Position numbers and translations under genes: made by a program | NCBI RefSeq assembly: GCF_900220985.1 | Contig: NZ_OCPC01000007.1 | Coordinates: 1 to 64,000 of the forward strand | DNA: 64,000 nucleotides | Direction: 5' to 3' | From: Parahoeflea halophila | GTDB lineage: Bacteria > Pseudomonadota > Alphaproteobacteria > Rhizobiales > Rhizobiaceae | The notes under the pieces: model-generated | Seen by the model: only the letters and a program-made list of their open reading frames with translations | Databases searched by the model: none | What the model was told of the DNA's origin: nothing | Shown here: positions 1-64,000 of the stretch, in pieces | Numbering within the stretch: the stretch's first letter is position 1 | Layout: each line of letters begins with the position of its first letter

Positions 1-455
1 TTGGCGCCAGCGGCGCGCCGCCCTCGTTGTGTGAGCGGGTTATAGGGGCACCCCACCAAATGAGTCAACACTCTTTTTCAACAAAATCGAATTTTCTTTG
101 ACCAGAAGGAAAAATTCCTTACGCCACCGCTACGAAAGCCCGGAAAGCCGGCATTTCAACCGATTACCCTGCCCGTTTTTTATCAAATGAAACTGATTTT
201 ATCCTTATTTGAGGGCAAAGCGATCGCAATGGCGGTGCCGCCCCTGACACCCTGTCCAGGATAGCACCGGTTTCGATGGCTTGATCGACCTTAATGCTGA
301 AACCCGGATCGACTTCCTGCGAGCATCCCCCTTCAACAGCTTCTGCAGCCATCAGCTTCGAAACCGCAAGAAAAAGGTTGAAGGCCCCTGCGTGGACGGC
401 GCCCGTCTGCGCACGATATTTCCATCGGGCCGGCCATCAGATCGGATCGGCAGTC
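1..455. other. No supported gene at the left edge
   Basis: This stretch holds an AT-richer segment (about 60-220) and no reading frame with a recognisable family or a convincing ribosome binding site. A frame open from the left edge on the plus strand closes at TAG 43-45, so the 3' end of a gene lying outside the window cannot be excluded. I see nothing else I can name. Confidence 0.4.
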
Positions 456-884
456 ATGAAGTCTGTCGGCCGCAGCTTCCAGTGCTATTTCCTGAATGGC
501 TGCCAGTGGACCTTGCCGATCGATGCCGCAACCCAGGTCCAGGCCCGCCGCGCCGATCTGTCATCCCTGCTGGAACACTGGAGCGAGGTGATCCGCAAGG
601 CACGCGACGGCCGCGTAATCTGGGCCCTGCGTTCTCCACATGGGCTGATGAGTTTCTACACCCTTGCCGCAATCTCGGCCGTCCCTGTGCGACAAGCCAT
701 GGAGACCTCATCGACATCCGGACCGGCCTTGTCGCCCTTGAACAGCTATGAGGTGGTGGGAGATACCTGTTTGAACACGCGCCTGACCCACGAGACCGCA
801 TGGCTGCGGCCGCGTCATGACGGCTATATGCAGTTCCAGGATGAGGGCTCGGAAACTGTTGCCGACGCTTGCGCGGACGGCTGA
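456..884 (+). CDS. Small hypothetical protein (doubtful)
   Basis: This is a 142-residue frame starting at ATG 456 inside a longer open frame. The central part (motifs such as LEHWSEVIRKARDGRVIWAL) has a natural amphipathic composition, but I recognise no family, signal peptide or membrane segment. It runs tail-to-tail into the flavoprotein gene that ends at 933. There is no clear Shine-Dalgarno sequence before ATG 456. The opposite strand also has a long frame here, but that one is Arg/Ser/Pro-rich and looks like a shadow. It could be a small lineage-specific gene or spurious. Confidence 0.28.
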   Translation: MKSVGRSFQCYFLNGCQWTLPIDAATQVQARRADLSSLLEHWSEVIRKARDGRVIWALRSPHGLMSFYTLAAISAVPVRQAMETSSTSGPALSPLNSYEVVGDTCLNTRLTHETAWLRPRHDGYMQFQDEGSETVADACADG

Positions 885-932
885 AAGCCGAAGTGGCAAC
901 AAGCCGCCTCAATCAGCGGTTTCGCGCCAGTT

Positions 933-2351
933 TCAGGTGAGGCTGGCGGAAGCCTGCTTTCCGGCAGCGTCTCCGGCGACAAAACCGAAACCCACGGCCG
1001 TCAACAAACCGTTGCCGGAAAGATAACCCGACACATCCGGCCCCGACACGCCGCAGGCCGCACCGCCGCCGGCAAACAGATTGGCGAACGGGCTGCCGTC
1101 TTCACGCAGGACGCGTGCCTCCCCGTCGATCATCAGGCCGCCCTGAGTGTGGAACAGGGCTCCGGTCACCTTGACCGCAAATAACGGCGCGGCAAGTGCC
1201 GGCTTGCCGGTGAATTCCCGGCCAAACGGATCCGCGGCCTGCCCGGATTGATATCTCGCAACCTCTCCAAGTGTTGTGTCCAGTGCCGCTTCGGAGAGGC
1301 CGGTAACGCTGCCGAGTTCACGAACATCCCCCGCCTTTTTCACCGCACCGGCCGCCATCGCCTCCCGGTAATCGGGAAAACCCTTGGCAAAAGCATGCAG
1401 CCGCGCGTCATAGATGTTCCAGGCAATTCCCCCTGGCTGTTTAAGCACGTTGACGGCCTGTTCCGAATAGCCGCCATGCTCGTTGGAGAAACGCACCCCG
1501 TCGGCGTTGACCTGAATGCCGCCCTCCATCATCAGCGCCCAGGAGATCAGGATTCCATGCGGATGCGCGAGCGAGCCATGGCCCTGATAACCGGAAAGAT
1601 GCTCGATGCGGGCGCCAAGCGTCTCACCCCAGACCAGGGCATCGCCGGTGTTGCCCTGATGGCCGTAATAGAGACCGTCGGCAATCTCGGGGATATGCTG
1701 GCGCACCAACGCGGCATTGCCTCCGAAACCATTGCAGGCCAGCACCAGCGCCGTACAACCAAGCATTTCCGTGGCCCCGTCCGGTCGGGTGATTTCGACA
1801 GCTGTGATTCTGTCTTCGGCTTCTGCAAAAAGGGTGGTGACATGGGCCTCGGTGACGATCGGGATCTCCGCCGCCTCGACCGCAGCCAGCAACCGCGCCT
1901 CCAGTGCCGCGCCCGTCTTTTCGGGCACCGCGTGCATCCGGTGCCGGGAATGGCCGGGATAGAGGAAATCATGGAGCACGATCCACTCCAGCCCGTGTGT
2001 GTCAGCGAGCCATTCGAGAGCCGGCCCTATCGTCTGCGTCGCAAGCCGGGCCAGGGACGGAGCCGACCTGCCCTTGGACTTAGCCATGATGTCGGCTTCG
2101 AAACGCTGCGGCGTGTCATCCGCAACGTCAATTGCGCGCTGAAACCGGGTCGCCGGCGCCGGCACGAAACCCGACGACATCGAGGTCGAGCCGGAAGGCG
2201 AGCCGTCCCGTTCGAGAACCATTACCTCGGCCCCGGTGGCTTTTGCCCTGAGCGCCGCAACCAGTCCGCATGCTCCTGCACCGATGACGACAACATCCGC
2301 CTCTGCATCGATGCGGTCGGGTGTCTGCCGCGATATCCGGCCGCCGCTCAC
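933..2351 (-). CDS. FAD-dependent fumarate reductase/succinate dehydrogenase-type flavoprotein
   Basis: A soluble FAD oxidoreductase of the fumarate reductase/3-ketosteroid dehydrogenase flavoprotein superfamily, about 472 residues. The N-terminus carries a Rossmann FAD motif (VVIGAGACGLVAALRA) followed by an acidic/basic strand end (MVLERD). The C-terminus has the family's second FAD-contact segment (NLFAGGGAACGVSG followed by GYLSGNGLL). I chose GTG 2351 because it lies one base after the stop of the upstream isochorismatase gene; upstream in-frame starts would overlap that gene and add an Arg-rich extension. It is the last gene of the 13-gene operon. In context it probably inserts or removes a C=C bond next to a carboxyl or carbonyl in the pathway substrate. 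The direction and substrate are unknown. Confidence 0.85.
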   Translation of the reverse strand: MSGGRISRQTPDRIDAEADVVVIGAGACGLVAALRAKATGAEVMVLERDGSPSGSTSMSSGFVPAPATRFQRAIDVADDTPQRFEADIMAKSKGRSAPSLARLATQTIGPALEWLADTHGLEWIVLHDFLYPGHSRHRMHAVPEKTGAALEARLLAAVEAAEIPIVTEAHVTTLFAEAEDRITAVEITRPDGATEMLGCTALVLACNGFGGNAALVRQHIPEIADGLYYGHQGNTGDALVWGETLGARIEHLSGYQGHGSLAHPHGILISWALMMEGGIQVNADGVRFSNEHGGYSEQAVNVLKQPGGIAWNIYDARLHAFAKGFPDYREAMAAGAVKKAGDVRELGSVTGLSEAALDTTLGEVARYQSGQAADPFGREFTGKPALAAPLFAVKVTGALFHTQGGLMIDGEARVLREDGSPFANLFAGGGAACGVSGPDVSGYLSGNGLLTAVGFGFVAGDAAGKQASASLT

Positions 2352-2352
2352 G

Positions 2353-2967
2353 TCAGGCTCCCGAGAACATGGCCGCCGCCTCACCGCAGGTGAGCGTCTT
2401 CGCCACGGTCGACAAGTCCGCGATGGCGCGCTCATGGGTCTCGGTCAAGAACGCGGCACACCCATCGCTGAGCACGAATGTCGAAAAATCCCTCACATGC
2501 GCATCGCGCACGGTGGAGGCGACGCCACCATTGGTGACGATGCCGCAGACCATCAGCGTCTCGATACCGGCCTTGCGCAGCACCCATTCGAGCCGCGTCA
2601 TGTAGAAAGCCGAATAGGCCACTTTCTCCACCGACAGATCCGCCGGCTGCAATTCGTCTACAAGCGAATGCCCCCAACTGCCGGGTGCAAAGTCACCCTT
2701 TGTCAGGAATGGACGGATCTGCCTGAGATGCGGCGAAATGAATGGCTCGCCGCCCTTCCCCGGCACAAGGGTGAATTGGGTCGAGATGATCCAGCCGCCC
2801 TTCTGTCGGAGCGCATCGGCGACCGGCAACACCCTGTCCGGCAAGGCCGCAATGTCGGCACTTTTCTGGTTGCCTCGTGCATAAGCACCATCGGGGTGCA
2901 CAAAGTCGTTCTGAAGATCGACAATCAGCAGGCCCGTTCGTCTGGGGTCGATGGCATGAGCGGTCAT
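2353..2967 (-). CDS. Isochorismatase-family cysteine amidohydrolase
   Basis: A 204-residue cysteine hydrolase of the isochorismatase fold. The triad is visible: Asp17 in LLIVDLQND, Lys115 in VEKVAYSAF and nucleophile Cys141 in MVCGIVTNGGV. The family includes nicotinamidase, N-carbamoylsarcosine amidase, biuret hydrolase and maleamate amidohydrolase (NicF). It lies 3 bp after hyuA. Next to an ATP-dependent hydantoinase/oxoprolinase pair, the likely role is hydrolysis of the linear amide or carbamoyl acid left after ring opening, releasing ammonia or carbamate. The exact substrate cannot be read from the sequence. Confidence 0.88.
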   Translation of the reverse strand: MTAHAIDPRRTGLLIVDLQNDFVHPDGAYARGNQKSADIAALPDRVLPVADALRQKGGWIISTQFTLVPGKGGEPFISPHLRQIRPFLTKGDFAPGSWGHSLVDELQPADLSVEKVAYSAFYMTRLEWVLRKAGIETLMVCGIVTNGGVASTVRDAHVRDFSTFVLSDGCAAFLTETHERAIADLSTVAKTLTCGEAAAMFSGA

Positions 2968-2970
2968 TGT

Positions 2971-5022
2971 CTAGGCTCCCGGCGTGATCACGAGATTGCC
3001 GAAACCATCGACCACGGCATCCAGGCCGGGATCGACAAAGATCGTGGTGTCGGCCTGTTCGAGCAGCGCCGGTCCAACAATATTGGCTCCGACGGCCAAT
3101 TGCAGCCGTTCATAGACCGCCGCCTCGTGCCATTCGCCCTCCGCAAACACCCGTCGCGTTCCCATCCGGCAATCCTCTGCCGGCTTGCCGTCGACCGGGG
3201 CAAACACCGCCATGTCGAGCTTCGGACGGCGGCCGATCACCGCGATCCGGTAGTTCATGATCCGCATCGGAATGCCTTCGAGCAGCCGGCCGTAGCTTTC
3301 CCGGTAAGCGGTCTCGAAAGCGTCACGGATGTCTTGCGTCGTCAGCCCTGTTTCCGGAAACCCGATCGCCACATTCACCGTATGGGTCTGGCCGAGATAG
3401 AGCATGTCGAGCTCGGCCACCCGGTCCACGCGGGCAAAAGCGACGCCTGCGTTTTCGAGCAGCGCTTCGGTCTCGTCTCCAACGCGGATCATCTCAGCGC
3501 CAAGTTCCGCCGCATCGACCTGATCGAGCAGCCGGTTGACCGTCTGCACCCGGTCGTGGCGCATATCCGCCACGACACAGCCGAGCGCCGAGGTAACACC
3601 TGGAAAGCGCGGAACCAGAGCCGAGGCAAGACCGACCTCTTTGATCAGCGCGCCGGTGTGAAGCGCGCCGCCGCCGCCGAAGGGCATCGCCGAAAACTTT
3701 GCCGGGTCATGGCCCTTCTCAATGGAGACCAGGCGGATCGCGCCGGCCATCTTGGCATTGGCGAGCTTCAGGATTGCCTCCGCTGCCTGTTCGATGGAGA
3801 GCCCCAGCGGTTTCGCCAGATGCGTGTCGATCGCCTGCCGCGATGCGTCGATGTCGAGTCGCGCCAGTTTGCCGCCGATCGGGCGGTCCGGGTTGATGCG
3901 CCCAAGGACCACATTGGCGTCGGTGACCGTCGGCCGCTCATTGCCAAGCCCGTAGCAGGCCGGACCGGGATCGGACCCGGCCGATTCCGGTCCCACCTGT
4001 AATAGACCGCTGGCGTCGAGCGAGGCGATGGAGCCGCCGCCGGCGCCAATGGTGGTGATCTCGATCATCGGCGTGCGCACCACCATGCCGAAATCGATGG
4101 CCGTCTGGGCCGCCAGCGCCGCCTCGTTGTCGGCAACCAGCGACACGTCGAAAGAGGTGCCGCCCATGTCGCAGGTGATGATGTTGTCAAAGCCCGCAGC
4201 CTTGGCAATCGCCGTTGCCGCAATAACGCCCGCGGCCGGGCCTGAAAGCGCGGTTCTGACCGGGTAGCTCTTGGCCATGTCGATTGACATCACACCGCCA
4301 TTCGACTGCACGATCAGGATGTCTCCGCCAAATCCCCTGGCCTCGAGCCCCTTTTCCAGCTTGTCGAGATAGGACGAGACGACCGGCTGCAGGTAGGCGT
4401 TCAGCGTCGCGGTCGAGAGCCGCTCAAATTCGCGAATCTCCGGCAGGATCTCGGTGGCGGCTGTGACATAGGCATTGGGCCAGACGGAGCGCACCGCCTC
4501 AACGGCGCGCTTCTCGTTGTCGTTGTTGGCGTAGCCATTGATGAAGAACACACAGACCGCCTCGCAGCCACTCTTGGCAAGCGCTTCGGCCTGCGCCTTG
4601 ACCTCGGCTACGTCGACAGGCTCGGCCACGGTACCATCGGCCAGCACGCGCTCGCTGACCTCGACACGGTCGGGCCGTTCCACCACCGGAGTAAAGGCCC
4701 CCTTGAGCCCCCAGGTCGTGGGCCGGTCGCGGCGGCGCATTTCCAAAACGTCACGAAACCCGTCGGTGGTGATGATACCGGTGCGGGCGCCCTTGCGCTC
4801 AAGCAGCGCATTGGTGCCAACGGTCGTCCCGTGCACCACCGTGGAAATATCGGCGAAGTTCTCGACCCTGCTGGCAATGCCCTCGACGAAGCCTTTCGAC
4901 TGGTCTCCTCGGGTAGAAGGCACCTTCGCGGTAGAGACCTGGCCGCTGGCTTCATCGAGAATGAAGACATCGGTAAAGGTGCCGCCGACGTCGACGCCGA
5001 TGACATAAGCTGGACGCGTCAT
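2971..5022 (-). CDS. hyuA: Hydantoinase/oxoprolinase family subunit A
   Basis: A 683-residue ATPase-type subunit of the hydantoinase/5-oxoprolinase/acetone carboxylase superfamily. The N-terminal ASKHA-like phosphate motif is GVDVGGTFTDVF (residues 9-20), followed by HGTTVGTNALLERKG. The Gly-rich segments TCDMGGTSFDV and SGPAAGVIAA are typical of the family. Members use ATP to activate a lactam or imide carbonyl (5-oxoproline, N-methylhydantoin, caprolactam) or to carboxylate ketones, always with a B subunit. The length is normal. It overlaps hyuB by the 4-bp ATGA at 5019-5022, so the two are translationally coupled. With hydro-lyase and lyase genes upstream and an amidohydrolase downstream, ring opening of a cyclic imide or lactam fits better than ketone carboxylation. 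Confidence 0.92.
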   Translation of the reverse strand: MTRPAYVIGVDVGGTFTDVFILDEASGQVSTAKVPSTRGDQSKGFVEGIASRVENFADISTVVHGTTVGTNALLERKGARTGIITTDGFRDVLEMRRRDRPTTWGLKGAFTPVVERPDRVEVSERVLADGTVAEPVDVAEVKAQAEALAKSGCEAVCVFFINGYANNDNEKRAVEAVRSVWPNAYVTAATEILPEIREFERLSTATLNAYLQPVVSSYLDKLEKGLEARGFGGDILIVQSNGGVMSIDMAKSYPVRTALSGPAAGVIAATAIAKAAGFDNIITCDMGGTSFDVSLVADNEAALAAQTAIDFGMVVRTPMIEITTIGAGGGSIASLDASGLLQVGPESAGSDPGPACYGLGNERPTVTDANVVLGRINPDRPIGGKLARLDIDASRQAIDTHLAKPLGLSIEQAAEAILKLANAKMAGAIRLVSIEKGHDPAKFSAMPFGGGGALHTGALIKEVGLASALVPRFPGVTSALGCVVADMRHDRVQTVNRLLDQVDAAELGAEMIRVGDETEALLENAGVAFARVDRVAELDMLYLGQTHTVNVAIGFPETGLTTQDIRDAFETAYRESYGRLLEGIPMRIMNYRIAVIGRRPKLDMAVFAPVDGKPAEDCRMGTRRVFAEGEWHEAAVYERLQLAVGANIVGPALLEQADTTIFVDPGLDAVVDGFGNLVITPGA

Positions 5023-6755
5023 TGAGCAGGCTCCCGGGTGCGCAGATCTCGTGTGGCGGCTTCATCGACAGACCCGTCCGGTCCGATGACGACGCCATAA
5101 TCCGCCTCGGCCCTCTCTGCTGTGATGTAGCCCAGCCGCAGGTCGCGGGTGACGCTTTCGGGGTTTCGCTCAAAGGCATGGCCATAGCCGCCGCCACCCG
5201 GTGTTTCGAGCCGCAGTCTCTGGCTGCGATCGATATGGACCCCTACGATCTTCGAGGCCATAGGCGGCACATGTTCGCCATCCGCCTGTTGGTAGTGGAA
5301 TATGTTCAGCGCACCTGCGCCGCCGCCGACGACGCCGGGCGGTGCGAACCGGCCGCGCTCACCGAACAGGAAGACATCCGCCTGCTTTTCCAGCAGCTCG
5401 ATCTCGTAGACAGCGCCAAGGCCGCCGCGGAATTCACCAGCGCCACCAGAATCGGGCCGCAACGCCCATTGCGTGAACCGCACCGGATAGGCCGCTTCGA
5501 GAATCTCGAGCGGCGGGATCGTGGCGGTGGAGATCGGCGCATTGCCGTGGTTGAGACCGTCGCCGGCACCGTGCGCGCCATGGCCGCCGCCGAAGAACGA
5601 AAACATCACCCAGCGCTGGCCATTGGCCCGGTGCCCGGCGAGAGACAGCGCATTGATGGTGCCATAGGCACAGGCCATTGCCGGCTCGGGCGCGATCTGC
5701 GCCACGGCCTGGAACACCACGTCGATCAGCCGCAGGATCGTTTCGGTATAACCGCCGACCGGCTTCGGTGCTTTCACCGAAAGCAGGGAATCTTCTTCGA
5801 TGCGGAATTCGACCGGCTCCAGCACCCCGGCATTGGCCGGCACATCTCCGAAAATGTGCTTGAGCGCCACATAACAGGCGGCAATCGCTGTCGCCCGCGA
5901 GATATTGACCGGACCGGCACAGGCCGGCGAGGAGCGCGAGAAATCCATCACCATGCTGTCGCCGTCGATGGTGAGGTCGAGAGCGATCTTCAGCGGCGCG
6001 TCATGGATGCCGTCATTGTCGAGAAAATCTTCCGCCGAGACCGTACCCGAAGGCAGTTTGGAAATCTGCGCCCGCATCATCTGCGCCGCACGCGCCGTCA
6101 ACTCGGCCATGCAGTCGGCCACCTTGGCGTCGCCATACTCTTCGAGCAACGCGTTCATGCGCTTTTCGCCAAGCTCAAGCGCATTGATCTGGCCGTTGAG
6201 ATCACCGTAAAGCGAGAGCGGCAGCCGCGAGTTCGACGACAGGATGTCGACAATGTCCTGGCGGAACTCGCCCCGATCGTAGAGCTTGACCGGCGGGATC
6301 AGCATGCCCTCCTGGAAACACTCAGTCGCCGCCGGATTGTAGTTGCCCGGCACATTGCCGCCGACATCATGCCAGTGGCCGACCGATGCCAGGTAGCAGA
6401 ACACTTCTCCATTGCGGAACACCGGCTTGACCAGCCGGAAGTCGGAGAGATGCGTGCCGCCATCATAGGGATCGTTGAAGATCCAGACATCGCCTTCGTT
6501 GACACCGCCCTGTTTTGCAGCCTTTTCGATTACCGCCTTGACCGCAAACGCCATCACACCGACGAAGATCGGCAGGCCGGACTTGCCTTGCACCAGCGTG
6601 TCGCCGGTCCTGGCGTCATAGATCCCGTGCGAGGCATCATGCGCCTCGGCAATGATCGGATTGAACGCAGAGCGGAACAGCGTCGCGTCCATCTCGTCCG
6701 CGATCTGTTCCAGCCGGCCCTTTAGGATGGCCAGTGTGACCGGATCAATCGTCAT
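5019..6755 (-). CDS. hyuB: Hydantoinase/oxoprolinase family subunit B
   Basis: A 578-residue B subunit that pairs with the HyuA encoded next to it. The N-terminus (VTLAILKGRLEQIADEMDATLFRSAFNPII) and the segments NDPYDGGTHLSD and VGHWHDVGG are hallmarks of HyuB/oxoprolinase B. Conserved His/Asp residues in those segments probably bind metal or substrate. Length is within the family norm. The start ATG at 6755 overlaps the lyase stop by 4 bp (ATGA), and its own stop overlaps the hyuA start in the same way. No truncation is seen. Confidence 0.92.
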   Translation of the reverse strand: MTIDPVTLAILKGRLEQIADEMDATLFRSAFNPIIAEAHDASHGIYDARTGDTLVQGKSGLPIFVGVMAFAVKAVIEKAAKQGGVNEGDVWIFNDPYDGGTHLSDFRLVKPVFRNGEVFCYLASVGHWHDVGGNVPGNYNPAATECFQEGMLIPPVKLYDRGEFRQDIVDILSSNSRLPLSLYGDLNGQINALELGEKRMNALLEEYGDAKVADCMAELTARAAQMMRAQISKLPSGTVSAEDFLDNDGIHDAPLKIALDLTIDGDSMVMDFSRSSPACAGPVNISRATAIAACYVALKHIFGDVPANAGVLEPVEFRIEEDSLLSVKAPKPVGGYTETILRLIDVVFQAVAQIAPEPAMACAYGTINALSLAGHRANGQRWVMFSFFGGGHGAHGAGDGLNHGNAPISTATIPPLEILEAAYPVRFTQWALRPDSGGAGEFRGGLGAVYEIELLEKQADVFLFGERGRFAPPGVVGGGAGALNIFHYQQADGEHVPPMASKIVGVHIDRSQRLRLETPGGGGYGHAFERNPESVTRDLRLGYITAERAEADYGVVIGPDGSVDEAATRDLRTREPAQ

Positions 6756-7621
6756 TCTTGCGTGTCTCCATCGTAACGCTTGCCGCTTGCAAGCAGATCG
6801 GCCGTACCGATGACGCCGTTGAGGCCGGCGAAATCGAACATGCGGTTGCGGAAAGCTTCATTGGAACCCGAAGACAGCAGGTTTGCGTAATAGTCCCGCG
6901 CCGTGGCTGCGATAGCGCGCACGATCCCGCCCGGGAAAATGACAAAACTGAACCCGAGCTCCTGAAGACCGGTCGCATTGATGATCGGCGTCTTGCCGCC
7001 CTCGACCATGTTTGCCATCAGCGGCACCCGGCCGCCAAAGCGTTTGACGATGAGATGGATTTCGTCCATCGACTGCGGCGCCTCGATGAACAGCATGTCG
7101 GCGCCCGCCTCGACATAGGCTTCGGCCCGGTCCATGGCCGCATCGAAACCTTCAACAGCAATCGCGTCCGTCCGTCCGATCACCAGGGTTTCTTCCGAGT
7201 GCCGTGCATCGCAGGCCGCGCGGATCTTGCCTGCCATTTCGCCTCTTGAGATCAGCGACTTTCCGTCAAGATGACCGCAACGCTTGGGCATGGTCTGGTC
7301 TTCGAGCTGCAGCGCATTGGCGCCCATGCGTTCGAAAACCCGCACCGTCCGCTGCACATTGAGCGCATTGCCGAAGCCGTTGTCGGCATCAACGACAATT
7401 GGCAAGGAAATCCGGTCACGCAGCGCCGCGATGCAATCGGCCACCTCGCTCATGGAGACCAGCCCGATGTCGGGGCGGCCGAAACGGGTATAGGCGATGG
7501 ACGCGCCCGACAGATAGACCGCCTCGGCGCCGGACTGCTCGGCGATCAGGCCGGTCAGGGCATCATAGACACCGGGCGCGAGCAGGATGTCCGCCTGGCC
7601 CAACCGTTGTTTCAGGCTCAT
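6752..7621 (-). CDS. Isocitrate lyase/PEP mutase family carbon-carbon lyase (dimethylmalate/methylisocitrate lyase-like)
   Basis: A 289-residue TIM-barrel enzyme of the ICL/PEP mutase superfamily. Visible signatures are the Mg-binding Asp cluster in VVDADNGFGN (Asp78, Asp80), Glu107 in QLEDQ and the lyase loop KRCGH (113-117) with the catalytic Cys115. PEP mutases and oxaloacetate hydrolases usually lack that Cys loop, so carbon-carbon lyase chemistry is favoured, as in 2-methylisocitrate lyase or 2,3-dimethylmalate lyase. The neighbouring LeuCD-like hydro-lyase makes a (substituted) malate cleaved to pyruvate or glyoxylate plus a carboxylic acid plausible. It is coupled by 4-bp overlaps on both sides. 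Confidence 0.88.
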   Translation of the reverse strand: MSLKQRLGQADILLAPGVYDALTGLIAEQSGAEAVYLSGASIAYTRFGRPDIGLVSMSEVADCIAALRDRISLPIVVDADNGFGNALNVQRTVRVFERMGANALQLEDQTMPKRCGHLDGKSLISRGEMAGKIRAACDARHSEETLVIGRTDAIAVEGFDAAMDRAEAYVEAGADMLFIEAPQSMDEIHLIVKRFGGRVPLMANMVEGGKTPIINATGLQELGFSFVIFPGGIVRAIAATARDYYANLLSSGSNEAFRNRMFDFAGLNGVIGTADLLASGKRYDGDTQE

Positions 7622-8124
7622 GCGCCGGCCTCCTTTGCACGTTCCGCGGCGAAACGCTTTTTCAAGTGCGGCACCAGCCCGCCATCGGCGAGCATCGGCC
7701 TGAGATTGTCCGGCAACGGCTCAAGCCGAACAGTTCGCTTCTTCTCCGTCAACCGCAGCTCGCCCTTCGCCGGGTCCAATGCGACAGCGTCGCCATCGGC
7801 AATTCCGTCAAGAGCATCTGTGACCAGAACTGGCAGTCCGAGATTGAGGGCATTGCGATAGAATATGCCTGCAAAGGATCTCGCGACCACGCCGGCAAGG
7901 CCGAGATGCTTCAGCGCTTCCGCCGCCTGTTCGCGGGAGGAGCCCATGCCGAAATTCTTCCCCGCCACGATGACGTCGCCGGGCTTCACGGTTTCGGCGA
8001 ATTCAGGCCGCACCGATTCCAGGCAATGAGCGGCGAGCATGTCGAGCCCCCCTTTCATGTACTGGCCCGGCGCCAGCTGATCCGTGTCGATATCGTCTCC
8101 AAGCAGGAAGATCCGTCCGTTCAT
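7618..8124 (-). CDS. Aconitase-family hydro-lyase small subunit (LeuD/DmdB-like)
   Basis: A 168-residue swivel-domain subunit. The start NGRIFLLGDDIDTDQLAPGQ and the segment AGKNFGMGSSREQAAEAL match the small subunits of isopropylmalate isomerase, archaeal-type homoaconitase and dimethylmaleate hydratase. The GSSREQA loop forms part of the active site. It pairs with the large subunit gene directly upstream (ATGA overlap at 8121-8124). The location in a catabolic operon, away from leucine biosynthesis genes, argues against a housekeeping leuD. (Alkyl)maleate or citraconate hydration is the likely role. Confidence 0.88.
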   Translation of the reverse strand: MNGRIFLLGDDIDTDQLAPGQYMKGGLDMLAAHCLESVRPEFAETVKPGDVIVAGKNFGMGSSREQAAEALKHLGLAGVVARSFAGIFYRNALNLGLPVLVTDALDGIADGDAVALDPAKGELRLTEKKRTVRLEPLPDNLRPMLADGGLVPHLKKRFAAERAKEAGA

Positions 8125-9401
8125 GCCGTGCCCGCCCCGTCTCTCAAAAACTCACGCGGATCTGCGATGCGCCCGGCAATGGCAGACGCCGCCACCGTCA
8201 ACGGGGAGGCCAGCCAGACCTTTGAGGATGCCGCACCCATCCGGCCCTGGAAATTGCGAGCAGTTGAAGAAACGCAGGTGACGTCTTCACCCAGACGATC
8301 CAGGCCGTAACCGGCGCAGATGCCGCAGGCATTGGGCAGGATCTGCGCGCCCGCTTCCTCTAAGACCGCCATTATGCCCTCGCTAGCAGCGCGCTGCTGG
8401 TCGCGCATCGAGGCCGGGGCGATCTTGAGCGCAACGCCCGGCGCCAGTTTGTGGCCGCGCAGGATCGCCGCCGCCCCCTTGAGATCTTCGTACTTGGCAC
8501 CGGTACAGGCGCCGATATAGGCCACATCGAATGGCGTCTCGGGTGCTTCGGTGACCGGCATCGCGTTGGCCGGCGAATGCGGTGCAGCCACCTGTGGCGC
8601 CAATGCGGAGGCATCGAGCACATGGTGCGCGGCAAGCTCGGCACCCGGATCGGTGGCAAGACCACGCCAGTCGCCGGCTGATCCGCCAACGCCTTCAAGA
8701 TAGGCCGCTGTCGTTTCATCCGGCGCGATCAATCCGGCCTGACCGCCAAGCTCGGCCGCCATGTTCGACAGAGTCATCCGCTCCTGCATCGACAGCGCCG
8801 CAATCGCTTCACCGGTATATTCCACCGCCTGATACTGTCCGCCGTCCATTCCGAGCCGGCCACACAATGCCAGCATGATATCCTTGGCGAGCACGCCCGG
8901 CGACAGCCGTCCCTGGCACTCGATCAGGATCGTGCCTGGAACCTTGAGCCAGATCTCCCCGGTGGCCAGAACACCCGCCATCTCAGTCGCACCGATGCCG
9001 AACATATAGGCCCCGAACGCCCCGCCCGTCGGCGAATGGCTGTCTCCACCGACGACGAGCATACCAGGTTTCAGGTGCCCGCGCTCCGGAAGCACTACAT
9101 GGCAGATCCCCTCGCCGTCGTGAAACGCGACCTTCCGCTCCCTGGCCCATTGCCGGGTCAGTTCGAGGATGCGCGCGCCTTCATCGGTGTCCCCGGGAAC
9201 AAAGTGATCTGAAATCAGCACCACCCTGGAGGCGTCGAACAGGCCGACGCCCAGCTCCTTGAGGATCGGCTCCACCCGTCGCGGGCCGCCCGAATCGTGG
9301 ATCATTGCGAGATCCACTCGCACCGTGACCACTTCTCCCACACGGGCGGTTTCCAGACCTGCAGCGCGGGCAATGATCTTTTGCGCAAGCGTCGATGCCA
9401 T
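8121..9401 (-). CDS. Aconitase-family hydro-lyase large subunit (LeuC/DmdA-like)
   Basis: A 426-residue iron-sulfur hydro-lyase large subunit. The [4Fe-4S] ligands are Cys299 (GACTGAKYED), Cys359 and Cys362 (NACGICAGYG). The motifs GGDSHSPTGGAFG and DHFVPGDT are aconitase-superfamily signatures. The usual DLALTHD active-site strand reads DLAMIHDSGGPRR here (about residues 30-42), a variation that probably reflects a different substrate from isopropylmalate. ATG 9401 overlaps the livF stop as TGATG; an in-frame GTG lies one codon upstream. It forms a complex with the adjacent small subunit. Confidence 0.88.
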   Translation of the reverse strand: MASTLAQKIIARAAGLETARVGEVVTVRVDLAMIHDSGGPRRVEPILKELGVGLFDASRVVLISDHFVPGDTDEGARILELTRQWARERKVAFHDGEGICHVVLPERGHLKPGMLVVGGDSHSPTGGAFGAYMFGIGATEMAGVLATGEIWLKVPGTILIECQGRLSPGVLAKDIMLALCGRLGMDGGQYQAVEYTGEAIAALSMQERMTLSNMAAELGGQAGLIAPDETTAAYLEGVGGSAGDWRGLATDPGAELAAHHVLDASALAPQVAAPHSPANAMPVTEAPETPFDVAYIGACTGAKYEDLKGAAAILRGHKLAPGVALKIAPASMRDQQRAASEGIMAVLEEAGAQILPNACGICAGYGLDRLGEDVTCVSSTARNFQGRMGAASSKVWLASPLTVAASAIAGRIADPREFLRDGAGTA

Positions 9402-10105
9402 CACGCCAGCCCCAGGTAGGAGCGCTGCAGCTCGGGATTGTCCATCAGATCGCCCGGGATACCGGACAGTTTGATCTCGCCGTTTTCCATGACGAAGGCC
9501 CGGTCGGCGATTTCCATCGATTGCAGCACATTCTGCTCGACCAGAAGGATTGTCAGCCCGTCCGTGTTGAGCTGCTTGATCAGCGAAAACATTTCCTCGA
9601 CCAGCAAGGGAGACAGGCCGATCGAAGGCTCATCGAGAATGAGCAGTCGCGGCTCGGCCATCATGCCGCGGCCAATGGCCAGCATCTGCTGCTCGCCGCC
9701 CGACAGGGTGCCGGCCTTCTGCGAAAACCGTTCGCGCAGGCGCGGAAAAATCTCTGCCACATGCTCGATGTTGCGCATCCGGTTGCCCTTGCCCCGCCGG
9801 TAGCTGCCTAGTTCGAGATTCTCCCGTACCGTCATATTGGGAAACACGTGCCGGCCTTCCGGCACCTGGATCACGCCCTCATCGACAATCGCCTGCGACG
9901 AAAGCCCGGCAATCGGCTTGCCCTCGAACGTGATCGCACCCGACCAGGGCTGCATTAGCCCGGACACCACCGCCGAAAACGTCGTCTTCCCGACGCCATT
10001 GGAGCCCAGCAGCGTGACGATCTCGCCCATGTCGATGGCAAGATCGATGCCGCGCAGGACTTCGACCGCGCCATAACCGGCGCGCAGATTGCTGACTTCA
10101 AGCAC
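9401..10105 (-). CDS. livF: Branched-chain amino acid-type ABC transporter ATPase (LivF)
   Basis: A 234-residue cytoplasmic ATPase. Walker A is LLGSNGVGKTT, the signature is LSGGEQQ and Walker B is LLILDEPS; VEQN replaces the H-loop region as in LivF. GTG 10105 is preferred: a GGGAGG Shine-Dalgarno lies 9 bases upstream, it gives the normal LivF length and overlaps the livG stop by 8 bp. The longer frame adds unrelated residues. It works with LivG, LivH and LivM. Confidence 0.9.
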   Translation of the reverse strand: MLEVSNLRAGYGAVEVLRGIDLAIDMGEIVTLLGSNGVGKTTFSAVVSGLMQPWSGAITFEGKPIAGLSSQAIVDEGVIQVPEGRHVFPNMTVRENLELGSYRRGKGNRMRNIEHVAEIFPRLRERFSQKAGTLSGGEQQMLAIGRGMMAEPRLLILDEPSIGLSPLLVEEMFSLIKQLNTDGLTILLVEQNVLQSMEIADRAFVMENGEIKLSGIPGDLMDNPELQRSYLGLA

Positions 10106-10847
10106 TGGTTGTTGCCTCCCGCCCGGCGATGCGTTCGGCCATGCCTTTGCCGAGATAGGCTTCAATGACATGCGGATCCGAGACAACCTCCCGCGGCGGC
10201 CCCTCCGCGATGATCGCGCCCTGGTTCAAGACCCAGGTGTAATCCGACAGGCTCATCACCGCCTGCATCACGTGCTCGATCAGCAGGATGGTCACGCCGG
10301 CATCGCGGATCGTGTTGATGACGGGAATCACATCGCGGATCTCAGACGGGTTCAGTCCGGCCAGGACCTCGTCAAACAGGATCAGCTTCGGGTCGGTCGC
10401 CAGCGCCCGCGCCACTTCCAGGCGCTTGCGCCCCGCCACGGTCAGCGACACCGCATCCATGTCCAGCCGGTCACCCAGACCAACTTGCCGGGCCACGTCT
10501 TCGGCCTTGGCCAGCGCCTCGGCGCGGTCGCGAATCTTCAGATGCGCGCCCACTGCAATGTTCTCCCGCACCGTCTGTCCGGCGAAGGGCTGGACGGTCT
10601 GGAAGGTCCGGATCATGCCCCGCGTGGCGATCGCTTCCGGCGGCATGCCGGTAATGTCTTCACCCAGGAACCGGACAGAGCCGGAGTCCGGCGTGTGGAA
10701 CCCGGTGATCAGCGCGAACAGCGTGGTCTTGCCGGCGCCATTGGGGCCGATCAGCGAAGTGATGCCGCCTTGCGGCACCGTCATGGTTACCGATTGCGAC
10801 GCCTTCACACCGCCAAAACTTTTGCAAATGCCGTTGATCTCAAGCAT
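10098..10847 (-). CDS. livG: Branched-chain amino acid-type ABC transporter ATPase (LivG)
   Basis: A 249-residue ATPase with Walker A LIGPNGAGKTT, a degenerate signature loop (LTVAGRKRLEVARAL in place of LSGGQ), Walker B LILFDEVLAGL and H-loop IEHVM. The non-canonical signature and DEVLAG are usual for LivG. ATG 10847 overlaps the livM stop by 8 bp; the longer frame would add a Cys-rich segment that shadows livM. It energises uptake through LivHM. Confidence 0.9.
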   Translation of the reverse strand: MLEINGICKSFGGVKASQSVTMTVPQGGITSLIGPNGAGKTTLFALITGFHTPDSGSVRFLGEDITGMPPEAIATRGMIRTFQTVQPFAGQTVRENIAVGAHLKIRDRAEALAKAEDVARQVGLGDRLDMDAVSLTVAGRKRLEVARALATDPKLILFDEVLAGLNPSEIRDVIPVINTIRDAGVTILLIEHVMQAVMSLSDYTWVLNQGAIIAEGPPREVVSDPHVIEAYLGKGMAERIAGREATTSA

Positions 10848-11832
10848 GGCCCTTGCCCTCTTCCGCCCGGGGTTGGCCAGGCTTTCCGCTGCGCAGATGC
10901 GAAGCCAGACCTGCAAGGCCACGCGGTACGAACAGCACCATGATGACGAGCAGCACGCCGTAAAGCACAAGGCTGATCCCCGGCGCGTCGCCGATCACTG
11001 CGCGCGAAAGTTCCGACAGGCCGTGCAGGAAGGCCGCCCCGAGCAAGGGGCCAAACAGCGTCCCCATGCCGCCGATGATCGGCACCAGCAGGCTTTCGAC
11101 AGAGATCGCCGCGCCATAGGCGATGTGCGGATCGAGATAGAGGAAGTACTGGGCGTAGAACACTCCGGCGAGACCGGCGAAAAAGCCTGACAGCATGATT
11201 GCGCCCATCTTCACCCGGAACGCATCAACACCCAGTGCCCGCGCAGCGTCCTCATTGTCGCGCACGGCCATCAGCTGCGCCCCGAAGCGCGAGTTTCCGA
11301 TCTTCCAGACCGTAAGAAAGGCGGCAAACGTCAAGATCCAGATCACCCAGAAGAAGCCTTCCTTGGACACGAATTGGAAATTGGCCGCGCTCCGTTCGAG
11401 CGGGATCAGCAGCCCGACGCCGGCGCCGGTGAAATCCACCGAGTTCGACAGAATTCGCAGCACTTCTGCGAACGCCAGCGTTACCAGCGCGAAATAGGAA
11501 CCGCGAAGGCCGTAGCGGAAGGTACAGAACCCGATGAAGGCACCGACGGCGGCAGCGGCGATACCACCAGCAACCAGGCCGATCCATGGGTTGATGCCGA
11601 ACTGCACCTGCAGCACTGCCACCGCATAGGCCCCGGTGCCGAAATAGGCCGCATGACCGAACGAGACCTGCCCGCCATAGCCACCCAGAATGTTCCAGGC
11701 CTGGCCAAGCAGGGCTGCGTAAAGCGTCATGATGATGATGTTGAGAAGCGAGTCCTGTGCGATCAGCATCGGCGCGAGCCCGATCAGGCCAAAGACCGCG
11801 ATCAGCATCAGCAGTTTTCTGTCGGTCTTCAT
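10840..11832 (-). CDS. livM: Branched-chain amino acid-type ABC permease (LivM)
   Basis: A 330-residue inner-membrane permease with roughly 8-10 hydrophobic segments. The family landmark GGYGGQVSFGHAAYFGTGAY lies near residues 50-70, and the cytoplasmic coupling helix region includes AVRDNEDAARALGVD. The short charged tail (HLRSGKPGQPRAEEGKGHA) runs into the livG start. It overlaps livH by 4 bp (ATGA) and forms the heterodimeric channel with LivH. Confidence 0.92.
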   Translation of the reverse strand: MKTDRKLLMLIAVFGLIGLAPMLIAQDSLLNIIIMTLYAALLGQAWNILGGYGGQVSFGHAAYFGTGAYAVAVLQVQFGINPWIGLVAGGIAAAAVGAFIGFCTFRYGLRGSYFALVTLAFAEVLRILSNSVDFTGAGVGLLIPLERSAANFQFVSKEGFFWVIWILTFAAFLTVWKIGNSRFGAQLMAVRDNEDAARALGVDAFRVKMGAIMLSGFFAGLAGVFYAQYFLYLDPHIAYGAAISVESLLVPIIGGMGTLFGPLLGAAFLHGLSELSRAVIGDAPGISLVLYGVLLVIMVLFVPRGLAGLASHLRSGKPGQPRAEEGKGHA

Positions 11833-12701
11833 GCCCTGGCTCCAAACAGACCCGTCGGCCGGAAAATCAGCACCAGGATGAAGATCAGGAAGATGCCGAT
11901 CTGGCCGAGGCTCTCGCCCAGAAACAACCCGCCCAGAGCTTCAACAACACCGATGATCAGCCCGCCAATGAGGGCGCCGACAAACGAGCCCATGCCGCCA
12001 AGCACCACGATGGTAAAGGCGATCAGCACGAAACCGCTGCCAACCTGAGGATTGACGTAATAGCTCGGCAGCAACAGGCACGCAGCGACGCCGAGGCAGG
12101 CAATACCGAGGCCAAAGCTCATGGCGAACACGTGATCGGCATTGATGCCGACCAGTTGCGCGCCCTTGCGCTCCTTTGCCAGGGCCCGGATGGCGCGGCC
12201 GAGATCGGTGCGGCTCATCAGCAGCCACAACAGCGCGGCCGTCATCAGCGCGCCGACGAATGCCACGACCTTGGGATAGGGCAGAAAGGCCCCGAAGATC
12301 TCGACGACATCAAAGGAATAGGGTGTGTCAACGGTGCGTGTGTCCGAGCGGAAAAAGTAGAGCGACAGGTTTTCGATGATGATCGAGAGCCCCAGCGTCA
12401 CCAGCAGGATGTTCTCGTCGCGGCCATGACTGGCGCGGCCGATAATGCCCCGCTGCAGAGCATAGCCGAGGGCGAACATCGCCGGCGGCACGATCAGCAA
12501 GGCCGCATAGGGATCCAGGCCGAATTGCACATTGAGGAAATAGACGGCGTATAACCCCAGCATCAACAGCGCCCCATGGGCGAAATTGATGATGTGCAAC
12601 ACGCCATAGATCAGGGTCAGACCGAGCGCGACCAGGGCGTATAGCCCGCCGGTGGTCAGCCCGTTGAGAACCGATGGAATGATGATTGCGCTGTCTGGCA
12701 T
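11829..12701 (-). CDS. livH: Branched-chain amino acid-type ABC permease (LivH)
   Basis: A 290-residue permease with about 8 membrane segments. The N-terminus PSVLNGLTTGGLYALVALGL and the motif INFAHGALLMLG are diagnostic of LivH; the coupling region reads GRAIRALAKERKGAQLVGI. It follows the SBP gene after a 72-bp gap that contains a strong stem-loop, so it should be made at a lower level than the binding protein. Confidence 0.92.
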   Translation of the reverse strand: MPDSAIIIPSVLNGLTTGGLYALVALGLTLIYGVLHIINFAHGALLMLGLYAVYFLNVQFGLDPYAALLIVPPAMFALGYALQRGIIGRASHGRDENILLVTLGLSIIIENLSLYFFRSDTRTVDTPYSFDVVEIFGAFLPYPKVVAFVGALMTAALLWLLMSRTDLGRAIRALAKERKGAQLVGINADHVFAMSFGLGIACLGVAACLLLPSYYVNPQVGSGFVLIAFTIVVLGGMGSFVGALIGGLIIGVVEALGGLFLGESLGQIGIFLIFILVLIFRPTGLFGARA

Positions 12702-12729
12702 GGCGGCCCGCGATCCGGAGGGGAAGTTC

Positions 12730-12754
12730 GGGCCGGACAGTCGATGTCCGGCCC
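12730..12754 (-). terminator. Intercistronic stem-loop between SBP gene and livH
   Basis: Perfect 10-bp arms GGGCCGGACA / TGTCCGGCCC around a 5-base loop. No T-tract follows on the transcribed (minus) strand, so it more likely stabilises the upstream SBP message or attenuates read-through than terminates fully. Comparable hairpins follow the other SBP genes in the window. Confidence 0.7.
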
Positions 12755-12773
12755 GTCGGCGTCGGTCGGAAGC

Positions 12774-14018
12774 CTACATCGTCATCGGAAAGACGGTTTC
12801 GGCAGACGCGAACTCTTCCGGATAGATCACTTCGATCTCACCCTTCTGAACCTGCGTGTTGACCGGCTGCGCGCCCTCGTTCTGACCATTGACCATTTTG
12901 GTCGGGCCATAGGGCATGCCGTGGTTGGCCCAGGTCGAGGACGCCAGCGCGGCATTGATGGCCTCGGGATCTGTCGACCCAGCACGCTCGATGGCGTCGG
13001 CCAGGAAGGCAACCGCATTGTAAGCCAGGAACACTTCGTAGGTGTAGACTAGGCCCGCTGCTTCCGCTGCCTTGCGGCGTTCAAGCGCGACCTCCGACTT
13101 CGGATCGTACCAGTGATTGCAATCCATGATCAGTTCGGCAGCTTCAGGGAACTCACCCACGAACTGAAGGTTCGACGCAGCTCCCCCAAGCACCGAATAG
13201 ATGCCCTTGGCTTCAATCTTCTGCTGCCGCAGGGTCCGGGCCAGAAGCACATATTCATTGTAGTAGTTGGCAGGAATGATCAGGTCGGGCTTCTTCGACT
13301 TGATCTGCAGCGCGATGTTGGTGAAATCACGCGTCGGGTTGGCGTGCTTGATCACGTCGACGACTTCGATTCCGATACCCGGAAGCTGCTTGGACAGAAG
13401 CTCTGCGGTGCCTGTTCCGAAGAGCGATTCCTCGTGAACGATCATCGCGGTCTTGGCCGGCGAACCGGCTGCCTTGTTGATGGTGTCGAGATTGGTAACC
13501 GCCATTTCCGCGACCTTGCCGTAGCCTGGCCCGAAGCGGAACGTGTTCGACAGCCCCCGGTTGACGATCGAGTCGGACACCCCGACATCGACCACATGCG
13601 GCGTGTTGGTCTTGGCTGCTTCCTGAGATGTCGCCAGCGAAATCGCCGAGGAATATCCGGCAACCAGGCCATGCACGCCGGCTTCGGCCATCTTGGTCAC
13701 CTCGGCAGCGCCGATATCCGGCTTGCCCTGGCTGTCGGCGAGCATCGCTTCGATCATGGCGCCGCCCATCGACTTGATGCCACCGGCGGCATTGATGTCG
13801 GCAATCGCCATCTCCGCGCCGGCTCGGCACTGCGAACCTGAAAACGCGATGAAGCCCGAAACCGGATGGATCAGGCCGATCTTGACCGGAGCGGCCTGTG
13901 CCCGCAGCACGGCCGGAAACCCTGTCACGCCTGCGGCCAGTGCCGCAGCACCCGTCGCAAGAAATTCGCGGCGGCGAATCCCTGAGGAATTGCTCTTTGT
14001 TGTCTTCGTATCAGCCAT
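12774..14018 (-). CDS. Tat-exported ABC substrate-binding protein (LivJ/LivK type)
   Basis: A 414-residue periplasmic binding protein. The N-terminus has a twin-arginine signal (GIRRREFLATG, then a hydrophobic stretch ending near AQA at about residue 43). The mature domain begins with VKIGLIHPVSGFIAFSGSQCRAGAEMAIADINAAGG, typical of type I (leucine/amide) binding proteins. Of the tandem ATGs, 14018 is chosen because it leaves 6 bases after AGGAGG. It lies 31 bp after gntR and ahead of livHMGF. The ligand is unknown; the operon suggests a cyclic imide-like or dicarboxylic compound and not an amino acid. Confidence 0.9.
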   Translation of the reverse strand: MADTKTTKSNSSGIRRREFLATGAAALAAGVTGFPAVLRAQAAPVKIGLIHPVSGFIAFSGSQCRAGAEMAIADINAAGGIKSMGGAMIEAMLADSQGKPDIGAAEVTKMAEAGVHGLVAGYSSAISLATSQEAAKTNTPHVVDVGVSDSIVNRGLSNTFRFGPGYGKVAEMAVTNLDTINKAAGSPAKTAMIVHEESLFGTGTAELLSKQLPGIGIEVVDVIKHANPTRDFTNIALQIKSKKPDLIIPANYYNEYVLLARTLRQQKIEAKGIYSVLGGAASNLQFVGEFPEAAELIMDCNHWYDPKSEVALERRKAAEAAGLVYTYEVFLAYNAVAFLADAIERAGSTDPEAINAALASSTWANHGMPYGPTKMVNGQNEGAQPVNTQVQKGEIEVIYPEEFASAETVFPMTM

Positions 14019-14052
14019 CATTCACCTCCTGTTTGATCGACCCACGGCCGAT

Positions 14053-14931
14053 TCAGTGTTCCCCGGTTATGTTTGTTTCAGCACCGCCGGCCGGGACCGA
14101 TGGCGCAGTTTCTGTCGCCCATCGCATGCCTTCTCTCTCGCGAACGCGATTCATGGACATTTCGAAGCGATAGATGTCGGGACGATAAAGAACCCGGATG
14201 TATTCGACTGGCCGGCCCGAACTGTCGCGAACGACGCGGCGAACCTCGATAAGCGGTGTCCCGGCATGCACCGACAGGGCGCTGGCCACGTCCGAATCAG
14301 CAAGTGAAGCGGATATGGTCTGGCGCGCCGATGCCACATTGACCCCCGCCAGCTCGAGCAGCAGCAGCAGCGGTTTGGCATCGAGGTCCTCGCGGCCGAA
14401 CTGCCTGCCGATATCGGCGGGAACATAGGTCACCAGATAGGACATCGGTTCGCCGTCCAGGCTACGAACGCGCACGGCATGCTGAACCTCCGTCCCCGGC
14501 TCGATCTCCAGTGCGTGGACAATGTCTTCATTGGCCGGGACGTAATCCAGCTCCAGCACACGGGCTTCGGTCGCAATGCCCATCAGCGAGATGTTTTCCA
14601 GCCACCCGTCAATGGACGAGGTCACAGCCGGCGCCTTCGGACGGTGGATAACCCGCGTGCCCCGGCCCCGTTCGCGCACCACGAGACCGGCATCAGCGAG
14701 CTCGTTGAGGGCCCGCTTGGCAGTGATGCGCGAGACGTTGAATTCGAGGGCGAGCTCCTGCTCGCCGGGCACCAGTTCGCCGGAACGGACCTCACCGCCA
14801 AAGATGCGATTGCGCAGGATCAGGAAAATCTGGTGGTAGAGCGGCACCCGGGTATTGGGATCAAGCCGGACAGAAGTCCGCTCACCGCCTGTTTCAAGCT
14901 CGTCCGAATAGCCCGTCTTGGTCGTGTCCAT
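14053..14931 (-). CDS. GntR-family (HutC/UTRA) transcriptional regulator
   Basis: A 292-residue regulator. A winged helix-turn-helix lies at about residues 28-98 (VPLYHQIFLILRNRIFGGEV ... FNVSRITAKRALNELADAGLV), followed by a UTRA effector domain (about 120-275). A 20-residue N-terminal extension precedes it. It is the first gene of the 13-gene operon, and a palindrome in its upstream region (14957-14978) suggests autorepression relieved by a pathway metabolite. Confidence 0.9.
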   Translation of the reverse strand: MDTTKTGYSDELETGGERTSVRLDPNTRVPLYHQIFLILRNRIFGGEVRSGELVPGEQELALEFNVSRITAKRALNELADAGLVVRERGRGTRVIHRPKAPAVTSSIDGWLENISLMGIATEARVLELDYVPANEDIVHALEIEPGTEVQHAVRVRSLDGEPMSYLVTYVPADIGRQFGREDLDAKPLLLLLELAGVNVASARQTISASLADSDVASALSVHAGTPLIEVRRVVRDSSGRPVEYIRVLYRPDIYRFEMSMNRVREREGMRWATETAPSVPAGGAETNITGEH

Positions 14932-14956
14932 GCCCGCTCCAGATCCAACCGAACCT

Positions 14957-14978
14957 AATGGTATGTCAATATGCCATT
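14957..14978. promoter_or_regulatory. Candidate GntR operator
   Basis: Imperfect inverted repeat with arms AATGGTAT and ATGCCATT (7 of 8 positions pair) separated by 6 bases. It lies 26 bp upstream of the GntR start, in the only promoter-sized gap before the long operon. HutC-type GntR proteins bind such dyads next to their own genes. Binding itself is inferred. Confidence 0.55.
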
Positions 14979-15253
14979 ATGTCAACAGATTCCGGATCGC
15001 GCCTGATATTTAAGCTTTCGGTGATTTTACATCCGGCCTCACCGGCCACCAGGACACCCGCGATAATGTGCCTGTTGCCATCAAATATGTCGTACCGTGG
15101 CTCGATGGCACGTTGTTTGCCAGCGCCAGGCGGGCGCATGCGAAAAATCACAAGTCCGCTTTCTGAGAGCGTTATTGCCAGCACTGGCTCGGATGCCCCT
15201 TCCCGGAAACTGCGGATGGTCCACGCTCCCCGCCGGTCTGCTGTCCTGCTCAG
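14966..15253 (-). CDS. Small hypothetical protein downstream of lysR (doubtful)
   Basis: An open frame of about 95 residues directly after the LysR stop. It has natural-looking composition (LAITLSESGLVIFRM, PRYDIFDGNRHIIAGVLVAG) but no family that I recognise with confidence. The frame is open further upstream inside lysR. No ATG sits close to the junction; a CTG overlapping the LysR stop (CTGA) is the nearest candidate start. Its end overlaps the candidate GntR operator. It could be a small gene co-transcribed with lysR, or spurious. Confidence 0.3.
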   Translation of the reverse strand: MSRTADRRGAWTIRSFREGASEPVLAITLSESGLVIFRMRPPGAGKQRAIEPRYDIFDGNRHIIAGVLVAGEAGCKITESLNIRRDPESVDIMAY

Positions 15254-16149
15254 AGCGCACGGATCCGGGTGACGTAGTTTTCGAAGAAATCCGAAAATTT
15301 CTTCACCCTGAGCGGCAGTTTCTCGTAGGGCGGATAGTACAGCGTCAGCCACAACGGCGTTGGCTCCCACTCCGGCAGAACCTGCTGCAGCCGCTTTTCG
15401 GAGAGTGCCGGTTCGACAATGAAAAGCGGCAGCAGCGCCACGCCCTCTCCGTTCTCGACCAGCCGCGCCAGCAGATCTCCATTGTTGCCGGCGAGCGCCT
15501 GCCCGGCCCTGACCTTGTGGCTTCGGCCCGCATTGGAGAGTTCCCAGGTTTCACTGACGGCTTCCTCGTCATAGGCAAGGCAGGCGTGGCCGTGCAGATC
15601 TTCCGGCGTGGCGATGCTGCCAAAGGCCGCCAGATAGCCCGGAGAGGCAACCAGCACACGCCGTACCCGGCAGATCTTGCGCCAGATCGTCGACTTGTCC
15701 TTGGGCGCCTGGGAGATGCGGATCGCCAGATCGATCTTGTCGGAGACCACATCGACAAACCGGTCTGTCAGGCTGAAGGACAAGGTGGTGTCCGGATGCT
15801 CCACCCGGAACCCCGACGCCACATCCGGCAGTATCTGCAGGCCCAGCGACATTGGCGCGTTGATCCGAAGCAGCCCGGCCGCCTCCCCCTGCTCTTCGCG
15901 CACTTCTTCCGCGGCCTTTTCGAACTCCGCCAGCAGGGGTTTGACACGGGCAGCATAGATAGCCCCGGCAGAAGTCAGGGAGACCTGCCGGGTGGTCCTG
16001 AGAAGCAGTTGCACCCCAAGCCGGTCTTCAAGCGCGCTGACCGCACGCGTCACCGAGGGCGCCGTCATCGACAGAAGCCGCGCAGCAGCAACGAAACTGT
16101 GAAGCTCGGCGACCGCAATAAAGGCTCTTATCTGGGATAACTCCTGCAT
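15250..16149 (-). CDS. LysR-family transcriptional regulator
   Basis: A 299-residue LysR protein. The N-terminal helix-turn-helix is clear (IRAFIAVAELHSFVAAARLLSM followed by APSVTRAVSALEDRLGVQLL) and a periplasmic-binding-like effector domain follows. ATG 16149 is preferred to the upstream TTG. It is divergent from the mhqO-like gene, and the shared 122-bp gap contains a perfect inverted repeat. By analogy with quinone-responsive regulators of mhq genes it may activate the neighbouring dioxygenase and esterase genes; the effector is unknown. Confidence 0.93.
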   Translation of the reverse strand: MQELSQIRAFIAVAELHSFVAAARLLSMTAPSVTRAVSALEDRLGVQLLLRTTRQVSLTSAGAIYAARVKPLLAEFEKAAEEVREEQGEAAGLLRINAPMSLGLQILPDVASGFRVEHPDTTLSFSLTDRFVDVVSDKIDLAIRISQAPKDKSTIWRKICRVRRVLVASPGYLAAFGSIATPEDLHGHACLAYDEEAVSETWELSNAGRSHKVRAGQALAGNNGDLLARLVENGEGVALLPLFIVEPALSEKRLQQVLPEWEPTPLWLTLYYPPYEKLPLRVKKFSDFFENYVTRIRAL

Positions 16150-16170
16150 GTGCAATTATTACGAAATGCG

Positions 16171-16193
16171 CAATAATATTGTCAATATTATTG
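16171..16193. promoter_or_regulatory. Perfect 11-bp inverted repeat, candidate LysR box
   Basis: The arm CAATAATATTG is followed by a single T and then its exact reverse complement. It lies between the divergent lysR and mhqO-like genes, 22 bp from the LysR start codon. The AT-rich dyad contains T-N11-A spacing as expected for LysR-type boxes. A partial ATTATT/AATAAT repeat (16155-16177) overlaps it. Confidence 0.7.
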
Positions 16194-16271
16194 TCATTCC
16201 AATCACCCCTGATATGCCCCATCTTTTCATCAAGGCTGGACACGAGCTCCGCCATGGAAAGGACACCCATC

Positions 16272-17204
16272 ATGATCACGCAAATCAAGGGCCTGCATCA
16301 CGTCACCTCGATGGCCGGTCAGGCGCAGCAGAACAGCGATTTCTTCACCAAGAAGCTCGGCCTGCGCCGGGTCAAGAAGACCGTCAACTTCGACGCCCCT
16401 GATGTCTACCATCTCTATTATGGCGACGAGTTCGGCACGCCGGGATCGGTGATGACCTATTTCCCTTTCCCCAACATCGCGCAGGGGCGCCAGGGAGCGG
16501 GTGAAGTCGGCGACACTTACTTCTCTGTGCCCAAAGGCACCATGGATTTCTGGAAAGACAGGCTGGTGGCTCAGGGTGTCACCGGTCTCAGCGAGAGCGA
16601 GATTTTCGGTGAGAAGCGGCTCCGCTTCGACGGCCCCGATCAGGACAGTTTCTCGCTGATCGAAACCGACGGCGACAACCGCACCGGCTGGCAGCACGGG
16701 GACATTTCCGCTGCGGAAGCCATTCAGGGCTTTCGCGGTGCCAGCCTCAGGGTCAAGGATGCCGCGGCCACCGGCGAACTGCTCCGCTACATGGGTTATG
16801 AACAGATCGACAGCCAGGCCAACCACACCCGCTTTGCGATCGCCGGCGGCAATGGCGCCGATATCATCGATGTTGAGGCAGTCCCGCGCGCAAGCGACGC
16901 ACGCCAGGGCGCAGGCTCGGTGCACCACATCGCCTTTGCGGTGGAAAACCGCGCAGCCCAGCTCGAGGTTCGAAAAGCGTTAATCGACACCGGCTACCAG
17001 GTCACGCCGGTGATCGACCGCGATTACTTCTGGGCCATCTATTTCCGCACGCCGGGCGGCGTGCTTTTCGAGGTCGCCACCAACGAGCCGGGCTTCGACC
17101 GCGACGAGGACCTTGCCCATCTGGGTGAGAGCCTGAAACTGCCGACCCGCTACGAACAGCACCGCCAGCAGATCGAGCAGTTGCTCGAACCCATCACCGA
17201 CTAA
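16272..17204 (+). CDS. Ring-cleaving (hydroquinone-type) VOC dioxygenase, MhqO family
   Basis: A 310-residue protein with two vicinal-oxygen-chelate halves. Metal ligands are recognisable as His in GLHHVTS (residue ~9), His in VHHIAFAV (second half) and Glu in GGVLFEVATNEPG near the end. MhqO/MhqA/MhqE-type proteins are thought to open hydroquinone or catechol rings and protect against quinones. ATG 16272 follows a GGAAAGGA site; the longer open frame would include the regulatory dyad. A probable operon with the esterase 39 bp downstream. Confidence 0.88.
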   Translation: MITQIKGLHHVTSMAGQAQQNSDFFTKKLGLRRVKKTVNFDAPDVYHLYYGDEFGTPGSVMTYFPFPNIAQGRQGAGEVGDTYFSVPKGTMDFWKDRLVAQGVTGLSESEIFGEKRLRFDGPDQDSFSLIETDGDNRTGWQHGDISAAEAIQGFRGASLRVKDAAATGELLRYMGYEQIDSQANHTRFAIAGGNGADIIDVEAVPRASDARQGAGSVHHIAFAVENRAAQLEVRKALIDTGYQVTPVIDRDYFWAIYFRTPGGVLFEVATNEPGFDRDEDLAHLGESLKLPTRYEQHRQQIEQLLEPITD

Positions 17205-17242
17205 TGTTCAGGCGGGAGTGCGCTCCCGCACCGGAGGCTATC

Positions 17243-17851
17243 ATGACACCATCCCATTACAACGCGCTGACCAAGGCCCCCGCCGCAGGCGCCCCGTTGG
17301 TCTTTGCCTTTCACGGCACCGGTGGCAATGAACACCAGTTCTCCGAAATGGTTGGCCAGATCCTTCCCGACGCCGGCCTCGTCTCGCCACGCGGCGACGT
17401 CTCCGAGAACGGCGCGCTGCGCTTCTTCCGCCGCGCTGCCGAAGGCGTCTACGACATGGCCGACCTTGCCGAGCGAACCGAGAAGATGGCGGAATTCATC
17501 ACCGCTCACAAAACAGGCAACCCCGGACACCCGGTCTATGGGCTGGGCTATTCGAATGGCGCCAACATTCTCGCTTCCGTCGCCTTCAAACATGCGGGAT
17601 TGTTCGACCGGATCGCCCTGCTGCACCCCTTGATCCCGTGGACGCCGGAGGCCAATCCCGGACTTGCCGGCACCCGGGTGCTGATCACGGCCGGACGCCG
17701 CGACCCGATCTGCCCGTTTCCTCGGACCGAGAGCCTCGCAAGCTATTTCACTGCACAGGGCAGCAAGTTGCAGACCAGCTTCCATGATGGCGGCCACGAA
17801 ATCCGTCAGCCAGAACTTTCAGCGCTTGAGGCGTTTTTGACGGCACCATGA
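17243..17851 (+). CDS. Alpha/beta-hydrolase esterase, MhqD/phospholipase-carboxylesterase type
   Basis: A 202-residue hydrolase. The oxyanion segment is FAFHGTGGNEHQF, the nucleophile elbow GLGYSNGAN, the acid residue lies in GRRDPICP and the His in DGGHEI. ATG 17243 follows CCGGAGG. MhqD-type carboxylesterases are repeatedly found with MhqO-type dioxygenases, which supports a shared role in quinone or aromatic stress; the native ester is not known. Confidence 0.85.
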   Translation: MTPSHYNALTKAPAAGAPLVFAFHGTGGNEHQFSEMVGQILPDAGLVSPRGDVSENGALRFFRRAAEGVYDMADLAERTEKMAEFITAHKTGNPGHPVYGLGYSNGANILASVAFKHAGLFDRIALLHPLIPWTPEANPGLAGTRVLITAGRRDPICPFPRTESLASYFTAQGSKLQTSFHDGGHEIRQPELSALEAFLTAP

Positions 17852-17956
17852 AGCGGATCATGCCAGCTTGCTGGGGTGGTGGACGAAGCCGTCCTGACCA
17901 GCACCCTATTAAACGGGCAGAACAGGCAGACGGATAGGTTCAGCCGTAGCGGCCTA

Positions 17957-18985
17957 TCAGAAACTCAGTTGAACCTTCATCGCCTGCGACCGGTCGCCGG
18001 CCAGTTCGAAGGCTGCCACCGCCTCATCGATCGGCATCGTGTGCGAGATCAGCGGCTTCACATCAATCCGACCCGCCTGCATCAGCTTGACCGCCATGGC
18101 AAATTCCTCGTGGAACCGGAAGGAGCCGCGCAGATCGATTTCCTTGGCCGTCATCGCCTGCATGGGCAATGTCATGTCGCCGCCCAGACCGAGCTGCACG
18201 ATAACTGATCTTGGACGCATCGCCGGGACTGCACCTGCCAGCGCTGGTGCGGCTCCTGAGCATTCATAGAGGACATCGAAACTGCCCTTGCCCGCGGCAT
18301 AAGCCTTCAGCGCCTCGGGATCCGTGCCGGTGTTGATGATCTGGTCCGCACCCACCTTCCTGGCATACTCTAGCGCCGCATCCGACAAATCGGTGACGAC
18401 GATCTCCGCCGCACCTGCCGCCCGCGCCGCGAGGACACACAAGGTGCCGATCGGTCCCGAACCGGTGATCAGAACCCGCTTGCCCAGCAAATCGCCGGCC
18501 CGTCGCGTCGCATGCAGGCAGACCGACAAGGGTTCGGCCATAGCCGCCTGTCCGGCTGTCAGCCGATTCGCCTTGACGCACTGGCTTTCCAGCGCCACCA
18601 ATTGCTCGCGGAACGCACCCTGAATATGCGGGAAAGGCATCGCCGATCCGTAAAATCGCATGTTCTCGCAATGATTGCGCAGACCCTGTCCGCAGTAGCT
18701 GCAACGTCCACACGGGCGCGATGGCGAAACTGCCACCAAGTCACCGACAGCGAGGCCCGAGACACCCTCGCCCAGCGCCGTGATATGGCCGGAAACTTCG
18801 TGTCCCAGAACCATCGGCTGTTTCAGGCGCACAGCACCAAACCCGCCGTGATTGTAGTAATGCAGGTCCGAGCCGCAAATGCCCCCGCTGGCAAGCCTGA
18901 TGGCGACTTCGCCCGGCCCCGGTGTTTCCACCGGGTAGTCTTCGATGCGCAGATCCTTGGCTTCATGAATGATAATCGCGCGCAT
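17957..18985 (-). CDS. idnD: Zinc-dependent L-idonate 5-dehydrogenase
   Basis: A 342-residue medium-chain dehydrogenase. The catalytic zinc site is visible in GGICGSDLHYY and GHEVSG, the structural zinc cluster in PCGRCSYCGQGLRNHC, and the nucleotide fold in VLITGSGPIGTL. HYYNHGGFGAVRLKQPM is typical of L-idonate 5-dehydrogenases, which oxidise L-idonate to 5-ketogluconate. GAGGATGTGCC before ATG 18985 provides the ribosome site. It is divergent from idnO and gntK and follows directly on a decayed 2-hydroxyacid dehydrogenase gene. Confidence 0.88.
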   Translation of the reverse strand: MRAIIIHEAKDLRIEDYPVETPGPGEVAIRLASGGICGSDLHYYNHGGFGAVRLKQPMVLGHEVSGHITALGEGVSGLAVGDLVAVSPSRPCGRCSYCGQGLRNHCENMRFYGSAMPFPHIQGAFREQLVALESQCVKANRLTAGQAAMAEPLSVCLHATRRAGDLLGKRVLITGSGPIGTLCVLAARAAGAAEIVVTDLSDAALEYARKVGADQIINTGTDPEALKAYAAGKGSFDVLYECSGAAPALAGAVPAMRPRSVIVQLGLGGDMTLPMQAMTAKEIDLRGSFRFHEEFAMAVKLMQAGRIDVKPLISHTMPIDEAVAAFELAGDRSQAMKVQLSF

Positions 18986-18997
18986 GGCACATCCTCA

Positions 18998-19258
18998 CAG
19001 AACAGGGTCAGGAGATCGGCACCGGGAAAATGCGCGATCAGTTTGTCTCGAACCAGCTTGCCCATTGCCTCTAAGGGTCTCGGAGGTTCCCGAGGTATGG
19101 TGAGGCTGCAAGAGCACATTGTCGAGCGCCAGGCACCGCTGATCGAGCTTTGGCTGCCAAATACCGGTACGCTGCGAAGGCCGCGTCGAGTGGCTTCTGC
19201 CCCCTTTGGGATCGGGAGCAATCTGCAATATCTCGACGGCCGCAGCGGAAGCAGGCAT
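18998..19258 (-). pseudogene. Decayed D-2-hydroxyacid dehydrogenase (2-ketogluconate reductase-like)
   Basis: The minus strand keeps scattered fragments of one protein in different frames. An N-terminal piece reads VEILQIAPDPKG, then LDAAFAAYRYLAAK in another frame. C-terminal pieces are LALDNVLLQPHHTSGTSET and, after a further frameshift, MGKLVRDKLIAHFPGADLLT. The order matches the two ends of GhrB/2-ketoaldonate reductase-type enzymes, so the whole NAD-binding middle is deleted and at least two frameshifts are present. It sits right upstream of idnD in the same orientation, as expected of a former member of the idonate/ketogluconate pathway. Confidence 0.75.
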
Positions 19259-19347
19259 GACAGCTCGGCATACAATCTTGCCTGCACTATCGCCAACACA
19301 TAGACCTGGTACGTAAATATCGACACCAATGTAGCGAGGAACTTCCT

Positions 19348-20118
19348 ATGGCGGATCTCAGCCTTTTTGACCTGAGCGGGCGCACGGCGCTCATCACCGG
19401 ATCTTCGCAGGGAATCGGCTACGCGCTTGCCGCGGGCTTGGCCAAGGCTGGGGCCAGCCTCGTGCTAAACGGGCGCGACAAGGCCAAGCTCAAGGATGCG
19501 GCAGCGCGCCTTTCCGGTAACGGCGCGACCATTCACCGGCTTGCCTTTGACGTGACCGATCACGCTGCAGCCCGCGCGGCCATAGACGAATTCGAGACAT
19601 CTGTGGGCGCCATCGACATCTGCGTCAACAATGCTGGCATGCAGCACAGAGCGCCGCTTGAGGATTTTCCCGCCGGTGCCTTCGAGACGCTCCTGCGCAC
19701 CAATATCAGCTCGGTCTTCAATGTCGGCCAGGCCGTGGCGCGCCACATGATCGGGCGCAAGCGCGGCAAGATCATCAACATCGCCTCGGTACAGACCGCG
19801 CTGGCCCGTCCCTCGATCGCGCCTTACACCGCGTCCAAGGGCGCGGTCGGCAATCTGACCAAGGGCATGGCCACCGACTGGGCCAGGCACGGGCTTCAGT
19901 GCAACGCCATAGCTCCCGGCTATTTCGACACCCCGCTCAATGCCGCACTGGTGGCAGACCCGGAATTCAGTGCCTGGCTCGAAAAACGCACTCCCGCTGG
20001 CCGCTGGGGCAATGTCGACGAGCTCGTCGGCGCCTGCATCTTTCTGTCGTCAGACGCGGGCTCCTTCGTCAACGGGCACACGCTTTATGTCGACGGCGGC
20101 ATCACCGCTTCGCTCTGA
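19348..20118 (+). CDS. idnO: Gluconate 5-dehydrogenase (5-keto-D-gluconate reductase)
   Basis: A 256-residue SDR. The cofactor motif is TGSSQGIGYALA, NNAGM marks the central strand, and the catalytic Ser and Tyr-x3-Lys lie in NIASVQTALARPSIAPYTASKGAV. It interconverts 5-ketogluconate and D-gluconate with NAD(P)H. It lies one base before the gluconokinase gene and is divergent from idnD; the three give a full route from L-idonate to 6-phosphogluconate. Confidence 0.9.
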   Translation: MADLSLFDLSGRTALITGSSQGIGYALAAGLAKAGASLVLNGRDKAKLKDAAARLSGNGATIHRLAFDVTDHAAARAAIDEFETSVGAIDICVNNAGMQHRAPLEDFPAGAFETLLRTNISSVFNVGQAVARHMIGRKRGKIINIASVQTALARPSIAPYTASKGAVGNLTKGMATDWARHGLQCNAIAPGYFDTPLNAALVADPEFSAWLEKRTPAGRWGNVDELVGACIFLSSDAGSFVNGHTLYVDGGITASL

Positions 20119-20119
20119 G

Positions 20120-20635
20120 ATGACCCGCTACGCAATAATCATGGGCGTTTCGGGCTGCGGCAAGACCAGTGTCGGTGAAGGCCTGGCTCAGATCACCGGT
20201 ATCCGCTTCATGGACGGTGACGCACTGCATCCGAAGGCCAATATCGACAAGATGTCGGCCGGCATTCCGCTGACAGATGAAGACCGCTGGCCCTGGCTTG
20301 AGCGCATAGGCCGCGAATTCGCCAAGAGCCCGGTACCGCTGATCATCGGCTGCTCCGCACTCAAGCGCGGCTACCGGGATCTGATCCGCCATCATGCCGG
20401 CGCCATGGTCTCGTTCATTCACTTAAGTGGCTCCCGCCAGATCATTGCCCGGCGAACGCAGGCCCGCAAGGGTCACTTCATGCCCCCGGCACTTCTTGAC
20501 AGCCAGTTCGCCGCGCTTGAACCGCCAACAGCGGACGAAAACTCGGTATCCATCAATATTGATCAGCCACTTGCAACCATCATCGCACAAGCGGCCCGCC
20601 ATCTGGAAGGAAAGGCGCCGCGACTGGGAAAGTAA
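20120..20635 (+). CDS. gntK: Gluconokinase
   Basis: A 171-residue thermoresistant-type gluconate kinase. The P-loop is MGVSGCGKTSVG, followed by FMDGDALHPKANIDKM and PLTDEDRWPWL, which are diagnostic. ATG 20120 follows the idnO stop by one base, so the two are coupled. It phosphorylates gluconate for the Entner-Doudoroff or pentose phosphate route. Confidence 0.93.
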   Translation: MTRYAIIMGVSGCGKTSVGEGLAQITGIRFMDGDALHPKANIDKMSAGIPLTDEDRWPWLERIGREFAKSPVPLIIGCSALKRGYRDLIRHHAGAMVSFIHLSGSRQIIARRTQARKGHFMPPALLDSQFAALEPPTADENSVSINIDQPLATIIAQAARHLEGKAPRLGK

Positions 20636-20718
20636 CCCTGAGCGGCGCTCCCACGCTCGGCACCGGGCCGGCCAGGCTAGAAACCTCTGTCTGAGCCGTT
20701 ACATGATTGGTGTGGGAA

Positions 20719-21675
20719 CTACGCTCTCATGCGCTCCGTCTGATGGCGTGCCAGTAAGGTCTCGATCTCCTGCGGGGAGGCATTGCCTTCCATGGGGCCA
20801 CGCTTTCCAGCTGAGAGCGCGGCAGCGGCATTGGCATAGCGTCCCGCGGTCTCGACAGAATGCCCTTGTGTCATCATCGCCAGAAACGCCCCGCAGAAGC
20901 AGTCACCCATACCGGAAGGGTCAACGCGTTCCACATCGTGAACCGGAAAATCGTGGCGCGTGTTACTATCAAGGATGACAAGGCCATGCTCACCAGGCTT
21001 GAAGACAATGATGTGCGCGCCCGCTGCCCGTAGTGCCGCAACAGCCTCCGCTTCCGATTTGCCGGGATAAAGCAGGCCCAGCTCACCGTTGCCGGTGAAG
21101 ACGATCGAGCTTGAAGCCAGGACGCGGCGAAGTGCCTCAATAGCCTTCGCGTTGCCCATGAGGTCTGCATCAAGGCGCAAATCACAGCTGATCCGGCCAC
21201 TCCGGGCGACAACTTCATCACATGCGTTCAGGATGGCCGTTCGCAATTTTGCATTGCCCAGCGAGGCGCCGGACACATGCAACAACAGATCCGCATCCGG
21301 AAGCCCGGTCACCACCTTGCCCACAGCCTCAGCCGCGCTGCTGTTGACATGAGAAATGACGCTGCGACTGCCGTCTTCGAATTCCGACACGAAGGCCACG
21401 CCGGTGGGTCTGTCGTCATGCAGTGCGATGCCAGAGGTCTCGACCCCGCTGTCGGCGAGGCGCTCGACCATCGCGCAGCCGAAGCCGTCTTCGCCAAGGC
21501 CGCCAAATATCTTTGTCCGCGCACCCATCCGCGCGGCTTGGTCAAGGCAAGTAGCTGCTGCACCGGCGGGATAGGGTCCGGTATAGGAAGCCAACTCGCT
21601 CAACGCGCATCCTTTGGCGTGAGACACAAACTCAACGTGTATTTCGCCCACCGAAACAATCGTTGTTGCCGACAT
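20719..21675 (-). CDS. PfkB-family carbohydrate kinase
   Basis: A 318-residue ribokinase-type sugar kinase. The N-terminal GEIHVEF strand, PAGAAATCLDQAARMGARTKIFGGLGEDGFG and the C-terminal catalytic region DPSGMGDCFCGAFLAMM are visible. The anion-hole motif normally reads GAGD; here it is GMGD, a mild substitution. ATG 21675 follows AAGGAGT. It is divergent from the broken lacI gene, with a lacI-type operator in its promoter shared with smoE. In polyol operons such kinases usually phosphorylate fructose (made by SmoS or MtlK); this is the likely role. Confidence 0.85.
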   Translation of the reverse strand: MSATTIVSVGEIHVEFVSHAKGCALSELASYTGPYPAGAAATCLDQAARMGARTKIFGGLGEDGFGCAMVERLADSGVETSGIALHDDRPTGVAFVSEFEDGSRSVISHVNSSAAEAVGKVVTGLPDADLLLHVSGASLGNAKLRTAILNACDEVVARSGRISCDLRLDADLMGNAKAIEALRRVLASSSIVFTGNGELGLLYPGKSEAEAVAALRAAGAHIIVFKPGEHGLVILDSNTRHDFPVHDVERVDPSGMGDCFCGAFLAMMTQGHSVETAGRYANAAAALSAGKRGPMEGNASPQEIETLLARHQTERMRA

Positions 21676-21724
21676 CACATGACTCCTTGCTCAAGAGCAT
21701 TCATTGACGCGATACAAGTATTTA

Positions 21725-21741
21725 TTTTACACATGTCAAAA
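21725..21741. promoter_or_regulatory. Candidate LacI-type operator upstream of the pfkB-like gene
   Basis: TTTTACACATGTCAAAA, a partly symmetrical dyad. It shares the core TTTTAC(A/G)C(A/G)TGT(C/T)AA with the site at 22969-22985 before smoE. Two copies flanking the lacI gene point to a common repressor. Confidence 0.55.
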
Positions 21742-21831
21742 TATCGCTGAGTTTTCTCGGCTGCAAATTTGCAGTTTGCACCTCAGGAGAGCCGAAGGCG
21801 CAAGACACCAAAAATCCTACAGAGTCCGCAA

Positions 21832-22874
21832 ATGCAGAAAACGAAAATACGAACCATGGTGAAGCTGTCGTCCGAAATAGGAATTTCAAGGCCTACACTG
21901 TCACGCTTCTTCCAGGATCCGGCCTCGGTTCGGCCCTCGACGCGCACTCGAATTGAAGATGCGCTGCAGACAGTTGATTATGTGCCTAATTTCTTCGCCA
22001 CCAGGATGAACCACAGATCCAGCGGGTTGATTGGCATCATCATCCCGAACCTCAACGACCCGTTTTTTGCCGGTCTGATTGAGGCAATCGAAACTTGCGC
22101 GCTTACCGCCGGCTACAAGGTCATAACGCAAAACTCACGCAATAACACGGCACTGGAGGCTCAAGCGGCCCGGAACATGATCGCGATGGGCGTGGACGGG
22201 GTCATTATGGTGCCGATTGGTGAAACAAGTTCAGTTGATGACCTGTCGCGGCTCAAGCGACAACGGCCGATGGTGTTTGTAGATACGCGTCCGCAGGAGC
22301 GCTTTCACGATGTTGACTTTATCGGCACTGACAATCGACAAAGCAGGGGCTTATTGTCGATTATCTGTGCCGTTCCGGAGAGCCTCCGGCATTTCTTTGA
22401 ATGCCAAGCAGCAATTCCAACAATCCGGAGCGGGAACTGGCCTACACCAGCCGCATGCTGGAACTCGGCAATGAGCCGGTCATAATCTCGCCATCCGCGA
22501 CCGGGGAAGATCTTGAGCTCGAGGAATATGCCTGCAAGCTTATGGATGCGCATTTCAACCACGGCAACCTGGTCGACCAGACAATATTGTGCGCCAATGA
22601 CCGCCTTGCGATCGGGGTCATCCGAGCAGCCAAGCGGCACAGCCTGTTCGGGACACCGGGCAAGGGCACCTCGCGCTTTCGTGTCGCCGGGCATGACGAC
22701 TATCCGCTGAGCGCTTTCACCTTCCCCAGCCTGACTACCGTGACACAGAACACGCAGGCAATAGCCGAGGCGGCGTCCGGACAACTGCTCAGCAAAATCT
22801 GTTGCGAGAACCCTGCGGAAAATGCCGTATCTCTGACATTCGACGCCGAACTTCGGCTGCGCGACTCCGCCTAA
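21832..22874 (+). pseudogene. LacI-family repressor, broken by frameshift and stop
   Basis: The first frame encodes a LacI helix-turn-helix (MVKLSSEIGISRPTLSRFF from about 21856) and the first ligand-binding subdomain (SSGLIGIIIPNLNDPFFAGLI ... DFIGTDNRQS). Near 22343-22350 homology jumps to another frame (LIVDYLCRSGEPPAFL), which then meets an in-frame TGA at 22398. The remainder (22401-22874) holds the second subdomain (TILCANDRLAIGVIRAAKRHS ... RVAGHDDYPLS). At least one indel and one nonsense change are needed to restore it, so it is probably inactive unless the sequence has errors. It lies between pfkB and smoE and was presumably their repressor. Confidence 0.8.
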
Positions 22875-22940
22875 CCTCCTGAAATCTCACGCTGAGCCGT
22901 TGCGCTTGAAGCGAGGGATGCATGTCCATCCATCGCCCTG

Positions 22941-22969
22941 TTGACTCTTTCCGTTGCGTAATCTAATAT
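22941..22969 (+). promoter_or_regulatory. Sigma-70-like promoter of the smo operon
   Basis: TTGACT (22941-22946), a 17-base spacer and TAATAT (22964-22969), close to the consensus. The transcription start would fall inside the adjacent operator-like dyad. Confidence 0.65.
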
Positions 22970-22985
22970 TTTACGCGTGTTAAGA
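22969..22985. promoter_or_regulatory. Candidate LacI-type operator overlapping the smoE promoter
   Basis: TTTTACGCGTGTTAAGA, related to the site before pfkB and starting at the last base of the -10 box. The placement is that of a classical repressor site. The adjacent repressor gene is broken while the site remains. Confidence 0.55.
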
Positions 22986-23001
22986 AATGGGAGGAGCCAA
23001 T

Positions 23002-24312
23002 ATGACACTTTCTAGGAGATCCGCATCAACCGCGCTCGGTTTGATTGCTGCGATGTCGATGACGTCGGCCGCCGTATCCGAGGAACTCACAATTGCCACC
23101 GTCAACAATGGCGACATGATCCGCATGCAGGGCCTGACGGATGACTTTACGGAAAAGACCGGTCACACCGTAGAGTGGGTGACGCTGGAAGAAAACGTCC
23201 TGCGTCAGCGCGTGACCACCGACATTTCGACCAAGGGCGGCGCTTTCGACCTGATGACCATCGGCATGTACGAAACGCCGATCTGGGCCAAGAATGGCTG
23301 GCTGGTGCCACTCGACGACCTGTCGGACGAGTACAACGTAGACGATCTTCTGCCTGCGATGGCCAACGGGCTGTCCTATGACGGAACGCTTTATGCGGCA
23401 CCGTTCTACGGTGAATCGTCGATGATCATGTACCGTACCGACTTGATGGAGAAGGCCGGGCTGACCATGCCCGATGCCCCGACCTGGGACTTCATCAAGG
23501 AAGCGGCGATCGCGATGACCGACCGCGACAACGAGATCAACGGCATCTGCCTGCGCGGCAAGGCCGGCTGGGGGGAAGGCGGCGCTTTCATCACCGCAAT
23601 GTCTAACTCGTTCGGCGCACGCTGGTTCGACGAGAACTGGAAACCCCAGTTCGACACCCAGCCATGGGCCGATACACTCAATTTCTACGTTGACTTGATG
23701 TCCAAGGCCGGACCTCCCGGATACGCGACCAACGGGTTCAATGAAAACCTGTCGCTGTTCCAGCAGGGAAAGTGCGGCATGTGGATCGACGCCACCGTGG
23801 CGGCCTCCTTCGTGACCAACCCGAACGAATCCACCGTGGCTGACAAGGTCGGCTTCGCGCTCGCTCCCGACAATGGCCTGGGCAAGCGCTCCAACTGGCT
23901 TTGGGCCTGGGCACTGGCAATTCCGGCCGGTACCGAGAAAGAAGCGGCTGCCAAGGAATTCATCGAATGGGCGACCAGCACCAGCTACATCGAACTGGTG
24001 GCGGAGAAGGAAGGCTGGGCCAACGTGCCTCCGGGCGCGCGTACCTCTCTCTATGATAATCCGGACTACCAGTCGGTTCCATTTGCCAAGATGACCCTGG
24101 ATTCGATCCTCTCGGCTGATCCGAACAACCCGACCGTCGATCCGGTGCCCTATGTCGGCATTCAGTTTGCGGCCATTCCGGAGTTCGCCGGCATTGCGAC
24201 CGAAGTCAGCCAGGAATTCTCGGCGGTATATGCCGGACAGCAAACAGTGGAAGAAGCCTTGGAAAAGGCCCAGGCGCTGACCACCGACGCGATGGAAGCC
24301 GCAGGTTACTGA
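23002..24312 (+). CDS. smoE: Sorbitol/mannitol ABC transporter substrate-binding protein
   Basis: A 436-residue periplasmic binding protein of the extracellular solute-binding family 1. It starts with a Sec-type signal peptide (SRRSASTALGLIAAMSMTSAAVSEE, cleavage about residue 28). The mature part (LTIATVNNGDMIRMQGLTDD, YETPIWAKNGWLVPLDDL) is characteristic of SmoE/MtlE. ATG 23002 follows GGAGGA; the earlier in-frame ATG would lie on that site. It delivers polyols to SmoFG; a hairpin follows it. Confidence 0.92.
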   Translation: MTLSRRSASTALGLIAAMSMTSAAVSEELTIATVNNGDMIRMQGLTDDFTEKTGHTVEWVTLEENVLRQRVTTDISTKGGAFDLMTIGMYETPIWAKNGWLVPLDDLSDEYNVDDLLPAMANGLSYDGTLYAAPFYGESSMIMYRTDLMEKAGLTMPDAPTWDFIKEAAIAMTDRDNEINGICLRGKAGWGEGGAFITAMSNSFGARWFDENWKPQFDTQPWADTLNFYVDLMSKAGPPGYATNGFNENLSLFQQGKCGMWIDATVAASFVTNPNESTVADKVGFALAPDNGLGKRSNWLWAWALAIPAGTEKEAAAKEFIEWATSTSYIELVAEKEGWANVPPGARTSLYDNPDYQSVPFAKMTLDSILSADPNNPTVDPVPYVGIQFAAIPEFAGIATEVSQEFSAVYAGQQTVEEALEKAQALTTDAMEAAGY

Positions 24313-24325
24313 GGCATCCTCCCGG

Positions 24326-24355
24326 GCCGGAGGGCGGTGTAAGCGGCTCTCCGGC
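24326..24355 (+). terminator. Intercistronic stem-loop after smoE
   Basis: Arms GCCGGAG / CTCCGGC (7 bp) with a 16-base loop, in the 126-bp gap between smoE and smoF. It is weaker than the other SBP-permease hairpins in the window but in the same position. A role in message stability or partial attenuation is inferred. Confidence 0.5.
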
Positions 24356-24438
24356 TAACTCTCCTTTCGCAAATGACATCTGTTCCTGGCGGCACTTGGC
24401 TGCCCGCAGCCTAAGGCTGCTCATTGTGGAGACACGTC

Positions 24439-25305
24439 ATGGCCACTCAGCAATCCCGTTCCGCAGCCCGACTGATGATGGCGCCCGCCGTGATCCTGCT
24501 ACTTGGCTGGATGCTGGTGCCTCTGATCATGACGCTGTGGTTTTCCTTCCGCGTCTACCTGCCGATGCGCGGCGGCGACCAGGGCTGGGCCGGGCTGGAC
24601 AATTACATCCGGTTTGTCAGCTCAAGTTCCTTCTGGCCCAGCATCCAGGTCACCTTGATCATCGTCGGCGGGGTCTTGGCGATTACCATCGTCTTCGGCA
24701 TCATGCTGGCGCTGCTGCTTGATCAGCCAATGTGGGGACAGGGCATCGTCCGCATTCTGGTCATCGCGCCCTTTTTCGTCATGCCGACGGTGTCGGCCCT
24801 GGTCTGGAAGAACATCTTCATGGATCCGGTGAACGGCCTGTTCGCGCATCTTTGGAAGTTCTTCGGAGCGACACCGGTCGAATGGCTGAGCCAGGCTTCG
24901 CTGCAATCGATCATCATGATCGTCTCCTGGCAATGGCTGCCTTTCGCAACGCTGATCCTGCTCACTGCCGTGCAGTCACTCGACGGCGAGCAGATGGAAG
25001 CAGCCGAGATGGATGGCGCGCCTGTCCACAAGCGCTTCTGGTTCCTGACGCTGCCGCATCTGGGCCGCGCCATCACCATCGTTGTACTGATTCAGACCAT
25101 TTTCCTGTTGTCGATTTTTGCCGAAATCTTCGTCACCACCGGCGGCGCCTTCGGCACCCGCACGCTCACCTACCTGATTTTCCAGCGCGTGCTGGAAAGC
25201 CAGAATGTCGGCCTTGGTTCGGCCGGCGGGGTCTACGCAATCATTCTCGCCAATATCGTTGCCATCTTCCTGATGCGCATCGTCGGCAAGAACCTTGACA
25301 AGTGA
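24439..25305 (+). CDS. smoF: Polyol ABC transporter permease
   Basis: A 288-residue inner-membrane permease with six predicted membrane segments and the EAA-loop motif EQMEAAEMDGAPVHKRFWFLTLPHL (about residues 190-215, described here in part). ATG 24439 follows GGAGACACGTC. It pairs with SmoG; the next gene starts 5 bp downstream. Confidence 0.92.
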   Translation: MATQQSRSAARLMMAPAVILLLGWMLVPLIMTLWFSFRVYLPMRGGDQGWAGLDNYIRFVSSSSFWPSIQVTLIIVGGVLAITIVFGIMLALLLDQPMWGQGIVRILVIAPFFVMPTVSALVWKNIFMDPVNGLFAHLWKFFGATPVEWLSQASLQSIIMIVSWQWLPFATLILLTAVQSLDGEQMEAAEMDGAPVHKRFWFLTLPHLGRAITIVVLIQTIFLLSIFAEIFVTTGGAFGTRTLTYLIFQRVLESQNVGLGSAGGVYAIILANIVAIFLMRIVGKNLDK

Positions 25306-25310
25306 GGTGA

Positions 25311-26147
25311 ATGGATATGGCACGCGCAGTCACAACCAACCGCAAGCTTATCAACACGCTCATCGCCTGGGCCATCGGGCTGCTCATCTTCTTCCCGATT
25401 CTCTGGACAATCCTGACCAGCTTCAAGACCGAGGCACAGGCGATCAGTGATCCGCCGGTCTTCCTGTTCTTTGACTGGACGCTGGAGAACTACAGCATCG
25501 TCCAGGAACGCTCGAATTACATGCGGTTCCTGTGGAACTCGATCATCATTGCCGGCGGTTCGACCGTTCTCGGCCTGATCGTCGCCGTACCGGCAGCCTG
25601 GTCAATGGCATTTGTCCCGAGCAAGCGCACCAAGGATATCCTGCTGTGGATGCTCTCGACCAAGATGCTTCCGGCCGTCGGTGTGCTTTACCCGATCTAC
25701 CTGATCTTCATCGAGCTTGGCATTCTCGACACCCGCGCCGGTCTGGTCATCGTGCTCATGCTGATCAACCTGCCGATCATTGTCTGGATGCTCTACACCT
25801 ACTTCAAGGAGATCCCCGGCGAGATCCTCGAAGCTGCAAGGATGGACGGGGCATCGCTGAAGGACGAGATCCTCTATGTGCTTACCCCCATGGCGGTGCC
25901 CGGCATAGCCTCCACGCTGCTGCTCAACTTCATCCTTGCCTGGAATGAGGCCTTCTGGACGCTCAATCTCACCGCCGCCAAGGCAGCGCCGCTGACCGCC
26001 TTCATAGCCAGCTACTCCAGTCCGGAAGGACTGTTCTACGCCAAGCTTTCGGCGGCCTCGACCATGGCCATCGCGCCGATCCTTGTACTGGGCTGGTTCA
26101 GCCAGAAACAACTTGTCCGGGGCTTGACCTTCGGCGCTGTGAAGTGA
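25311..26147 (+). CDS. smoG: Polyol ABC transporter permease
   Basis: A 278-residue MalG-type permease with six membrane segments. The EAA loop is [19 protein letters not shown], and the C-terminal [14 protein letters not shown] is typical of the MalG/SmoG group. A second ATG two codons in is an alternative start; the sequence before the first is GTGAGGTGA, a good ribosome site. Confidence 0.92.
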
Positions 26148-26157
26148 GGAGCCAAAC

Positions 26158-27162
26158 ATGGGACGCATACAGTTAAAACAGGTCAGCAAATCCTTCGGCA
26201 AGGTCGAGGTCATTCCTCCGCTGGATCTGGAAATCAACGACGGCGAGTTCGTGGTCTTTGTCGGCCCCTCGGGATGCGGCAAGTCAACCCTGCTGCGCCT
26301 GATCGCCGGTCTGGAGGACACAACATCGGGAACCATCGAGATCGATGGCGCGGACGCCACAGGTCTACCGCCGGCAAAGCGCGGTCTGGCGATGGTGTTC
26401 CAGAGCTACGCGCTCTACCCGCATATGACGGTGCGCAAGAACATCGCCTTCCCGATGAAGATGGCGAAAATGCCGCAAGAGGAACAAGACAGGCGCATTG
26501 CACAGGCTGCCACCGCACTGAACCTGACCGACTACCTTGACCGCCGCCCCGGCCAGTTGTCGGGCGGCCAGCGTCAGCGCGTTGCCATCGGCCGCGCCAT
26601 CGTGCGCGAACCATCCGCATTCCTGTTCGACGAGCCGTTGTCCAACCTCGATGCAGCGCTGCGCGTCGGCATGCGAATGGAAATCTCCGAACTGCACAAG
26701 AAGCTTGCCACCACCATGATCTATGTGACCCACGACCAGGTTGAAGCCATGACCATGGCCGACAAGATTGTGGTGCTGCAGGCCGGTGTCATCGAGCAGG
26801 TGGGGAGCCCGCTAGAGCTCTACCGCACGCCCCGCAACAGGTTCGTTGCAGGCTTTATCGGTTCGCCCAAGATGAACCTCATGGAAGGTCCTGAAGCCGC
26901 AAATCACGGTGCACACACAATCGGTATCCGACCCGAGCATATCGACATTTCAAAGACTGAAGGTGCCTGGAAGGGCACGGTTGGCATCGCCGAACACCTT
27001 GGCTCCGACACCTTCATCCATATCCATGGCATTCCGGGCTGCGATCCTCTGACCGTGCGCGCGGGAGGGGAGTTTGACGTCCGTCATGGCGACACGGTGT
27101 ACCTGACGCCGCAGTTGGAACACCTTCACCGCTTCGACGCCAAGGGGCTGCGAATTCAATGA
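26158..27162 (+). CDS. smoK: Polyol ABC transporter ATPase (MalK/UgpC type)
   Basis: A 334-residue ATPase. Walker A is [11 protein letters not shown], the signature [12 protein letters not shown], Walker [13 protein letters not shown] and the H-loop [10 protein letters not shown] shortened C-terminal regulatory (TOBE) domain starts at about residue 235 ([14 protein letters not shown]). GAGGAGCC precedes ATG. It overlaps smoS by 4 bp (ATGA). Confidence 0.93.
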
Positions 27163-27932
27163 ACCGACTTGCCGGCAAATCGGCGTTGATCACCGGAGCC
27201 GCTCGCGGGATCGGGCGGGCATTCGCCCAGGCCTATGCCCGCGAGGGCGCGACCGTTGCCATCGCCGATGTCAATCTCGCGGGAGCCCAGGCCACGGCAA
27301 CGGAAATCGGTGATGCTGCCTATGCCGTGGAAATCGACGTCAGCCGGCAGGACAGCATCGATGCAGCCATTGCCACGGTCGTGAACAAGGCCGGCAAACT
27401 CGACATCCTGATCAACAACGCCGCCCTATTTGATGCGGCAGAAACCGTCGACATCACCCGGGCCAGCTACGACCGGCTTTACGCCGTCAATGTTGGCGGT
27501 ACCCTGTTTACGATGCAGGCGGCTGCCCGGCAGATGATCAGCCAGGGCCATGGCGGCAAGATCATCAACATGGCGTCTCAGGCAGGGCGTCGCGGTGAGA
27601 GCCTGGTGCTGGTATATTGCTCGACCAAGGCAGCCGTCATTTCGATGACCCAGTCGGCTGGCCTGAACCTGATCAAGCACGGCATCAACGTCAACGCCAT
27701 CGCCCCTGGTGTGGTCGACGGCGAGCACTGGGAGCATGTCGACGCCATGTTCGCCAAACTCGAACACAAACAGCCGGGCCAGAAGAAGGCGGAAGTTGCA
27801 GCCGGCGTGCCCGCGGGCCGCTTTGCAACCCCTGACGACCTGACCGGCATGGCGATTTTCCTTGCCTCGCCCGAATCCGACTACATCCTGTCGCAGACCT
27901 ACAATGTAGACGGCGGGCAGTGGATGAGCTGA
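27159..27932 (+). CDS. smoS: Sorbitol (L-iditol 2-) dehydrogenase, SDR family
   Basis: A 257-residue SDR with cofactor motif [18 protein letters not shown], and catalytic Ser and Tyr-x3-Lys in [23 protein letters not shown]. SmoS oxidises D-sorbitol to D-fructose, and galactitol to tagatose in some relatives. It is coupled to smoK (ATGA) and to mtlK (TGATG). Confidence 0.92.
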
Positions 27933-29395
27933 TGAAACTCTCGAACGCCAATCTCGACCAGCTTCCGCCCGGCACCAAGGTGCCCGGCTATGACCGCACC
28001 GCGCTGAGCCCGGGCATCGTTCATATCGGTGTCGGAAATTTCCATCGCGCCCACCAGGCGGTCTATCTGCACCGCCTGTTTGAGACCGGGCGTGATCATG
28101 ACTGGGCCATCATCGGCGCCGGGGTAAAACCCTATGACGAGGCCATGCGCCAGCGGCTTCAACCGCAGGACTGGCTGACGACGATCGTTGAACTGGATCC
28201 GGCGGGCTTCTCGGCGAGGATTTGCGGCTCGATGATCGACTTCTGCGCCATCGACGCAGGTCAGCTGATCGAGACGATGGCACGTCCGGAAATCCGCATT
28301 GTGTCGCTGACCGTGACCGAAGGCGGTTATTACGTCGATGCAAAGACCGGTGGTTTCGACGCTTCGCACCTCGACATTATCGCCGATGCCGGCAATCCCG
28401 GCAGCCCGGCCACCGTGTTCGGCATCATCATTGCGGCGCTGATGGCGCGGCGGGCGGCCGGCATTGCTCCTTTCACCGTAATGTCCTGCGACAACCTTCC
28501 CGAGAACGGTCATGTGGCGCGCAACGCCGTGGTCGGACTTGCAAAGCTGCGAAGCGACGACCTGGCCCAATGGATAGAGGCCAATGTTGCCTTTCCATGT
28601 GGCATGGTCGATTGCATCACGCCTGCTACCGGCCCGCGGGAAATCGGCATCGTGGCGGAAAAATTCGGAATCGACGATGCGGCCCCCGTCGTCTGCGAAC
28701 CGTTCCGTCAATGGGTGCTCGAAGACAACTTTCCGATGGGGCGACCCGCGCTTGAGACTGTCGGCGTTCAGTTCGTCAGCAATGTCGCGCCCTACGAGCT
28801 GATGAAACTGCGCATCCTCAATGGGGGTCATGCAACCATCGCCTATCCGGCCGGCTTGTTCGGGATCAATTATGTTCACGACGCGATGACGAACCCGCTT
28901 GTCACCGGGTTTCTCGACAAGCTGCAGCATGAGGAGATCATGCCGACAGTGCCGAGCATCGAAGGGGTCAGCACCGAGAGCTACTACCGCAAATGCGTCG
29001 AAAGATTTTCCAACCCGGCGATCGGCGACACCATCCCGCGACTGTGTTTCGACGGCTCCAACCGGCAGCCGAAATTCATCCTGCCAACGATAGAAGCACG
29101 GCTAGCGGGAGGGCAAACGGTCGATGGCCTCGCGCTCGAATCCGCACTCTGGTGCCGCTACTGTTACGGCACCACCGACAGCGGTGAGGTGATCTTGCCC
29201 AATGACCCCAACTGGGACCGGCTGACCGCACGGGCAAGGCTCGCCAGGCAAACCCCGCAAGAGTGGCTTAAAATGACGGACATCTACGGAAATCTCGGCA
29301 ACTATGCGGAATTCGTCGATGCCTTTGCCGCAGCGCTCACGGCGCTCTGGCACAATGGCGCGGAGGCCACCCTCGCCGCCTATATCGGCGACTGA
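27932..29395 (+). CDS. mtlK: Mannitol 2-dehydrogenase
   Basis: A 487-residue long-chain (polyol-specific) dehydrogenase. The Rossmann segment reads GIVHIGVGNFHRAHQA, and the catalytic Lys/Asn/His are in LMKLRILNGGHATIAYPAG. It oxidises D-mannitol (and D-arabinitol in some relatives) to the ketose. ATG 27932 shares a base with the smoS stop; the upstream in-frame ATG would overlap smoS. Last gene of the smo operon. Confidence 0.93.
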   Translation: MKLSNANLDQLPPGTKVPGYDRTALSPGIVHIGVGNFHRAHQAVYLHRLFETGRDHDWAIIGAGVKPYDEAMRQRLQPQDWLTTIVELDPAGFSARICGSMIDFCAIDAGQLIETMARPEIRIVSLTVTEGGYYVDAKTGGFDASHLDIIADAGNPGSPATVFGIIIAALMARRAAGIAPFTVMSCDNLPENGHVARNAVVGLAKLRSDDLAQWIEANVAFPCGMVDCITPATGPREIGIVAEKFGIDDAAPVVCEPFRQWVLEDNFPMGRPALETVGVQFVSNVAPYELMKLRILNGGHATIAYPAGLFGINYVHDAMTNPLVTGFLDKLQHEEIMPTVPSIEGVSTESYYRKCVERFSNPAIGDTIPRLCFDGSNRQPKFILPTIEARLAGGQTVDGLALESALWCRYCYGTTDSGEVILPNDPNWDRLTARARLARQTPQEWLKMTDIYGNLGNYAEFVDAFAAALTALWHNGAEATLAAYIGD

Positions 29396-29495
29396 CCTCA
29401 ACCCAGATCCCAGGCGTAACCGGACTGTTCACGAAGAACCGCACCCGCCACTGACAATGAACGGAACCAAAACCGCGTGAGAGGGTTGATGCGTC

Positions 29496-29891
29496 ATGAC
29501 CGATACACCGCTCACGCTTGACCACGACAGGCACACGATAGACCAGGAACTGGCGCGCTTGGACCGCCTGGCCACCCTGCTCGACAGCCGCTTCCGGCTG
29601 CCCGGAACCTCCATACGGTTTGGCCTGGACTCCATAGTGGGCCTCGTCCCGGGTATCGGTGACACCCTGGTTGCGGCACCATCTGCCTGGATGATCTGGC
29701 GCGGTCACGCCATGGGTGTGAGCAAATGGCACCTCACCCGCATGGCAGCCAATCTCGGCATAGACTACGTTATCGGAGCCATCCCCCTGGTCGGTGACCT
29801 TTTCGACATCGGGTTCAAGGCGAACTTGCGCAATCTCGCCATCCTGCGCGAAGGACTGGACGCGAGGAGGTTTCCTCGACGCAACGCGTGA
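29496..29891 (+). CDS. DUF4112 domain protein
   Basis: A 131-residue small protein. Its core (LDSRFRLPGTSIRFGLDSI, VGLVPGIGDT and IGAIPLVGDLFDIGFKANLRN) matches DUF4112, a family of unknown function. The two Gly/Pro-rich hydrophobic stretches (about residues 45-70 and 90-110) look membrane-associated. ATG 29496 lies 100 bp after mtlK; no sign of co-transcription with the following relics. Confidence 0.85.
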   Translation: MTDTPLTLDHDRHTIDQELARLDRLATLLDSRFRLPGTSIRFGLDSIVGLVPGIGDTLVAAPSAWMIWRGHAMGVSKWHLTRMAANLGIDYVIGAIPLVGDLFDIGFKANLRNLAILREGLDARRFPRRNA

Positions 29892-30074
29892 AGCCGTCGC
29901 ATCAGAGGCAAAAACCGGAGAGACACAGCAAAGTTTCAGTCCATACCGGCAAGTGCAGCGCCTCCCGCCACGCTCGCCGTTGCTACCCCTCGACCAGGTG
30001 CTGCGAAGATGCCTCAGCAGATCACAGCCTCTCTCCCGGCGACCATACCGCCGGGAACAATGACAATCGTCAGA

Positions 30075-30770
<696 letters not shown>

Positions 30771-30831
30771 GTTCGAGTTTCAAGAACGCGACAACGAAAA
30801 TCTTCGGATCGGTGGCGAGACACCACGGTAT

Positions 30832-31989
30832 TTAGAAGGCGGCCGTGTAGATCGCCAGGGCATCCGCCTCGCTCACGGCACGTGGATTGTTGACCAGCAG
30901 CCGCGTCTGGTTCATTGCGTCACTGGCGAGTTTCGGCAACCAGTCCTCGGTGATCTTCATCTCACGCAGGGTCTGCGGCAACCCGCACGCAGCCGACAGG
31001 GCGGCGAGCTGGTCGCAGAAGGCTGCAACACGTTCCTGACCTTCCAGCGCGGCAAGATCGGGAAACAGATGCGGAGCCAGATCGACATAGGCCTGATGCG
31101 CAGTCACAGCGTTAAAGCGCAACACATGCGGCAGCACCAGCGCATTTGAGAGCCCGTGCGGAATGTGGAAATGCCCGCCCAGCGGATAGGCCAGCGCGTG
31201 AACCGCCGCCACCGGCGAATTGGCAAAGGCCTGCCCGGCGAGCATCGAGCCCAGCAACATGTTCGCGCGCGCGTCCGCATCGCTGCCGTTCTGTACGGCG
31301 CGCAGCAGCGACGGACCCATCAACTCCAGCGCCTGGGTGGCAAGCGTGCGCGACAGGGGATTGTTGTTGGCGCTCGCCGAGGCATAGGCCTCAATCGCGT
31401 GCACCATGGCATCGATGCCGGTGGCGGCCGTGACATGTGCCGGCAGGCCATAGGTCAGTTCCGGGTCAAGCAGCGCGATATCGGGCAGCAACACAGGTGA
31501 AACGACACCCATCTTCTCCGAGGTTCCGGTGGTCACGATCGAGATCGGCGTCACTTCCGAACCGGTACCTGAGGTGGTCGGTACCAGGATCAGGGGCAGC
31601 CGAGGCCCCTTGGCATTGCCGACGCCATAGACCGATTTCAGTTCCTCCTTGCCGACCGCGAGCAGCGCCACCAGCTTTGCGACATCGAGAGAAGACCCGC
31701 CGCCGAGACCTATCACGCCATCGACAGCCGCAGTGCGAGCGGTTTCCGCAGCAGTCAGTATCACGGTTTCGGGAGGATCCGCCTGGACATCGGCAAACAC
31801 TGTCACTTCGACGCCGGCGGCCTTGAGGTGAGAAAGGGCCTGGTCCACAATCCCTGTCGCCACCATGCCTGCATCGGTGACGAGAAACACGTGGTTTCCC
31901 ATGGCGCTGAGGGCAAGCTCGCCAAGCCTTTCAAGCGCCCCTGCGCCGAACTGAATGCTGCTTGTGGTATTGAAAACAAACGGCAACAT
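30832..31989 (-). CDS. Iron-containing alcohol dehydrogenase
   Basis: A 385-residue group III alcohol dehydrogenase. The NAD-binding GIVDQ/GLGGGSSLDVAK and PTTSGTGSEV segments and the metal-site motifs GIDAMVHAIEAYAS and HGLSNALVLPHVL are clear. ATG 31989 follows GGAGGAG; the longer frame is unlikely. Family members include FucO-type lactaldehyde reductase and 1,3-propanediol or maleylacetate-type enzymes. Being downstream of a SorC regulator and next to a RhaD-type aldolase gene suggests reduction of lactaldehyde or glycolaldehyde, but this is inference. Confidence 0.9.
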   Translation of the reverse strand: MLPFVFNTTSSIQFGAGALERLGELALSAMGNHVFLVTDAGMVATGIVDQALSHLKAAGVEVTVFADVQADPPETVILTAAETARTAAVDGVIGLGGGSSLDVAKLVALLAVGKEELKSVYGVGNAKGPRLPLILVPTTSGTGSEVTPISIVTTGTSEKMGVVSPVLLPDIALLDPELTYGLPAHVTAATGIDAMVHAIEAYASASANNNPLSRTLATQALELMGPSLLRAVQNGSDADARANMLLGSMLAGQAFANSPVAAVHALAYPLGGHFHIPHGLSNALVLPHVLRFNAVTAHQAYVDLAPHLFPDLAALEGQERVAAFCDQLAALSAACGLPQTLREMKITEDWLPKLASDAMNQTRLLVNNPRAVSEADALAIYTAAF

Positions 31990-32057
31990 CGAAAAACTCC
32001 TCCAGGAAATCCGCTCAAAGGCAACAATTGACAATAGGACGAATTGGATGTGATCGG

Positions 32058-33014
32058 CTACTGCAGCAGCAGTTCCGCCGTGCGCGCACAGGTCAACAGA
32101 TGGGTGGCAAAGCCACCCTTGATAACCGCTTTGATAGGAGCAACCCGAGCCTCACCAACCGCCACCAGGAAGCCGGCGTCCTTGTTGCGCATATCTTCAA
32201 GATCAACGCATATCATCCGTTGACGAACCTCGGTTTCAAGCGGATTGCCGTCCTTGTCGATAAACTGGCCGCAGATGACCGCTGCCGCACCCTTGTCGAG
32301 CAGTTTATGCAACTGCATTTCGGTAACGACCCCCACCTTGACGATATGGCTGTCGGGGGTGCAGGTTCCTGCGGCAAACAGTGTCTTGTTGCACCTCTTG
32401 ATAACATCGAGCTGAGTTGCAACATGGTGCTCGGCACGAAGCTGCCGCGCGAGTTCGACATTGCTTAGATAGGCGGGCACCGGAAGGTTGACGTAGTGGG
32501 CCGACAGACGCTGCGCGATGTTCGACGAACATGTTTCGGCGGCAAAAACCAGTGGCGTCGCGAGCGACCCGACAAGCTGCACGACTGTCACATCGCCTAC
32601 GAAACCTTCCTTCACGTTCAGCGAGACTTCATAGATCGTCTCACCCCAGGAGACACCCAGCACGTCACCGTCGGAAAGCATCCCGGGCAACCACTCTCCA
32701 GCCACCCGGCCTACCCGCCTGAGCGCGTCGGCATCAGACAGGCCAGCCGGACGCGGCACCACATAGGCATCGACAAGCCCGTAGAGTTCTCGCAGCTGTC
32801 GCGCGAGCGTGACTTCCTGAAAGGCGGCAGGGTTGAGCGATACCTTCACCAACCCCTTCTCGCGCGCCTCCGCCAGATAGTTGACGACCGTACTGCGTGA
32901 CAGCCCAAGATACTTGGCGATCTCGTTCTGATTCTGGCCGTCGTTGTAATACTGCCAGGCAGCTTCGAGCATCATGGTCGCTTGATTAGGCCGGTGTGGA
33001 CGACTGCTTTCCAT
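32058..33014 (-). CDS. SorC/DeoR-type sugar-binding transcriptional regulator
   Basis: A 318-residue regulator. The N-terminal helix-turn-helix is QNQNEIAKYLGLSRSTVVNY; the remaining ~250 residues are the SorC sugar-binding domain (GDVLGVSWGETIYEV, LVGSLATPL, KGGFATHLLTC). Two palindromes lie 20-55 bp upstream of its start. It precedes the iron alcohol dehydrogenase gene in the same direction, and the fused aldolase gene lies just upstream; both are likely targets, with a sugar or sugar phosphate as effector. Confidence 0.9.
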   Translation of the reverse strand: MESSRPHRPNQATMMLEAAWQYYNDGQNQNEIAKYLGLSRSTVVNYLAEAREKGLVKVSLNPAAFQEVTLARQLRELYGLVDAYVVPRPAGLSDADALRRVGRVAGEWLPGMLSDGDVLGVSWGETIYEVSLNVKEGFVGDVTVVQLVGSLATPLVFAAETCSSNIAQRLSAHYVNLPVPAYLSNVELARQLRAEHHVATQLDVIKRCNKTLFAAGTCTPDSHIVKVGVVTEMQLHKLLDKGAAAVICGQFIDKDGNPLETEVRQRMICVDLEDMRNKDAGFLVAVGEARVAPIKAVIKGGFATHLLTCARTAELLLQ

Positions 33015-33341
33015 TGGTGTTTCCCAACCCAGATTGTTTCAAACAAGGACCAAAATACATGTTCATGTACCACCAACGGCAACGGATTCTCCGCCACGAG
33101 ATGCACGTCGCACAAGAGGTTCCCGGTTAGCGCCTCAACATCACCCGGAACGGCCATCCTGTGCGGCACGAACCGACCGCCCCTGATGTCGAGAGGCGCC
33201 ATGCTGCAGCCCCTTCCCAGCACCAGTTGTGCGGTCGCAGCGCCATCCTTGCCCCCGGCTTACACACTCAGGCTGATTCTACAAAACCGCTGCTCGTGTG
33301 CCCACCGGCGTGCTTCCGGAATACCTCCCGGTGACTTATGA
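33015..33341. promoter_or_regulatory. Intergenic region with two short palindromes (candidate SorC operators)
   Basis: The 327-bp gap upstream of the SorC gene holds TTGTTT-C-AAACAA (33034-33046) and TACATG-TT-CATGTA (33056-33069), both perfect. No gene is supported in the remainder. The spacing to the SorC start suits autoregulation; binding is inferred. Confidence 0.5.
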
Positions 33342-35378
33342 TCATCTCAACTCAGCTGCAGTGTTGCCACCGTCGACAGTCATGACGTGCCCGGTCGTGC
33401 GATCACTTAACGCCAAAGCGACGAATGCATTGGCCACATGGGACGCTTCAACTTCACGGTTCAGCAGATTCCCGCCCATGTAGTCCGTTTCGCTCAGACC
33501 GCGTGATGCCGCTCTCTCCTTGATGAACTCGTTGGTAAGCAGTCCCGAACGGATGCGGTCGGCATTCACACCGTTGACGCGAATGCCGTCGCCTCCCAGT
33601 TCCAGCGCCAGTTGCCGCATCATGAACATCGTCGCGGCCTTCGGAATGCCGTAGGCTCCCAACTTCGGGCCAGGATTGACCGCCTGTTTTGAGATATTGA
33701 ACAGAATTTGCCCTGGCCGGCCCTGCACCTTCATCATTCGCGCAGCAGCAACTGCAAAGTTTTTGTGGGCAAAGAAATTGAGCTCAAAAGCTTGGCGAAA
33801 AGCCGCATCATCCATATCGAGCATCGAACCAGTCACAGCAGATCCGGCGTTGGATACCAGGATATCGACACCGCCGAAGCGTTGGACCGCATGCGTGACA
33901 GCCGCATCTGCAGCAGCCGCATCGGTCACATCGCAAGCGAAGATTGAATGGCCCGCTCCCAGCCTCGCCACAGCTGCCTGCAATCGTTCTTCGGACAAGT
34001 CGATCAGAACGCAATTTGCACCCTGCGCAGCAAAGGCCTTCGCGGTCGCCAGTCCGATAGTACCCGCGCCTCCGGTAACGAGGACGACCTTGCCTTCGAA
34101 CGCCGGAGGTTTGCCGGACACGATCTTGGCCTGCTCAAGCGACCAGTATTCACAGCCGAATTGCTCGCGTTCTGTCACCGGTTGATAACCGCCACTCGCC
34201 ACAGCGGACAACCGCACCCGCATGTTCTGCTCTGAAAGGTCGCCAGCCGCCTTGGCGATTTTCCGATTGCGGCCGATGCCGACGATGCCAACACCCTCGA
34301 CCCAGGCGTGGCGCGGCTCGGGCGATAGCATCGTCTTTGCCCCGTCTGCCGTGAGCGCATTCGACGTGAAGTACGCCTGATACCGAGACTTGAACTTCTG
34401 GACAGCATCATGAATGGCATCGCGTCCCTGCGACCATAGGGACTTCGGCAATACGAGCGGCCAGGGCTTCAGGTGAATAACATGGTCCGGTGTTGCCACA
34501 CCCAGACCGGCCAGCTGATCGACGTCCTTCTGCTGCCAGACCGCATGCGCGGCCGTATTGGTACGGATGTCGAAAACGGGCATCGGCGCGTCAATATCGT
34601 CGCTCATCCCGGCAATCGCACCGCGCAACACGGCTAGCATCTCGATCTCTTCCGCTGGCGGATTGTTCGCGGAGATTGTCGCACCCGCCATGCCGAAGTA
34701 GCGTGCAGCTTCATTTGCATGGCCAACCACACGATCATAGCTTTCACGCGCGGTCTCGCCGAAAGTTACATGGCCATGCTTGAGCAGCAGCAACCCTTCG
34801 GCGTCAGGGTTTGCATCAAGGATATCGCGAGCCGCTTTGCCAAGACCAAAGCCGGAGAAGACATAGGGCACCACGGCGATCCGGTCACCGAAGATCTCCC
34901 GGCAGACTTCTTCTGCATTTGGCAAACTGGCCAGCACCAGAAACGGCGTCGCATGGGTGTGGTCAACAAACTTGTGCGGCAGAAATGCGTGCAGCAGCGT
35001 TTCCACCGAAGGATTGGGAGAAGCCGTATCCAGCAGGCAGCGCCGCAGAACATTGACCATCTCTTCATCGCGAAGCGTTTCAAGCTCACGTAGATCGCGC
35101 AGCGGCTCGAGCTTGAGTCCCGGAAGTCCCGCTTCATTCATTTCCGACAAGTTACGCCCGGATCCTTTGACATGCAGGATGTCCTCGACATGTCCGAACA
35201 GGTTCGCCCGCTGCACCTTCACCGAAGTATTGCCACCACCATGCATGACCAGATCCGGGTCCTGTCCGATCAGTCGGCTCGTATAGATCCGCAACATCAG
35301 ATCCCGGTCCGCCTCGTCGTCACCGGCACGCTCAATCCAGCCTTGTGCGTCCTTCTTATCATACCTGTTGACGATCAT
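33342..35378 (-). CDS. rhaD: Bifunctional rhamnulose-1-phosphate aldolase/short-chain dehydrogenase
   Basis: A 678-residue fusion. Residues ~1-400 are a class II aldolase/adducin-type domain (VMHGGGNTSVK, VDHTHATPFLVLAS with metal His pair, LLLLKHGHVTFG). Residues ~425-678 are an SDR (VVLVTGGAGTIGLATAKAF, SNAGSA, AYGIPKAA as Y-x3-K). Fused proteins of this type split a deoxyketose 1-phosphate to DHAP and lactaldehyde, and the second domain is thought to oxidise the aldehyde. No isomerase, kinase or mutarotase for rhamnose or fucose lies beside it, so the true sugar is open. The separate gap on each side implies its own promoter. Confidence 0.88.
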   Translation of the reverse strand: MIVNRYDKKDAQGWIERAGDDEADRDLMLRIYTSRLIGQDPDLVMHGGGNTSVKVQRANLFGHVEDILHVKGSGRNLSEMNEAGLPGLKLEPLRDLRELETLRDEEMVNVLRRCLLDTASPNPSVETLLHAFLPHKFVDHTHATPFLVLASLPNAEEVCREIFGDRIAVVPYVFSGFGLGKAARDILDANPDAEGLLLLKHGHVTFGETARESYDRVVGHANEAARYFGMAGATISANNPPAEEIEMLAVLRGAIAGMSDDIDAPMPVFDIRTNTAAHAVWQQKDVDQLAGLGVATPDHVIHLKPWPLVLPKSLWSQGRDAIHDAVQKFKSRYQAYFTSNALTADGAKTMLSPEPRHAWVEGVGIVGIGRNRKIAKAAGDLSEQNMRVRLSAVASGGYQPVTEREQFGCEYWSLEQAKIVSGKPPAFEGKVVLVTGGAGTIGLATAKAFAAQGANCVLIDLSEERLQAAVARLGAGHSIFACDVTDAAAADAAVTHAVQRFGGVDILVSNAGSAVTGSMLDMDDAAFRQAFELNFFAHKNFAVAAARMMKVQGRPGQILFNISKQAVNPGPKLGAYGIPKAATMFMMRQLALELGGDGIRVNGVNADRIRSGLLTNEFIKERAASRGLSETDYMGGNLLNREVEASHVANAFVALALSDRTTGHVMTVDGGNTAAELR

Positions 35379-35802
35379 TGGCAGTTACTCCTTGCAAACA
35401 CTGGAAACAACTTCGCAAGCCCCTCGCGGCTGGCTTCGGTAATCCCCCATTCAGTAATGAGCGCACATCAGATTTTGTGCCTCAGGGCACACCAACACGT
35501 AAAGTCGCTTGTTCCAGGCCAACAAGACGTTCACGCAGGGTTGTCGCTGTAGTCGGTGATTAGTTTTCGGGCACATTCACGCCACGGTCCTCCCAGATTT
35601 GTCGGGCTTATCAGCCAGATGTCTGTCATCGACGCCGACTACATCGCACCCGAATACCCAATAGTCAACATAGTTGACATTGTTGCAAATCGTGCTGAGG
35701 AGCATGCGAGAAGCGAGCCGTTCCGCAGGATTTGCTGATGTCCAGACGCGCGGTCCCGGCTTTTGTTGGTGCATCATCTTCCTGAAAACGAAGCGAAACA
35801 CT
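35379..35802. other. Intergenic region upstream of the rhaD-type gene
   Basis: No gene is supported here. The region contains a GTCAAC-ATA-GTTGAC inverted repeat (35664-35678) and runs into a degenerate insertion sequence relic. The weak open frames on both strands have no family. Confidence 0.4.
35664..35678. repeat. Short perfect inverted repeat
   Basis: GTCAAC-ATA-GTTGAC, followed by TTGACATTGTTGCAA. It may be a regulator site or part of a decayed mobile element end; nothing further can be said. Confidence 0.4.
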
Positions 35803-36063
35803 GTGGGACAGGTTCTTCACGGCAGCACCGCCAAGACCGAGGCAGACCGTCGAGAAAGACAAGAGCACCGACGGAGCTGAGAGCGCTATCAAAGCGATAC
35901 GGAAGCGATCAGGAAACCGCCGCCAAATGGCAGAAGCGGACATCGTCGGTTGATCTGCCAACCTGTCCGAAAAGCGGAGTTCAGCAGTTGCTTCACCGGA
36001 TGAAGAAGCTGCCAGCCCGTGTTCCTGGCATTCACCAGAAAGCACCAACCCTACCTGAAGTCA
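35803..36063 (+). pseudogene. IS481-family transposase relic
   Basis: The frame from GTG 35803 reads VGQVLHGSTAKTEADRRERQ, like the N-terminus of IS481-type transposases, and stops at 35880. The homology resumes one frame over as LRALSKRYGSDQETAAKWQK and RTSSVDLPTCPK, the helix-turn-helix that normally follows. Beyond this only blurred pieces (LHR..., LPEV) remain, and there is no DDE catalytic domain. A decayed, immobile fragment. Confidence 0.6.
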
Positions 36064-36143
36064 TGACGGGTCGCACTCCAAGACTTGATGACATCCTTTG
36101 GCGAGTGTGGCCCATGCATGTGAGTGAGCTAAAAGAGCGTTAC

Positions 36144-37256
36144 TCAGCCGGGGGCCTTTTCAAGGGTACGGTAAAAATCCTCGAATATCGCATCCCGATT
36201 GACGTCATAGGCTTCCAGCATCTTGTGACGGCCGGGCTCATGCTTCCAATAAAGCTCATCGGTCAATTCCGGTGAGCTGGTCATGTGGACTGTCACATAG
36301 TCCGGGTCGAACAGCCACGCCACGTTGATGATGTCCCAGATCACCCAGGTCTTCGTGTCCGGCTCGTTGATCTGATATTTGGTATGCAACGGATTGTGGG
36401 TGTAGAGGTGCCACAGATAGTCGCCGATGGCGCCCTTCCCCTTGACGAATTTCTCCATCTCCGGTTTTGAGATCATCAGCTGCGCACCGACATGATAGCC
36501 TGGCAGGTAGACATGCGGTACGCCGCATTCGAACAACAGCTGAGAGGCCAGCGGATCCTGTACAAGATTGAGCGATGGCTGATTGCTGAACGGCGCATAG
36601 CTCGGGAAAGCAGAAGTCCAGACGACAACGATGTTGTCGATGATGTCCGGCGCCATCAGCAGGGCTGAGGCGATGTTGGTCACCGCGCCCATAGCCAGGA
36701 TGTAGACCGGTCCTTCGCTGCGCTTGCGCGCCTGTTCTATGATGAAGCGTGCGGCCGGCGTGTCGATGGGTGCGTCGAAACTCTCCAGATAACCGGGAGA
36801 CCCGCGGAAAACCTTGCCTTCGGATGGCACACCGCATTTGTCGAAGACGCGCAGGATTTCCTCGTAGGACAGTTTCTCGCCTTCGTCGGGTTCGGTGAAG
36901 TGGACATCCTCCGCACCACGCCCCGCGTCGATTAATCGCTCCGCCCAGCCGCCAAAAGCGCCCATGAAGTTTTCTTCGAAGGCGTTTTCGGCCGCACCCC
37001 GTTTGAGTGCCGCGACTGCACTGTGAAGACCTTCCTTCTGGTGGCGGAAGGAGAAAGGCTCGGCCGTGACGCCTTCAAGTGCCAGCCTTTCCGGCGAAAG
37101 CAGCGCCCAGGCCACGGCATATTGATCGTCGATCTCGTTTGCGGTGTCGGTGTCGATGATCACCCGGGGGCGCGGACCCGGGCGGCCGAGACGGCATTGC
37201 ATCAGAGATTCGTCTAGTTTCGAAAATTTCTGAGCAATTTCCTTAAGCGATGTCAT
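36144..37256 (-). CDS. Inosine/uridine-preferring-type nucleoside hydrolase
   Basis: A 370-residue nucleoside hydrolase-fold protein. The Ca-binding fingerprint IIDTDTANEIDDQYA (Asp35, Asp37, Asp43, Asp44) is intact, as are AMGAVTNIASAL and the C-terminal WDIINVAWLFDPDYV with a ligand Asp. The protein is longer than the usual ~310 residues, with an extra N-terminal 30 and an insertion near residues 90-150. ATG 37256 follows GAGGA; the longer frame shadows the permease gene. It is the last gene of the ABC operon, so the imported compound is likely an N-glycoside that is split to base and sugar in the cytoplasm. Confidence 0.88.
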   Translation of the reverse strand: MTSLKEIAQKFSKLDESLMQCRLGRPGPRPRVIIDTDTANEIDDQYAVAWALLSPERLALEGVTAEPFSFRHQKEGLHSAVAALKRGAAENAFEENFMGAFGGWAERLIDAGRGAEDVHFTEPDEGEKLSYEEILRVFDKCGVPSEGKVFRGSPGYLESFDAPIDTPAARFIIEQARKRSEGPVYILAMGAVTNIASALLMAPDIIDNIVVVWTSAFPSYAPFSNQPSLNLVQDPLASQLLFECGVPHVYLPGYHVGAQLMISKPEMEKFVKGKGAIGDYLWHLYTHNPLHTKYQINEPDTKTWVIWDIINVAWLFDPDYVTVHMTSSPELTDELYWKHEPGRHKMLEAYDVNRDAIFEDFYRTLEKAPG

Positions 37257-37273
37257 GGGAATGTCCTCGGAGC

Positions 37274-38137
37274 CTAGTTTCCAAACCCCTTGCCGAAAGC
37301 CTCTTCCTTGATGAAGCGCTCTGTGATCAGCAAAAGGATGATGCCGGGAATGGTGACGACCAGTGTTATGCCCGCAGCCGAGGCGTCGAGCGTTCCGCCG
37401 GAGATCTTGGAAAACAGCAAGGTTGGCAGTGTGATGATTTTGCCCTGCCCCAGGAAGAAGGTCAGCAGGAAGATATTGGTCGAGACCAGGAAGGTGAACA
37501 GCGCACCAGCTACCACCCCGGGCAGCAGCATCGGCAGCGTTACCAGGCGCAGAATTTGCCAACGGCTTGCCCCGAGGATCATGGCCTGTTCCTCAAAATC
37601 GCGGCCAAGCCCCTGATAGACGGCTGTCAGCATGCGGATCATGTAGGGGATCGTCGGTATCAGATGAACCAGAATGATCCCGAGATAACTGCCCGCAAGT
37701 CCGATCTTGATGAAGATCATCAACAGCGCGATGCCGATGGCTGCTTCCGGAACAATCAACGGCATGGACAAAAAGAACTCGAAGGAGGCCTTGCCCTTGA
37801 ACTCTTCCCGGGCAAGGACCCGCGCCGTCGGCAAGCAGATCAGCAGGCAGATTACCGTGACCACCGCGCCGATGAACACGGTGTTGAGCGTTGCCTCCCA
37901 AACCCGGCTGTAGGGCGAAATCACATAGTCCCACGCCAGCGGCAGCAATGACTTCTCGCGCTGTTCCAGCCACCAGGTGCCGGGCAGCAGATCGGGCCAC
38001 GCCCAGCGAAATGCGAAACTCTGAATCAGTAGCGGTACAAATGGACCAACGATGAAACCGGCGACCAGAAGCAAGTAGATCTTCTGGAAAGGCGACAGGC
38101 GGGAATTTAGAGCCCTTTTGAATTTCTGACGGGCCAT
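37274..38137 (-). CDS. ABC transporter permease (second subunit)
   Basis: A 287-residue permease of the binding-protein-dependent type, six membrane segments. The EAA region is DFEEQAMILGASRWQILRLV (about residues 178-197). ATG 38137 is one base after the stop of the first permease. The resemblance is to PotC/YnjC-like proteins. It works with the adjacent permease, ATPase and SBP. Confidence 0.88.
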   Translation of the reverse strand: MARQKFKRALNSRLSPFQKIYLLLVAGFIVGPFVPLLIQSFAFRWAWPDLLPGTWWLEQREKSLLPLAWDYVISPYSRVWEATLNTVFIGAVVTVICLLICLPTARVLAREEFKGKASFEFFLSMPLIVPEAAIGIALLMIFIKIGLAGSYLGIILVHLIPTIPYMIRMLTAVYQGLGRDFEEQAMILGASRWQILRLVTLPMLLPGVVAGALFTFLVSTNIFLLTFFLGQGKIITLPTLLFSKISGGTLDASAAGITLVVTIPGIILLLITERFIKEEAFGKGFGN

Positions 38138-38138
38138 G

Positions 38139-39047
38139 TCAGTGCCTCCCGATCCGCCGTTCATAGCGGCGGTAGAAGGAAAGATAGCTGTAGAGGATGA
38201 CGCCGGCGATCAGTGCGATCGAGACAACCGTTGCCATGCCCTGAAGCTGAAGCGTGTAGTCGGCGTCATTGAAATATCGCCAGGCTACGACAGGAAGCGT
38301 ATCGGGAAAGCCGCCCCCCAGAATGAACGGTGCTTCAAACGCACCGATGTTGAAGGCAAAAATGATCAGGGTCGAAGACACGATGCCGGGCAGGATCTGT
38401 GGAAACGTGACCTGAAAGAAGATCTGCCATTTGTTGGCTCCGAGAATGGCGGCAGCCTCTTCGGTTTCCCGGCCGACTCCGAGAAGAACAGCGTAGACGG
38501 TCAGCGCAACGAACGGCGTCTGCTTCCAGACATAGACCGCAATGATACCCCAGCCATAGTGGGTTTTCAGGATCTGCGGGAACTGTGAAGGGTCATCGAT
38601 GAGCCCGACGAAAGCCATCAGCCTCGAAATCATCCCACTATTGCCCATCATGATCACCGCCAGCGCAATGCCGACCGTATAGGGGATCATCAGGGGCAGT
38701 TTGTAGAGGTATTTGTAGAATGTTTTCCCGGGGAAATACCGGACCAGGGCCAGCGCCAGCAAGACGCCCATCACCAAGGAAAGGAATGTGGAGACAAGCG
38801 CATAGTAAAGCGTCAGGCCCAGGGATTGCCAGAAAAACCAGTCTCCCCAGAGCGCACCGAAGTACTGGAAATCCGGAAAGGTGTTCACTCCGAACCAGGG
38901 CGCAAACCCGAGCGATTGCATGACGCCAAGGACCAGCGCTCCGCCGAACAGAACACTCAAGACAACAAGCACGGGCATCAGCTGGATCCACATCCAGATG
39001 CGCTCCTTGCGCTGCCGTCGAAGTTCCTGTGTGATTCGTTCTGCCAT
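38139..39047 (-). CDS. ABC transporter permease (first subunit)
   Basis: A 302-residue permease with a charged N-terminal tail (TQELRRQRKERIWMW) and six membrane segments. The EAA loop is ETEEAAAILGANKWQIFFQV. It follows the SBP gene after a hairpin-containing gap of 72 bp and is nearly contiguous with the next permease. Confidence 0.88.
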   Translation of the reverse strand: MAERITQELRRQRKERIWMWIQLMPVLVVLSVLFGGALVLGVMQSLGFAPWFGVNTFPDFQYFGALWGDWFFWQSLGLTLYYALVSTFLSLVMGVLLALALVRYFPGKTFYKYLYKLPLMIPYTVGIALAVIMMGNSGMISRLMAFVGLIDDPSQFPQILKTHYGWGIIAVYVWKQTPFVALTVYAVLLGVGRETEEAAAILGANKWQIFFQVTFPQILPGIVSSTLIIFAFNIGAFEAPFILGGGFPDTLPVVAWRYFNDADYTLQLQGMATVVSIALIAGVILYSYLSFYRRYERRIGRH

Positions 39048-39066
39048 AGCGCTTTCCCCGGGAGTC

Positions 39067-39101
39067 CCCTCCGGCCGTCCGCTTGCTGGACGATCGGAGG
39101 G
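39067..39101 (-). terminator. Intercistronic stem-loop after the SBP gene
   Basis: Outer arms CCCTCCG / CGGAGGG, a 2-base mismatch, then inner arms CGTCC / GGACG around a 7-base loop: 12 pairs in all. It lies between the SBP and permease genes, the same position as in the three other ABC operons. Confidence 0.65.
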
Positions 39102-39119
39102 ATCCTTGCACTTTCTCGT

Positions 39120-40463
39120 TTACTTCGAGAGGTTGTCTGCTGCCCGTTGAACGATTGTTTCAATCTGGTCAGAGCTGTCACGTTCGATGTATTCCAGCCA
39201 GGTTGCCTCGATCACATCGACCAGGGTCGCATTGGTGTCGGGAGCCGTATTGGCATCGAGCTCTGCCTGAGTGACGCCAACCAGGCCTGGGGAGGCTTCG
39301 GTGAGTGCCTTGACGTCGTCTTCAGACAACTTCCATGGGTCCACGCCGGCGGGCATGCCGGTGAACTTCAGCTTTGTGACCTGAGAGTCGACCGAAGTCA
39401 TGTAGTTGGCCAGAACCAGAGCCGCCGCTGGGTTCGGCGCATTGGCCGGGATCGCGAGGTAGTTCTTGTTCTTGATCATGTTTCCTTCAGGAAACACAAA
39501 GGCCTCCGCCCCTTCCGGATAGGTGCCGTTGCTCAGACCAACCGCCACCGCGTAGAGACCGAACTTGCAGGAGAAATCGATCTCGCCGTTCAGGAAGAGG
39601 CCATCCAGAGCGGTGTTATCCTCTGGATAGCGGGCAGAGCCACTTTGAGCACCCAGCAGCAGCGGCTCGAGGCTCTTCAGATATTCCAGCCCTGGCGTGA
39701 TGAGGCGTGCGAGTTCCTCGACTCCGAGTTCGTCGATCGAATTCTGAAAAGGTTCTCCACCGGTCCCATCGGGATTGTGGGCATATATGGCAGCCTGAAC
39801 AAACGTGTTGCCAAGATAGTGCGGCGGTTTCACATAGGTGAACTTGCCCGGATTGGCCTCGAGATAGGTCTTCAACTCGGCAAATGTTCCCGGCACATTG
39901 CCTTTGTCCACCCGTGAGGTATTGACCGCACAGACATACTGCTCGCCAGACCAGGGCACTTCAGCGGCATTCGTTTCGACGCCGAAATCGCGCAGATTCA
40001 GCAGCGAACGCGGATCTTCCGGGTTCCATTCGATGAACTGGCTGTTGGGCATCTTGTCTGCGAAAGCACCGAACAGGGCATCCTGACGTTTCAGGGTGGC
40101 GAAGTTCTCGCCGTTCAGCCAGATTGCGTCGACACTTCCTTCGCCGAGCCCCTTGCCGGCGCCTTTTTCGGCCAGCACGAGATCGACGGCATCCTTGGTT
40201 CCGGTGATGCGCACCGGGTTGAACTTGACACCAAGTTCGGCGAGCGCAGGTGTGACCACCTGATCCATCCAGATGTTGATCGGATCACTGCCACCCCAGT
40301 AATAGAGGTTCACTTCACCTTCCGACTTGGCGCGCGTCTCCACGTCGCTCCAGGTCACCTCCCCCTTGAGAAATCCGTCGCGGAAATCGGTAACTTCATC
40401 TGCTACTGCAGAGCTTGCGATCGCGCTGACGGACAGCGACAGGCTTATCAATAGTTTCTTCAT
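39120..40463 (-). CDS. ABC transporter substrate-binding protein (YnjB/PotD-like)
   Basis: A 447-residue periplasmic protein with a Sec signal peptide (MKKLLISLSLSVSAIASSAVA, cleavage about residue 21). The mature start with a WSDVETRAKSEGEVNLYYWG segment and INIWMDQVV resembles the YnjB group of solute-binding proteins. ATG 40463 follows GGAGGAGAAC. The ligand is unknown; the downstream nucleoside hydrolase suggests a nucleoside-like glycoside. Confidence 0.85.
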   Translation of the reverse strand: MKKLLISLSLSVSAIASSAVADEVTDFRDGFLKGEVTWSDVETRAKSEGEVNLYYWGGSDPINIWMDQVVTPALAELGVKFNPVRITGTKDAVDLVLAEKGAGKGLGEGSVDAIWLNGENFATLKRQDALFGAFADKMPNSQFIEWNPEDPRSLLNLRDFGVETNAAEVPWSGEQYVCAVNTSRVDKGNVPGTFAELKTYLEANPGKFTYVKPPHYLGNTFVQAAIYAHNPDGTGGEPFQNSIDELGVEELARLITPGLEYLKSLEPLLLGAQSGSARYPEDNTALDGLFLNGEIDFSCKFGLYAVAVGLSNGTYPEGAEAFVFPEGNMIKNKNYLAIPANAPNPAAALVLANYMTSVDSQVTKLKFTGMPAGVDPWKLSEDDVKALTEASPGLVGVTQAELDANTAPDTNATLVDVIEATWLEYIERDSSDQIETIVQRAADNLSK

Positions 40464-40487
40464 GTTCTCCTCCACTTGAACTTGACG

Positions 40488-41549
40488 TTACGCTCTGGAG
40501 CCCTCTTGAATGACCCAGATGTGATTGGGCTGTATCCGCAGCCAAACTGTTTCTCCGACCTCGACCAGACGCCGTGATTGCTCGCTTACGTTGATCGTCT
40601 CCCCAGCGCATTCAACCGCGTAATTGACAGAGGCTCCGAAGAATTCCCGGTTGCGCACGACGCCCTGAATAAGGTTGGTTTCGGCACCTTCAGCGGTCAA
40701 CAGAAGGTCGATCGCTTCACTGCGCAGCAGAAAATGCCCCTCTCCATCTTGCGCTGGCGCTGTGGCCGGATCGAATGTCAGCTTGCCAAACCTTGAATCA
40801 ATGACACCTGCCGAACTGATATCCGCCGGGAAGATGTTATCCGCCCCCATGAAGTCGGCAACTTCTATGCTGCTGGGACGCTGATAGAGCACATCCGGCC
40901 GGTCATACTGGGCCAGATTGCCATTGAAGATGACCGCAACACGATCGGCGAGTTCCATCGCCTCGATCTGGTCATGGGTCACGAATATGGTGGTGATGCC
41001 AAGACGTTGCTGAAGATCGCGAATGAAGCGACGCATTTCCCCGCGCAGTTTCGTATCGAGGTTCGCCAAAGGCTCATCCATCATCAGGACGGAGGGCTTG
41101 GTAATGAGCGTCCGAGCGATGGCAACGCGCTGCATCTGACCGCCCGAAAGCTGCGCCGGAAAGCGGTGGCGGAAGGGTTGCAACTGAACCACATCGAGAA
41201 TGTCTTCCAGCCGCTCTTTGATTTCTTCCGCCGGCGTACCGCGCACCTTCAAACCGAACGTGACATTTTTCTCAACCGTCATATGCGGGAAAAGCGCATA
41301 GCGCTGAAACACCATGCCGACATTCCGGTCCTGAACCGGAACTTCAGATACATCCTCGCCGTCAAAGAGGATTTGCCCCGATGTAGGCACCTCCAGTCCG
41401 GCAATCATGCGCAGGGTCGTGGTCTTGCCGCAGCCCGACGGCCCCAGCAGTGCAACCAGCTCGCCTGACTTGATATCGAGATCAATCCTGGAGATCGCTG
41501 TAAAAGCGCCAAAGTCCTTACCGACACCTCTGAGGTGGACTTCTGTCAC
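40488..41549 (-). CDS. ABC transporter ATPase (PotA/FbpC type)
   Basis: A 353-residue ATPase with Walker A GPSGCGKTTTL, signature LSGGQMQRVAIA, Walker B VLMMDEPLANLD and H-loop VTHDQIEAM. A TOBE domain is present after residue ~250. GTG 41549 is chosen for its GGGAGG site at 5 bases; upstream in-frame codons fall in the promoter. First gene of the operon, downstream of the ATTTGT-N4-ACAAAT site. Confidence 0.9.
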   Translation of the reverse strand: MTEVHLRGVGKDFGAFTAISRIDLDIKSGELVALLGPSGCGKTTTLRMIAGLEVPTSGQILFDGEDVSEVPVQDRNVGMVFQRYALFPHMTVEKNVTFGLKVRGTPAEEIKERLEDILDVVQLQPFRHRFPAQLSGGQMQRVAIARTLITKPSVLMMDEPLANLDTKLRGEMRRFIRDLQQRLGITTIFVTHDQIEAMELADRVAVIFNGNLAQYDRPDVLYQRPSSIEVADFMGADNIFPADISSAGVIDSRFGKLTFDPATAPAQDGEGHFLLRSEAIDLLLTAEGAETNLIQGVVRNREFFGASVNYAVECAGETINVSEQSRRLVEVGETVWLRIQPNHIWVIQEGSRA

Positions 41550-41582
41550 TGCGGCCTCCCTCGCCCTCAATCGTCCTATCAA

Positions 41583-41598
41583 ATTTGTTAGTACAAAT
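41583..41598. promoter_or_regulatory. Shared operator-like dyad, copy A (ABC/nucleoside hydrolase operon)
   Basis: ATTTGT-TAGT-ACAAAT, perfect 6-bp arms, 34 bp upstream of the ATPase start. Related sites lie at 48699-48714 and 53137-53152 before the two other operons of this region. Confidence 0.6.
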
Positions 41599-41632
41599 AT
41601 GAAGACTTCTATCCCTGTGTCAATACGAAAGA

Positions 41633-43057
41633 TCAGATTTGTAAATAGGAAGGCAGTCCGGGGTGGGCCGGAATGACGCCCAGTTGCTCCATGGCGCACC
41701 AGCGGGTGAACTCTTCGAAGACCTCCCGCACGGCCCCCGGCACAAGAACGAAGTGGTGTTCAAGGCCGTGCTCCAGAACGGTGGTCACGATATCGGCCGC
41801 CGAACGAGGACCCTGAGCATCTTCGAAGCGGCTTACCCAGCCCCGGCAGCCGGTAAATCCGGACGCTGGGCCGGTAGCGACTTCACCCTGGACTGCAAAC
41901 CCGGCTGTACCGTGACGCGCAACTCTCAGGACCGTGACCGGACCATGCGCAAACTCATAATCGGCAATCGCACCAAAGACCGGCCCCTCCTCGGTGCCAC
42001 GGCCAATCATGGGGTGATTGATCCACGAAACGGAACCGCCGGCCATATGCAGCGGGCCACCGCCACCATGCCACATCAGGATCTGGTCCCTTTCGAGGTG
42101 CGGCGAGGTCATGTCGAGCAGGCATCCAAGCTTGCCGGTAAGCGACTTGACCACCAGTTGGGTCACAGCGCCGAGAACATCGCCTTCAGAGGCAACAGGC
42201 AGCCGGTCTTTTTCCTCCAGCCAGCTGAAAGCAGCGCCCGGGTGCATACCGGGATTTTCCTGCAGGGCAGGCCAGTCAGAGACAGCGAGGGCATCAAAGC
42301 GCCCCTCTTTCGCTATTCGGCGCAAGGACAATACAGCCTGGGCCGTCAGATCCATTTGAGGGTCGGAGACGCCGCAGACTTCCGCTTTCGCGCTCATCTC
42401 AGCCAGTTCCCGCGCAACCTCTTCCTTGTCCTGACCGCTCATCAGGTCGGTCAATTTGTGGATGTCGACGTGTTCCACCTCTACACCCAGCGATTGGAGC
42501 AACGCGTCGGTGGAGACTTCCATGTTGTAGAAGGTAGGAGCCAATCCACCGACGACGCCGATACGGGCTCCGCGCAGCGCTTTTCGGGCCGAAAGTGCTG
42601 AGAATGTCTGACGCATCCGGTCAACGAGAGCTTCGTCACCCGGTGCTCCGAGATACCATTGGACGGGATGCTTGCGCAGGTTCCTGACACCCCGTGCAAT
42701 CGACATGGACATGTTCAGCGAAACAAAATTGTTAAGCTGAATATCGTCTGTGAGGGTTGGCTCCGGCGTCGCCCAGACACCCATTGGCATCGGGTCCGAG
42801 GCGATCTGGCGCGCGACATCGCCCATGGTAAACCCACCGTGCAGCAGCAACAGGAAATCTGCACCCAGTTGCTTGCACTCCTGAATGGCCTTCCGAGCAT
42901 CCTCGGCATTCATCGGGATGGTATCTGCCTCGACGAATTGATAGCCATCCTCCCGTGCCACAGCCTGCAGCATGGTACGGGCGGCCTCAAAAACTCCGTG
43001 ACGCTGGGGAAAATAGCTGGGCAGGGAGGCTTTGATCAGCCCGATGGTCAAGGACAT
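41633..43057 (-). CDS. L-fucose/L-arabinose isomerase-like sugar isomerase
   Basis: A 474-residue protein of the FucI/AraA-related ketol isomerase superfamily. The N-terminal domain contains LLLLHGGFTMGDVARQI, and the C-terminal metal/substrate domain contains PHLERDQILMWHGGGGPLHM, a variant of the WHCGN-type motif of the group. The subgroup is not that of canonical FucI or AraA, so the sugar is unknown. It lies 16 bp downstream of the GntR gene and ends the operon that starts at 48652. It is expected to convert an aldose into the ketose used by the kinase. Confidence 0.8.
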   Translation of the reverse strand: MSLTIGLIKASLPSYFPQRHGVFEAARTMLQAVAREDGYQFVEADTIPMNAEDARKAIQECKQLGADFLLLLHGGFTMGDVARQIASDPMPMGVWATPEPTLTDDIQLNNFVSLNMSMSIARGVRNLRKHPVQWYLGAPGDEALVDRMRQTFSALSARKALRGARIGVVGGLAPTFYNMEVSTDALLQSLGVEVEHVDIHKLTDLMSGQDKEEVARELAEMSAKAEVCGVSDPQMDLTAQAVLSLRRIAKEGRFDALAVSDWPALQENPGMHPGAAFSWLEEKDRLPVASEGDVLGAVTQLVVKSLTGKLGCLLDMTSPHLERDQILMWHGGGGPLHMAGGSVSWINHPMIGRGTEEGPVFGAIADYEFAHGPVTVLRVARHGTAGFAVQGEVATGPASGFTGCRGWVSRFEDAQGPRSAADIVTTVLEHGLEHHFVLVPGAVREVFEEFTRWCAMEQLGVIPAHPGLPSYLQI

Positions 43058-43073
43058 CTGGAAAACTCACATC

Positions 43074-43805
43074 TCATTGAACGGTTTGCTGGGGCTTGCC
43101 GCCGGACAGATCGAAACTGATGGGTCCCCGGCGGTAAACCAGATCGTAAAAGACCGGGTCGGCTTCAGTGTCGAAAGCCGTGCAGGCCTGCGAAAGTATT
43201 GGAGTTTGGACTGGTATGTTCAGCCGCTCCGACACATGTGGACTTGCGGCCAGCGAGTCGAGCGTTTCGCAGGCACTGGTCCACTCAAGTCCGAACCGTT
43301 GCCTGAGGATGCGCAGGATCGACTGCCCTTGACCGGTTTCAGGAAAGTCACCACCGGAAATTCCCGGCACCAGGCGGGCCGGGATCCAGGTCTGCGTGAG
43401 CATGCGAGGCTGGTTGTCGACCGTACGCAGCCGCTCGATCAGCACCAACGGTTCGTCAAAGATCTCCGACACCGCATCCGGCAGATTTCGCGCAGGATTC
43501 TCCAATCCAAGCAATCTGGAGCCCGGAATACGGCCGTCCATCAAAACCTGATCAGTAAAGGATACCATGCAGGTTGAAGACGGCGGCGACAGCGTCGAGA
43601 CAACGTAGCCGCTGCCCTGCCTCGCTGTCAGATAGCCCGCGCGCACCAGCATCTCGAGTGCCTTGCGAACAGTTACCCGGCTAACGTCGAAGGTCTTGGA
43701 CAAGAGGTCTTCGGTCGGCAGACGTGTTCCGATCGAGTAATGCCCATCCTGCAGGCGTTTCAGGATCTGGTCATGAACGGATTGATATTTCGGGGTGGAG
43801 GACAC
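43074..43805 (-). CDS. GntR-family (HutC/UTRA) regulator
   Basis: A 243-residue regulator. The winged helix-turn-helix spans residues ~5-70 (KYQSVHDQILKRLQDGHYSIG, DVSRVTVRKALEMLV), followed by the UTRA domain (SRLLGLENPARNLPDAV). It lies within the sugar operon between the ALDH and isomerase genes, with an inverted repeat just upstream. It may control this operon and the two others with the common dyad, but which dyad it binds is unresolved. Confidence 0.9.
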   Translation of the reverse strand: MSSTPKYQSVHDQILKRLQDGHYSIGTRLPTEDLLSKTFDVSRVTVRKALEMLVRAGYLTARQGSGYVVSTLSPPSSTCMVSFTDQVLMDGRIPGSRLLGLENPARNLPDAVSEIFDEPLVLIERLRTVDNQPRMLTQTWIPARLVPGISGGDFPETGQGQSILRILRQRFGLEWTSACETLDSLAASPHVSERLNIPVQTPILSQACTAFDTEADPVFYDLVYRRGPISFDLSGGKPQQTVQ

Positions 43806-43823
43806 CTTTGAGACCCTATTATG

Positions 43824-43849
43824 TTGATATACTCAATTCGATATATCAA
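43824..43849. promoter_or_regulatory. Inverted repeat upstream of the GntR gene
   Basis: TTGATATA and TATATCAA, perfect 8-bp arms 10 bases apart, in the 55-bp gap between the ALDH and GntR genes. It suggests an internal promoter or operator for gntR-isomerase. Confidence 0.55.
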
Positions 43850-43860
43850 ATCGGCATTGT

Positions 43861-45330
43861 CTATCCAAGCCAGACGCTTTTGGTCTGGGAATAGAGAGCA
43901 ATCGCCTCCTCTCCCATTTCGCGCCCATACCCACTCTGTTTCATCCCGCCAAACGGTGAGGCCGGGTCGGTATCGCCCCATGTGTTGATCCAGATCGTTC
44001 CGGCCTTCAGCTGTTCAGATACGCGCATGGCCCTCGACAGGTCCCGGGTCCAACAGCCTGCCGCGAGACCGAATTCGGTGTCGTTGGCTCTGGCGAGCAC
44101 GTCCTCTTCCTCATCAAAGCTCATGACGCAAAGCACCGGTCCGAAAATCTCTTCCCGTGCAACCCGCATGTCATCCCGAACGTTTTGCAAAACCGTCGGA
44201 GCCACAAAATATCCGGCTTCGCCGTGACGGGACCCGCCGGCGACGCATTCCGCACCTTCTGAACGGCCACTCTCGATATAGCCCAGGACCTTATTCAGCT
44301 GCGCTTCCGAGATAACCGGGCCCAGGTCATTGGTTTTTTGCGCCATTCCCGGTCCCACGGAAATTTCCCGAGCCATCTTCGCCAGGCGCTCGACGACTTC
44401 ATCATGAATAGATCGATGAACGTAGAGCCGCGCGCCGGCCGTGCAGGACTGTCCATTGTTGCCAAAAAGCGCCCAGAAAGCCCCCGGAACAGCCTTGTCG
44501 AGATCTGCATCGGGAAACAGGATATTTGCGGCCTTGCCTCCGAGTTCCAGCGACACTTTCTTCAAGTTGCCCCTGGAGGCCGTGACAATCCTCCTGCCGG
44601 TTTCGGTCGAACCAGTGAAGCCAACCTTGTCAACATCGGGATGCGCAGCCAGAGCCGCGCCGGCATCCTGGCCGAGGCCCGGAACCACATTCAGAACCCC
44701 GGGCGGAAAACCGATCTTCAGCGCAAGTTCTGCCAGATACAATGCACTCAGCGGGGTCTGCTCGGCCGGCTTCAGCACGATCGTGTTGCCGGCCGCCAGG
44801 GCAGGAGCCAGTTTCCAGGCGACCATGAGCGTCGGGTAGTTCCACGGGGTGATCAGCCCGCACACGCCAACAGGCTCGACCCTGGTAAAATTCGTCCGGC
44901 CGGGTACGGACACCGGGATTGTTCTGCCTTCGATCTTGCTCGGCCAGCCGGCGAAATACCGGAAATGGCGCGCCGAATAGACTGCATCGACATCGCGGGC
45001 AACGTGAAGTGGCTTGCCGTTATCGATCGCGTCAAGCTGGCCGAAGATTTCCTTCTTTTCCTCAATCGCGTCTGCAAGCCGCCACAGGAGCTGTCCACGG
45101 TCATGGGGTGTCATCTTCGCCCACGGACCGGACAAGGCGGCCCGAGCCGCCGCAACGGCCTGATCGATCTCCGCCTCGCCGGCACGGGCGACCTGCGCCG
45201 CTACAGTCCCGAACGAGGGGTCGATGACATCGAACAGCTGATCAGTTTTGACCATTCCGGATCCGATACGCAGACCCTGAACCTGCTCCAGGAAGGCCGC
45301 GACTTCGGGATGGCGTTCGAAGAGTTTCAC
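43861..45330 (-). CDS. Aldehyde dehydrogenase
   Basis: A 489-residue NAD(P)-dependent aldehyde dehydrogenase. The motifs ITPWNYPTLMVAWKLAPALA, GFTGSTETGR, SLELGGKAAN (catalytic Glu) and NNGQSCTAGARL (catalytic Cys) are intact. GTG 45330 is chosen: AAGGAGG lies 7 bases upstream and it overlaps the aldolase stop as GTGA; the longer frame lacks a ribosome site. In context it probably oxidises the short aldehyde released by the LacD-like aldolase (for instance glycolaldehyde). Confidence 0.9.
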   Translation of the reverse strand: MKLFERHPEVAAFLEQVQGLRIGSGMVKTDQLFDVIDPSFGTVAAQVARAGEAEIDQAVAAARAALSGPWAKMTPHDRGQLLWRLADAIEEKKEIFGQLDAIDNGKPLHVARDVDAVYSARHFRYFAGWPSKIEGRTIPVSVPGRTNFTRVEPVGVCGLITPWNYPTLMVAWKLAPALAAGNTIVLKPAEQTPLSALYLAELALKIGFPPGVLNVVPGLGQDAGAALAAHPDVDKVGFTGSTETGRRIVTASRGNLKKVSLELGGKAANILFPDADLDKAVPGAFWALFGNNGQSCTAGARLYVHRSIHDEVVERLAKMAREISVGPGMAQKTNDLGPVISEAQLNKVLGYIESGRSEGAECVAGGSRHGEAGYFVAPTVLQNVRDDMRVAREEIFGPVLCVMSFDEEEDVLARANDTEFGLAAGCWTRDLSRAMRVSEQLKAGTIWINTWGDTDPASPFGGMKQSGYGREMGEEAIALYSQTKSVWLG

Positions 45331-46247
45331 GAGATCGCCTCCTTGAGCTGCGCCAGGCGGTCGCGTCCTGTCGATTTCATCCATGCGGTCATCGCCGCCG
45401 GACCTTCAGCACCAAAAATTTCGATTGCATCGCGCCAGATTGCCCGTCCGCACATGAAGCCATAGGCATTCACCCCTGCGGCCTTGGAAAAGGCCAAGGC
45501 GTCGCGGAACTGTTCGAATGTGACACCAGCACTGAGATAGAGAAGCGGAATTCCATTCGCGGCTTCGGCAGCCTGCCGGAATGCTTTTTCGGCTTCTGAA
45601 CGCGATATCACGGCATTGCCGTAGCCTTCGACAAAATCGAAATTGACGGGAATTTCCACCTTCAGGATATCAATCGAAAACCGCGGATCGGCAAAGGCCT
45701 CGGTGGCCGCACGCACCAGCTCAGGCTTCATCCGCGCGAAAGCCTCCGATGCGGAATCGGGGATCGCGCGATCATAGACAATCGGCTCAAACAGAAACGG
45801 TATGCCGACAGCCCTGCAACGTTGACCAATGTCAGTCACCAGTTCGAACTTTCGCTCGTTCAGTTCGACCGGGTCGTTCGGGCCAAAATAGAGAAAAAAC
45901 TTGAGGATCTGCGCACCAAGTGCATAAAATTCGGACACCTCCAGATTTTCCGGCAGGGCTGTTATCCGGTCATCATCGGAAATCCGGTAGACGTCCGCCT
46001 CAAACGCCAGCATCTTGACACAACGATCATCAAAGTGTGGCAGCAGGTCACGGCCGAAATTGGCATCGACAAGCAGTGTCGTCGCATCCGGACTTAGTGT
46101 TTCAACAACGATGCGCTTGAAGTGAAAAAGATCGTCTTCACGGGAAGCCGCGCCCCGCGCGGACTTGAGGGCTGCTCCCAGCCCACTCCCCTGATCGACG
46201 GCGACACCATATACCGGATCTTGCAACAAGGGCTTGGCGTGGCTCAT
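45327..46247 (-). CDS. LacD/YihT-type class I aldolase
   Basis: A 306-residue TIM-barrel aldolase related to tagatose-1,6-bisphosphate aldolase (LacD) and sulfofructosephosphate aldolase (YihT). The Schiff-base Lys is expected at Lys196 in DILKVEIPVNF, and Lys116 in ILKFFLYFGP matches another conserved position. YLSAGVTFEQF and GFMCGRAIW correspond to the phosphate-binding strands. It overlaps the dhaK stop by 4 bp. It probably splits a ketose phosphate to DHAP plus an aldehyde. Confidence 0.82.
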   Translation of the reverse strand: MSHAKPLLQDPVYGVAVDQGSGLGAALKSARGAASREDDLFHFKRIVVETLSPDATTLLVDANFGRDLLPHFDDRCVKMLAFEADVYRISDDDRITALPENLEVSEFYALGAQILKFFLYFGPNDPVELNERKFELVTDIGQRCRAVGIPFLFEPIVYDRAIPDSASEAFARMKPELVRAATEAFADPRFSIDILKVEIPVNFDFVEGYGNAVISRSEAEKAFRQAAEAANGIPLLYLSAGVTFEQFRDALAFSKAAGVNAYGFMCGRAIWRDAIEIFGAEGPAAMTAWMKSTGRDRLAQLKEAIS

Positions 46248-47275
46248 GAATTCAGATCCTCATATGCACAATCGATGGCGGGAAAATGTGGCGTATCTGA
46301 CGGTGCGCACCAGCACGCCAGCATGTCGTCGGTGGGCTCCAGCAAGGAGATCGAAAAGCCGCCCATTTCCTGGGTGGTGACGTAGCTGCCAATCATTGGC
46401 GCAATGGCGGAAATCCCTTTGCTTGCCAGTTTGACGCGGGTCTCGTTCCATATGGTCAGCAGTTCCATTTGGGTCGTCCCACCCATGCCATTGATGATGA
46501 CACAAGCCTTTGCACCGCTTGACAGCGGGCGGTCGGCGAGGAGCTTTTCCACCATCTGGTCGACCAATCCCGAAACCGGGCCAACCTTCGCCCGGCCAAT
46601 ACCGGGCTCGCCGTGCACGCCCATGCCGAGGAAGATTTCATCGTCCGGCAGGCTGAACATCGGTTTCCCGGTGAGCGGGGAGACACCTGGCGTCACCGCT
46701 GCTGCAAGCGTGACCGTCCGCTCGCGCACCTCCTGCCCAAGAGCAACCAGAGCTTCCAGGGATCGCCCCTCCTCTGCCGCCGCTCCCAGAATTTTATAGA
46801 TGAACATCGTCCCGGGCGCGCCCCGACGGCGATGCCTTCTCTCCGGAGGCGCTGCGGAAATATCATCGTACATCGGCAATGCCACGACCTTTATACCGTC
46901 GTCTTCCGCCAGCATCGTTGCAGCCCGCCCATTGATCATGTCGCCGGAATGCTGCGAAATCAGAAGGATCGTTCCTGCCTCTCCCGAAACTTCTGTAATG
47001 CCGTCGAGAATGAGATCGGCCGACGGTGCGGCGAAGACATCCCCGACGACATTTGCATCGAGCAGACCCTGCCCGACAAATCCCATGGCAATCGGCTCGT
47101 GACCGGACCCGTTCCCGATCAGCAGCATCACCTTCTTGTCGGCGTCCTTCTTGTTTTTGGCACGCACAATGACCCGCGGATCACGTGCGCCGCGCTGAAC
47201 CTGCGGATAGGCCGAAACAAACCCGTCCAGCATGTCGTCGACCATTGTTTCCTGAGAGTTGAACAGCTTTTTCAT
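46244..47275 (-). CDS. DhaK-type ketose (dihydroxyacetone/erythrulose-like) kinase subunit
   Basis: A 343-residue DhaK domain. GNGSGHEPIAMGFVGQGLLD (His59) and GMGVHGEPGIG (His221, the residue that binds the ketone carbonyl as a hemiaminal in DhaK) are intact. The usual GRRG loop is the Arg-rich RHRRRGAPGT. Close relatives phosphorylate DHA or larger ketoses such as erythrulose. The aldolase and isomerase alongside argue for a ketose longer than DHA. It is coupled to DhaL by a 4-bp overlap. Confidence 0.85.
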   Translation of the reverse strand: MKKLFNSQETMVDDMLDGFVSAYPQVQRGARDPRVIVRAKNKKDADKKVMLLIGNGSGHEPIAMGFVGQGLLDANVVGDVFAAPSADLILDGITEVSGEAGTILLISQHSGDMINGRAATMLAEDDGIKVVALPMYDDISAAPPERRHRRRGAPGTMFIYKILGAAAEEGRSLEALVALGQEVRERTVTLAAAVTPGVSPLTGKPMFSLPDDEIFLGMGVHGEPGIGRAKVGPVSGLVDQMVEKLLADRPLSSGAKACVIINGMGGTTQMELLTIWNETRVKLASKGISAIAPMIGSYVTTQEMGGFSISLLEPTDDMLACWCAPSDTPHFPAIDCAYEDLNS

Positions 47276-47817
47276 GCGGGATCACCCACTTCGGCCAGGG
47301 TCTCGAGAATAAGCACCACAGAGACAGATCCCGGATCCAGATGCCCCCTGCCCCCGTCTTCAACATATTGAGCGCGGCCCCGTTGCGCGCGCAGGTCTTT
47401 GGTGCCGTCGCGTCCCACCCTTGCCGCGTCTATGCTCGCTGCAAGGCCCTTATTCTGAAGCGCCTCAACAGCCGGATACAGCGCATCCACCATGCTCTTG
47501 TCCCCGGCCTTCACCTCGCCCAGATCGCAGATGCGCTCACAGGCCTTGGCCAGCCCGGCGTGAAGGTCCGCACCGGTTTCCAGGTGCGCTTCAATGGCCA
47601 TCAAGATCAGGCCGAACAACGTGCCCGAAGCACCACCGGAGGCACGCATGAATGCCTTTGCTCGAAGGTTGTCCGGCGCCGAAACAGCCTTGGTCAACCC
47701 GCGCAGCATGGTGGACCCGTGATCACCGTCTCCGACAGCAGCGTCAAGCGCGTTGAGCCGAGCCGCTTCATCAGCGACAACGGCGTGCAGCCGGCGGAAA
47801 AATGCATCAGCAGACAT
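47272..47817 (-). CDS. DhaL-type ATP-binding kinase subunit
   Basis: A 181-residue DhaL protein. The Mg/nucleotide Asp motif LDAAVGDGDHGSTM (Asp30, Asp32) and the C-terminal RGRAQYVEDGGRGHLDPGSVS are clear. ATG 47817 is supported by GGAGG nine bases upstream and overlaps the isomerase/epimerase stop. No DhaM/PTS subunit is seen, so ATP-dependent activity is expected, though PTS components elsewhere cannot be excluded. Confidence 0.88.
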   Translation of the reverse strand: MSADAFFRRLHAVVADEAARLNALDAAVGDGDHGSTMLRGLTKAVSAPDNLRAKAFMRASGGASGTLFGLILMAIEAHLETGADLHAGLAKACERICDLGEVKAGDKSMVDALYPAVEALQNKGLAASIDAARVGRDGTKDLRAQRGRAQYVEDGGRGHLDPGSVSVVLILETLAEVGDPA

Positions 47818-48652
47818 CAGCAAATACCTCCTTGAGGTATGAGAGCGTTTGCCGGGCAGCCTTGGTCGGGTCCGGCTCGATATCGCGCCAGATATTGAGA
47901 TCCGCGCTTGCCGGATTTCCAGCCATCACAAACATCTCCGCCACCACCCAGCCGCGATATCCGATGTCCGCCAATGCCTTCGCATCCTTGTGGAAATCAT
48001 ACCGCCCGCTACCCGGCACACCGCGGTCATTATCTGAAACATGGTAATGAACCAGCACGTCCGACGACGCCCGGATCGCGGCCGGTGGGTCTTTTTCCTC
48101 AATATTCATGTGAAAACTGTCGAGCAGCACACCGATGCGTTCAGAGCCGCAGGCACGCGCAATGGCGGCTGTCTCTTCGGCGGTAGACGTGAGGTCGCTT
48201 TCAAACCGGTTAAGTGCCTCGATACCGAGCGTGACGCCGCAATCAGCCAAAACCCCATCCAGCTGGCGCAAAGTGTCCGCCGAACGCGCCGCTCGCTCCT
48301 GCTTGTTCGCCGGGTCGAACACACCCCAGGGAGCAGCAACCACACCCGCCAGCCCCTCGGAGCCGAGTGCACTTGCGACTTCAATTGCATTGCGCAGGAC
48401 CGCGACCGCATTTTTGCGGACTTCCGGATCGGGCGATGTCGGATCAGCATCTGGAGAAAGACCGGTCGAACAGGTCAGCGCCAAACCGTGATCGGACGCC
48501 TGACGCCGGATCAACCCCGCGCGATCATGGCCGATTCCCAGCAGCGAGACTTCGACACCGTCAAACCCTATCTCGGCCGCATGGGCGAATATTGGCGCCA
48601 GATCATCGGTCCAGGCCTTCATCCAGAGGCCCGCATGGATGCCAAATCTCAT
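47807..48652 (-). CDS. Sugar phosphate isomerase/epimerase (xylose isomerase-like TIM barrel)
   Basis: A 281-residue AP-endonuclease-2 fold protein. Metal ligands are expected in LGIEALNRFESD (Glu), GVLLDSFHMNIEE (Asp and His) and WVVAEMFVM (Glu). These match the D-tagatose/D-psicose 3-epimerase, hydroxypyruvate isomerase and IolE/IolH-type family. ATG 48652 (MRFGIHAGLW) is chosen since the longer frame runs into the promoter. First gene of the sugar operon; it may epimerise the ketose or its phosphate. Confidence 0.85.
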   Translation of the reverse strand: MRFGIHAGLWMKAWTDDLAPIFAHAAEIGFDGVEVSLLGIGHDRAGLIRRQASDHGLALTCSTGLSPDADPTSPDPEVRKNAVAVLRNAIEVASALGSEGLAGVVAAPWGVFDPANKQERAARSADTLRQLDGVLADCGVTLGIEALNRFESDLTSTAEETAAIARACGSERIGVLLDSFHMNIEEKDPPAAIRASSDVLVHYHVSDNDRGVPGSGRYDFHKDAKALADIGYRGWVVAEMFVMAGNPASADLNIWRDIEPDPTKAARQTLSYLKEVFADVC

Positions 48653-48698
48653 GATGTCTGACCTCTGCGTGTTTTTGCAACGAAATTCATAGATACAT

Positions 48699-48714
48699 AT
48701 TAGTAGTAACAAAT
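48699..48714. promoter_or_regulatory. Shared operator-like dyad, copy B (sugar operon)
   Basis: ATTAGT-AGTA-ACAAAT, one mismatch from the ATTTGT-N4-ACAAAT pattern, upstream of the isomerase/epimerase gene. On the transcribed strand it is followed by GTATCTATG, a block also present next to copy C. Confidence 0.5.
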
Positions 48715-48722
48715 TACAATCG

Positions 48723-50393
48723 TCAAGCGCCGGGGGCAGCGTTTTCCCGTGCGCGCAACGCTCGCCGGTTGATTTTTCCCGAAGATGTCATCTCGAAATC
48801 TGCAACGAACTCGATCTCACGCGGCGCCTTGTAAGCGGCCAGGCGCTGGCGCACATGGTCCTTGAGCGAGTTCTTCAGCTCCTCGTCGCCTCTGGTGCCG
48901 TTCGACAGGCGCACAAAAGCCTTCACAATGCTGCCGCGTTCTGCATCCGGCTTGCCGATCACGCCGGCCTCGGCGACAGCGGCATGAGCCAGGAGGCATT
49001 CTTCGATTTCCGCCGGACCAATACGGAAGCCGGAAGACTTGATCAGATCGTCCGAGCGTCCCTTGTACCAGAAGTAGCCATCCTCATCACGCACCGCCAG
49101 GTCGTGCGTCATCATGTAGTCTCCGAGCCGCAGCTCCGCTTCCTTTTCGCTGTTTTTCAGATAACCGAGATAGCGGGTCGGGGCATCCGCAGGCGTAACG
49201 ATTTCACCCTGCTCTCCTGGCGGGACCTCCCTTCCGGCGTCGTCAACAAGCCGGACGTCGTGACCTGGATAGGCCACCCCCATGGATCCGGGTTTACGTG
49301 GATAGAGGGCTGCGCAATTGCCGATCAGATGATCGACCTCGGTCATGCCGTAGAATTCGTTGCAGACAACACCGAGTTTGTTTTCTGCCCAGGACAGCGT
49401 GTCGGCAGCCAGCGCTTCGCCACCGGTGCAGATCACGCGCAAGGACAGATCATATTCCGATCGCGGGTCAGCTGTTTCCGCGAGCCTTTTGATCGCCGTC
49501 GGCGCCAGAAACGTGTGCGTGACCTTGTGACGGCTCATGAAATCATAGGCCCAGGCGGCCCTGAAGCGCGCTTCAGAGGTGACAACCGGGCGTCCAGCCA
49601 GCCATGCCGGAAACAGCATGTCCAGCAATCCGCCAACCCAGGCCCAGTCCGACGGCGACCAATAGACCGCATCCGGATCATCCAGCGTCAGGTTGAAAAA
49701 CAGATTGATCGAAGGCCTGTACGACGCCAGTACCCTGTGGCCGTGAAGGATTCCCTTTGGCATGCCGGTCGACCCGGACGTGTACATGAGCAATGCCGGA
49801 TCATCGGCACGGGTGTACTCAGGTTCGAAATCCTGCGGCACGGGCGCTTGAAGGATCCCGGTCAGATCCGCCTCACGCCCCACAGCACCTTCAGCCACCA
49901 GGATATCGGTGAGATGCGGCAGGTGCGTCGCAGCTTCAGTCCTCAGCGGAGCCCATGCGCTTTCCACCGTCAACAAGCACCGCGCCTTGCAGTGGTTGAG
50001 GGCATGCGCCAGGGCGTCTGGCCCATAAAGTTGGGAAAGCGTTACAGCCGTCGCGCCCAGCTTGCAGACGGCCATATGCGCAATGGCTGTTTCCGGGCGC
50101 ATGCCCGTGTGGATCCCGATCAGATCTCCGCGGCCAAAACCACGCTGACGAAGGCTCGCTGCAAGGGCGCTCGCCTGAGCATCAACTTCGCCAAAGCTCC
50201 AGGTCTGCAAAGCTCCCGACGCCGTTTCGAAGACAAGCGCCCGTTCATTCTGCCGTCCTTCCGCCAATTGCGCGCCAACGGTCATGTGATAAATATTGGC
50301 GTCCTCGGGGATGCTGATCTGCAGCGAATTCCCGCTGCGCTTCAAGCCGATCCGAGCCAAATCGCTGTCCGCCCACGCTTCAAACATTCCCAT
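48723..50393 (-). CDS. AMP-forming acyl-CoA synthetase (acetyl/medium-chain type)
   Basis: A 556-residue adenylate-forming enzyme. The P-loop is LMYTSGSTGMPKGIL, the A5 motif NEFYGMTEVDH, the hinge YKGRSDDLIKSSGFRIGP and the catalytic Lys is in SSGKINRR. The profile is nearest to acetyl-CoA/medium-chain acyl-CoA synthetases. It is last in the MFS/thiolase-like/DUF35 operon and should activate the acid substrate of that route. Confidence 0.9.
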   Translation of the reverse strand: MGMFEAWADSDLARIGLKRSGNSLQISIPEDANIYHMTVGAQLAEGRQNERALVFETASGALQTWSFGEVDAQASALAASLRQRGFGRGDLIGIHTGMRPETAIAHMAVCKLGATAVTLSQLYGPDALAHALNHCKARCLLTVESAWAPLRTEAATHLPHLTDILVAEGAVGREADLTGILQAPVPQDFEPEYTRADDPALLMYTSGSTGMPKGILHGHRVLASYRPSINLFFNLTLDDPDAVYWSPSDWAWVGGLLDMLFPAWLAGRPVVTSEARFRAAWAYDFMSRHKVTHTFLAPTAIKRLAETADPRSEYDLSLRVICTGGEALAADTLSWAENKLGVVCNEFYGMTEVDHLIGNCAALYPRKPGSMGVAYPGHDVRLVDDAGREVPPGEQGEIVTPADAPTRYLGYLKNSEKEAELRLGDYMMTHDLAVRDEDGYFWYKGRSDDLIKSSGFRIGPAEIEECLLAHAAVAEAGVIGKPDAERGSIVKAFVRLSNGTRGDEELKNSLKDHVRQRLAAYKAPREIEFVADFEMTSSGKINRRALRARENAAPGA

Positions 50394-50772
50394 CTCCTTT
50401 GGCAGTTACCGTGTCGAGCAGAAGCCAGAGACCGGCCTCACTGTTTTCGGGCACACTCAGTTTGCCCGTCTCGCCAGCTATTTCGGGGTTTTTCAGGGCC
50501 ACGGTGCTCATGGCGTCCGCGCCATCGAAGCGTACAAGGGCGACCCCCTTCTCTGCCCCGCCGGTGCGGCAGCTGACCCGTGCGGTGCCCGGCAAGGTGA
50601 CCCATCCCAAAGCATCAGAACCGCAATCTGCGCACAGCACGCGCGCGGGAAACGCAACGTGGCCGCAGGCCCCACACTTGCTTGCCAGCGCCTCACCGCG
50701 TCTCAGCGCTTCAAAATGCGGCTGCAAGCAGCCTTCCGGCAAGGTATAGTCGAGGGTTATCGACTGCTTCAT
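50380..50772 (-). CDS. DUF35 zinc-ribbon/OB-fold protein
   Basis: A 130-residue protein with the rubredoxin-like zinc ribbon CGACGHVAFPARVLCADCGS (residues ~33-52) and an OB fold. DUF35 proteins form complexes with thiolase-like partners (HMG-CoA synthase/thiolase channelling complexes in archaea, ChsH2-Ltp2 in actinobacteria). It overlaps the neighbouring genes on both sides (4 bp with the thiolase-like gene), consistent with a complex. Confidence 0.9.
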   Translation of the reverse strand: MKQSITLDYTLPEGCLQPHFEALRRGEALASKCGACGHVAFPARVLCADCGSDALGWVTLPGTARVSCRTGGAEKGVALVRFDGADAMSTVALKNPEIAGETGKLSVPENSEAGLWLLLDTVTAKGDGNV

Positions 50773-51932
50773 GGTGCCTCCAGAATACTGACGGTGTTGA
50801 GGGTCGCGATGCCTCCGTGCGTATCAACAAGAGCGAATCTGGCCGCTTTGGCAGGGCGCAATCCCCAATAGCGGCCTTCGAGCTGAAGCGCCGCAGCAAT
50901 GACCTGGGCAACACCGGTCGCGCCGACGGGCGCCCCTTGCCCCAGAAGCCCCCCGGACAGGTTGACCGGCATCGCACCGTCGGCGGCAAACATGCCGCTG
51001 CGCTCGGCAGCAACCACGTCCTCCACAAGGCCCAGCGCCTCGAGTGCCTGCAGCTGCGCACCCGAATAGCTGTCATAGACCTCGGCAAGACCGATATCGG
51101 TCACCTCGACACCCGCCATCGAAAAGGCACGGCGGGACGCTTCACGTTTTCCGGCAAAATACCCCGGGTCGCTCCGTTCCCCGAGGCGTACCCGGTCGGT
51201 GCTGTTCCCCAACCCCTTGACGCTGGCACGCGTTTGTCCGTTTTGCGGCAGGTCTTTCGCGCGGGCGAGAATCAGGGCCGCCGCACCGTCGCTGAGCGGC
51301 GAACAATCGAGCCGATGGTAGGGCGCGGCCACAAGCGTTGAGGAAACAACATCGTCAATCGAGACATCGAGCGGCAAATGCGCATAGGGGTTCAGCCCGG
51401 CATTCTGCCGGTTGCGGACAGCAATCTGCGCAAAGTCGGCATGTTTCGCACCGGTGCGTTGCATGAACATCTGAGCCGACAGGGCATAAAGAGACGTGGC
51501 GTCGACACCGGTCATGCCATCTGTCCAGGCGTCGAAGGACAAGGCGTAAAGGGCACCGACGTCTGCCCCTTTCAAATGGGACGCTGAAGGCTCGACGCCG
51601 AGCACCAGCACCCGCTTTGCCATACCGCCAGCAAGCGCTGCCACTCCGGCATGGAACGCCACATGTCCGGACGCGCCACCCCCTTCGGCCCTTTGGGCAG
51701 CAACCCCGAACAACCCGCATTCATCTGCGAGAAGAGCAGCAGGATTGAGCTGCAAAGTGAAAAAATCGCTCTCTGAGGCGACCACGAGCATGTCGATGTC
51801 GCGTGGCTCAAGACTGGCATCCTTCAGCGCACCGGAAACCGCCGTCCGTGACCAGTCCCTGAAGGAGCTGCCATCCTTTCGGCGGTTGAAGGGCGTCATC
51901 GCCCCGCCTGCAATCTTCACATCGTTGAGCAT
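50769..51932 (-). CDS. Thiolase-like protein lacking the catalytic cysteines
   Basis: A 387-residue thiolase-superfamily protein of the SCP-x/Ltp2 group. The nucleophile segment that normally reads (N/E)xCASG is RAEGGGASG here, so the Cys is replaced by Gly86. The GHPxGATG motif reads GAPVGATG, losing the His, and the C-terminal CxGGG region is DTHGGI. AEVYDSYSGAQLQALEALG is retained. Thiolysis is therefore unlikely; Ltp2-type retro-aldolases, which also lack these residues and need a DUF35 partner, are the nearest functional model. ATG 51932 follows GGAGAAGAAGG. Confidence 0.82.
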   Translation of the reverse strand: MLNDVKIAGGAMTPFNRRKDGSSFRDWSRTAVSGALKDASLEPRDIDMLVVASESDFFTLQLNPAALLADECGLFGVAAQRAEGGGASGHVAFHAGVAALAGGMAKRVLVLGVEPSASHLKGADVGALYALSFDAWTDGMTGVDATSLYALSAQMFMQRTGAKHADFAQIAVRNRQNAGLNPYAHLPLDVSIDDVVSSTLVAAPYHRLDCSPLSDGAAALILARAKDLPQNGQTRASVKGLGNSTDRVRLGERSDPGYFAGKREASRRAFSMAGVEVTDIGLAEVYDSYSGAQLQALEALGLVEDVVAAERSGMFAADGAMPVNLSGGLLGQGAPVGATGVAQVIAAALQLEGRYWGLRPAKAARFALVDTHGGIATLNTVSILEAP

Positions 51933-53113
51933 GCGGCCTTCTTCTCCGGTGTTCGATGAAAAAGCACAAAAACAAGCGCCAGCCCGACAAGATTGACCAG
52001 GAGAACCGCCGTCAGCAGTCCCTGTGTCCCGGTCCCGCTCCAGATCAGGCCTCCGAGAGCGGGACCAAGGGCCATCATGACCAGCCCCACGGTTGCAATG
52101 ACGCCGAGGCCGCGCCCGATTTGCGAGCTTGGCAGATGCCGAGCCGCAAGCAGCGGCCGAAGAATTGTGTGAATACCGTAGCAGCCGCCCTGCAACAGCA
52201 GTACGGCGTATAACAGCCAGTTGGACAATCCGAACAGAAGCAACAGCAACGGCGGCAAGCAAAACAGACCGAACAGGATCTTGGCAGCAAATGCTGTAAC
52301 TGTATGCCCGCCATAGGCCCGCCAGATCAGGCGGCCGGCAACTTGCGCCGGACCAAGTATGCTAAGCGCCAACAATGCCGCTGAGCTGCCCTGATCAGCT
52401 CCGCCAACAATGACCGGCAGCATGAACAGCAGGATCGCGTGGCCCAGCATGGTCATTCCGAACGAGACTGCAATCAACCTCGGGCCAGCTCCGAAATCCA
52501 GTTTCCCGACCGCCACCACGCGCTGTTCTTCGACAGCGTGCGGCTCCTTGGGCAACAAGACAACACCGGCGGCTGCGCCTGCCGCAAACACCAGCATCAC
52601 CTCTTGCCATGACAGAAAGGACGACAAGATGCTCACTGCGGGGAAAGTGAGCAGTGTTGCAAAGCCGGCAATCAGGGTGACCGTCGCGACTCCGTTCGCC
52701 GCCTTGTCCTTCATTCGCCTGAGTATCAAGGCAAAGCAGGGATCATAAAGGGTGGCAGCCATGCAGCAACCCAGCAACACAAAAAGTCCGCTAAACAGCC
52801 AGCGGTCGGTCAGCTGGGTCAGAACCACGAGCAGCAGCGCTCCAAGGAGGCCGCCCGCACGCATCATGGCGTGGCCGTACCCCCGATCAACAAGCCAGCC
52901 AGCAAAAGGTGCGCTGGCAGCCCAGGCCAGAAAAACAACCGAAAAAGTGGTCGAAAGATGCACAACCGGCCAATTTGTCTGGTCCGCGATTTGTGACATC
53001 AGCGCAGGCAGCAGATAGTAGAAAGCGGACCACAACAGCAATTGCGCCGCCCCATGAGCGGCGACATAGGGCGGGAGCGCCTTGGCAATAGTGGACGTCG
53101 ATCGTGAACCCAT
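51917..53113 (-). CDS. Major facilitator superfamily transporter
   Basis: A 398-residue MFS protein with 12 hydrophobic segments. The loop 2-3 motif appears as GWLVDRGYGHAMMRAGG, and the central loop reads PKEPHAVEEQ. Similar to the monocarboxylate/oxalate-formate antiporter-like group. ATG 53113 is preferred over an upstream ATG that falls in the promoter. First gene of the operon; probably imports the acid later activated by the CoA ligase. Confidence 0.85.
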   Translation of the reverse strand: MGSRSTSTIAKALPPYVAAHGAAQLLLWSAFYYLLPALMSQIADQTNWPVVHLSTTFSVVFLAWAASAPFAGWLVDRGYGHAMMRAGGLLGALLLVVLTQLTDRWLFSGLFVLLGCCMAATLYDPCFALILRRMKDKAANGVATVTLIAGFATLLTFPAVSILSSFLSWQEVMLVFAAGAAAGVVLLPKEPHAVEEQRVVAVGKLDFGAGPRLIAVSFGMTMLGHAILLFMLPVIVGGADQGSSAALLALSILGPAQVAGRLIWRAYGGHTVTAFAAKILFGLFCLPPLLLLLFGLSNWLLYAVLLLQGGCYGIHTILRPLLAARHLPSSQIGRGLGVIATVGLVMMALGPALGGLIWSGTGTQGLLTAVLLVNLVGLALVFVLFHRTPEKKAACSTM

Positions 53114-53136
53114 GACGGCAGAATACATAGATACTT

Positions 53137-53152
53137 ATTTGTTACAACAAAT
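53137..53152. promoter_or_regulatory. Shared operator-like dyad, copy C (MFS/CoA-ligase operon)
   Basis: ATTTGT-TACA-ACAAAT, perfect 6-bp arms like copy A, 24 bp upstream of the MFS start. It is flanked on the transcribed strand by GTATCTATG, as at copy B. Confidence 0.6.
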
Positions 53153-53530
53153 TTTTTCCGGACTTGTCGTGCAGATATTGCATCCGTACCTGGCATGGTC
53201 CTCAAGAGATTGCGGCCTGATACAAGCTTGGTCTCCCACTTCTGGCCGGAACGGGTGAAGTTGCAGGTCCAATGGATCCGGAGCCATGCGCAGCGGCAGA
53301 AAGCTTTTCAGCGCTCTATGCTGGGTTATCAGGCGAAGGTGCGATCGGGCTTGGGCAAATGCAGGTCATTTGCCGCTGTCGCATGGCCATAACGAACTTC
53401 GAGCGGGATTGGTTGGCAGGTACAGGTCTGCCGAGACCGCAAAGGACTGACGCAAAGAGACAGAAAATCGTGGGTGTTCATCAACCGGACCATCGTCGTT
53501 CCGGCCAACGGCAATGCCATGGGTGCCAAA
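53153..53530. other. Intergenic region without a supported gene
   Basis: A 378-bp gap between the MFS operon promoter and the 3' end of the acyl-CoA synthetase gene. A 90-residue plus-strand frame is present but has no family, no ribosome site and runs antisense into the synthetase gene. I see no convincing terminator. Confidence 0.4.
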
Positions 53531-55288
53531 TCACCCCTTGCTGAGAATTTCCTGCATCTGTTCGCGCATGACAAATTTCTGTGGCTTGCCGGTAATTGTC
53601 ATCGGCAACGCCTCGACGATACGGACGTATCTGGGAACCTTGTAATGCGCGATCTGGCCGCTGCAGAATGCGCGCAGCTCCTCCCCGTCGAGACTGACGC
53701 CCAGCTTCGGGACGACCCAGGCGCAGACTTCCTCGCCATATTTTTCGTCGGGCACTCCGAACACCTGGACTTCCGAGATCTTGGGATGGCGGAAAAGGAA
53801 TTCCTCGATTTCGCGCGGATAGACATTTTCGCCACCGCGAATGATCATGTCCTTGACCCGCCCGACGATGGCGCAGAAACCCTGCTCGTCCATCACCGCC
53901 AGATCGCCGGTATGCATCCACCCGTCCCGGATCGACTCAGCCGTCTTCTCCTGTTCGCCCCAATAGCCCTTCATCACCGAATAGCCACGGGTGCACAATT
54001 CGCCGCGAACACCGACTGGCACGATCCGGCCGTCATCATCGACGATCTTGACCTCGAGATGCGGGTGGACACGGCCGACCGTTCCGCATCGCTTGTCGAT
54101 CGGATCATCGGTAAAACTTTGAAACGATACCGGCGATGTTTCGGTCATGCCGTAGCAGATCGTCACCTCGCGCATGTGCATCCGCTGCATCACCCGGTGC
54201 ATCACCTCCACGGGGCACGGCGCACCGGCCATGATTCCGGTGCGCAACTGCGTCAGGTTGCGTGGCGAAGTGTCGAGGTTCTCGAGCATGGCGACGAACA
54301 TGGTCGGCACGCCATAGACCGCCGTGCACCGCTCCGCTTCAAGCGCCTGCAATGTAGCCGACGGATCGAAAGCCTCGCCGGGAAACACCATCGCGGCACC
54401 CTTGCTGACAGCACCCAGCACCCCCATCACCATGCCGAAACAATGGTAGAGCGGCACCGGAATGCACAGCCGGTCGCTTTCCGTAAGCGCAATGCGATCG
54501 GTGACGAAGCGGGCATTGTTGACAATGTTGTAGTGCGAAAGCGTGGCGCCCTTGGGATGACCCGTCGTTCCCGAGGTGAACTGGATGTTGATGGCGTCAT
54601 CCGGGCCAAGCTCGGCGTCGATCGCCGGCAACCGCAACTGCTGCGCCGGACCGCCGAGGGACCTTACCCGGTCGAACGAAAACACCCCCGGTTCGCTCAC
54701 CTCGCCAAGCACGATCACCGCGCGCAGATGCGGAAGCCTTTCAGCCCGCAACCGCCCGGGTGCGCAGTCCGCGATCTCGGGCGCCAGCGCCGTGATCATG
54801 TCGAGATAGTTGGACGACTTGAACGCGCGCGCTGTGACCAGCGCCTTGCAGCCGACCTTGTTGAGCGCATATTCCAGCTCGGAGAGGCGATAGGCCGGGT
54901 TGATGTTGACCAGCACGAGCCCGATCCGTGCCGTGGCAAACTGGGTCAGCACCCACTCAAAGCGATTGGGCGACCAGATTCCGATACGGTCACCCTTTTG
55001 CAGTCCCATGGCGAGAAAGCCCGAGGCAAGTTCGTCGACCGCGCGGTCAAACTCGTAATAGCTCAGGCGAATGTCCTGCTGCGGGCAAACGATCGCCTCG
55101 CGGGGACCGAACAGAGACACGGTCTCGCGCAACAGTTGCGGAATGGTCATGTAGCGCAAGGGCAGATGGTTGCTGCCGCGGACATAGGAGAGATTGTTCT
55201 CGGGCTCTGTCACTTCAACCGCCTGCGCCTTGTCTGTGCGGCCAAAATCGGAAAGCTTTCCTGCCAGGCTCTCGTTCAGAATGGACAT
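53531..55288 (-). CDS. AMP-forming acyl-CoA synthetase (FadD-like)
   Basis: A 585-residue adenylate-forming ligase. The P-loop is [19 protein letters not shown]5 [12 protein letters not shown], the hinge [22 protein letters not shown] and the catalytic Lys is in TITGKPQKF. It is of the fatty/medium-chain acyl-CoA synthetase group. GGGGAGAGG precedes ATG. It lies 11 bp after the ATPase-amidase gene; the acid freed by the amidase is a likely substrate. Confidence 0.92.
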
Positions 55289-55299
55289 GGGCCTCTCCC

Positions 55300-57666
55300 C
55301 TACATGCTGCGCCAGTCTTCGCTTTGCTCAAATGCGTGCGCTGCCTGGTAGATCTTCATCTCGCCAAAGCTCGGTCCAACCAGCATCATGCCGATCGGCA
55401 ATCCCTCACTCAGACCGCAGGGTACACTCATGGCCGGAAGCCCGCCATTGAAAGGCGCGGTGTTGCCGATCATCTCGAAGGCGCGCTGGACATAGAGGTT
55501 GATTGAACAGTCCGCCGGTGGGATTTCCCGCGGCTTCATCGGCATTGTTGGCATCAACAGCACGTCGAAACGCTTGAGCGCCTGGGCATATTTCTCGTTG
55601 ACACGGCGCATGAGATTCTGCGCCTTGCCGTAGAACCGGCCCCGGTACTGGGTCTGGAAATGCTCGCCAAGGAACATGCAGGTCTTGAGCGAATGGCTGA
55701 GCTCGTCCGCCCGGTTGCGCCATTGCGACATCTGGTCGATCATCGACGGCAGGAACAGGCCGCGATAATTGGTGCCCGCCGTGTTGCCGTGCATCATGAA
55801 GTCCTGAAGACCTTCAACCGTGATCGCGGTCCAGCAATCGACGGCAAGAGCGTGTTCCGGCACCGAGATTTCCTCAACCATCGCGCCCAGTTGCCGGAAC
55901 CGCTCAGCGGCCGCCAGCACCTTGTCATCGACATCCGATTCGCTCTCCGGGCGGCGAAAACCTTCTTTCAGGATCCCGATCCGCAGTCCATGCGCGCCGC
56001 GGCCGAGCGCTTCGGTGTAATGATAGACCTTCGGGTTGTACTGGCGCGGATCGAGCCCGTCCTCGCCGGCGAGCACTTCAAGCAGCAGCGCATTGTCGGC
56101 GACATTGGAGGTCACCGGGCCGACGTGGTCGATGGTCATCTCCACAGGCATGACGCCGGTGTAGGGCACCAGGCCGTGGGTGGCCTTCATGCCGTAAACG
56201 CCGCAGGCCGAGGACGGCAACCTGATCGAACCGCCCTGGTCACCGGCGATCGCCATGTCGACCTCTCCGCTGGCGACCAGCGCCGCCGATCCGCTTGACG
56301 AGCCGTTGGCCATGTAACCGCGTTTCCAGGGATTGTGCACCGGTCCCTTTGCATTGGTGTGCGATCCGCCAGACAGGCAGAAATTCTCGCAATGCGCCTT
56401 TCCGGCGATGATCGCACCCGCATCGAGCATCCGGGTTACGATTGTGGCGTCGATCTCGGGTGTGTAGCCTTCCATGATCGACGACCCGTTCATCATCGGC
56501 ACGCCCGCAAGGCAGATCGTGTCCTTGAGGGCGATGCGCTTGCCGCGCAGCGGCCCGTCGGGGGCCCCGCGCACCTCGGTCTTGACATACCAGGCATTGA
56601 GCGGGTTTTCCGTGGGATCTGGAAAGCGCCCCGGCGAACGGGGATAGCGAACCTCGGGCAAATTGTCCGGCAGGGCATCAAGCCGGTCATAGGCCTGGAT
56701 ATAGGGTTCCATGATCTGGCTGTATTCGCCGAGTTCCGCATCAGTGAGGCTCATGCCGAAACGGCTCGCCATGGCGCGCATCTGCGATAGGCTGGGACGT
56801 TTGATTGTCATGCTGGTCACCGGTGGCTGGGAGATGATGGGTGCAGGATTGCCGGTCTGGTGGATGCGCTCGGGGCTGATCACCGGGCCTGGCGCATCAC
56901 GCGTTACCGTCTTCGTCGTGCTACGGGTGGAGCGGGCCGCGCCGAAGCCGAGGAACTGGTCGACCTTCCCCTGATCGGACAGGTCCGCCTTGGAGAGTTC
57001 GCCGGTGATCCGCCCGCGTTCAAGCACCAGAACCCGATCCGACAGGTCGGCGATGAAGTCGAAATTCTGTTCGACAAGCAGGATCGACAGCCCGCGCCGC
57101 GCGCGCAGCTTCAACAGGGTCTCCGACATCTCTTCGATGATCGAGGGCTGGATGCCTTCGGTGGGCTCGTCCAGCAGCAGCAGTTCCGGATCGCCCATCA
57201 GGCTTCGGGCCAGCGCCAGGAGTTGCTGTTCGCCGCCGGACAAGGCGCCGCCCGTTCGGTCGAGCAACCGTGCCAGCCGTGGGAAATCCGCAAGGACGGA
57301 CTCGATCACCTCGTCCTCGCTGCCGCCTGAATAGTCGTGCCAGGCAAAGCGGAGATTGTCGCGCACGCTTAGTTGCGGGAAAATTCCGCGACCCTGCGGC
57401 ACGTAACCGATCCCGTGCCCTGCCCGTTCGTAAGGCGAAAGGCGATTGATCTCGACACCGTGAAATCTGACGGTGCCGGAACTTGCGGGCAGGAATCCCA
57501 TGATGGTCTTAAGCAGGGTGGACTTGCCCATTCCATTGTGACCGAGAATGCCGACGACCTCGTTCTCCGACACGGAGAGTTCGATGCCGTGCAGGATAGG
57601 AACCTTGCCATAGCCCCCCGAAAGGCTCTTGATATCCAGGCAGGTCTTTTGGTCCGTGGCCGTCAT
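55300..57666 (-). CDS. Fusion protein: LivF-type ABC ATPase plus amidase
   Basis: A 788-residue two-domain protein read in one uninterrupted frame. Residues 1-245 are a LivF/UrtE-type ATPase: Walker [10 protein letters not shown] (42-50), LSGGEQ (142-147), Walker B LLLLDEP (162-168), LLVEQN (197-201). A 40-residue Thr/Pro-rich linker follows. Residues ~286-788 are an amidase-signature enzyme: Lys381 (ALKD), cis-Ser near 457 (NGSSSGSA) and nucleophile Ser480 (GDQGGSIR). All catalytic residues are kept in both halves. An internal ATG (56811) could once have started the amidase. TGATG coupling to the LivG gene. The protein would tie amide import to cytoplasmic hydrolysis. Confidence 0.9.
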
Positions 57667-58382
57667 CAGGCTTTCTTTCCCAGGTAGACGTTGCGGACAG
57701 TCGGATCCGCCATGACCCGGTCGACATGATCCTCCATCAGCACTGCGCCCTGGTGGAAGACGGTGACGGTGCTGGCAATCGAGCGGATGAACTGCATGTC
57801 GTGCTCGACGATGACGACGGCCGCGGTCCGGGTCATCTCGCGTATGATGGTGCTCATTCGTTCTACGTCATCGGCGCTCATGCCGGCCGCAGGCTCGTCA
57901 AGCAGCACCAGCCAGGGATCGGCGGCAACCACCAGGCCCAATTCCACACGCTGCCTCTCCCCATGGGCCAGCCGTCCAAGCTCGGTCCGCGCAATCGGGC
58001 CAAGGGCAAGACGCTCGATCACCTCCGACGCCTTGCGCATCGCATCGGGCATCGACAGGAACCGACGCGCGGCCATCCAGATGTTTTCAAACACATCGAG
58101 GCCGTCCATCAGGTTTGGCACCTGGGTCTTGATCCCGACCCCCAGCCCCGCGACCTGATGCGGGTTCCAGCCAGTGGTCTCGTATCCGCGCATGAACACC
58201 TGCCCACTGGTGGGCGTCAGAAGCCCCGTGATGCATTTGAAGAAGGTCGACTTTCCAGCCCCGTTGGGACCGATCAGGCAGCGCAGCTCCCCCGCCTTCA
58301 GCTTGAAATCGACATTGTCGCTGGCGACCACACCGCCAAATCGCATCGTCAAGCCCGCTGTTTCAAGGACAGTTTCAGCCAT
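57666..58382 (-). CDS. Amide/urea-type ABC transporter ATPase (LivG/UrtD type)
   Basis: A 238-residue ATPase with Walker A LIGPNGAGKST, the signature loop LAHGERQRVELG (UrtD-like), Walker B LVLLDEPAAGMS and H-loop VEHDMQF. ATG 58382 overlaps the permease stop by 8 bp; the longer frame lies inside it. It partners the ATPase half of the fusion protein. Confidence 0.9.
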   Translation of the reverse strand: MAETVLETAGLTMRFGGVVASDNVDFKLKAGELRCLIGPNGAGKSTFFKCITGLLTPTSGQVFMRGYETTGWNPHQVAGLGVGIKTQVPNLMDGLDVFENIWMAARRFLSMPDAMRKASEVIERLALGPIARTELGRLAHGERQRVELGLVVAADPWLVLLDEPAAGMSADDVERMSTIIREMTRTAAVVIVEHDMQFIRSIASTVTVFHQGAVLMEDHVDRVMADPTVRNVYLGKKA

Positions 58383-59412
58383 GCCCGACACTCCGGCCGC
58401 GAAGGCGACGCACGCCATGACGGGGAAACCTGCGGCGTCGCCCGAAACTGACTTTCCACAATGACCCGATTGCCGGAACCAGCCCCTTGGGCAGAAAGAG
58501 CACGAAAAGCACGAGAATGATTCCGGTCAGCAGCGTGTTGTCGATCATGCTCTGCTGGCCGAGCAGGAACTTGAGATAGGCGAGCCCTGCAGCCCCGACG
58601 ATCGGGCCGATGCGGGTACCAAGTCCACCGACGATGCACCAGATGATGATTTCCGCCGATTGCCCGAGACTGAAGAGATTGGGTGTCACGATCTCTCCCC
58701 AATTGGCAAACAGTGCGCCCGCCAGTCCGGCAATCGCCGCGCCGATGGAGAACAGGACAGTCTTGCGCGCGCTGACGTCATAGCCCATCAGCGCAACGCG
58801 TACCTCGTTCTCGCGAATGCCGATGGCCACACGCCCGAAAGAGGATTTCAGCAACCAGCTGACCAGCAGATAGACGATTATCAGGAGAATGGCGCAGAAA
58901 TAGAAATACGGGTCGCCATAGATGTAGTCGTTCGGGCGTCCCGGCACATTCAGCGTCTGGAAGCCAGGGATGCCGTTGAAACCGCCGAGCCGCGCCTTGC
59001 CGATTACGTATTCCGGACCGGCCGTCGAACTGATGAACTTGAACAGGATCAGCGTCACCACCAGCGTGATCACGCCGAGATAGACATCCGTCAACCGGCC
59101 GTAAAACATCATCGCGCCAAGCAGGGCGGCGAAGGCGGCCGGTACGAGAATGGCAAGCAGCATCGGAATGGTGCTGTCGCCGATATTGATGGCGGCGATT
59201 GCGTAGGTATAGGCCCCGAGCCCGAAGAATGCCGCCTGGCCGAAACAGAGAATTCCGCCGAAACCCCAGATCAGGCCGAGGCTGAAACCAAGCATGCCGT
59301 AAATCACGAGCACTGTCAGCGTAAAGGTGCCGACAATCATCGGCATGATCCAGATCAGCAATGCCGCAACCAGGATCGTGGCCGGCACCTCCTTTGTCCA
59401 GAAGGTCGCCAT
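58375..59412 (-). CDS. Amide/urea-type ABC permease (LivM/UrtC type)
   Basis: A 345-residue permease with about 9-10 membrane segments. The landmark IWGFGGILCFGQAAFFGLGA is visible, and the coupling region reads IRENEVRVALMGYDVSARK. The Arg-rich tail (FGRRRRFPRHGVRRLRGRS) is unusual. ATG 59412 shares its base with the LivH-type stop (TGATG). Confidence 0.9.
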   Translation of the reverse strand: MATFWTKEVPATILVAALLIWIMPMIVGTFTLTVLVIYGMLGFSLGLIWGFGGILCFGQAAFFGLGAYTYAIAAINIGDSTIPMLLAILVPAAFAALLGAMMFYGRLTDVYLGVITLVVTLILFKFISSTAGPEYVIGKARLGGFNGIPGFQTLNVPGRPNDYIYGDPYFYFCAILLIIVYLLVSWLLKSSFGRVAIGIRENEVRVALMGYDVSARKTVLFSIGAAIAGLAGALFANWGEIVTPNLFSLGQSAEIIIWCIVGGLGTRIGPIVGAAGLAYLKFLLGQQSMIDNTLLTGIILVLFVLFLPKGLVPAIGSLWKVSFGRRRRFPRHGVRRLRGRSVGHG

Positions 59413-60278
59413 CACACTCGTCCCTTGAAGAACTTGCCGGTCACACCTTGCGGCAGCAGCCTGAGCAGCACCACCGCAGCCACCAGCAGCGCCACCTCTC
59501 CCATGACCGGCGAGACTGCGAATGTGAAGATCTGACTGATGAAGCCGAAGAGACCGGAACTCGCCATAAGTCCGGCGATCAGGGACGGGCCGCCGGCAAT
59601 GACGGTTATGAAGGCCTTGGCGATATAGGCCCCGCCCGATGTCGGCACCAGACCGACCAGGGGCGCTAGTATGGCGCCCGCAAGCCCCGACAGCGCCGAC
59701 CCGCAGAAGAACGTGGCCATGTAGATGCGTTCCGGAGAGTAACCGAGTGCCGCCGCCATATCCGGCAGCTGCATCGCACCGCGCGCGATCAGTCCGAGCC
59801 GGGTGCCCTTGAGCACTGCAAACATGAGGCCGAGCAGGACTATAGCCACCAGGATGATGAAGAAGTTGTAGCCGTTGACCTGGTAGTTTCCGACCGTGAA
59901 TCCTGAAATCGGTGTCGAGATCCCGGTCGTTGTGTTCCCGAAGATCATGGTCACAAGCCCGATGAAGAACAGGCTCAGGCCCCATGTCGCAAGCATCGTG
60001 TCGACCAGCCGGCCATAAAGATGCCGGATCACCAGTCGTTCGACCACCAGTCCGATTAAGCCAACAACCACCGGAGCGATGACAAGCATGGCGAGAAATA
60101 TGTTGGCGCCCAGGGTGACCGCCGTGATCGTCACATAGCCGCCCATCATCATGAACTCGCCATGGGCCAGGTTGATCACCTTCATCATGCCGAACACGAT
60201 GGCGAGACCCGCGCTGATCAGAACCAGCGAGGCGACCGCATAGAGCATTTCGACGATGATGACGAATACCAGATCCAT
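59412..60278 (-). CDS. Amide/urea-type ABC permease (LivH/UrtB type)
   Basis: A 288-residue permease with about 8 membrane segments. INLAHGEFMMMGGYVTI and GLSLFFIGLVTMIFG match LivH/UrtB/FmdE proteins. It follows the SBP gene after a 77-bp gap with a strong hairpin. Confidence 0.9.
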   Translation of the reverse strand: MDLVFVIIVEMLYAVASLVLISAGLAIVFGMMKVINLAHGEFMMMGGYVTITAVTLGANIFLAMLVIAPVVVGLIGLVVERLVIRHLYGRLVDTMLATWGLSLFFIGLVTMIFGNTTTGISTPISGFTVGNYQVNGYNFFIILVAIVLLGLMFAVLKGTRLGLIARGAMQLPDMAAALGYSPERIYMATFFCGSALSGLAGAILAPLVGLVPTSGGAYIAKAFITVIAGGPSLIAGLMASSGLFGFISQIFTFAVSPVMGEVALLVAAVVLLRLLPQGVTGKFFKGRV

Positions 60279-60311
60279 GAATGATGGCCTTGGGTGAGTT
60301 GAGGCAGCGGC

Positions 60312-60336
60312 AGGGGCCGCGCGCCTGGCGGCCCCT
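60312..60336 (-). terminator. Intercistronic stem-loop after the amide SBP gene
   Basis: Arms AGGGGCCGC / GCGGCCCCT (9 bp, perfect) with a 7-base loop, between the SBP and LivH-type genes. Same placement as the other SBP-permease hairpins. Confidence 0.65.
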
Positions 60337-60355
60337 CACCGAGCTTGAGAAGGTG

Positions 60356-61576
60356 TCAGATCTGTATTTCGTACTGGGTGTTGTCATCCGGATTGGCGAC
60401 CAGATCGCAGACGGCCTGGGTGTCGATCGGCTGGCGTTGCGGCAAGGTTTCGACAACCCGCATCCCCTGGTTCTCGAATTCCATCAGGTGAACATCGAGA
60501 ACGGCATGATGGGTCTTGGGGTCGACTGTCACCTTGCCACCGGGGCCGGTGATCGAAATGCCGGTTTCCAGTGCGTCGATGATGGCGTCGCGCTCGAGCG
60601 AGCCGGCGAGGCGAACACCTTCGGCCCAGGTGAGCACGCCGTGATAATTGGAAACCGCAAGTTCGTGCATACCGCCAGCATCGCCGCCGGCAGCAACCCA
60701 GGCTTTCTTGAAGGCTTTGTTTTCCGGTGTCTCCAGTTCCTGGCTGTAATTATAGGCAACCATGATGCCGTTGCCCTCTTCGGCGGTCAGCACCTTGTGT
60801 TCATTGCCTACGCCCAGGGTCGTCGACGCTAGCGCGATCCGGTCCTTCATGCCCGCCGCGGCCCATTGCCGGAAGAACGAGAGATGAGCTCCGCCGACCA
60901 GCGGTGCGATGACCAGATCCGGACCGGCAGTCTGAATCTTTGCAATGGTCGAACCGAAATCCGAAACATCAAGCGGGAAGAAGTCGACGCCGACGGTTTC
61001 GCCGCCATTGTCGGCAACGAATTTCTGCAGCCAGCGGGCGGTGATCTGCCCGTAATTGTAGTCGGCGGCAACGATGTAGACCTTCTTGCCCGACTTGCCC
61101 ATCGCGTAGGGCACGAGGGCTTCGGCCTGCTGTGCCGGCGTTACACCGTTGATGAAGATGTTGCGATCGCAGACGCCGCCTTCATAAAGCACATTGTAGA
61201 AATACAGCGTCTTGTTCTTGTGCAGGGTCTGGCGAATGGCCTCACGTGAAGCCGACAGGATGCCGCCATGGACGACGTCGACCTTGTCCTGGCGTACCAG
61301 CTGCTGGGCATATTGTGAGTAGAGCGCCATGTCGGATTGTGTGTCGTAACCGACGACTTCGACCTGCTTGCCGAGCAGTCCGCCGTCAGCGTTGATCTGG
61401 CTGACGGCCAGCCGCAGTGCCATGTCCATCGGCTTGCCATAGGCATCGAAGATGCCCGAAACATCAAGCACCGATCCAAGTTTGATCGTGTCGGCGGCCA
61501 TCACGGCGCGCGGCAGCATGAGCGCACCGGTTGCAGCGGCCGCGGAGGCGAGGAAATGGCGTCTGTTTATCGACAT
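60356..61576 (-). CDS. Tat-exported amide/urea ABC substrate-binding protein (FmdD/UrtA type)
   Basis: A 406-residue type I binding protein. The twin-arginine signal SINRRHFLASAAAATGALML leads to cleavage near residue 28 (VMA-AD). The segment YEGGVCDRNIFINGVTPAQQ and the fold IKLGSVLDVSGIFDAYGKPM resemble FmdD/UrtA/AmiC proteins that bind short amides or urea. ATG 61576 follows GGAAGGA. First gene of the transporter operon, 57 bp from the flotillin gene. Confidence 0.9.
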   Translation of the reverse strand: MSINRRHFLASAAAATGALMLPRAVMAADTIKLGSVLDVSGIFDAYGKPMDMALRLAVSQINADGGLLGKQVEVVGYDTQSDMALYSQYAQQLVRQDKVDVVHGGILSASREAIRQTLHKNKTLYFYNVLYEGGVCDRNIFINGVTPAQQAEALVPYAMGKSGKKVYIVAADYNYGQITARWLQKFVADNGGETVGVDFFPLDVSDFGSTIAKIQTAGPDLVIAPLVGGAHLSFFRQWAAAGMKDRIALASTTLGVGNEHKVLTAEEGNGIMVAYNYSQELETPENKAFKKAWVAAGGDAGGMHELAVSNYHGVLTWAEGVRLAGSLERDAIIDALETGISITGPGGKVTVDPKTHHAVLDVHLMEFENQGMRVVETLPQRQPIDTQAVCDLVANPDDNTQYEIQI

Positions 61577-61633
61577 ATCGTGTTCCTTCCATAAGTCGGT
61601 TGAGTTGCGGTCAGGCAACCGGGGCAGGTGGTC

Positions 61634-63250
61634 TCAGTCTTTGTCTTTTTGCTTGGTTCGCTGGGCATAATCAGCCGTGCGGCCGGCAAGGTTCGCGTCA
61701 AAATCCAGCCCGATCTCCTCGCCCATCTGCTTCATCGCCGGCAGCCGCACCGCCATGCCGAGAATCTGGTCCATCGCCGCACCGAAGGCATTGTCCACGC
61801 CGGAACCGCCCCCGGATGTGCCGCCATTGCCCATGCCGCCGATCTGGTTGATGCGGATGGAATCGATCTTTTCGACCGGCTTCATCATCTGCGTCATGAT
61901 CTCGGGCAGGCGATCGAGCTTGCGCTCCTCGAGGCGCATCCGGATAACGGATTCGCTGAGAGTGTTTTCCGCCTGGTTGAGCGCATGGCGCCCCGCAGCC
62001 TCGGCCTCCATGCGGCGCTGCTCCGTCTCGGCGAGAGACCGCGCGACCTCGGCCTCGCCCTTTGCCTTTGCCAGCATGGTCCCCACATCGCTTTTGACGC
62101 GCGCATCCTCCAGCGCGATATCCTTTTTCTGACGAAGGCTGGAAATCTCCTGTTCCCGCTCGACGACGGCGCGCTCCTTCTGCATCTGCACGCGTTCTGC
62201 CGCGAGCAGGACCTGAGCTCTGGCCTCTTCTTCGGCAGCCTTGGTCGAGGACTCCTCGATCCGCCGCTTGGCGAGCTGGACTTCGTTTTCGATACGGGTT
62301 TCCTCGAGCGCCAATACGGCCGCCATCTCGGCACGCCTAAGCGCCTCGTCATTGGCTACCTGCGCGGCCTTCACCCGTTGAGTCTTCTCGATCCGGGCCT
62401 GTTCAGTGGCAAACTCGGCCTGTGCTTCTGCCTGATCCGACCGCGCCCGCGCTTCCGACTCCATCCGCCGGAGGTGCTCTTGCTGCACGATTTCGGCCTC
62501 CTTCTCGGCACGCTGCAACTCGAGTTGCCGCTGGTGCTGCGACAGCCGGCTCTCGCGGATCGCAATTTCGGTCTCGGTCTCGACCCTCACCCGTGCCTTG
62601 CGCTGCTCGGCCACCATCTCGGCAAGCCGGCGCATGCCCTGAGCATTGAAGGCGTTTCCTTCGTTGAGTTGGCTGAGGTCACTCTGGTCGACGCTGACCA
62701 GCGATGTCGAAACCATGGTGAGCCCGAGGCGGGCGGCATGCTCGGCCACAGCCTGGGTCACTTGCGCGGTGTAGCCGGAGCGATCGAGATGAATGTCTGC
62801 CAGATTGCGCTGGGCGGCGGCATCCTGCATCGCATTGATCAGGGCGCCGGCCACAACCTCGCGGATGGCGTCGCCGCCCCGGGCGATCCGCATCCCCAGC
62901 ACCTGCGCGGCGGTGGCGACACCCTCTGCCGTCGGTTCGACCCGGAGTTCGAATTCCATTTCGATATCGGCGCGAAGCTGATCCTTAGTCAGCAGCGAGT
63001 CGCGCCCCTTGCGGCCGGCCGGAAACGTCACGGACCCCATCGAAACGCGCTGGATCTGGTGCAGAATCGGCAAGGCTAGGCAGCCGCCGTCGAGAACCAC
63101 ACGCTTGCCTCCCAGACCGGTACGCACCAGCGCGGTGTCGAGTGTCGCCTTGGCAAAATAGCGCTGCAGGAACCAGATCGCGATGATCAGAAACAGCGCA
63201 ATGGTGAGCAGCGAAAACAACCAGACCAAGGCCAAATCCCCCAACGGCAT
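61634..63250 (-). CDS. Flotillin-like SPFH-domain membrane protein
   Basis: A 538-residue protein. One N-terminal membrane segment (residues ~8-28), an SPFH/band-7 domain (~45-215; VDQSDLSQLNEGNAFNAQGM near its end), a long Glu/Ala/Arg/Gln-rich coiled coil (~215-440) and a Gly-rich C-terminus. Flotillins organise membrane microdomains. It lies between the amide SBP gene and a second binding-protein gene, all on the same strand; whether it is functionally linked to the transporter is unknown. Confidence 0.82.
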   Translation of the reverse strand: MPLGDLALVWLFSLLTIALFLIIAIWFLQRYFAKATLDTALVRTGLGGKRVVLDGGCLALPILHQIQRVSMGSVTFPAGRKGRDSLLTKDQLRADIEMEFELRVEPTAEGVATAAQVLGMRIARGGDAIREVVAGALINAMQDAAAQRNLADIHLDRSGYTAQVTQAVAEHAARLGLTMVSTSLVSVDQSDLSQLNEGNAFNAQGMRRLAEMVAEQRKARVRVETETEIAIRESRLSQHQRQLELQRAEKEAEIVQQEHLRRMESEARARSDQAEAQAEFATEQARIEKTQRVKAAQVANDEALRRAEMAAVLALEETRIENEVQLAKRRIEESSTKAAEEEARAQVLLAAERVQMQKERAVVEREQEISSLRQKKDIALEDARVKSDVGTMLAKAKGEAEVARSLAETEQRRMEAEAAGRHALNQAENTLSESVIRMRLEERKLDRLPEIMTQMMKPVEKIDSIRINQIGGMGNGGTSGGGSGVDNAFGAAMDQILGMAVRLPAMKQMGEEIGLDFDANLAGRTADYAQRTKQKDKD

Positions 63251-63367
63251 GATGGTCGCCTTCCCCTTTGTCTGGCAGGGGTATCGGCGTCACGTAACCA
63301 TGGAGAATTTTATTTTCCTTTTCAAGTAATTTATTTTCCAATTCAAATTAATTGCTATCGTATTGGT

Positions 63368-64000
63368 TTATATCTGTTTTATGACTTCGAACATGATTCC
63401 ATCGGCACGGGCCAGGTAAATCGGGGCGCGGTCGACGGCCTGTCTTGGAGAAAATGCCTTCTTCACGCTTCGGTACCGGAACGCCGACCAGGAGAAGGCA
63501 TTATGGTCGCGCCAGTCACCTGCTTTACCGTCCATCAGGGCAGCCAGGTAATGCATGCCCTCATACGTCGACTGTCCGATAGCGTTGAGTACCGGCGCCT
63601 TGTCACCGTGCAGGCCGTAATAGCTTTCCTTGAAGGCACAATTGCCGTCGGTTCCCAGCGAACCGAAATAGCTTGCCGAGGAGAAAAAACGTTTCAGATT
63701 GCGGTCTCCACAAGCAAGCAGGCCATTCTCCTCGATGCAACAGGAGAGCCGGATCATCCGCCCGTCCAGCCCTGCTGCGCCGAAGGCTCGGTTAAATGTC
63801 ACCGCGTCTTGGCCGACAAGCGAAATCAGCAGCGCCTCGGCACCCGACATCGCGATTTCCTCGACATAGTGAGACATGTTGCGCACCCCGAAAGGCAGGT
63901 AGCGTTCGTAGCACAGCCCGGCACAAAGCTCCTTTAGCTTGAACTTGGCATAGGAATGCGAGGTGTGCGGCCAGACGTAGTCATTGCCGATCAGCGCCCA
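63368..64000 (-). CDS. AmiC/FmdD-like ligand-binding protein, N-terminus outside the window
   Basis: The frame is open to the right edge, leaving about 210 C-terminal residues. The edge segment reads IGNDYVWPHTSHSYAKFKLK, a hallmark of AmiC/UrtA/FmdD-type amide-binding proteins; it is followed by ESYYGLHGDKAPVLNAIGQ and YEGMHYLAALM. It could be a second transporter SBP or a cytoplasmic AmiC-type sensor of amides; the missing N-terminus (signal peptide or none) would decide. Confidence 0.8.
   Translation of the reverse strand, partial: WALIGNDYVWPHTSHSYAKFKLKELCAGLCYERYLPFGVRNMSHYVEEIAMSGAEALLISLVGQDAVTFNRAFGAAGLDGRMIRLSCCIEENGLLACGDRNLKRFFSSASYFGSLGTDGNCAFKESYYGLHGDKAPVLNAIGQSTYEGMHYLAALMDGKAGDWRDHNAFSWSAFRYRSVKKAFSPRQAVDRAPIYLARADGIMFEVIKQI

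Follow-up and report, generated by a model that had tools for sequence, protein, structure and literature searches.

A 13-gene operon of Parahoeflea halophila with HyuAB, a Cys-less isochorismatase-fold protein, LeuCD and an ICL/PEPM-family lyase: a candidate for cyclic imide catabolism

Introduction

In nicotinate fermentation, the 2,3-dimethylmaleate branch is composed of the DmdAB hydratase and dimethylmalate lyase. The operon described here resembles this branch in that a LeuCD-type hydratase would be followed by an ICL/PEPM-family lyase acting on a substituted maleate and malate. However, it adds HyuAB, an isochorismatase-fold gene (hereafter ISO), a flavoprotein gene (hereafter FAD) and an importer, its hosts are aerobic Alphaproteobacteria, and its conserved gene set contains no nicotinate enzymes. 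The methylcitrate cycle (PrpD, aconitase and PrpB) shares the hydration/dehydration logic, and PrpB is the closest NCBIfam model to the lyase; nevertheless, the lyase scored 284.7 bits against prpB (TIGR02317), which is under the cut-off of 354.4 for a 2-methylisocitrate lyase, and it is linked to ring-opening hydrolases. ISO shares its fold, Asp17 and Lys115 with RutB, carbamoylsarcosine hydrolase (CSHase) and maleamate amidase (which we take the structure 3uao to be), but differs from them by a Gly148 in place of the nucleophilic Cys.

In Aspergillus nidulans, according to excerpts of PMC9304392 and PMC8478523, HxnM and HxnN convert a cyclic imide to a half-amide and then hydrolyse the amide to free the nitrogen. 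The PuuE family, in the excerpt of PMC9304392, includes allantoinase as well as cyclic imide hydrolases such as HxnM. The same succession of imide opening and amide hydrolysis is proposed here, and PuuE-like proteins occur in swapped versions of the operon; unlike the HxnM-HxnN pair of these excerpts, the operon under study has HyuAB, an ATP-dependent enzyme, and an isochorismatase fold that lacks the Cys.

Gene content and recurrence of the operon

The window, the whole stretch of 64,000 nucleotides that was analysed, was described in an earlier note as carrying a 13-gene operon at 933-14931. All 13 genes were confirmed on the minus strand by open reading frames and by Pfam and NCBIfam profile matches (Table 1). 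By their coordinates, 8 of the 12 gene junctions overlap, by 4 or 8 bp, and gaps were found between GntR and the binding protein (31 bp), the binding protein and LivH (72 bp), HyuA and ISO (3 bp), and ISO and FAD (1 bp, provided that the latter starts at the GTG at 2351). The regulator had HutC as its top NCBIfam model, under the cut-off. The closest solved structures of the binding protein were Leu/Ile/Val-binding proteins only, and were uninformative as to its ligand.

Table 1. Genes of the operon and the evidence for their assignment
Predicted product	Coordinates	Strand	Evidence
GntR/UTRA (HutC-type) regulator	14053..14931	-	Pfam UTRA 7.6e-35, GntR 8e-18
Periplasmic binding protein type 1, branched-chain amino acid/amide class	12774..14021	-	Pfam Peripla_BP_6 1.7e-47
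LivH-type permease	11829..12701	-	ORF; same run in 46/86 relatives
LivM-type permease	10840..11832	-	ORF; 46/86 relatives
LivG-type ATPase (putative start)	10098..10847	-	NCBIfam LivG top match, under cut-off
LivF-type ATPase (putative GTG start)	9401..10105	-	Pfam ABC_tran
LeuC-like hydro-lyase large subunit, homoaconitase/IPMI-archaeal type	8121..9404	-	NCBIfam hacA_fam, IPMI_arch
LeuD/DmdB-type small subunit	7618..8124	-	NCBIfam LeuD/DmdB family
ICL/PEPM-family C-C lyase, alkylmalate/methylisocitrate type	6752..7621	-	Pfam PEP_mutase 2e-43; KxCGH loop
HyuB, metal subunit of ATP-dependent cyclic-amide hydrolase	5019..6755	-	Pfam Hydantoinase_B 8e-171
HyuA, ATP subunit	2971..5022	-	Pfam Hydantoinase_A 2.6e-91
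Isochorismatase-fold hydrolase without nucleophilic Cys (ISO)	2353..2967	-	Pfam PF00857 1.7e-39
FAD_binding_2 flavoprotein (FAD), probable alpha,beta-dehydrogenase (putative GTG start)	933..2351	-	Pfam 3.2e-48

A search for the same gene order in other genomes had been suggested in the note. Among 86 loci collected by the presence of ISO, HyuA was in the same run as ISO in 84, HyuB in 76, the lyase in 72 and the flavoprotein in 68, and in 59 of the 86 the lyase, HyuB, HyuA, ISO and FAD formed a single same-strand run. Several of the remaining 27 loci were cut by contig ends, and two contained ISO without HyuAB. The operon was distributed over open-ocean, soil and plant-associated Alphaproteobacteria and Paraburkholderia. 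HyuAB and ISO also occur in Hoeflea and Roseibium, and Azospirillum brasilense has an operon copy, matched on plasmid sequence. No operon with this exact gene set was found in the open-access literature, which leaves the note's statement to this effect uncontradicted there.

The co-occurrence of ISO and the lyase was counted in 289 sampled genomes of the class. ISO was present in 19 of them, all 19 of which also carried the lyase (called at E <= 1e-100; no match falls between this value and 1e-76). The lyase was present in 38 genomes, 19 of these being among the 270 without ISO (Fisher p 1.4e-19, uncorrected for kinship). Moreover, the two genes were no more than 7 kb apart in 15 of the 19 genomes carrying both, the exceptions being G033, G162 and G260, which belong to one genus, and G287. 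The co-occurrence of ISO and the lyase thus exceeds chance.

Conserved residues of the encoded enzymes

The isochorismatase fold of ISO is clear from its Pfam match. In an alignment with RutB and Cys-bearing relatives, D17 and K115 of the Asp-Lys-Cys triad were retained, and G148 was found where the Cys is expected. D17 and K115 were invariant in 86/86 loci; the Gly was present in all 86 loci and in 104/104 aligned copies, 99 of them distinct. Since the nucleophile is replaced in all members seen, ISO is, by its triad, not a canonical cysteine amidohydrolase of the NicF, RutB or CSHase kind, and the label amidohydrolase given to it in the note is inaccurate in this detail. Its lack of the Cys speaks against an amidase of the ordinary type.

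The flavoprotein had been labelled fumarate-reductase-like in the same note, with no role assigned. Flavocytochrome c3 has two Arg residues in its active site, a catalytic and a substrate Arg. At these positions, the flavoprotein has Y296 and Y444 (66/66 and 64/64 relatives), while H259 and H402 are retained; its score against the full flavo_cyto_c model was 216 bits (cut-off 285). Judged by its active site, it is not a fumarate reductase flavocytochrome c, and the label is inaccurate in this detail. The Tyr pair is presumably ketosteroid-dehydrogenase-like, and the protein is probably an alpha,beta-dehydrogenase.

The KRCGH loop reported for the lyase was borne out: K113, C115, G116 and H117 were found in 73/73 relatives, and residue 114 was R in 69 and K in 4. 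Together with the PEP_mutase domain, this KxCGH gating loop places the lyase in the ICL/PEPM superfamily. LeuC scored 426 bits against hacA_fam (cut-off 385.7) and 414 against IPMI_arch (cut-off 410), and LeuD 189.5 bits against the LeuD/DmdB family (cut-off 108.95). C300, C360 and C363 of LeuC were kept in 39/39 relatives with an alignable copy. By these scores and Fe-S cysteines, the two subunits belong to the homoaconitase/LeuCD-DmdAB hydro-lyases. The closest solved structure of LeuD was the homoaconitase small subunit 2pkp, and K24 of LeuD aligned with the R in its YLRT motif. Position 24 was K/R in 36 of 42 relatives, S in 3, G in 2 and A in 1; with 6/42 non-basic, we took it as a hint of a third carboxylate on the substrate and not as proof.

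HyuA and HyuB have the domains, the ATP-site Asp and the metal residues of an ATP-dependent HyuAB hydrolase. HyuB D40, H102, D105 and H127 were kept in 74/74 relatives with an alignable copy and match the Asp-His-Asp-His metal tetrad of CapB (excerpt of PMC8453981), in which, as in the subunit families, the pair resembles CapAB and the ATP-dependent hydantoinases. Unlike CapAB, however, HyuA scored 535 bits against CapA and HyuB 334.9 bits against CapB, both under the curated caprolactamase cut-offs of 1000.

Natural gene replacements

In four loci, HyuB, HyuA and ISO were swapped for a CSHase-like amidohydrolase and two PuuE-like proteins. Three of these (L180, L184 and L192) are in alphaproteobacterial genomes and the fourth (L194) is on a Burkholderia plantarii plasmid; all retain the lyase and LeuCD, and L180 and L194 also retain FAD. 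The replacement amidohydrolase has its Cys (TSGCVRAT), is closest to carbamoylsarcosine hydrolase and matches 26st (E 1.2e-33) and 1nba (2.5e-29). The PuuE-like proteins matched allantoinase best, yet under its cut-off, and their likeness to imidases is at the family level only. In the lyase tree, lyases of the PuuE type were placed among those of the Hyu type.

Other steps were replaced as well. FAD was swapped for an acyl-CoA dehydrogenase and CaiB in L039 and L175. In Tistrella, HyuAB and ISO stand with an acyl-CoA dehydrogenase, CaiB and LeuCD, and the lyase and FAD are at another site. The lyase was swapped for CaiB/CoA-transferase and HMG-CoA lyase in L200 and L083. The 24.7 kb fetched for L200, from Acidiphilium, contain CaiB, HMG-CoA lyase, LeuCD, FAD and the PuuE set but lack a PEPM lyase. 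In L083, ISO occurs without HyuAB and shares 4 bp with a gene of PF17645 (Amdase), whose product has as solved relatives arylmalonate decarboxylase (1.7e-8) and, at 6.5e-8, maleate cis-trans isomerase; its neighbours also include LeuCD as well as genes for a CoA-transferase and a protein similar to HMG-CoA lyase. Since these non-homologous swaps preserve each step, they support chemistry of an imide type in which a cyclic amide is opened, the amide is hydrolysed, a C=C bond is hydrated and a C-C bond is then cleaved.

Proposed pathway and alternative substrates

From the gene set, we infer the following reactions, their order and a class of substrate. The operon may serve the inducible catabolism of an N-unsubstituted cyclic imide with alkyl, probably carboxyalkyl, groups, a reading that we consider moderately probable. 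The ABC importer would bring in the imide, and the FAD protein would desaturate a succinimide-type ring or acid beside the carbonyl. HyuAB would open the ring with ATP to a half-amide, from which ISO would release ammonia and a substituted maleate or fumarate. Without a Cys, ISO would need water or the neighbouring carboxylate of the substrate as the nucleophile, with Asp17 and Lys115 as acid/base. LeuCD would then hydrate the C=C bond to a substituted malate, and the lyase would split this into a carboxylate and a 2-oxo acid, either pyruvate or glyoxylate. Of the imide pathway outlined in the earlier note, the order of the chemistry is supported by the swaps, and the NicF-like role of ISO is lost with the change of Cys to Gly.

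The main rival substrate is a hydantoin-type cyclic ureide, with HyuAB as an ATP-dependent hydantoinase, ISO removing a carbamoyl group or urea and the skeleton passing to LeuCD and the lyase. HyuAB is the classical family of such hydantoinases, and the resemblance of the replacement amidohydrolase to N-carbamoylsarcosine amidohydrolase and of the PuuE-like proteins to allantoinase points the same way. Furthermore, Asp/Glu/hydantoin racemase genes, with allantoin racemase as the closest solved relative (5e-14), were near 12 of the loci examined, and purine-degradation genes adjoin the operon in three marine relatives. The replacement amidohydrolase and the racemases would indeed fit a hydantoin equally well. 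However, an N-carbamoyl amino acid would yield an amine, and no transaminase, ammonia-lyase or amino-acid oxidase was present in the conserved gene set, as is expected if the nitrogen comes off an amide. LeuCD and ICL/PEPM lyases, moreover, act on nitrogen-free di- and tricarboxylates, and the ISO of L083 overlaps an Amdase/maleate-isomerase-family gene with no HyuAB nearby. We regard a ureide as unlikely. It seems quite unlikely that the substrate is a lactam or has a ring derived from pyridine, a glutaconimide like citrazinate being one example; such a substrate would give an aconitate-like acid, with PrpD, LeuCD and the lyase as a private methylcitrate cycle. Caprolactamase was the top-scoring model for HyuA and HyuB, MmgE/PrpD genes were near 19 of the loci examined, and tricarboxylate-carrier binding proteins were in or beside the variants L036, L174 and L196-L199. 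The hydratase scores as homoaconitase-like, with the basic residue of LeuD noted above, and the lyase as methylisocitrate-lyase-like, which would suit such an acid. On the other hand, the operon in the window has no PrpD. In Sulfitobacter sp. S190, a molybdopterin hydroxylase cluster follows 2.7 kb downstream, but such neighbours are inconstant and in L122-L124 belong to a purine (urate/allantoin) cluster, and a molybdenum hydroxylase was rejected as a constant upstream step.

It is also conceivable, though rather unlikely, that ISO is no amidase: its substrate for hydrolysis could be an enol ether or enamine, as with true isochorismatases, or it could assist another protein without being catalytic itself. 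The invariant Gly would agree with this, and true isochorismatases likewise have no Cys. Nevertheless, the invariance of D17 and K115 makes a dead protein unlikely, and in the PuuE variant the place of ISO is taken by an amidohydrolase that shares its fold and has the Cys.

Returning to the imide, oxidation of chlorophyll, haem and bilins leaves cyclic imides, and haematinic acid is the carboxyethyl-methyl imide. The homoaconitase-like hydratase, the methylisocitrate-lyase-like lyase and the tricarboxylate or TRAP carriers found with some operon variants favour a carboxylated imide of this type over neutral alkylmaleimides. That bacteria use the operon to degrade haematinic acid itself and its dihydro form is speculative and quite improbable. 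In such a route, the FAD protein would desaturate the succinimide of reduced rings, HyuAB would open the maleimide, ISO would expel ammonia by using the cis-carboxylate of the substrate as nucleophile, LeuCD would hydrate carboxyethyl-methylmaleate, and the lyase would yield pyruvate and glutarate; the final nitrogen-containing remnants of chlorophyll would thus have a sink of their own in the operon. If the broader imide reading is right, a widespread and so far undescribed route would draw carbon and nitrogen from cyclic imides. HyuAB would then have a role in the degradation of such imides, the isochorismatase fold would have an amidase-like branch that works without the Cys, and what becomes of small chlorophyll and haem imide fragments could be tested directly.

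Some relatives carry accessory tautomerase, racemase and PrpD genes, for which the proposed scheme has no role, and some operons, such as L195, are without FAD. In L179, L182, L185 and L188, the only recognisable partners of the lyase were scattered ones. At other loci, the lyase gene had just LeuCD or just a transporter gene beside it (L196, L199 and L197), so that the lyase by itself need not imply an imide.

The operon and its occurrence in other genomes

Domain and family profiles bore out the 13-gene minus-strand operon, running from GntR to the FAD protein, as the earlier note had described it; 8 of its 12 gene junctions overlap. The window is the beginning of contig C5 in a 4.19 Mb genome. 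The closest named loci were those of Hoeflea, with 88-91% identity for the isochorismatase-fold protein (ISO) and 98% for the ICL/PEPM lyase.

Coordinates of the operon, of other features in the window and of two clusters in relatives
Feature	Position	Strand	Remarks
Operon	933-14931	-	GntR, SBP, LivHMGF, LeuCD hydro-lyase, lyase, HyuB, HyuA, ISO, FAD protein
FAD_binding_2 flavoprotein (FAD protein)	933-2351	-	
ISO	2353-2967	-	
Broken remnant of binding-protein-like gene	423-937	+	SBP_bac_8 match under cut-off; intact counterpart adjoins the same operon in Hoeflea L043 (3 separate pieces, 52, 91 and 70% identity, large part absent)
LysR-like regulator divergent from glyoxalase/ring-cleaving-dioxygenase-like gene and esterase-like gene	15250-17851		Named by eye
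Two adjoining TRAP large permease matches	30416-30770	+	Different frames, together covering about 1/4 of the protein; may be a decayed gene
Cluster adjoining the Sulfitobacter S190 operon	L040:19697-26766		Molybdopterin hydroxylase, '6-hydroxynicotinate reductase', UPF0280, two 'amino acid synthesis' proteins
Variovorax RA8 plasmid cluster	L198:7942-19289		LLM-type monooxygenase, SDR, isochorismatase-fold protein with Ala at the Cys position, lyase, LeuCD, flavin reductase, tricarboxylate-carrier SBP, GntR; possible further variant of the operon

Since ISO forms a discrete family, it was chosen as the search probe. At E <= 1e-50, ISO was present in 19 of 289 genomes of the class (weakest, 1.3e-86), and all 19 carried the lyase at no less than 57% identity; the lyase occurred in 38/289 overall (E <= 1e-100). 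The two genes lay within 7 kb in 15 of the 19 and were unlinked in G287 and in three genomes of one genus, G033, G162 and G260, which were assigned to Tistrella from the identity of L175 with L039 and from gene coordinates. Among 398 genomes of the phylum, 8 carried ISO, one of them (G686, locus L174) outside the class. The search for the same gene order, which the earlier note had called for, showed that the set recurs. Around ISO at 86 loci (80 named genome loci and 6 plasmid loci, several interrupted by contig ends), the same-strand run held HyuA in 84, HyuB in 76, PEPM in 72, FAD in 68, LivHMGF in 46, window-type LeuC in 41 and SBP in 36. Other clusters had LeuCD of a different type, sited elsewhere in the cluster, and a Paraburkholderia plasmid carried GntR-SBP-LivHMGF-LeuCD-HyuBA-ISO-PEPM without FAD. 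The gene families are already known. Searches of an open-access library turned up neither this combination of them, nor an ISO branch without the Cys, nor the modular swaps described below.

Active-site residues of ISO and the FAD protein

In the alignment, the motif TNVCVEST of RutB was compared with TNGGVAST of the window ISO. Gly147-Gly148 was invariant in the 88 aligned ISO members, window included, and position 148 was Gly in all 104 aligned copies (99 distinct), so that ISO, labelled an amidohydrolase in the earlier note, is not an ordinary one. D17 and K115 were kept at 86/86 loci; therefore, ISO keeps the general acid/base pair and has lost the nucleophile. Among five less closely related paralogues from the loci fetched, position 148 was Cys in three, Ala in one and Thr in one. 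We hypothesize that the Cys loss is most simply explained by the maleamate cis-carboxylate serving as nucleophile: the cis-carboxylate of a substituted maleamate would attack its own amide, with D17 and K115 assisting ammonia departure. Such attack in maleamates is known from model chemistry.

At two alignment columns where flavocytochrome c3 and urocanate reductase have Arg, the window FAD protein has Tyr (Y296 in 66/66 and Y444 in 64/64 relatives), and both active-site His were retained. The score also fell under the flavocytochrome model cut-off, and the description 'fumarate-reductase-like' was not sustained. Tyr at these positions is typical of 3-ketosteroid dehydrogenases, from which we infer that the FAD protein dehydrogenates next to a carbonyl rather than reducing fumarate. 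In Tistrella, the gene after ISO encodes an acyl-CoA dehydrogenase, accompanied by CaiB; this other enzyme would carry out a comparable desaturation, and the FAD homologue of Tistrella itself lies in the second cluster.

Replacement of individual steps in relatives

L180, L184 and L192 retained the lyase and LeuCD, with HyuB-HyuA-ISO replaced by a Cys-bearing isochorismatase-fold protein (TSGCVRAT) and two PuuE-like proteins. L180 additionally retained GntR, SBP, LivHMGF and FAD; in L184, TRAP genes took the place of the ABC importer. The TSGCVRAT protein was nearest to N-carbamoylsarcosine amidohydrolase (26st, 1.2e-33); it also matched 3ot4/3uao (1.7e-19). The same PuuE set occurred on a Burkholderia plantarii plasmid with FAD, LeuCD, the lyase and ETF, acyl-CoA dehydrogenase and CaiB genes. 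In the lyase tree (53 rows), the 3 PuuE-type rows were scattered among Hyu-type rows, which needs at least 2 changes. The triad also occurred without lyase or LeuCD in the fetched stretches of L204 and L206, and is therefore a portable cassette, not proof of one substrate. According to PMC9304392, the PuuE-related family has cyclic imide hydrolases among its members: HxnM, which shares 64.2% identity with a cyclic imide hydrolase homologue of Pseudomonas putida, opens 3-hydroxypiperidine-2,6-dione before an amidase acts. In L134 and L135, and partly in L128, the operon is adjoined by a paralogous second cluster (lyase 43-46%, FAD protein 39-41%), with PrpD-like genes, a TRAP permease and amidohydrolases; that of L134/L135 has two PuuE-like genes.

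The cleavage step was also exchanged. In Acidiphilium L200, the PuuE set and LeuCD stood with CaiB, HMG-CoA lyase and an FAD homologue (51%), and PEPM was not found in the stretch fetched; on two sphingomonad plasmids, they were accompanied by HMG-CoA lyase and a lyase that is more distant (38%). In L083, an Amdase-family gene starts around the stop codon of ISO, overlapping it by 4 bp. The locus also has LeuCD, an HMG-CoA-lyase-like protein and a CaiB of the succinate-glutarate/mesaconate CoA-transferase type, adjoining an FAD_binding_3 monooxygenase, an SDR and an aldehyde dehydrogenase. L082, which lacked HyuAB, had both ISO and the Amdase-family gene. Among solved relatives, the Amdase-family protein matched arylmalonate decarboxylase at 1.7e-8 and, at 6.5e-8 to 1.6e-7, maleate cis-trans isomerases; it was far below the cut-off of both NCBIfam models, so it may be either a decarboxylase or a maleate isomerase. 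At L197, L199 and L196, the lyase was accompanied by no more than a tricarboxylate-carrier gene or GntR, or by just LeuCD, which suggests that substituted maleates or malates are used directly.

Proposed substrate and alternative chemistry

Each swap most likely preserves the reaction type: cyclic amide opening with amide hydrolysis, alpha,beta-desaturation, C=C hydration between carboxylates, and retro-Claisen cleavage. These reaction types, kept across swaps, are most likely the signature of a cyclic imide of a substituted C4 (or C5) diacid. Nitrogen would be expelled as ammonia from the half-amide, which would account for no amine-removing enzyme being conserved.

As to which imide, LeuC passed the homoaconitase-family cut-off, and LeuD was nearest to the homoaconitase small subunit, with position 24 basic in 36/42 relatives. 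The lyase was nearest to methylisocitrate lyase, yet under that model's cut-off. Tricarboxylate-carrier binding proteins lay in or beside L036, L174, L196, L197, L198 and L199, and TRAP carriers adjoined L040, L041 and L184. Together, these affinities weakly suggest a carboxylated substrate. On a bold reading, haematinic acid is the best-fitting imide; its route would pass through a methyl-homoisocitrate analogue to pyruvate and glutarate. Ring D of chlorophyll is reduced and would thus yield a dihydro imide, a task for the FAD protein. In a chlorophyll study (PMC7318184), haematinic acid is present in leaves in amounts like those of propentdyopents, with maleimides undetected, and maleimides and haematinic acid are cited from senescent leaves and lake sediments.

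Hydantoin-type chemistry draws on the same enzyme families as the operon and its swaps (HyuAB, PuuE, carbamoylsarcosine hydrolase, hydantoin racemase). In addition, 12 of the examined loci had racemase-family genes nearby, with allantoin racemase as the closest relative; we counted both points against the cyclic imide reading. PrpD-like genes (near 19 loci) and a tautomerase-SnoaL fusion (near 10, more in extended flanks) are common neighbours without a place in the imide scheme. None of these three gene types was found in the window, and the source genome had no match to the tautomerase-SnoaL fusion and one PuuE-like match (29%); they are therefore dispensable. In the marine Rhodobacteraceae loci L122, L123 and L124, portions of the operon's gene set flank a complete set of genes for urate degradation (xanthine dehydrogenase, urate oxidase, OHCU decarboxylase, allantoicase and ureidoglycolate lyase).
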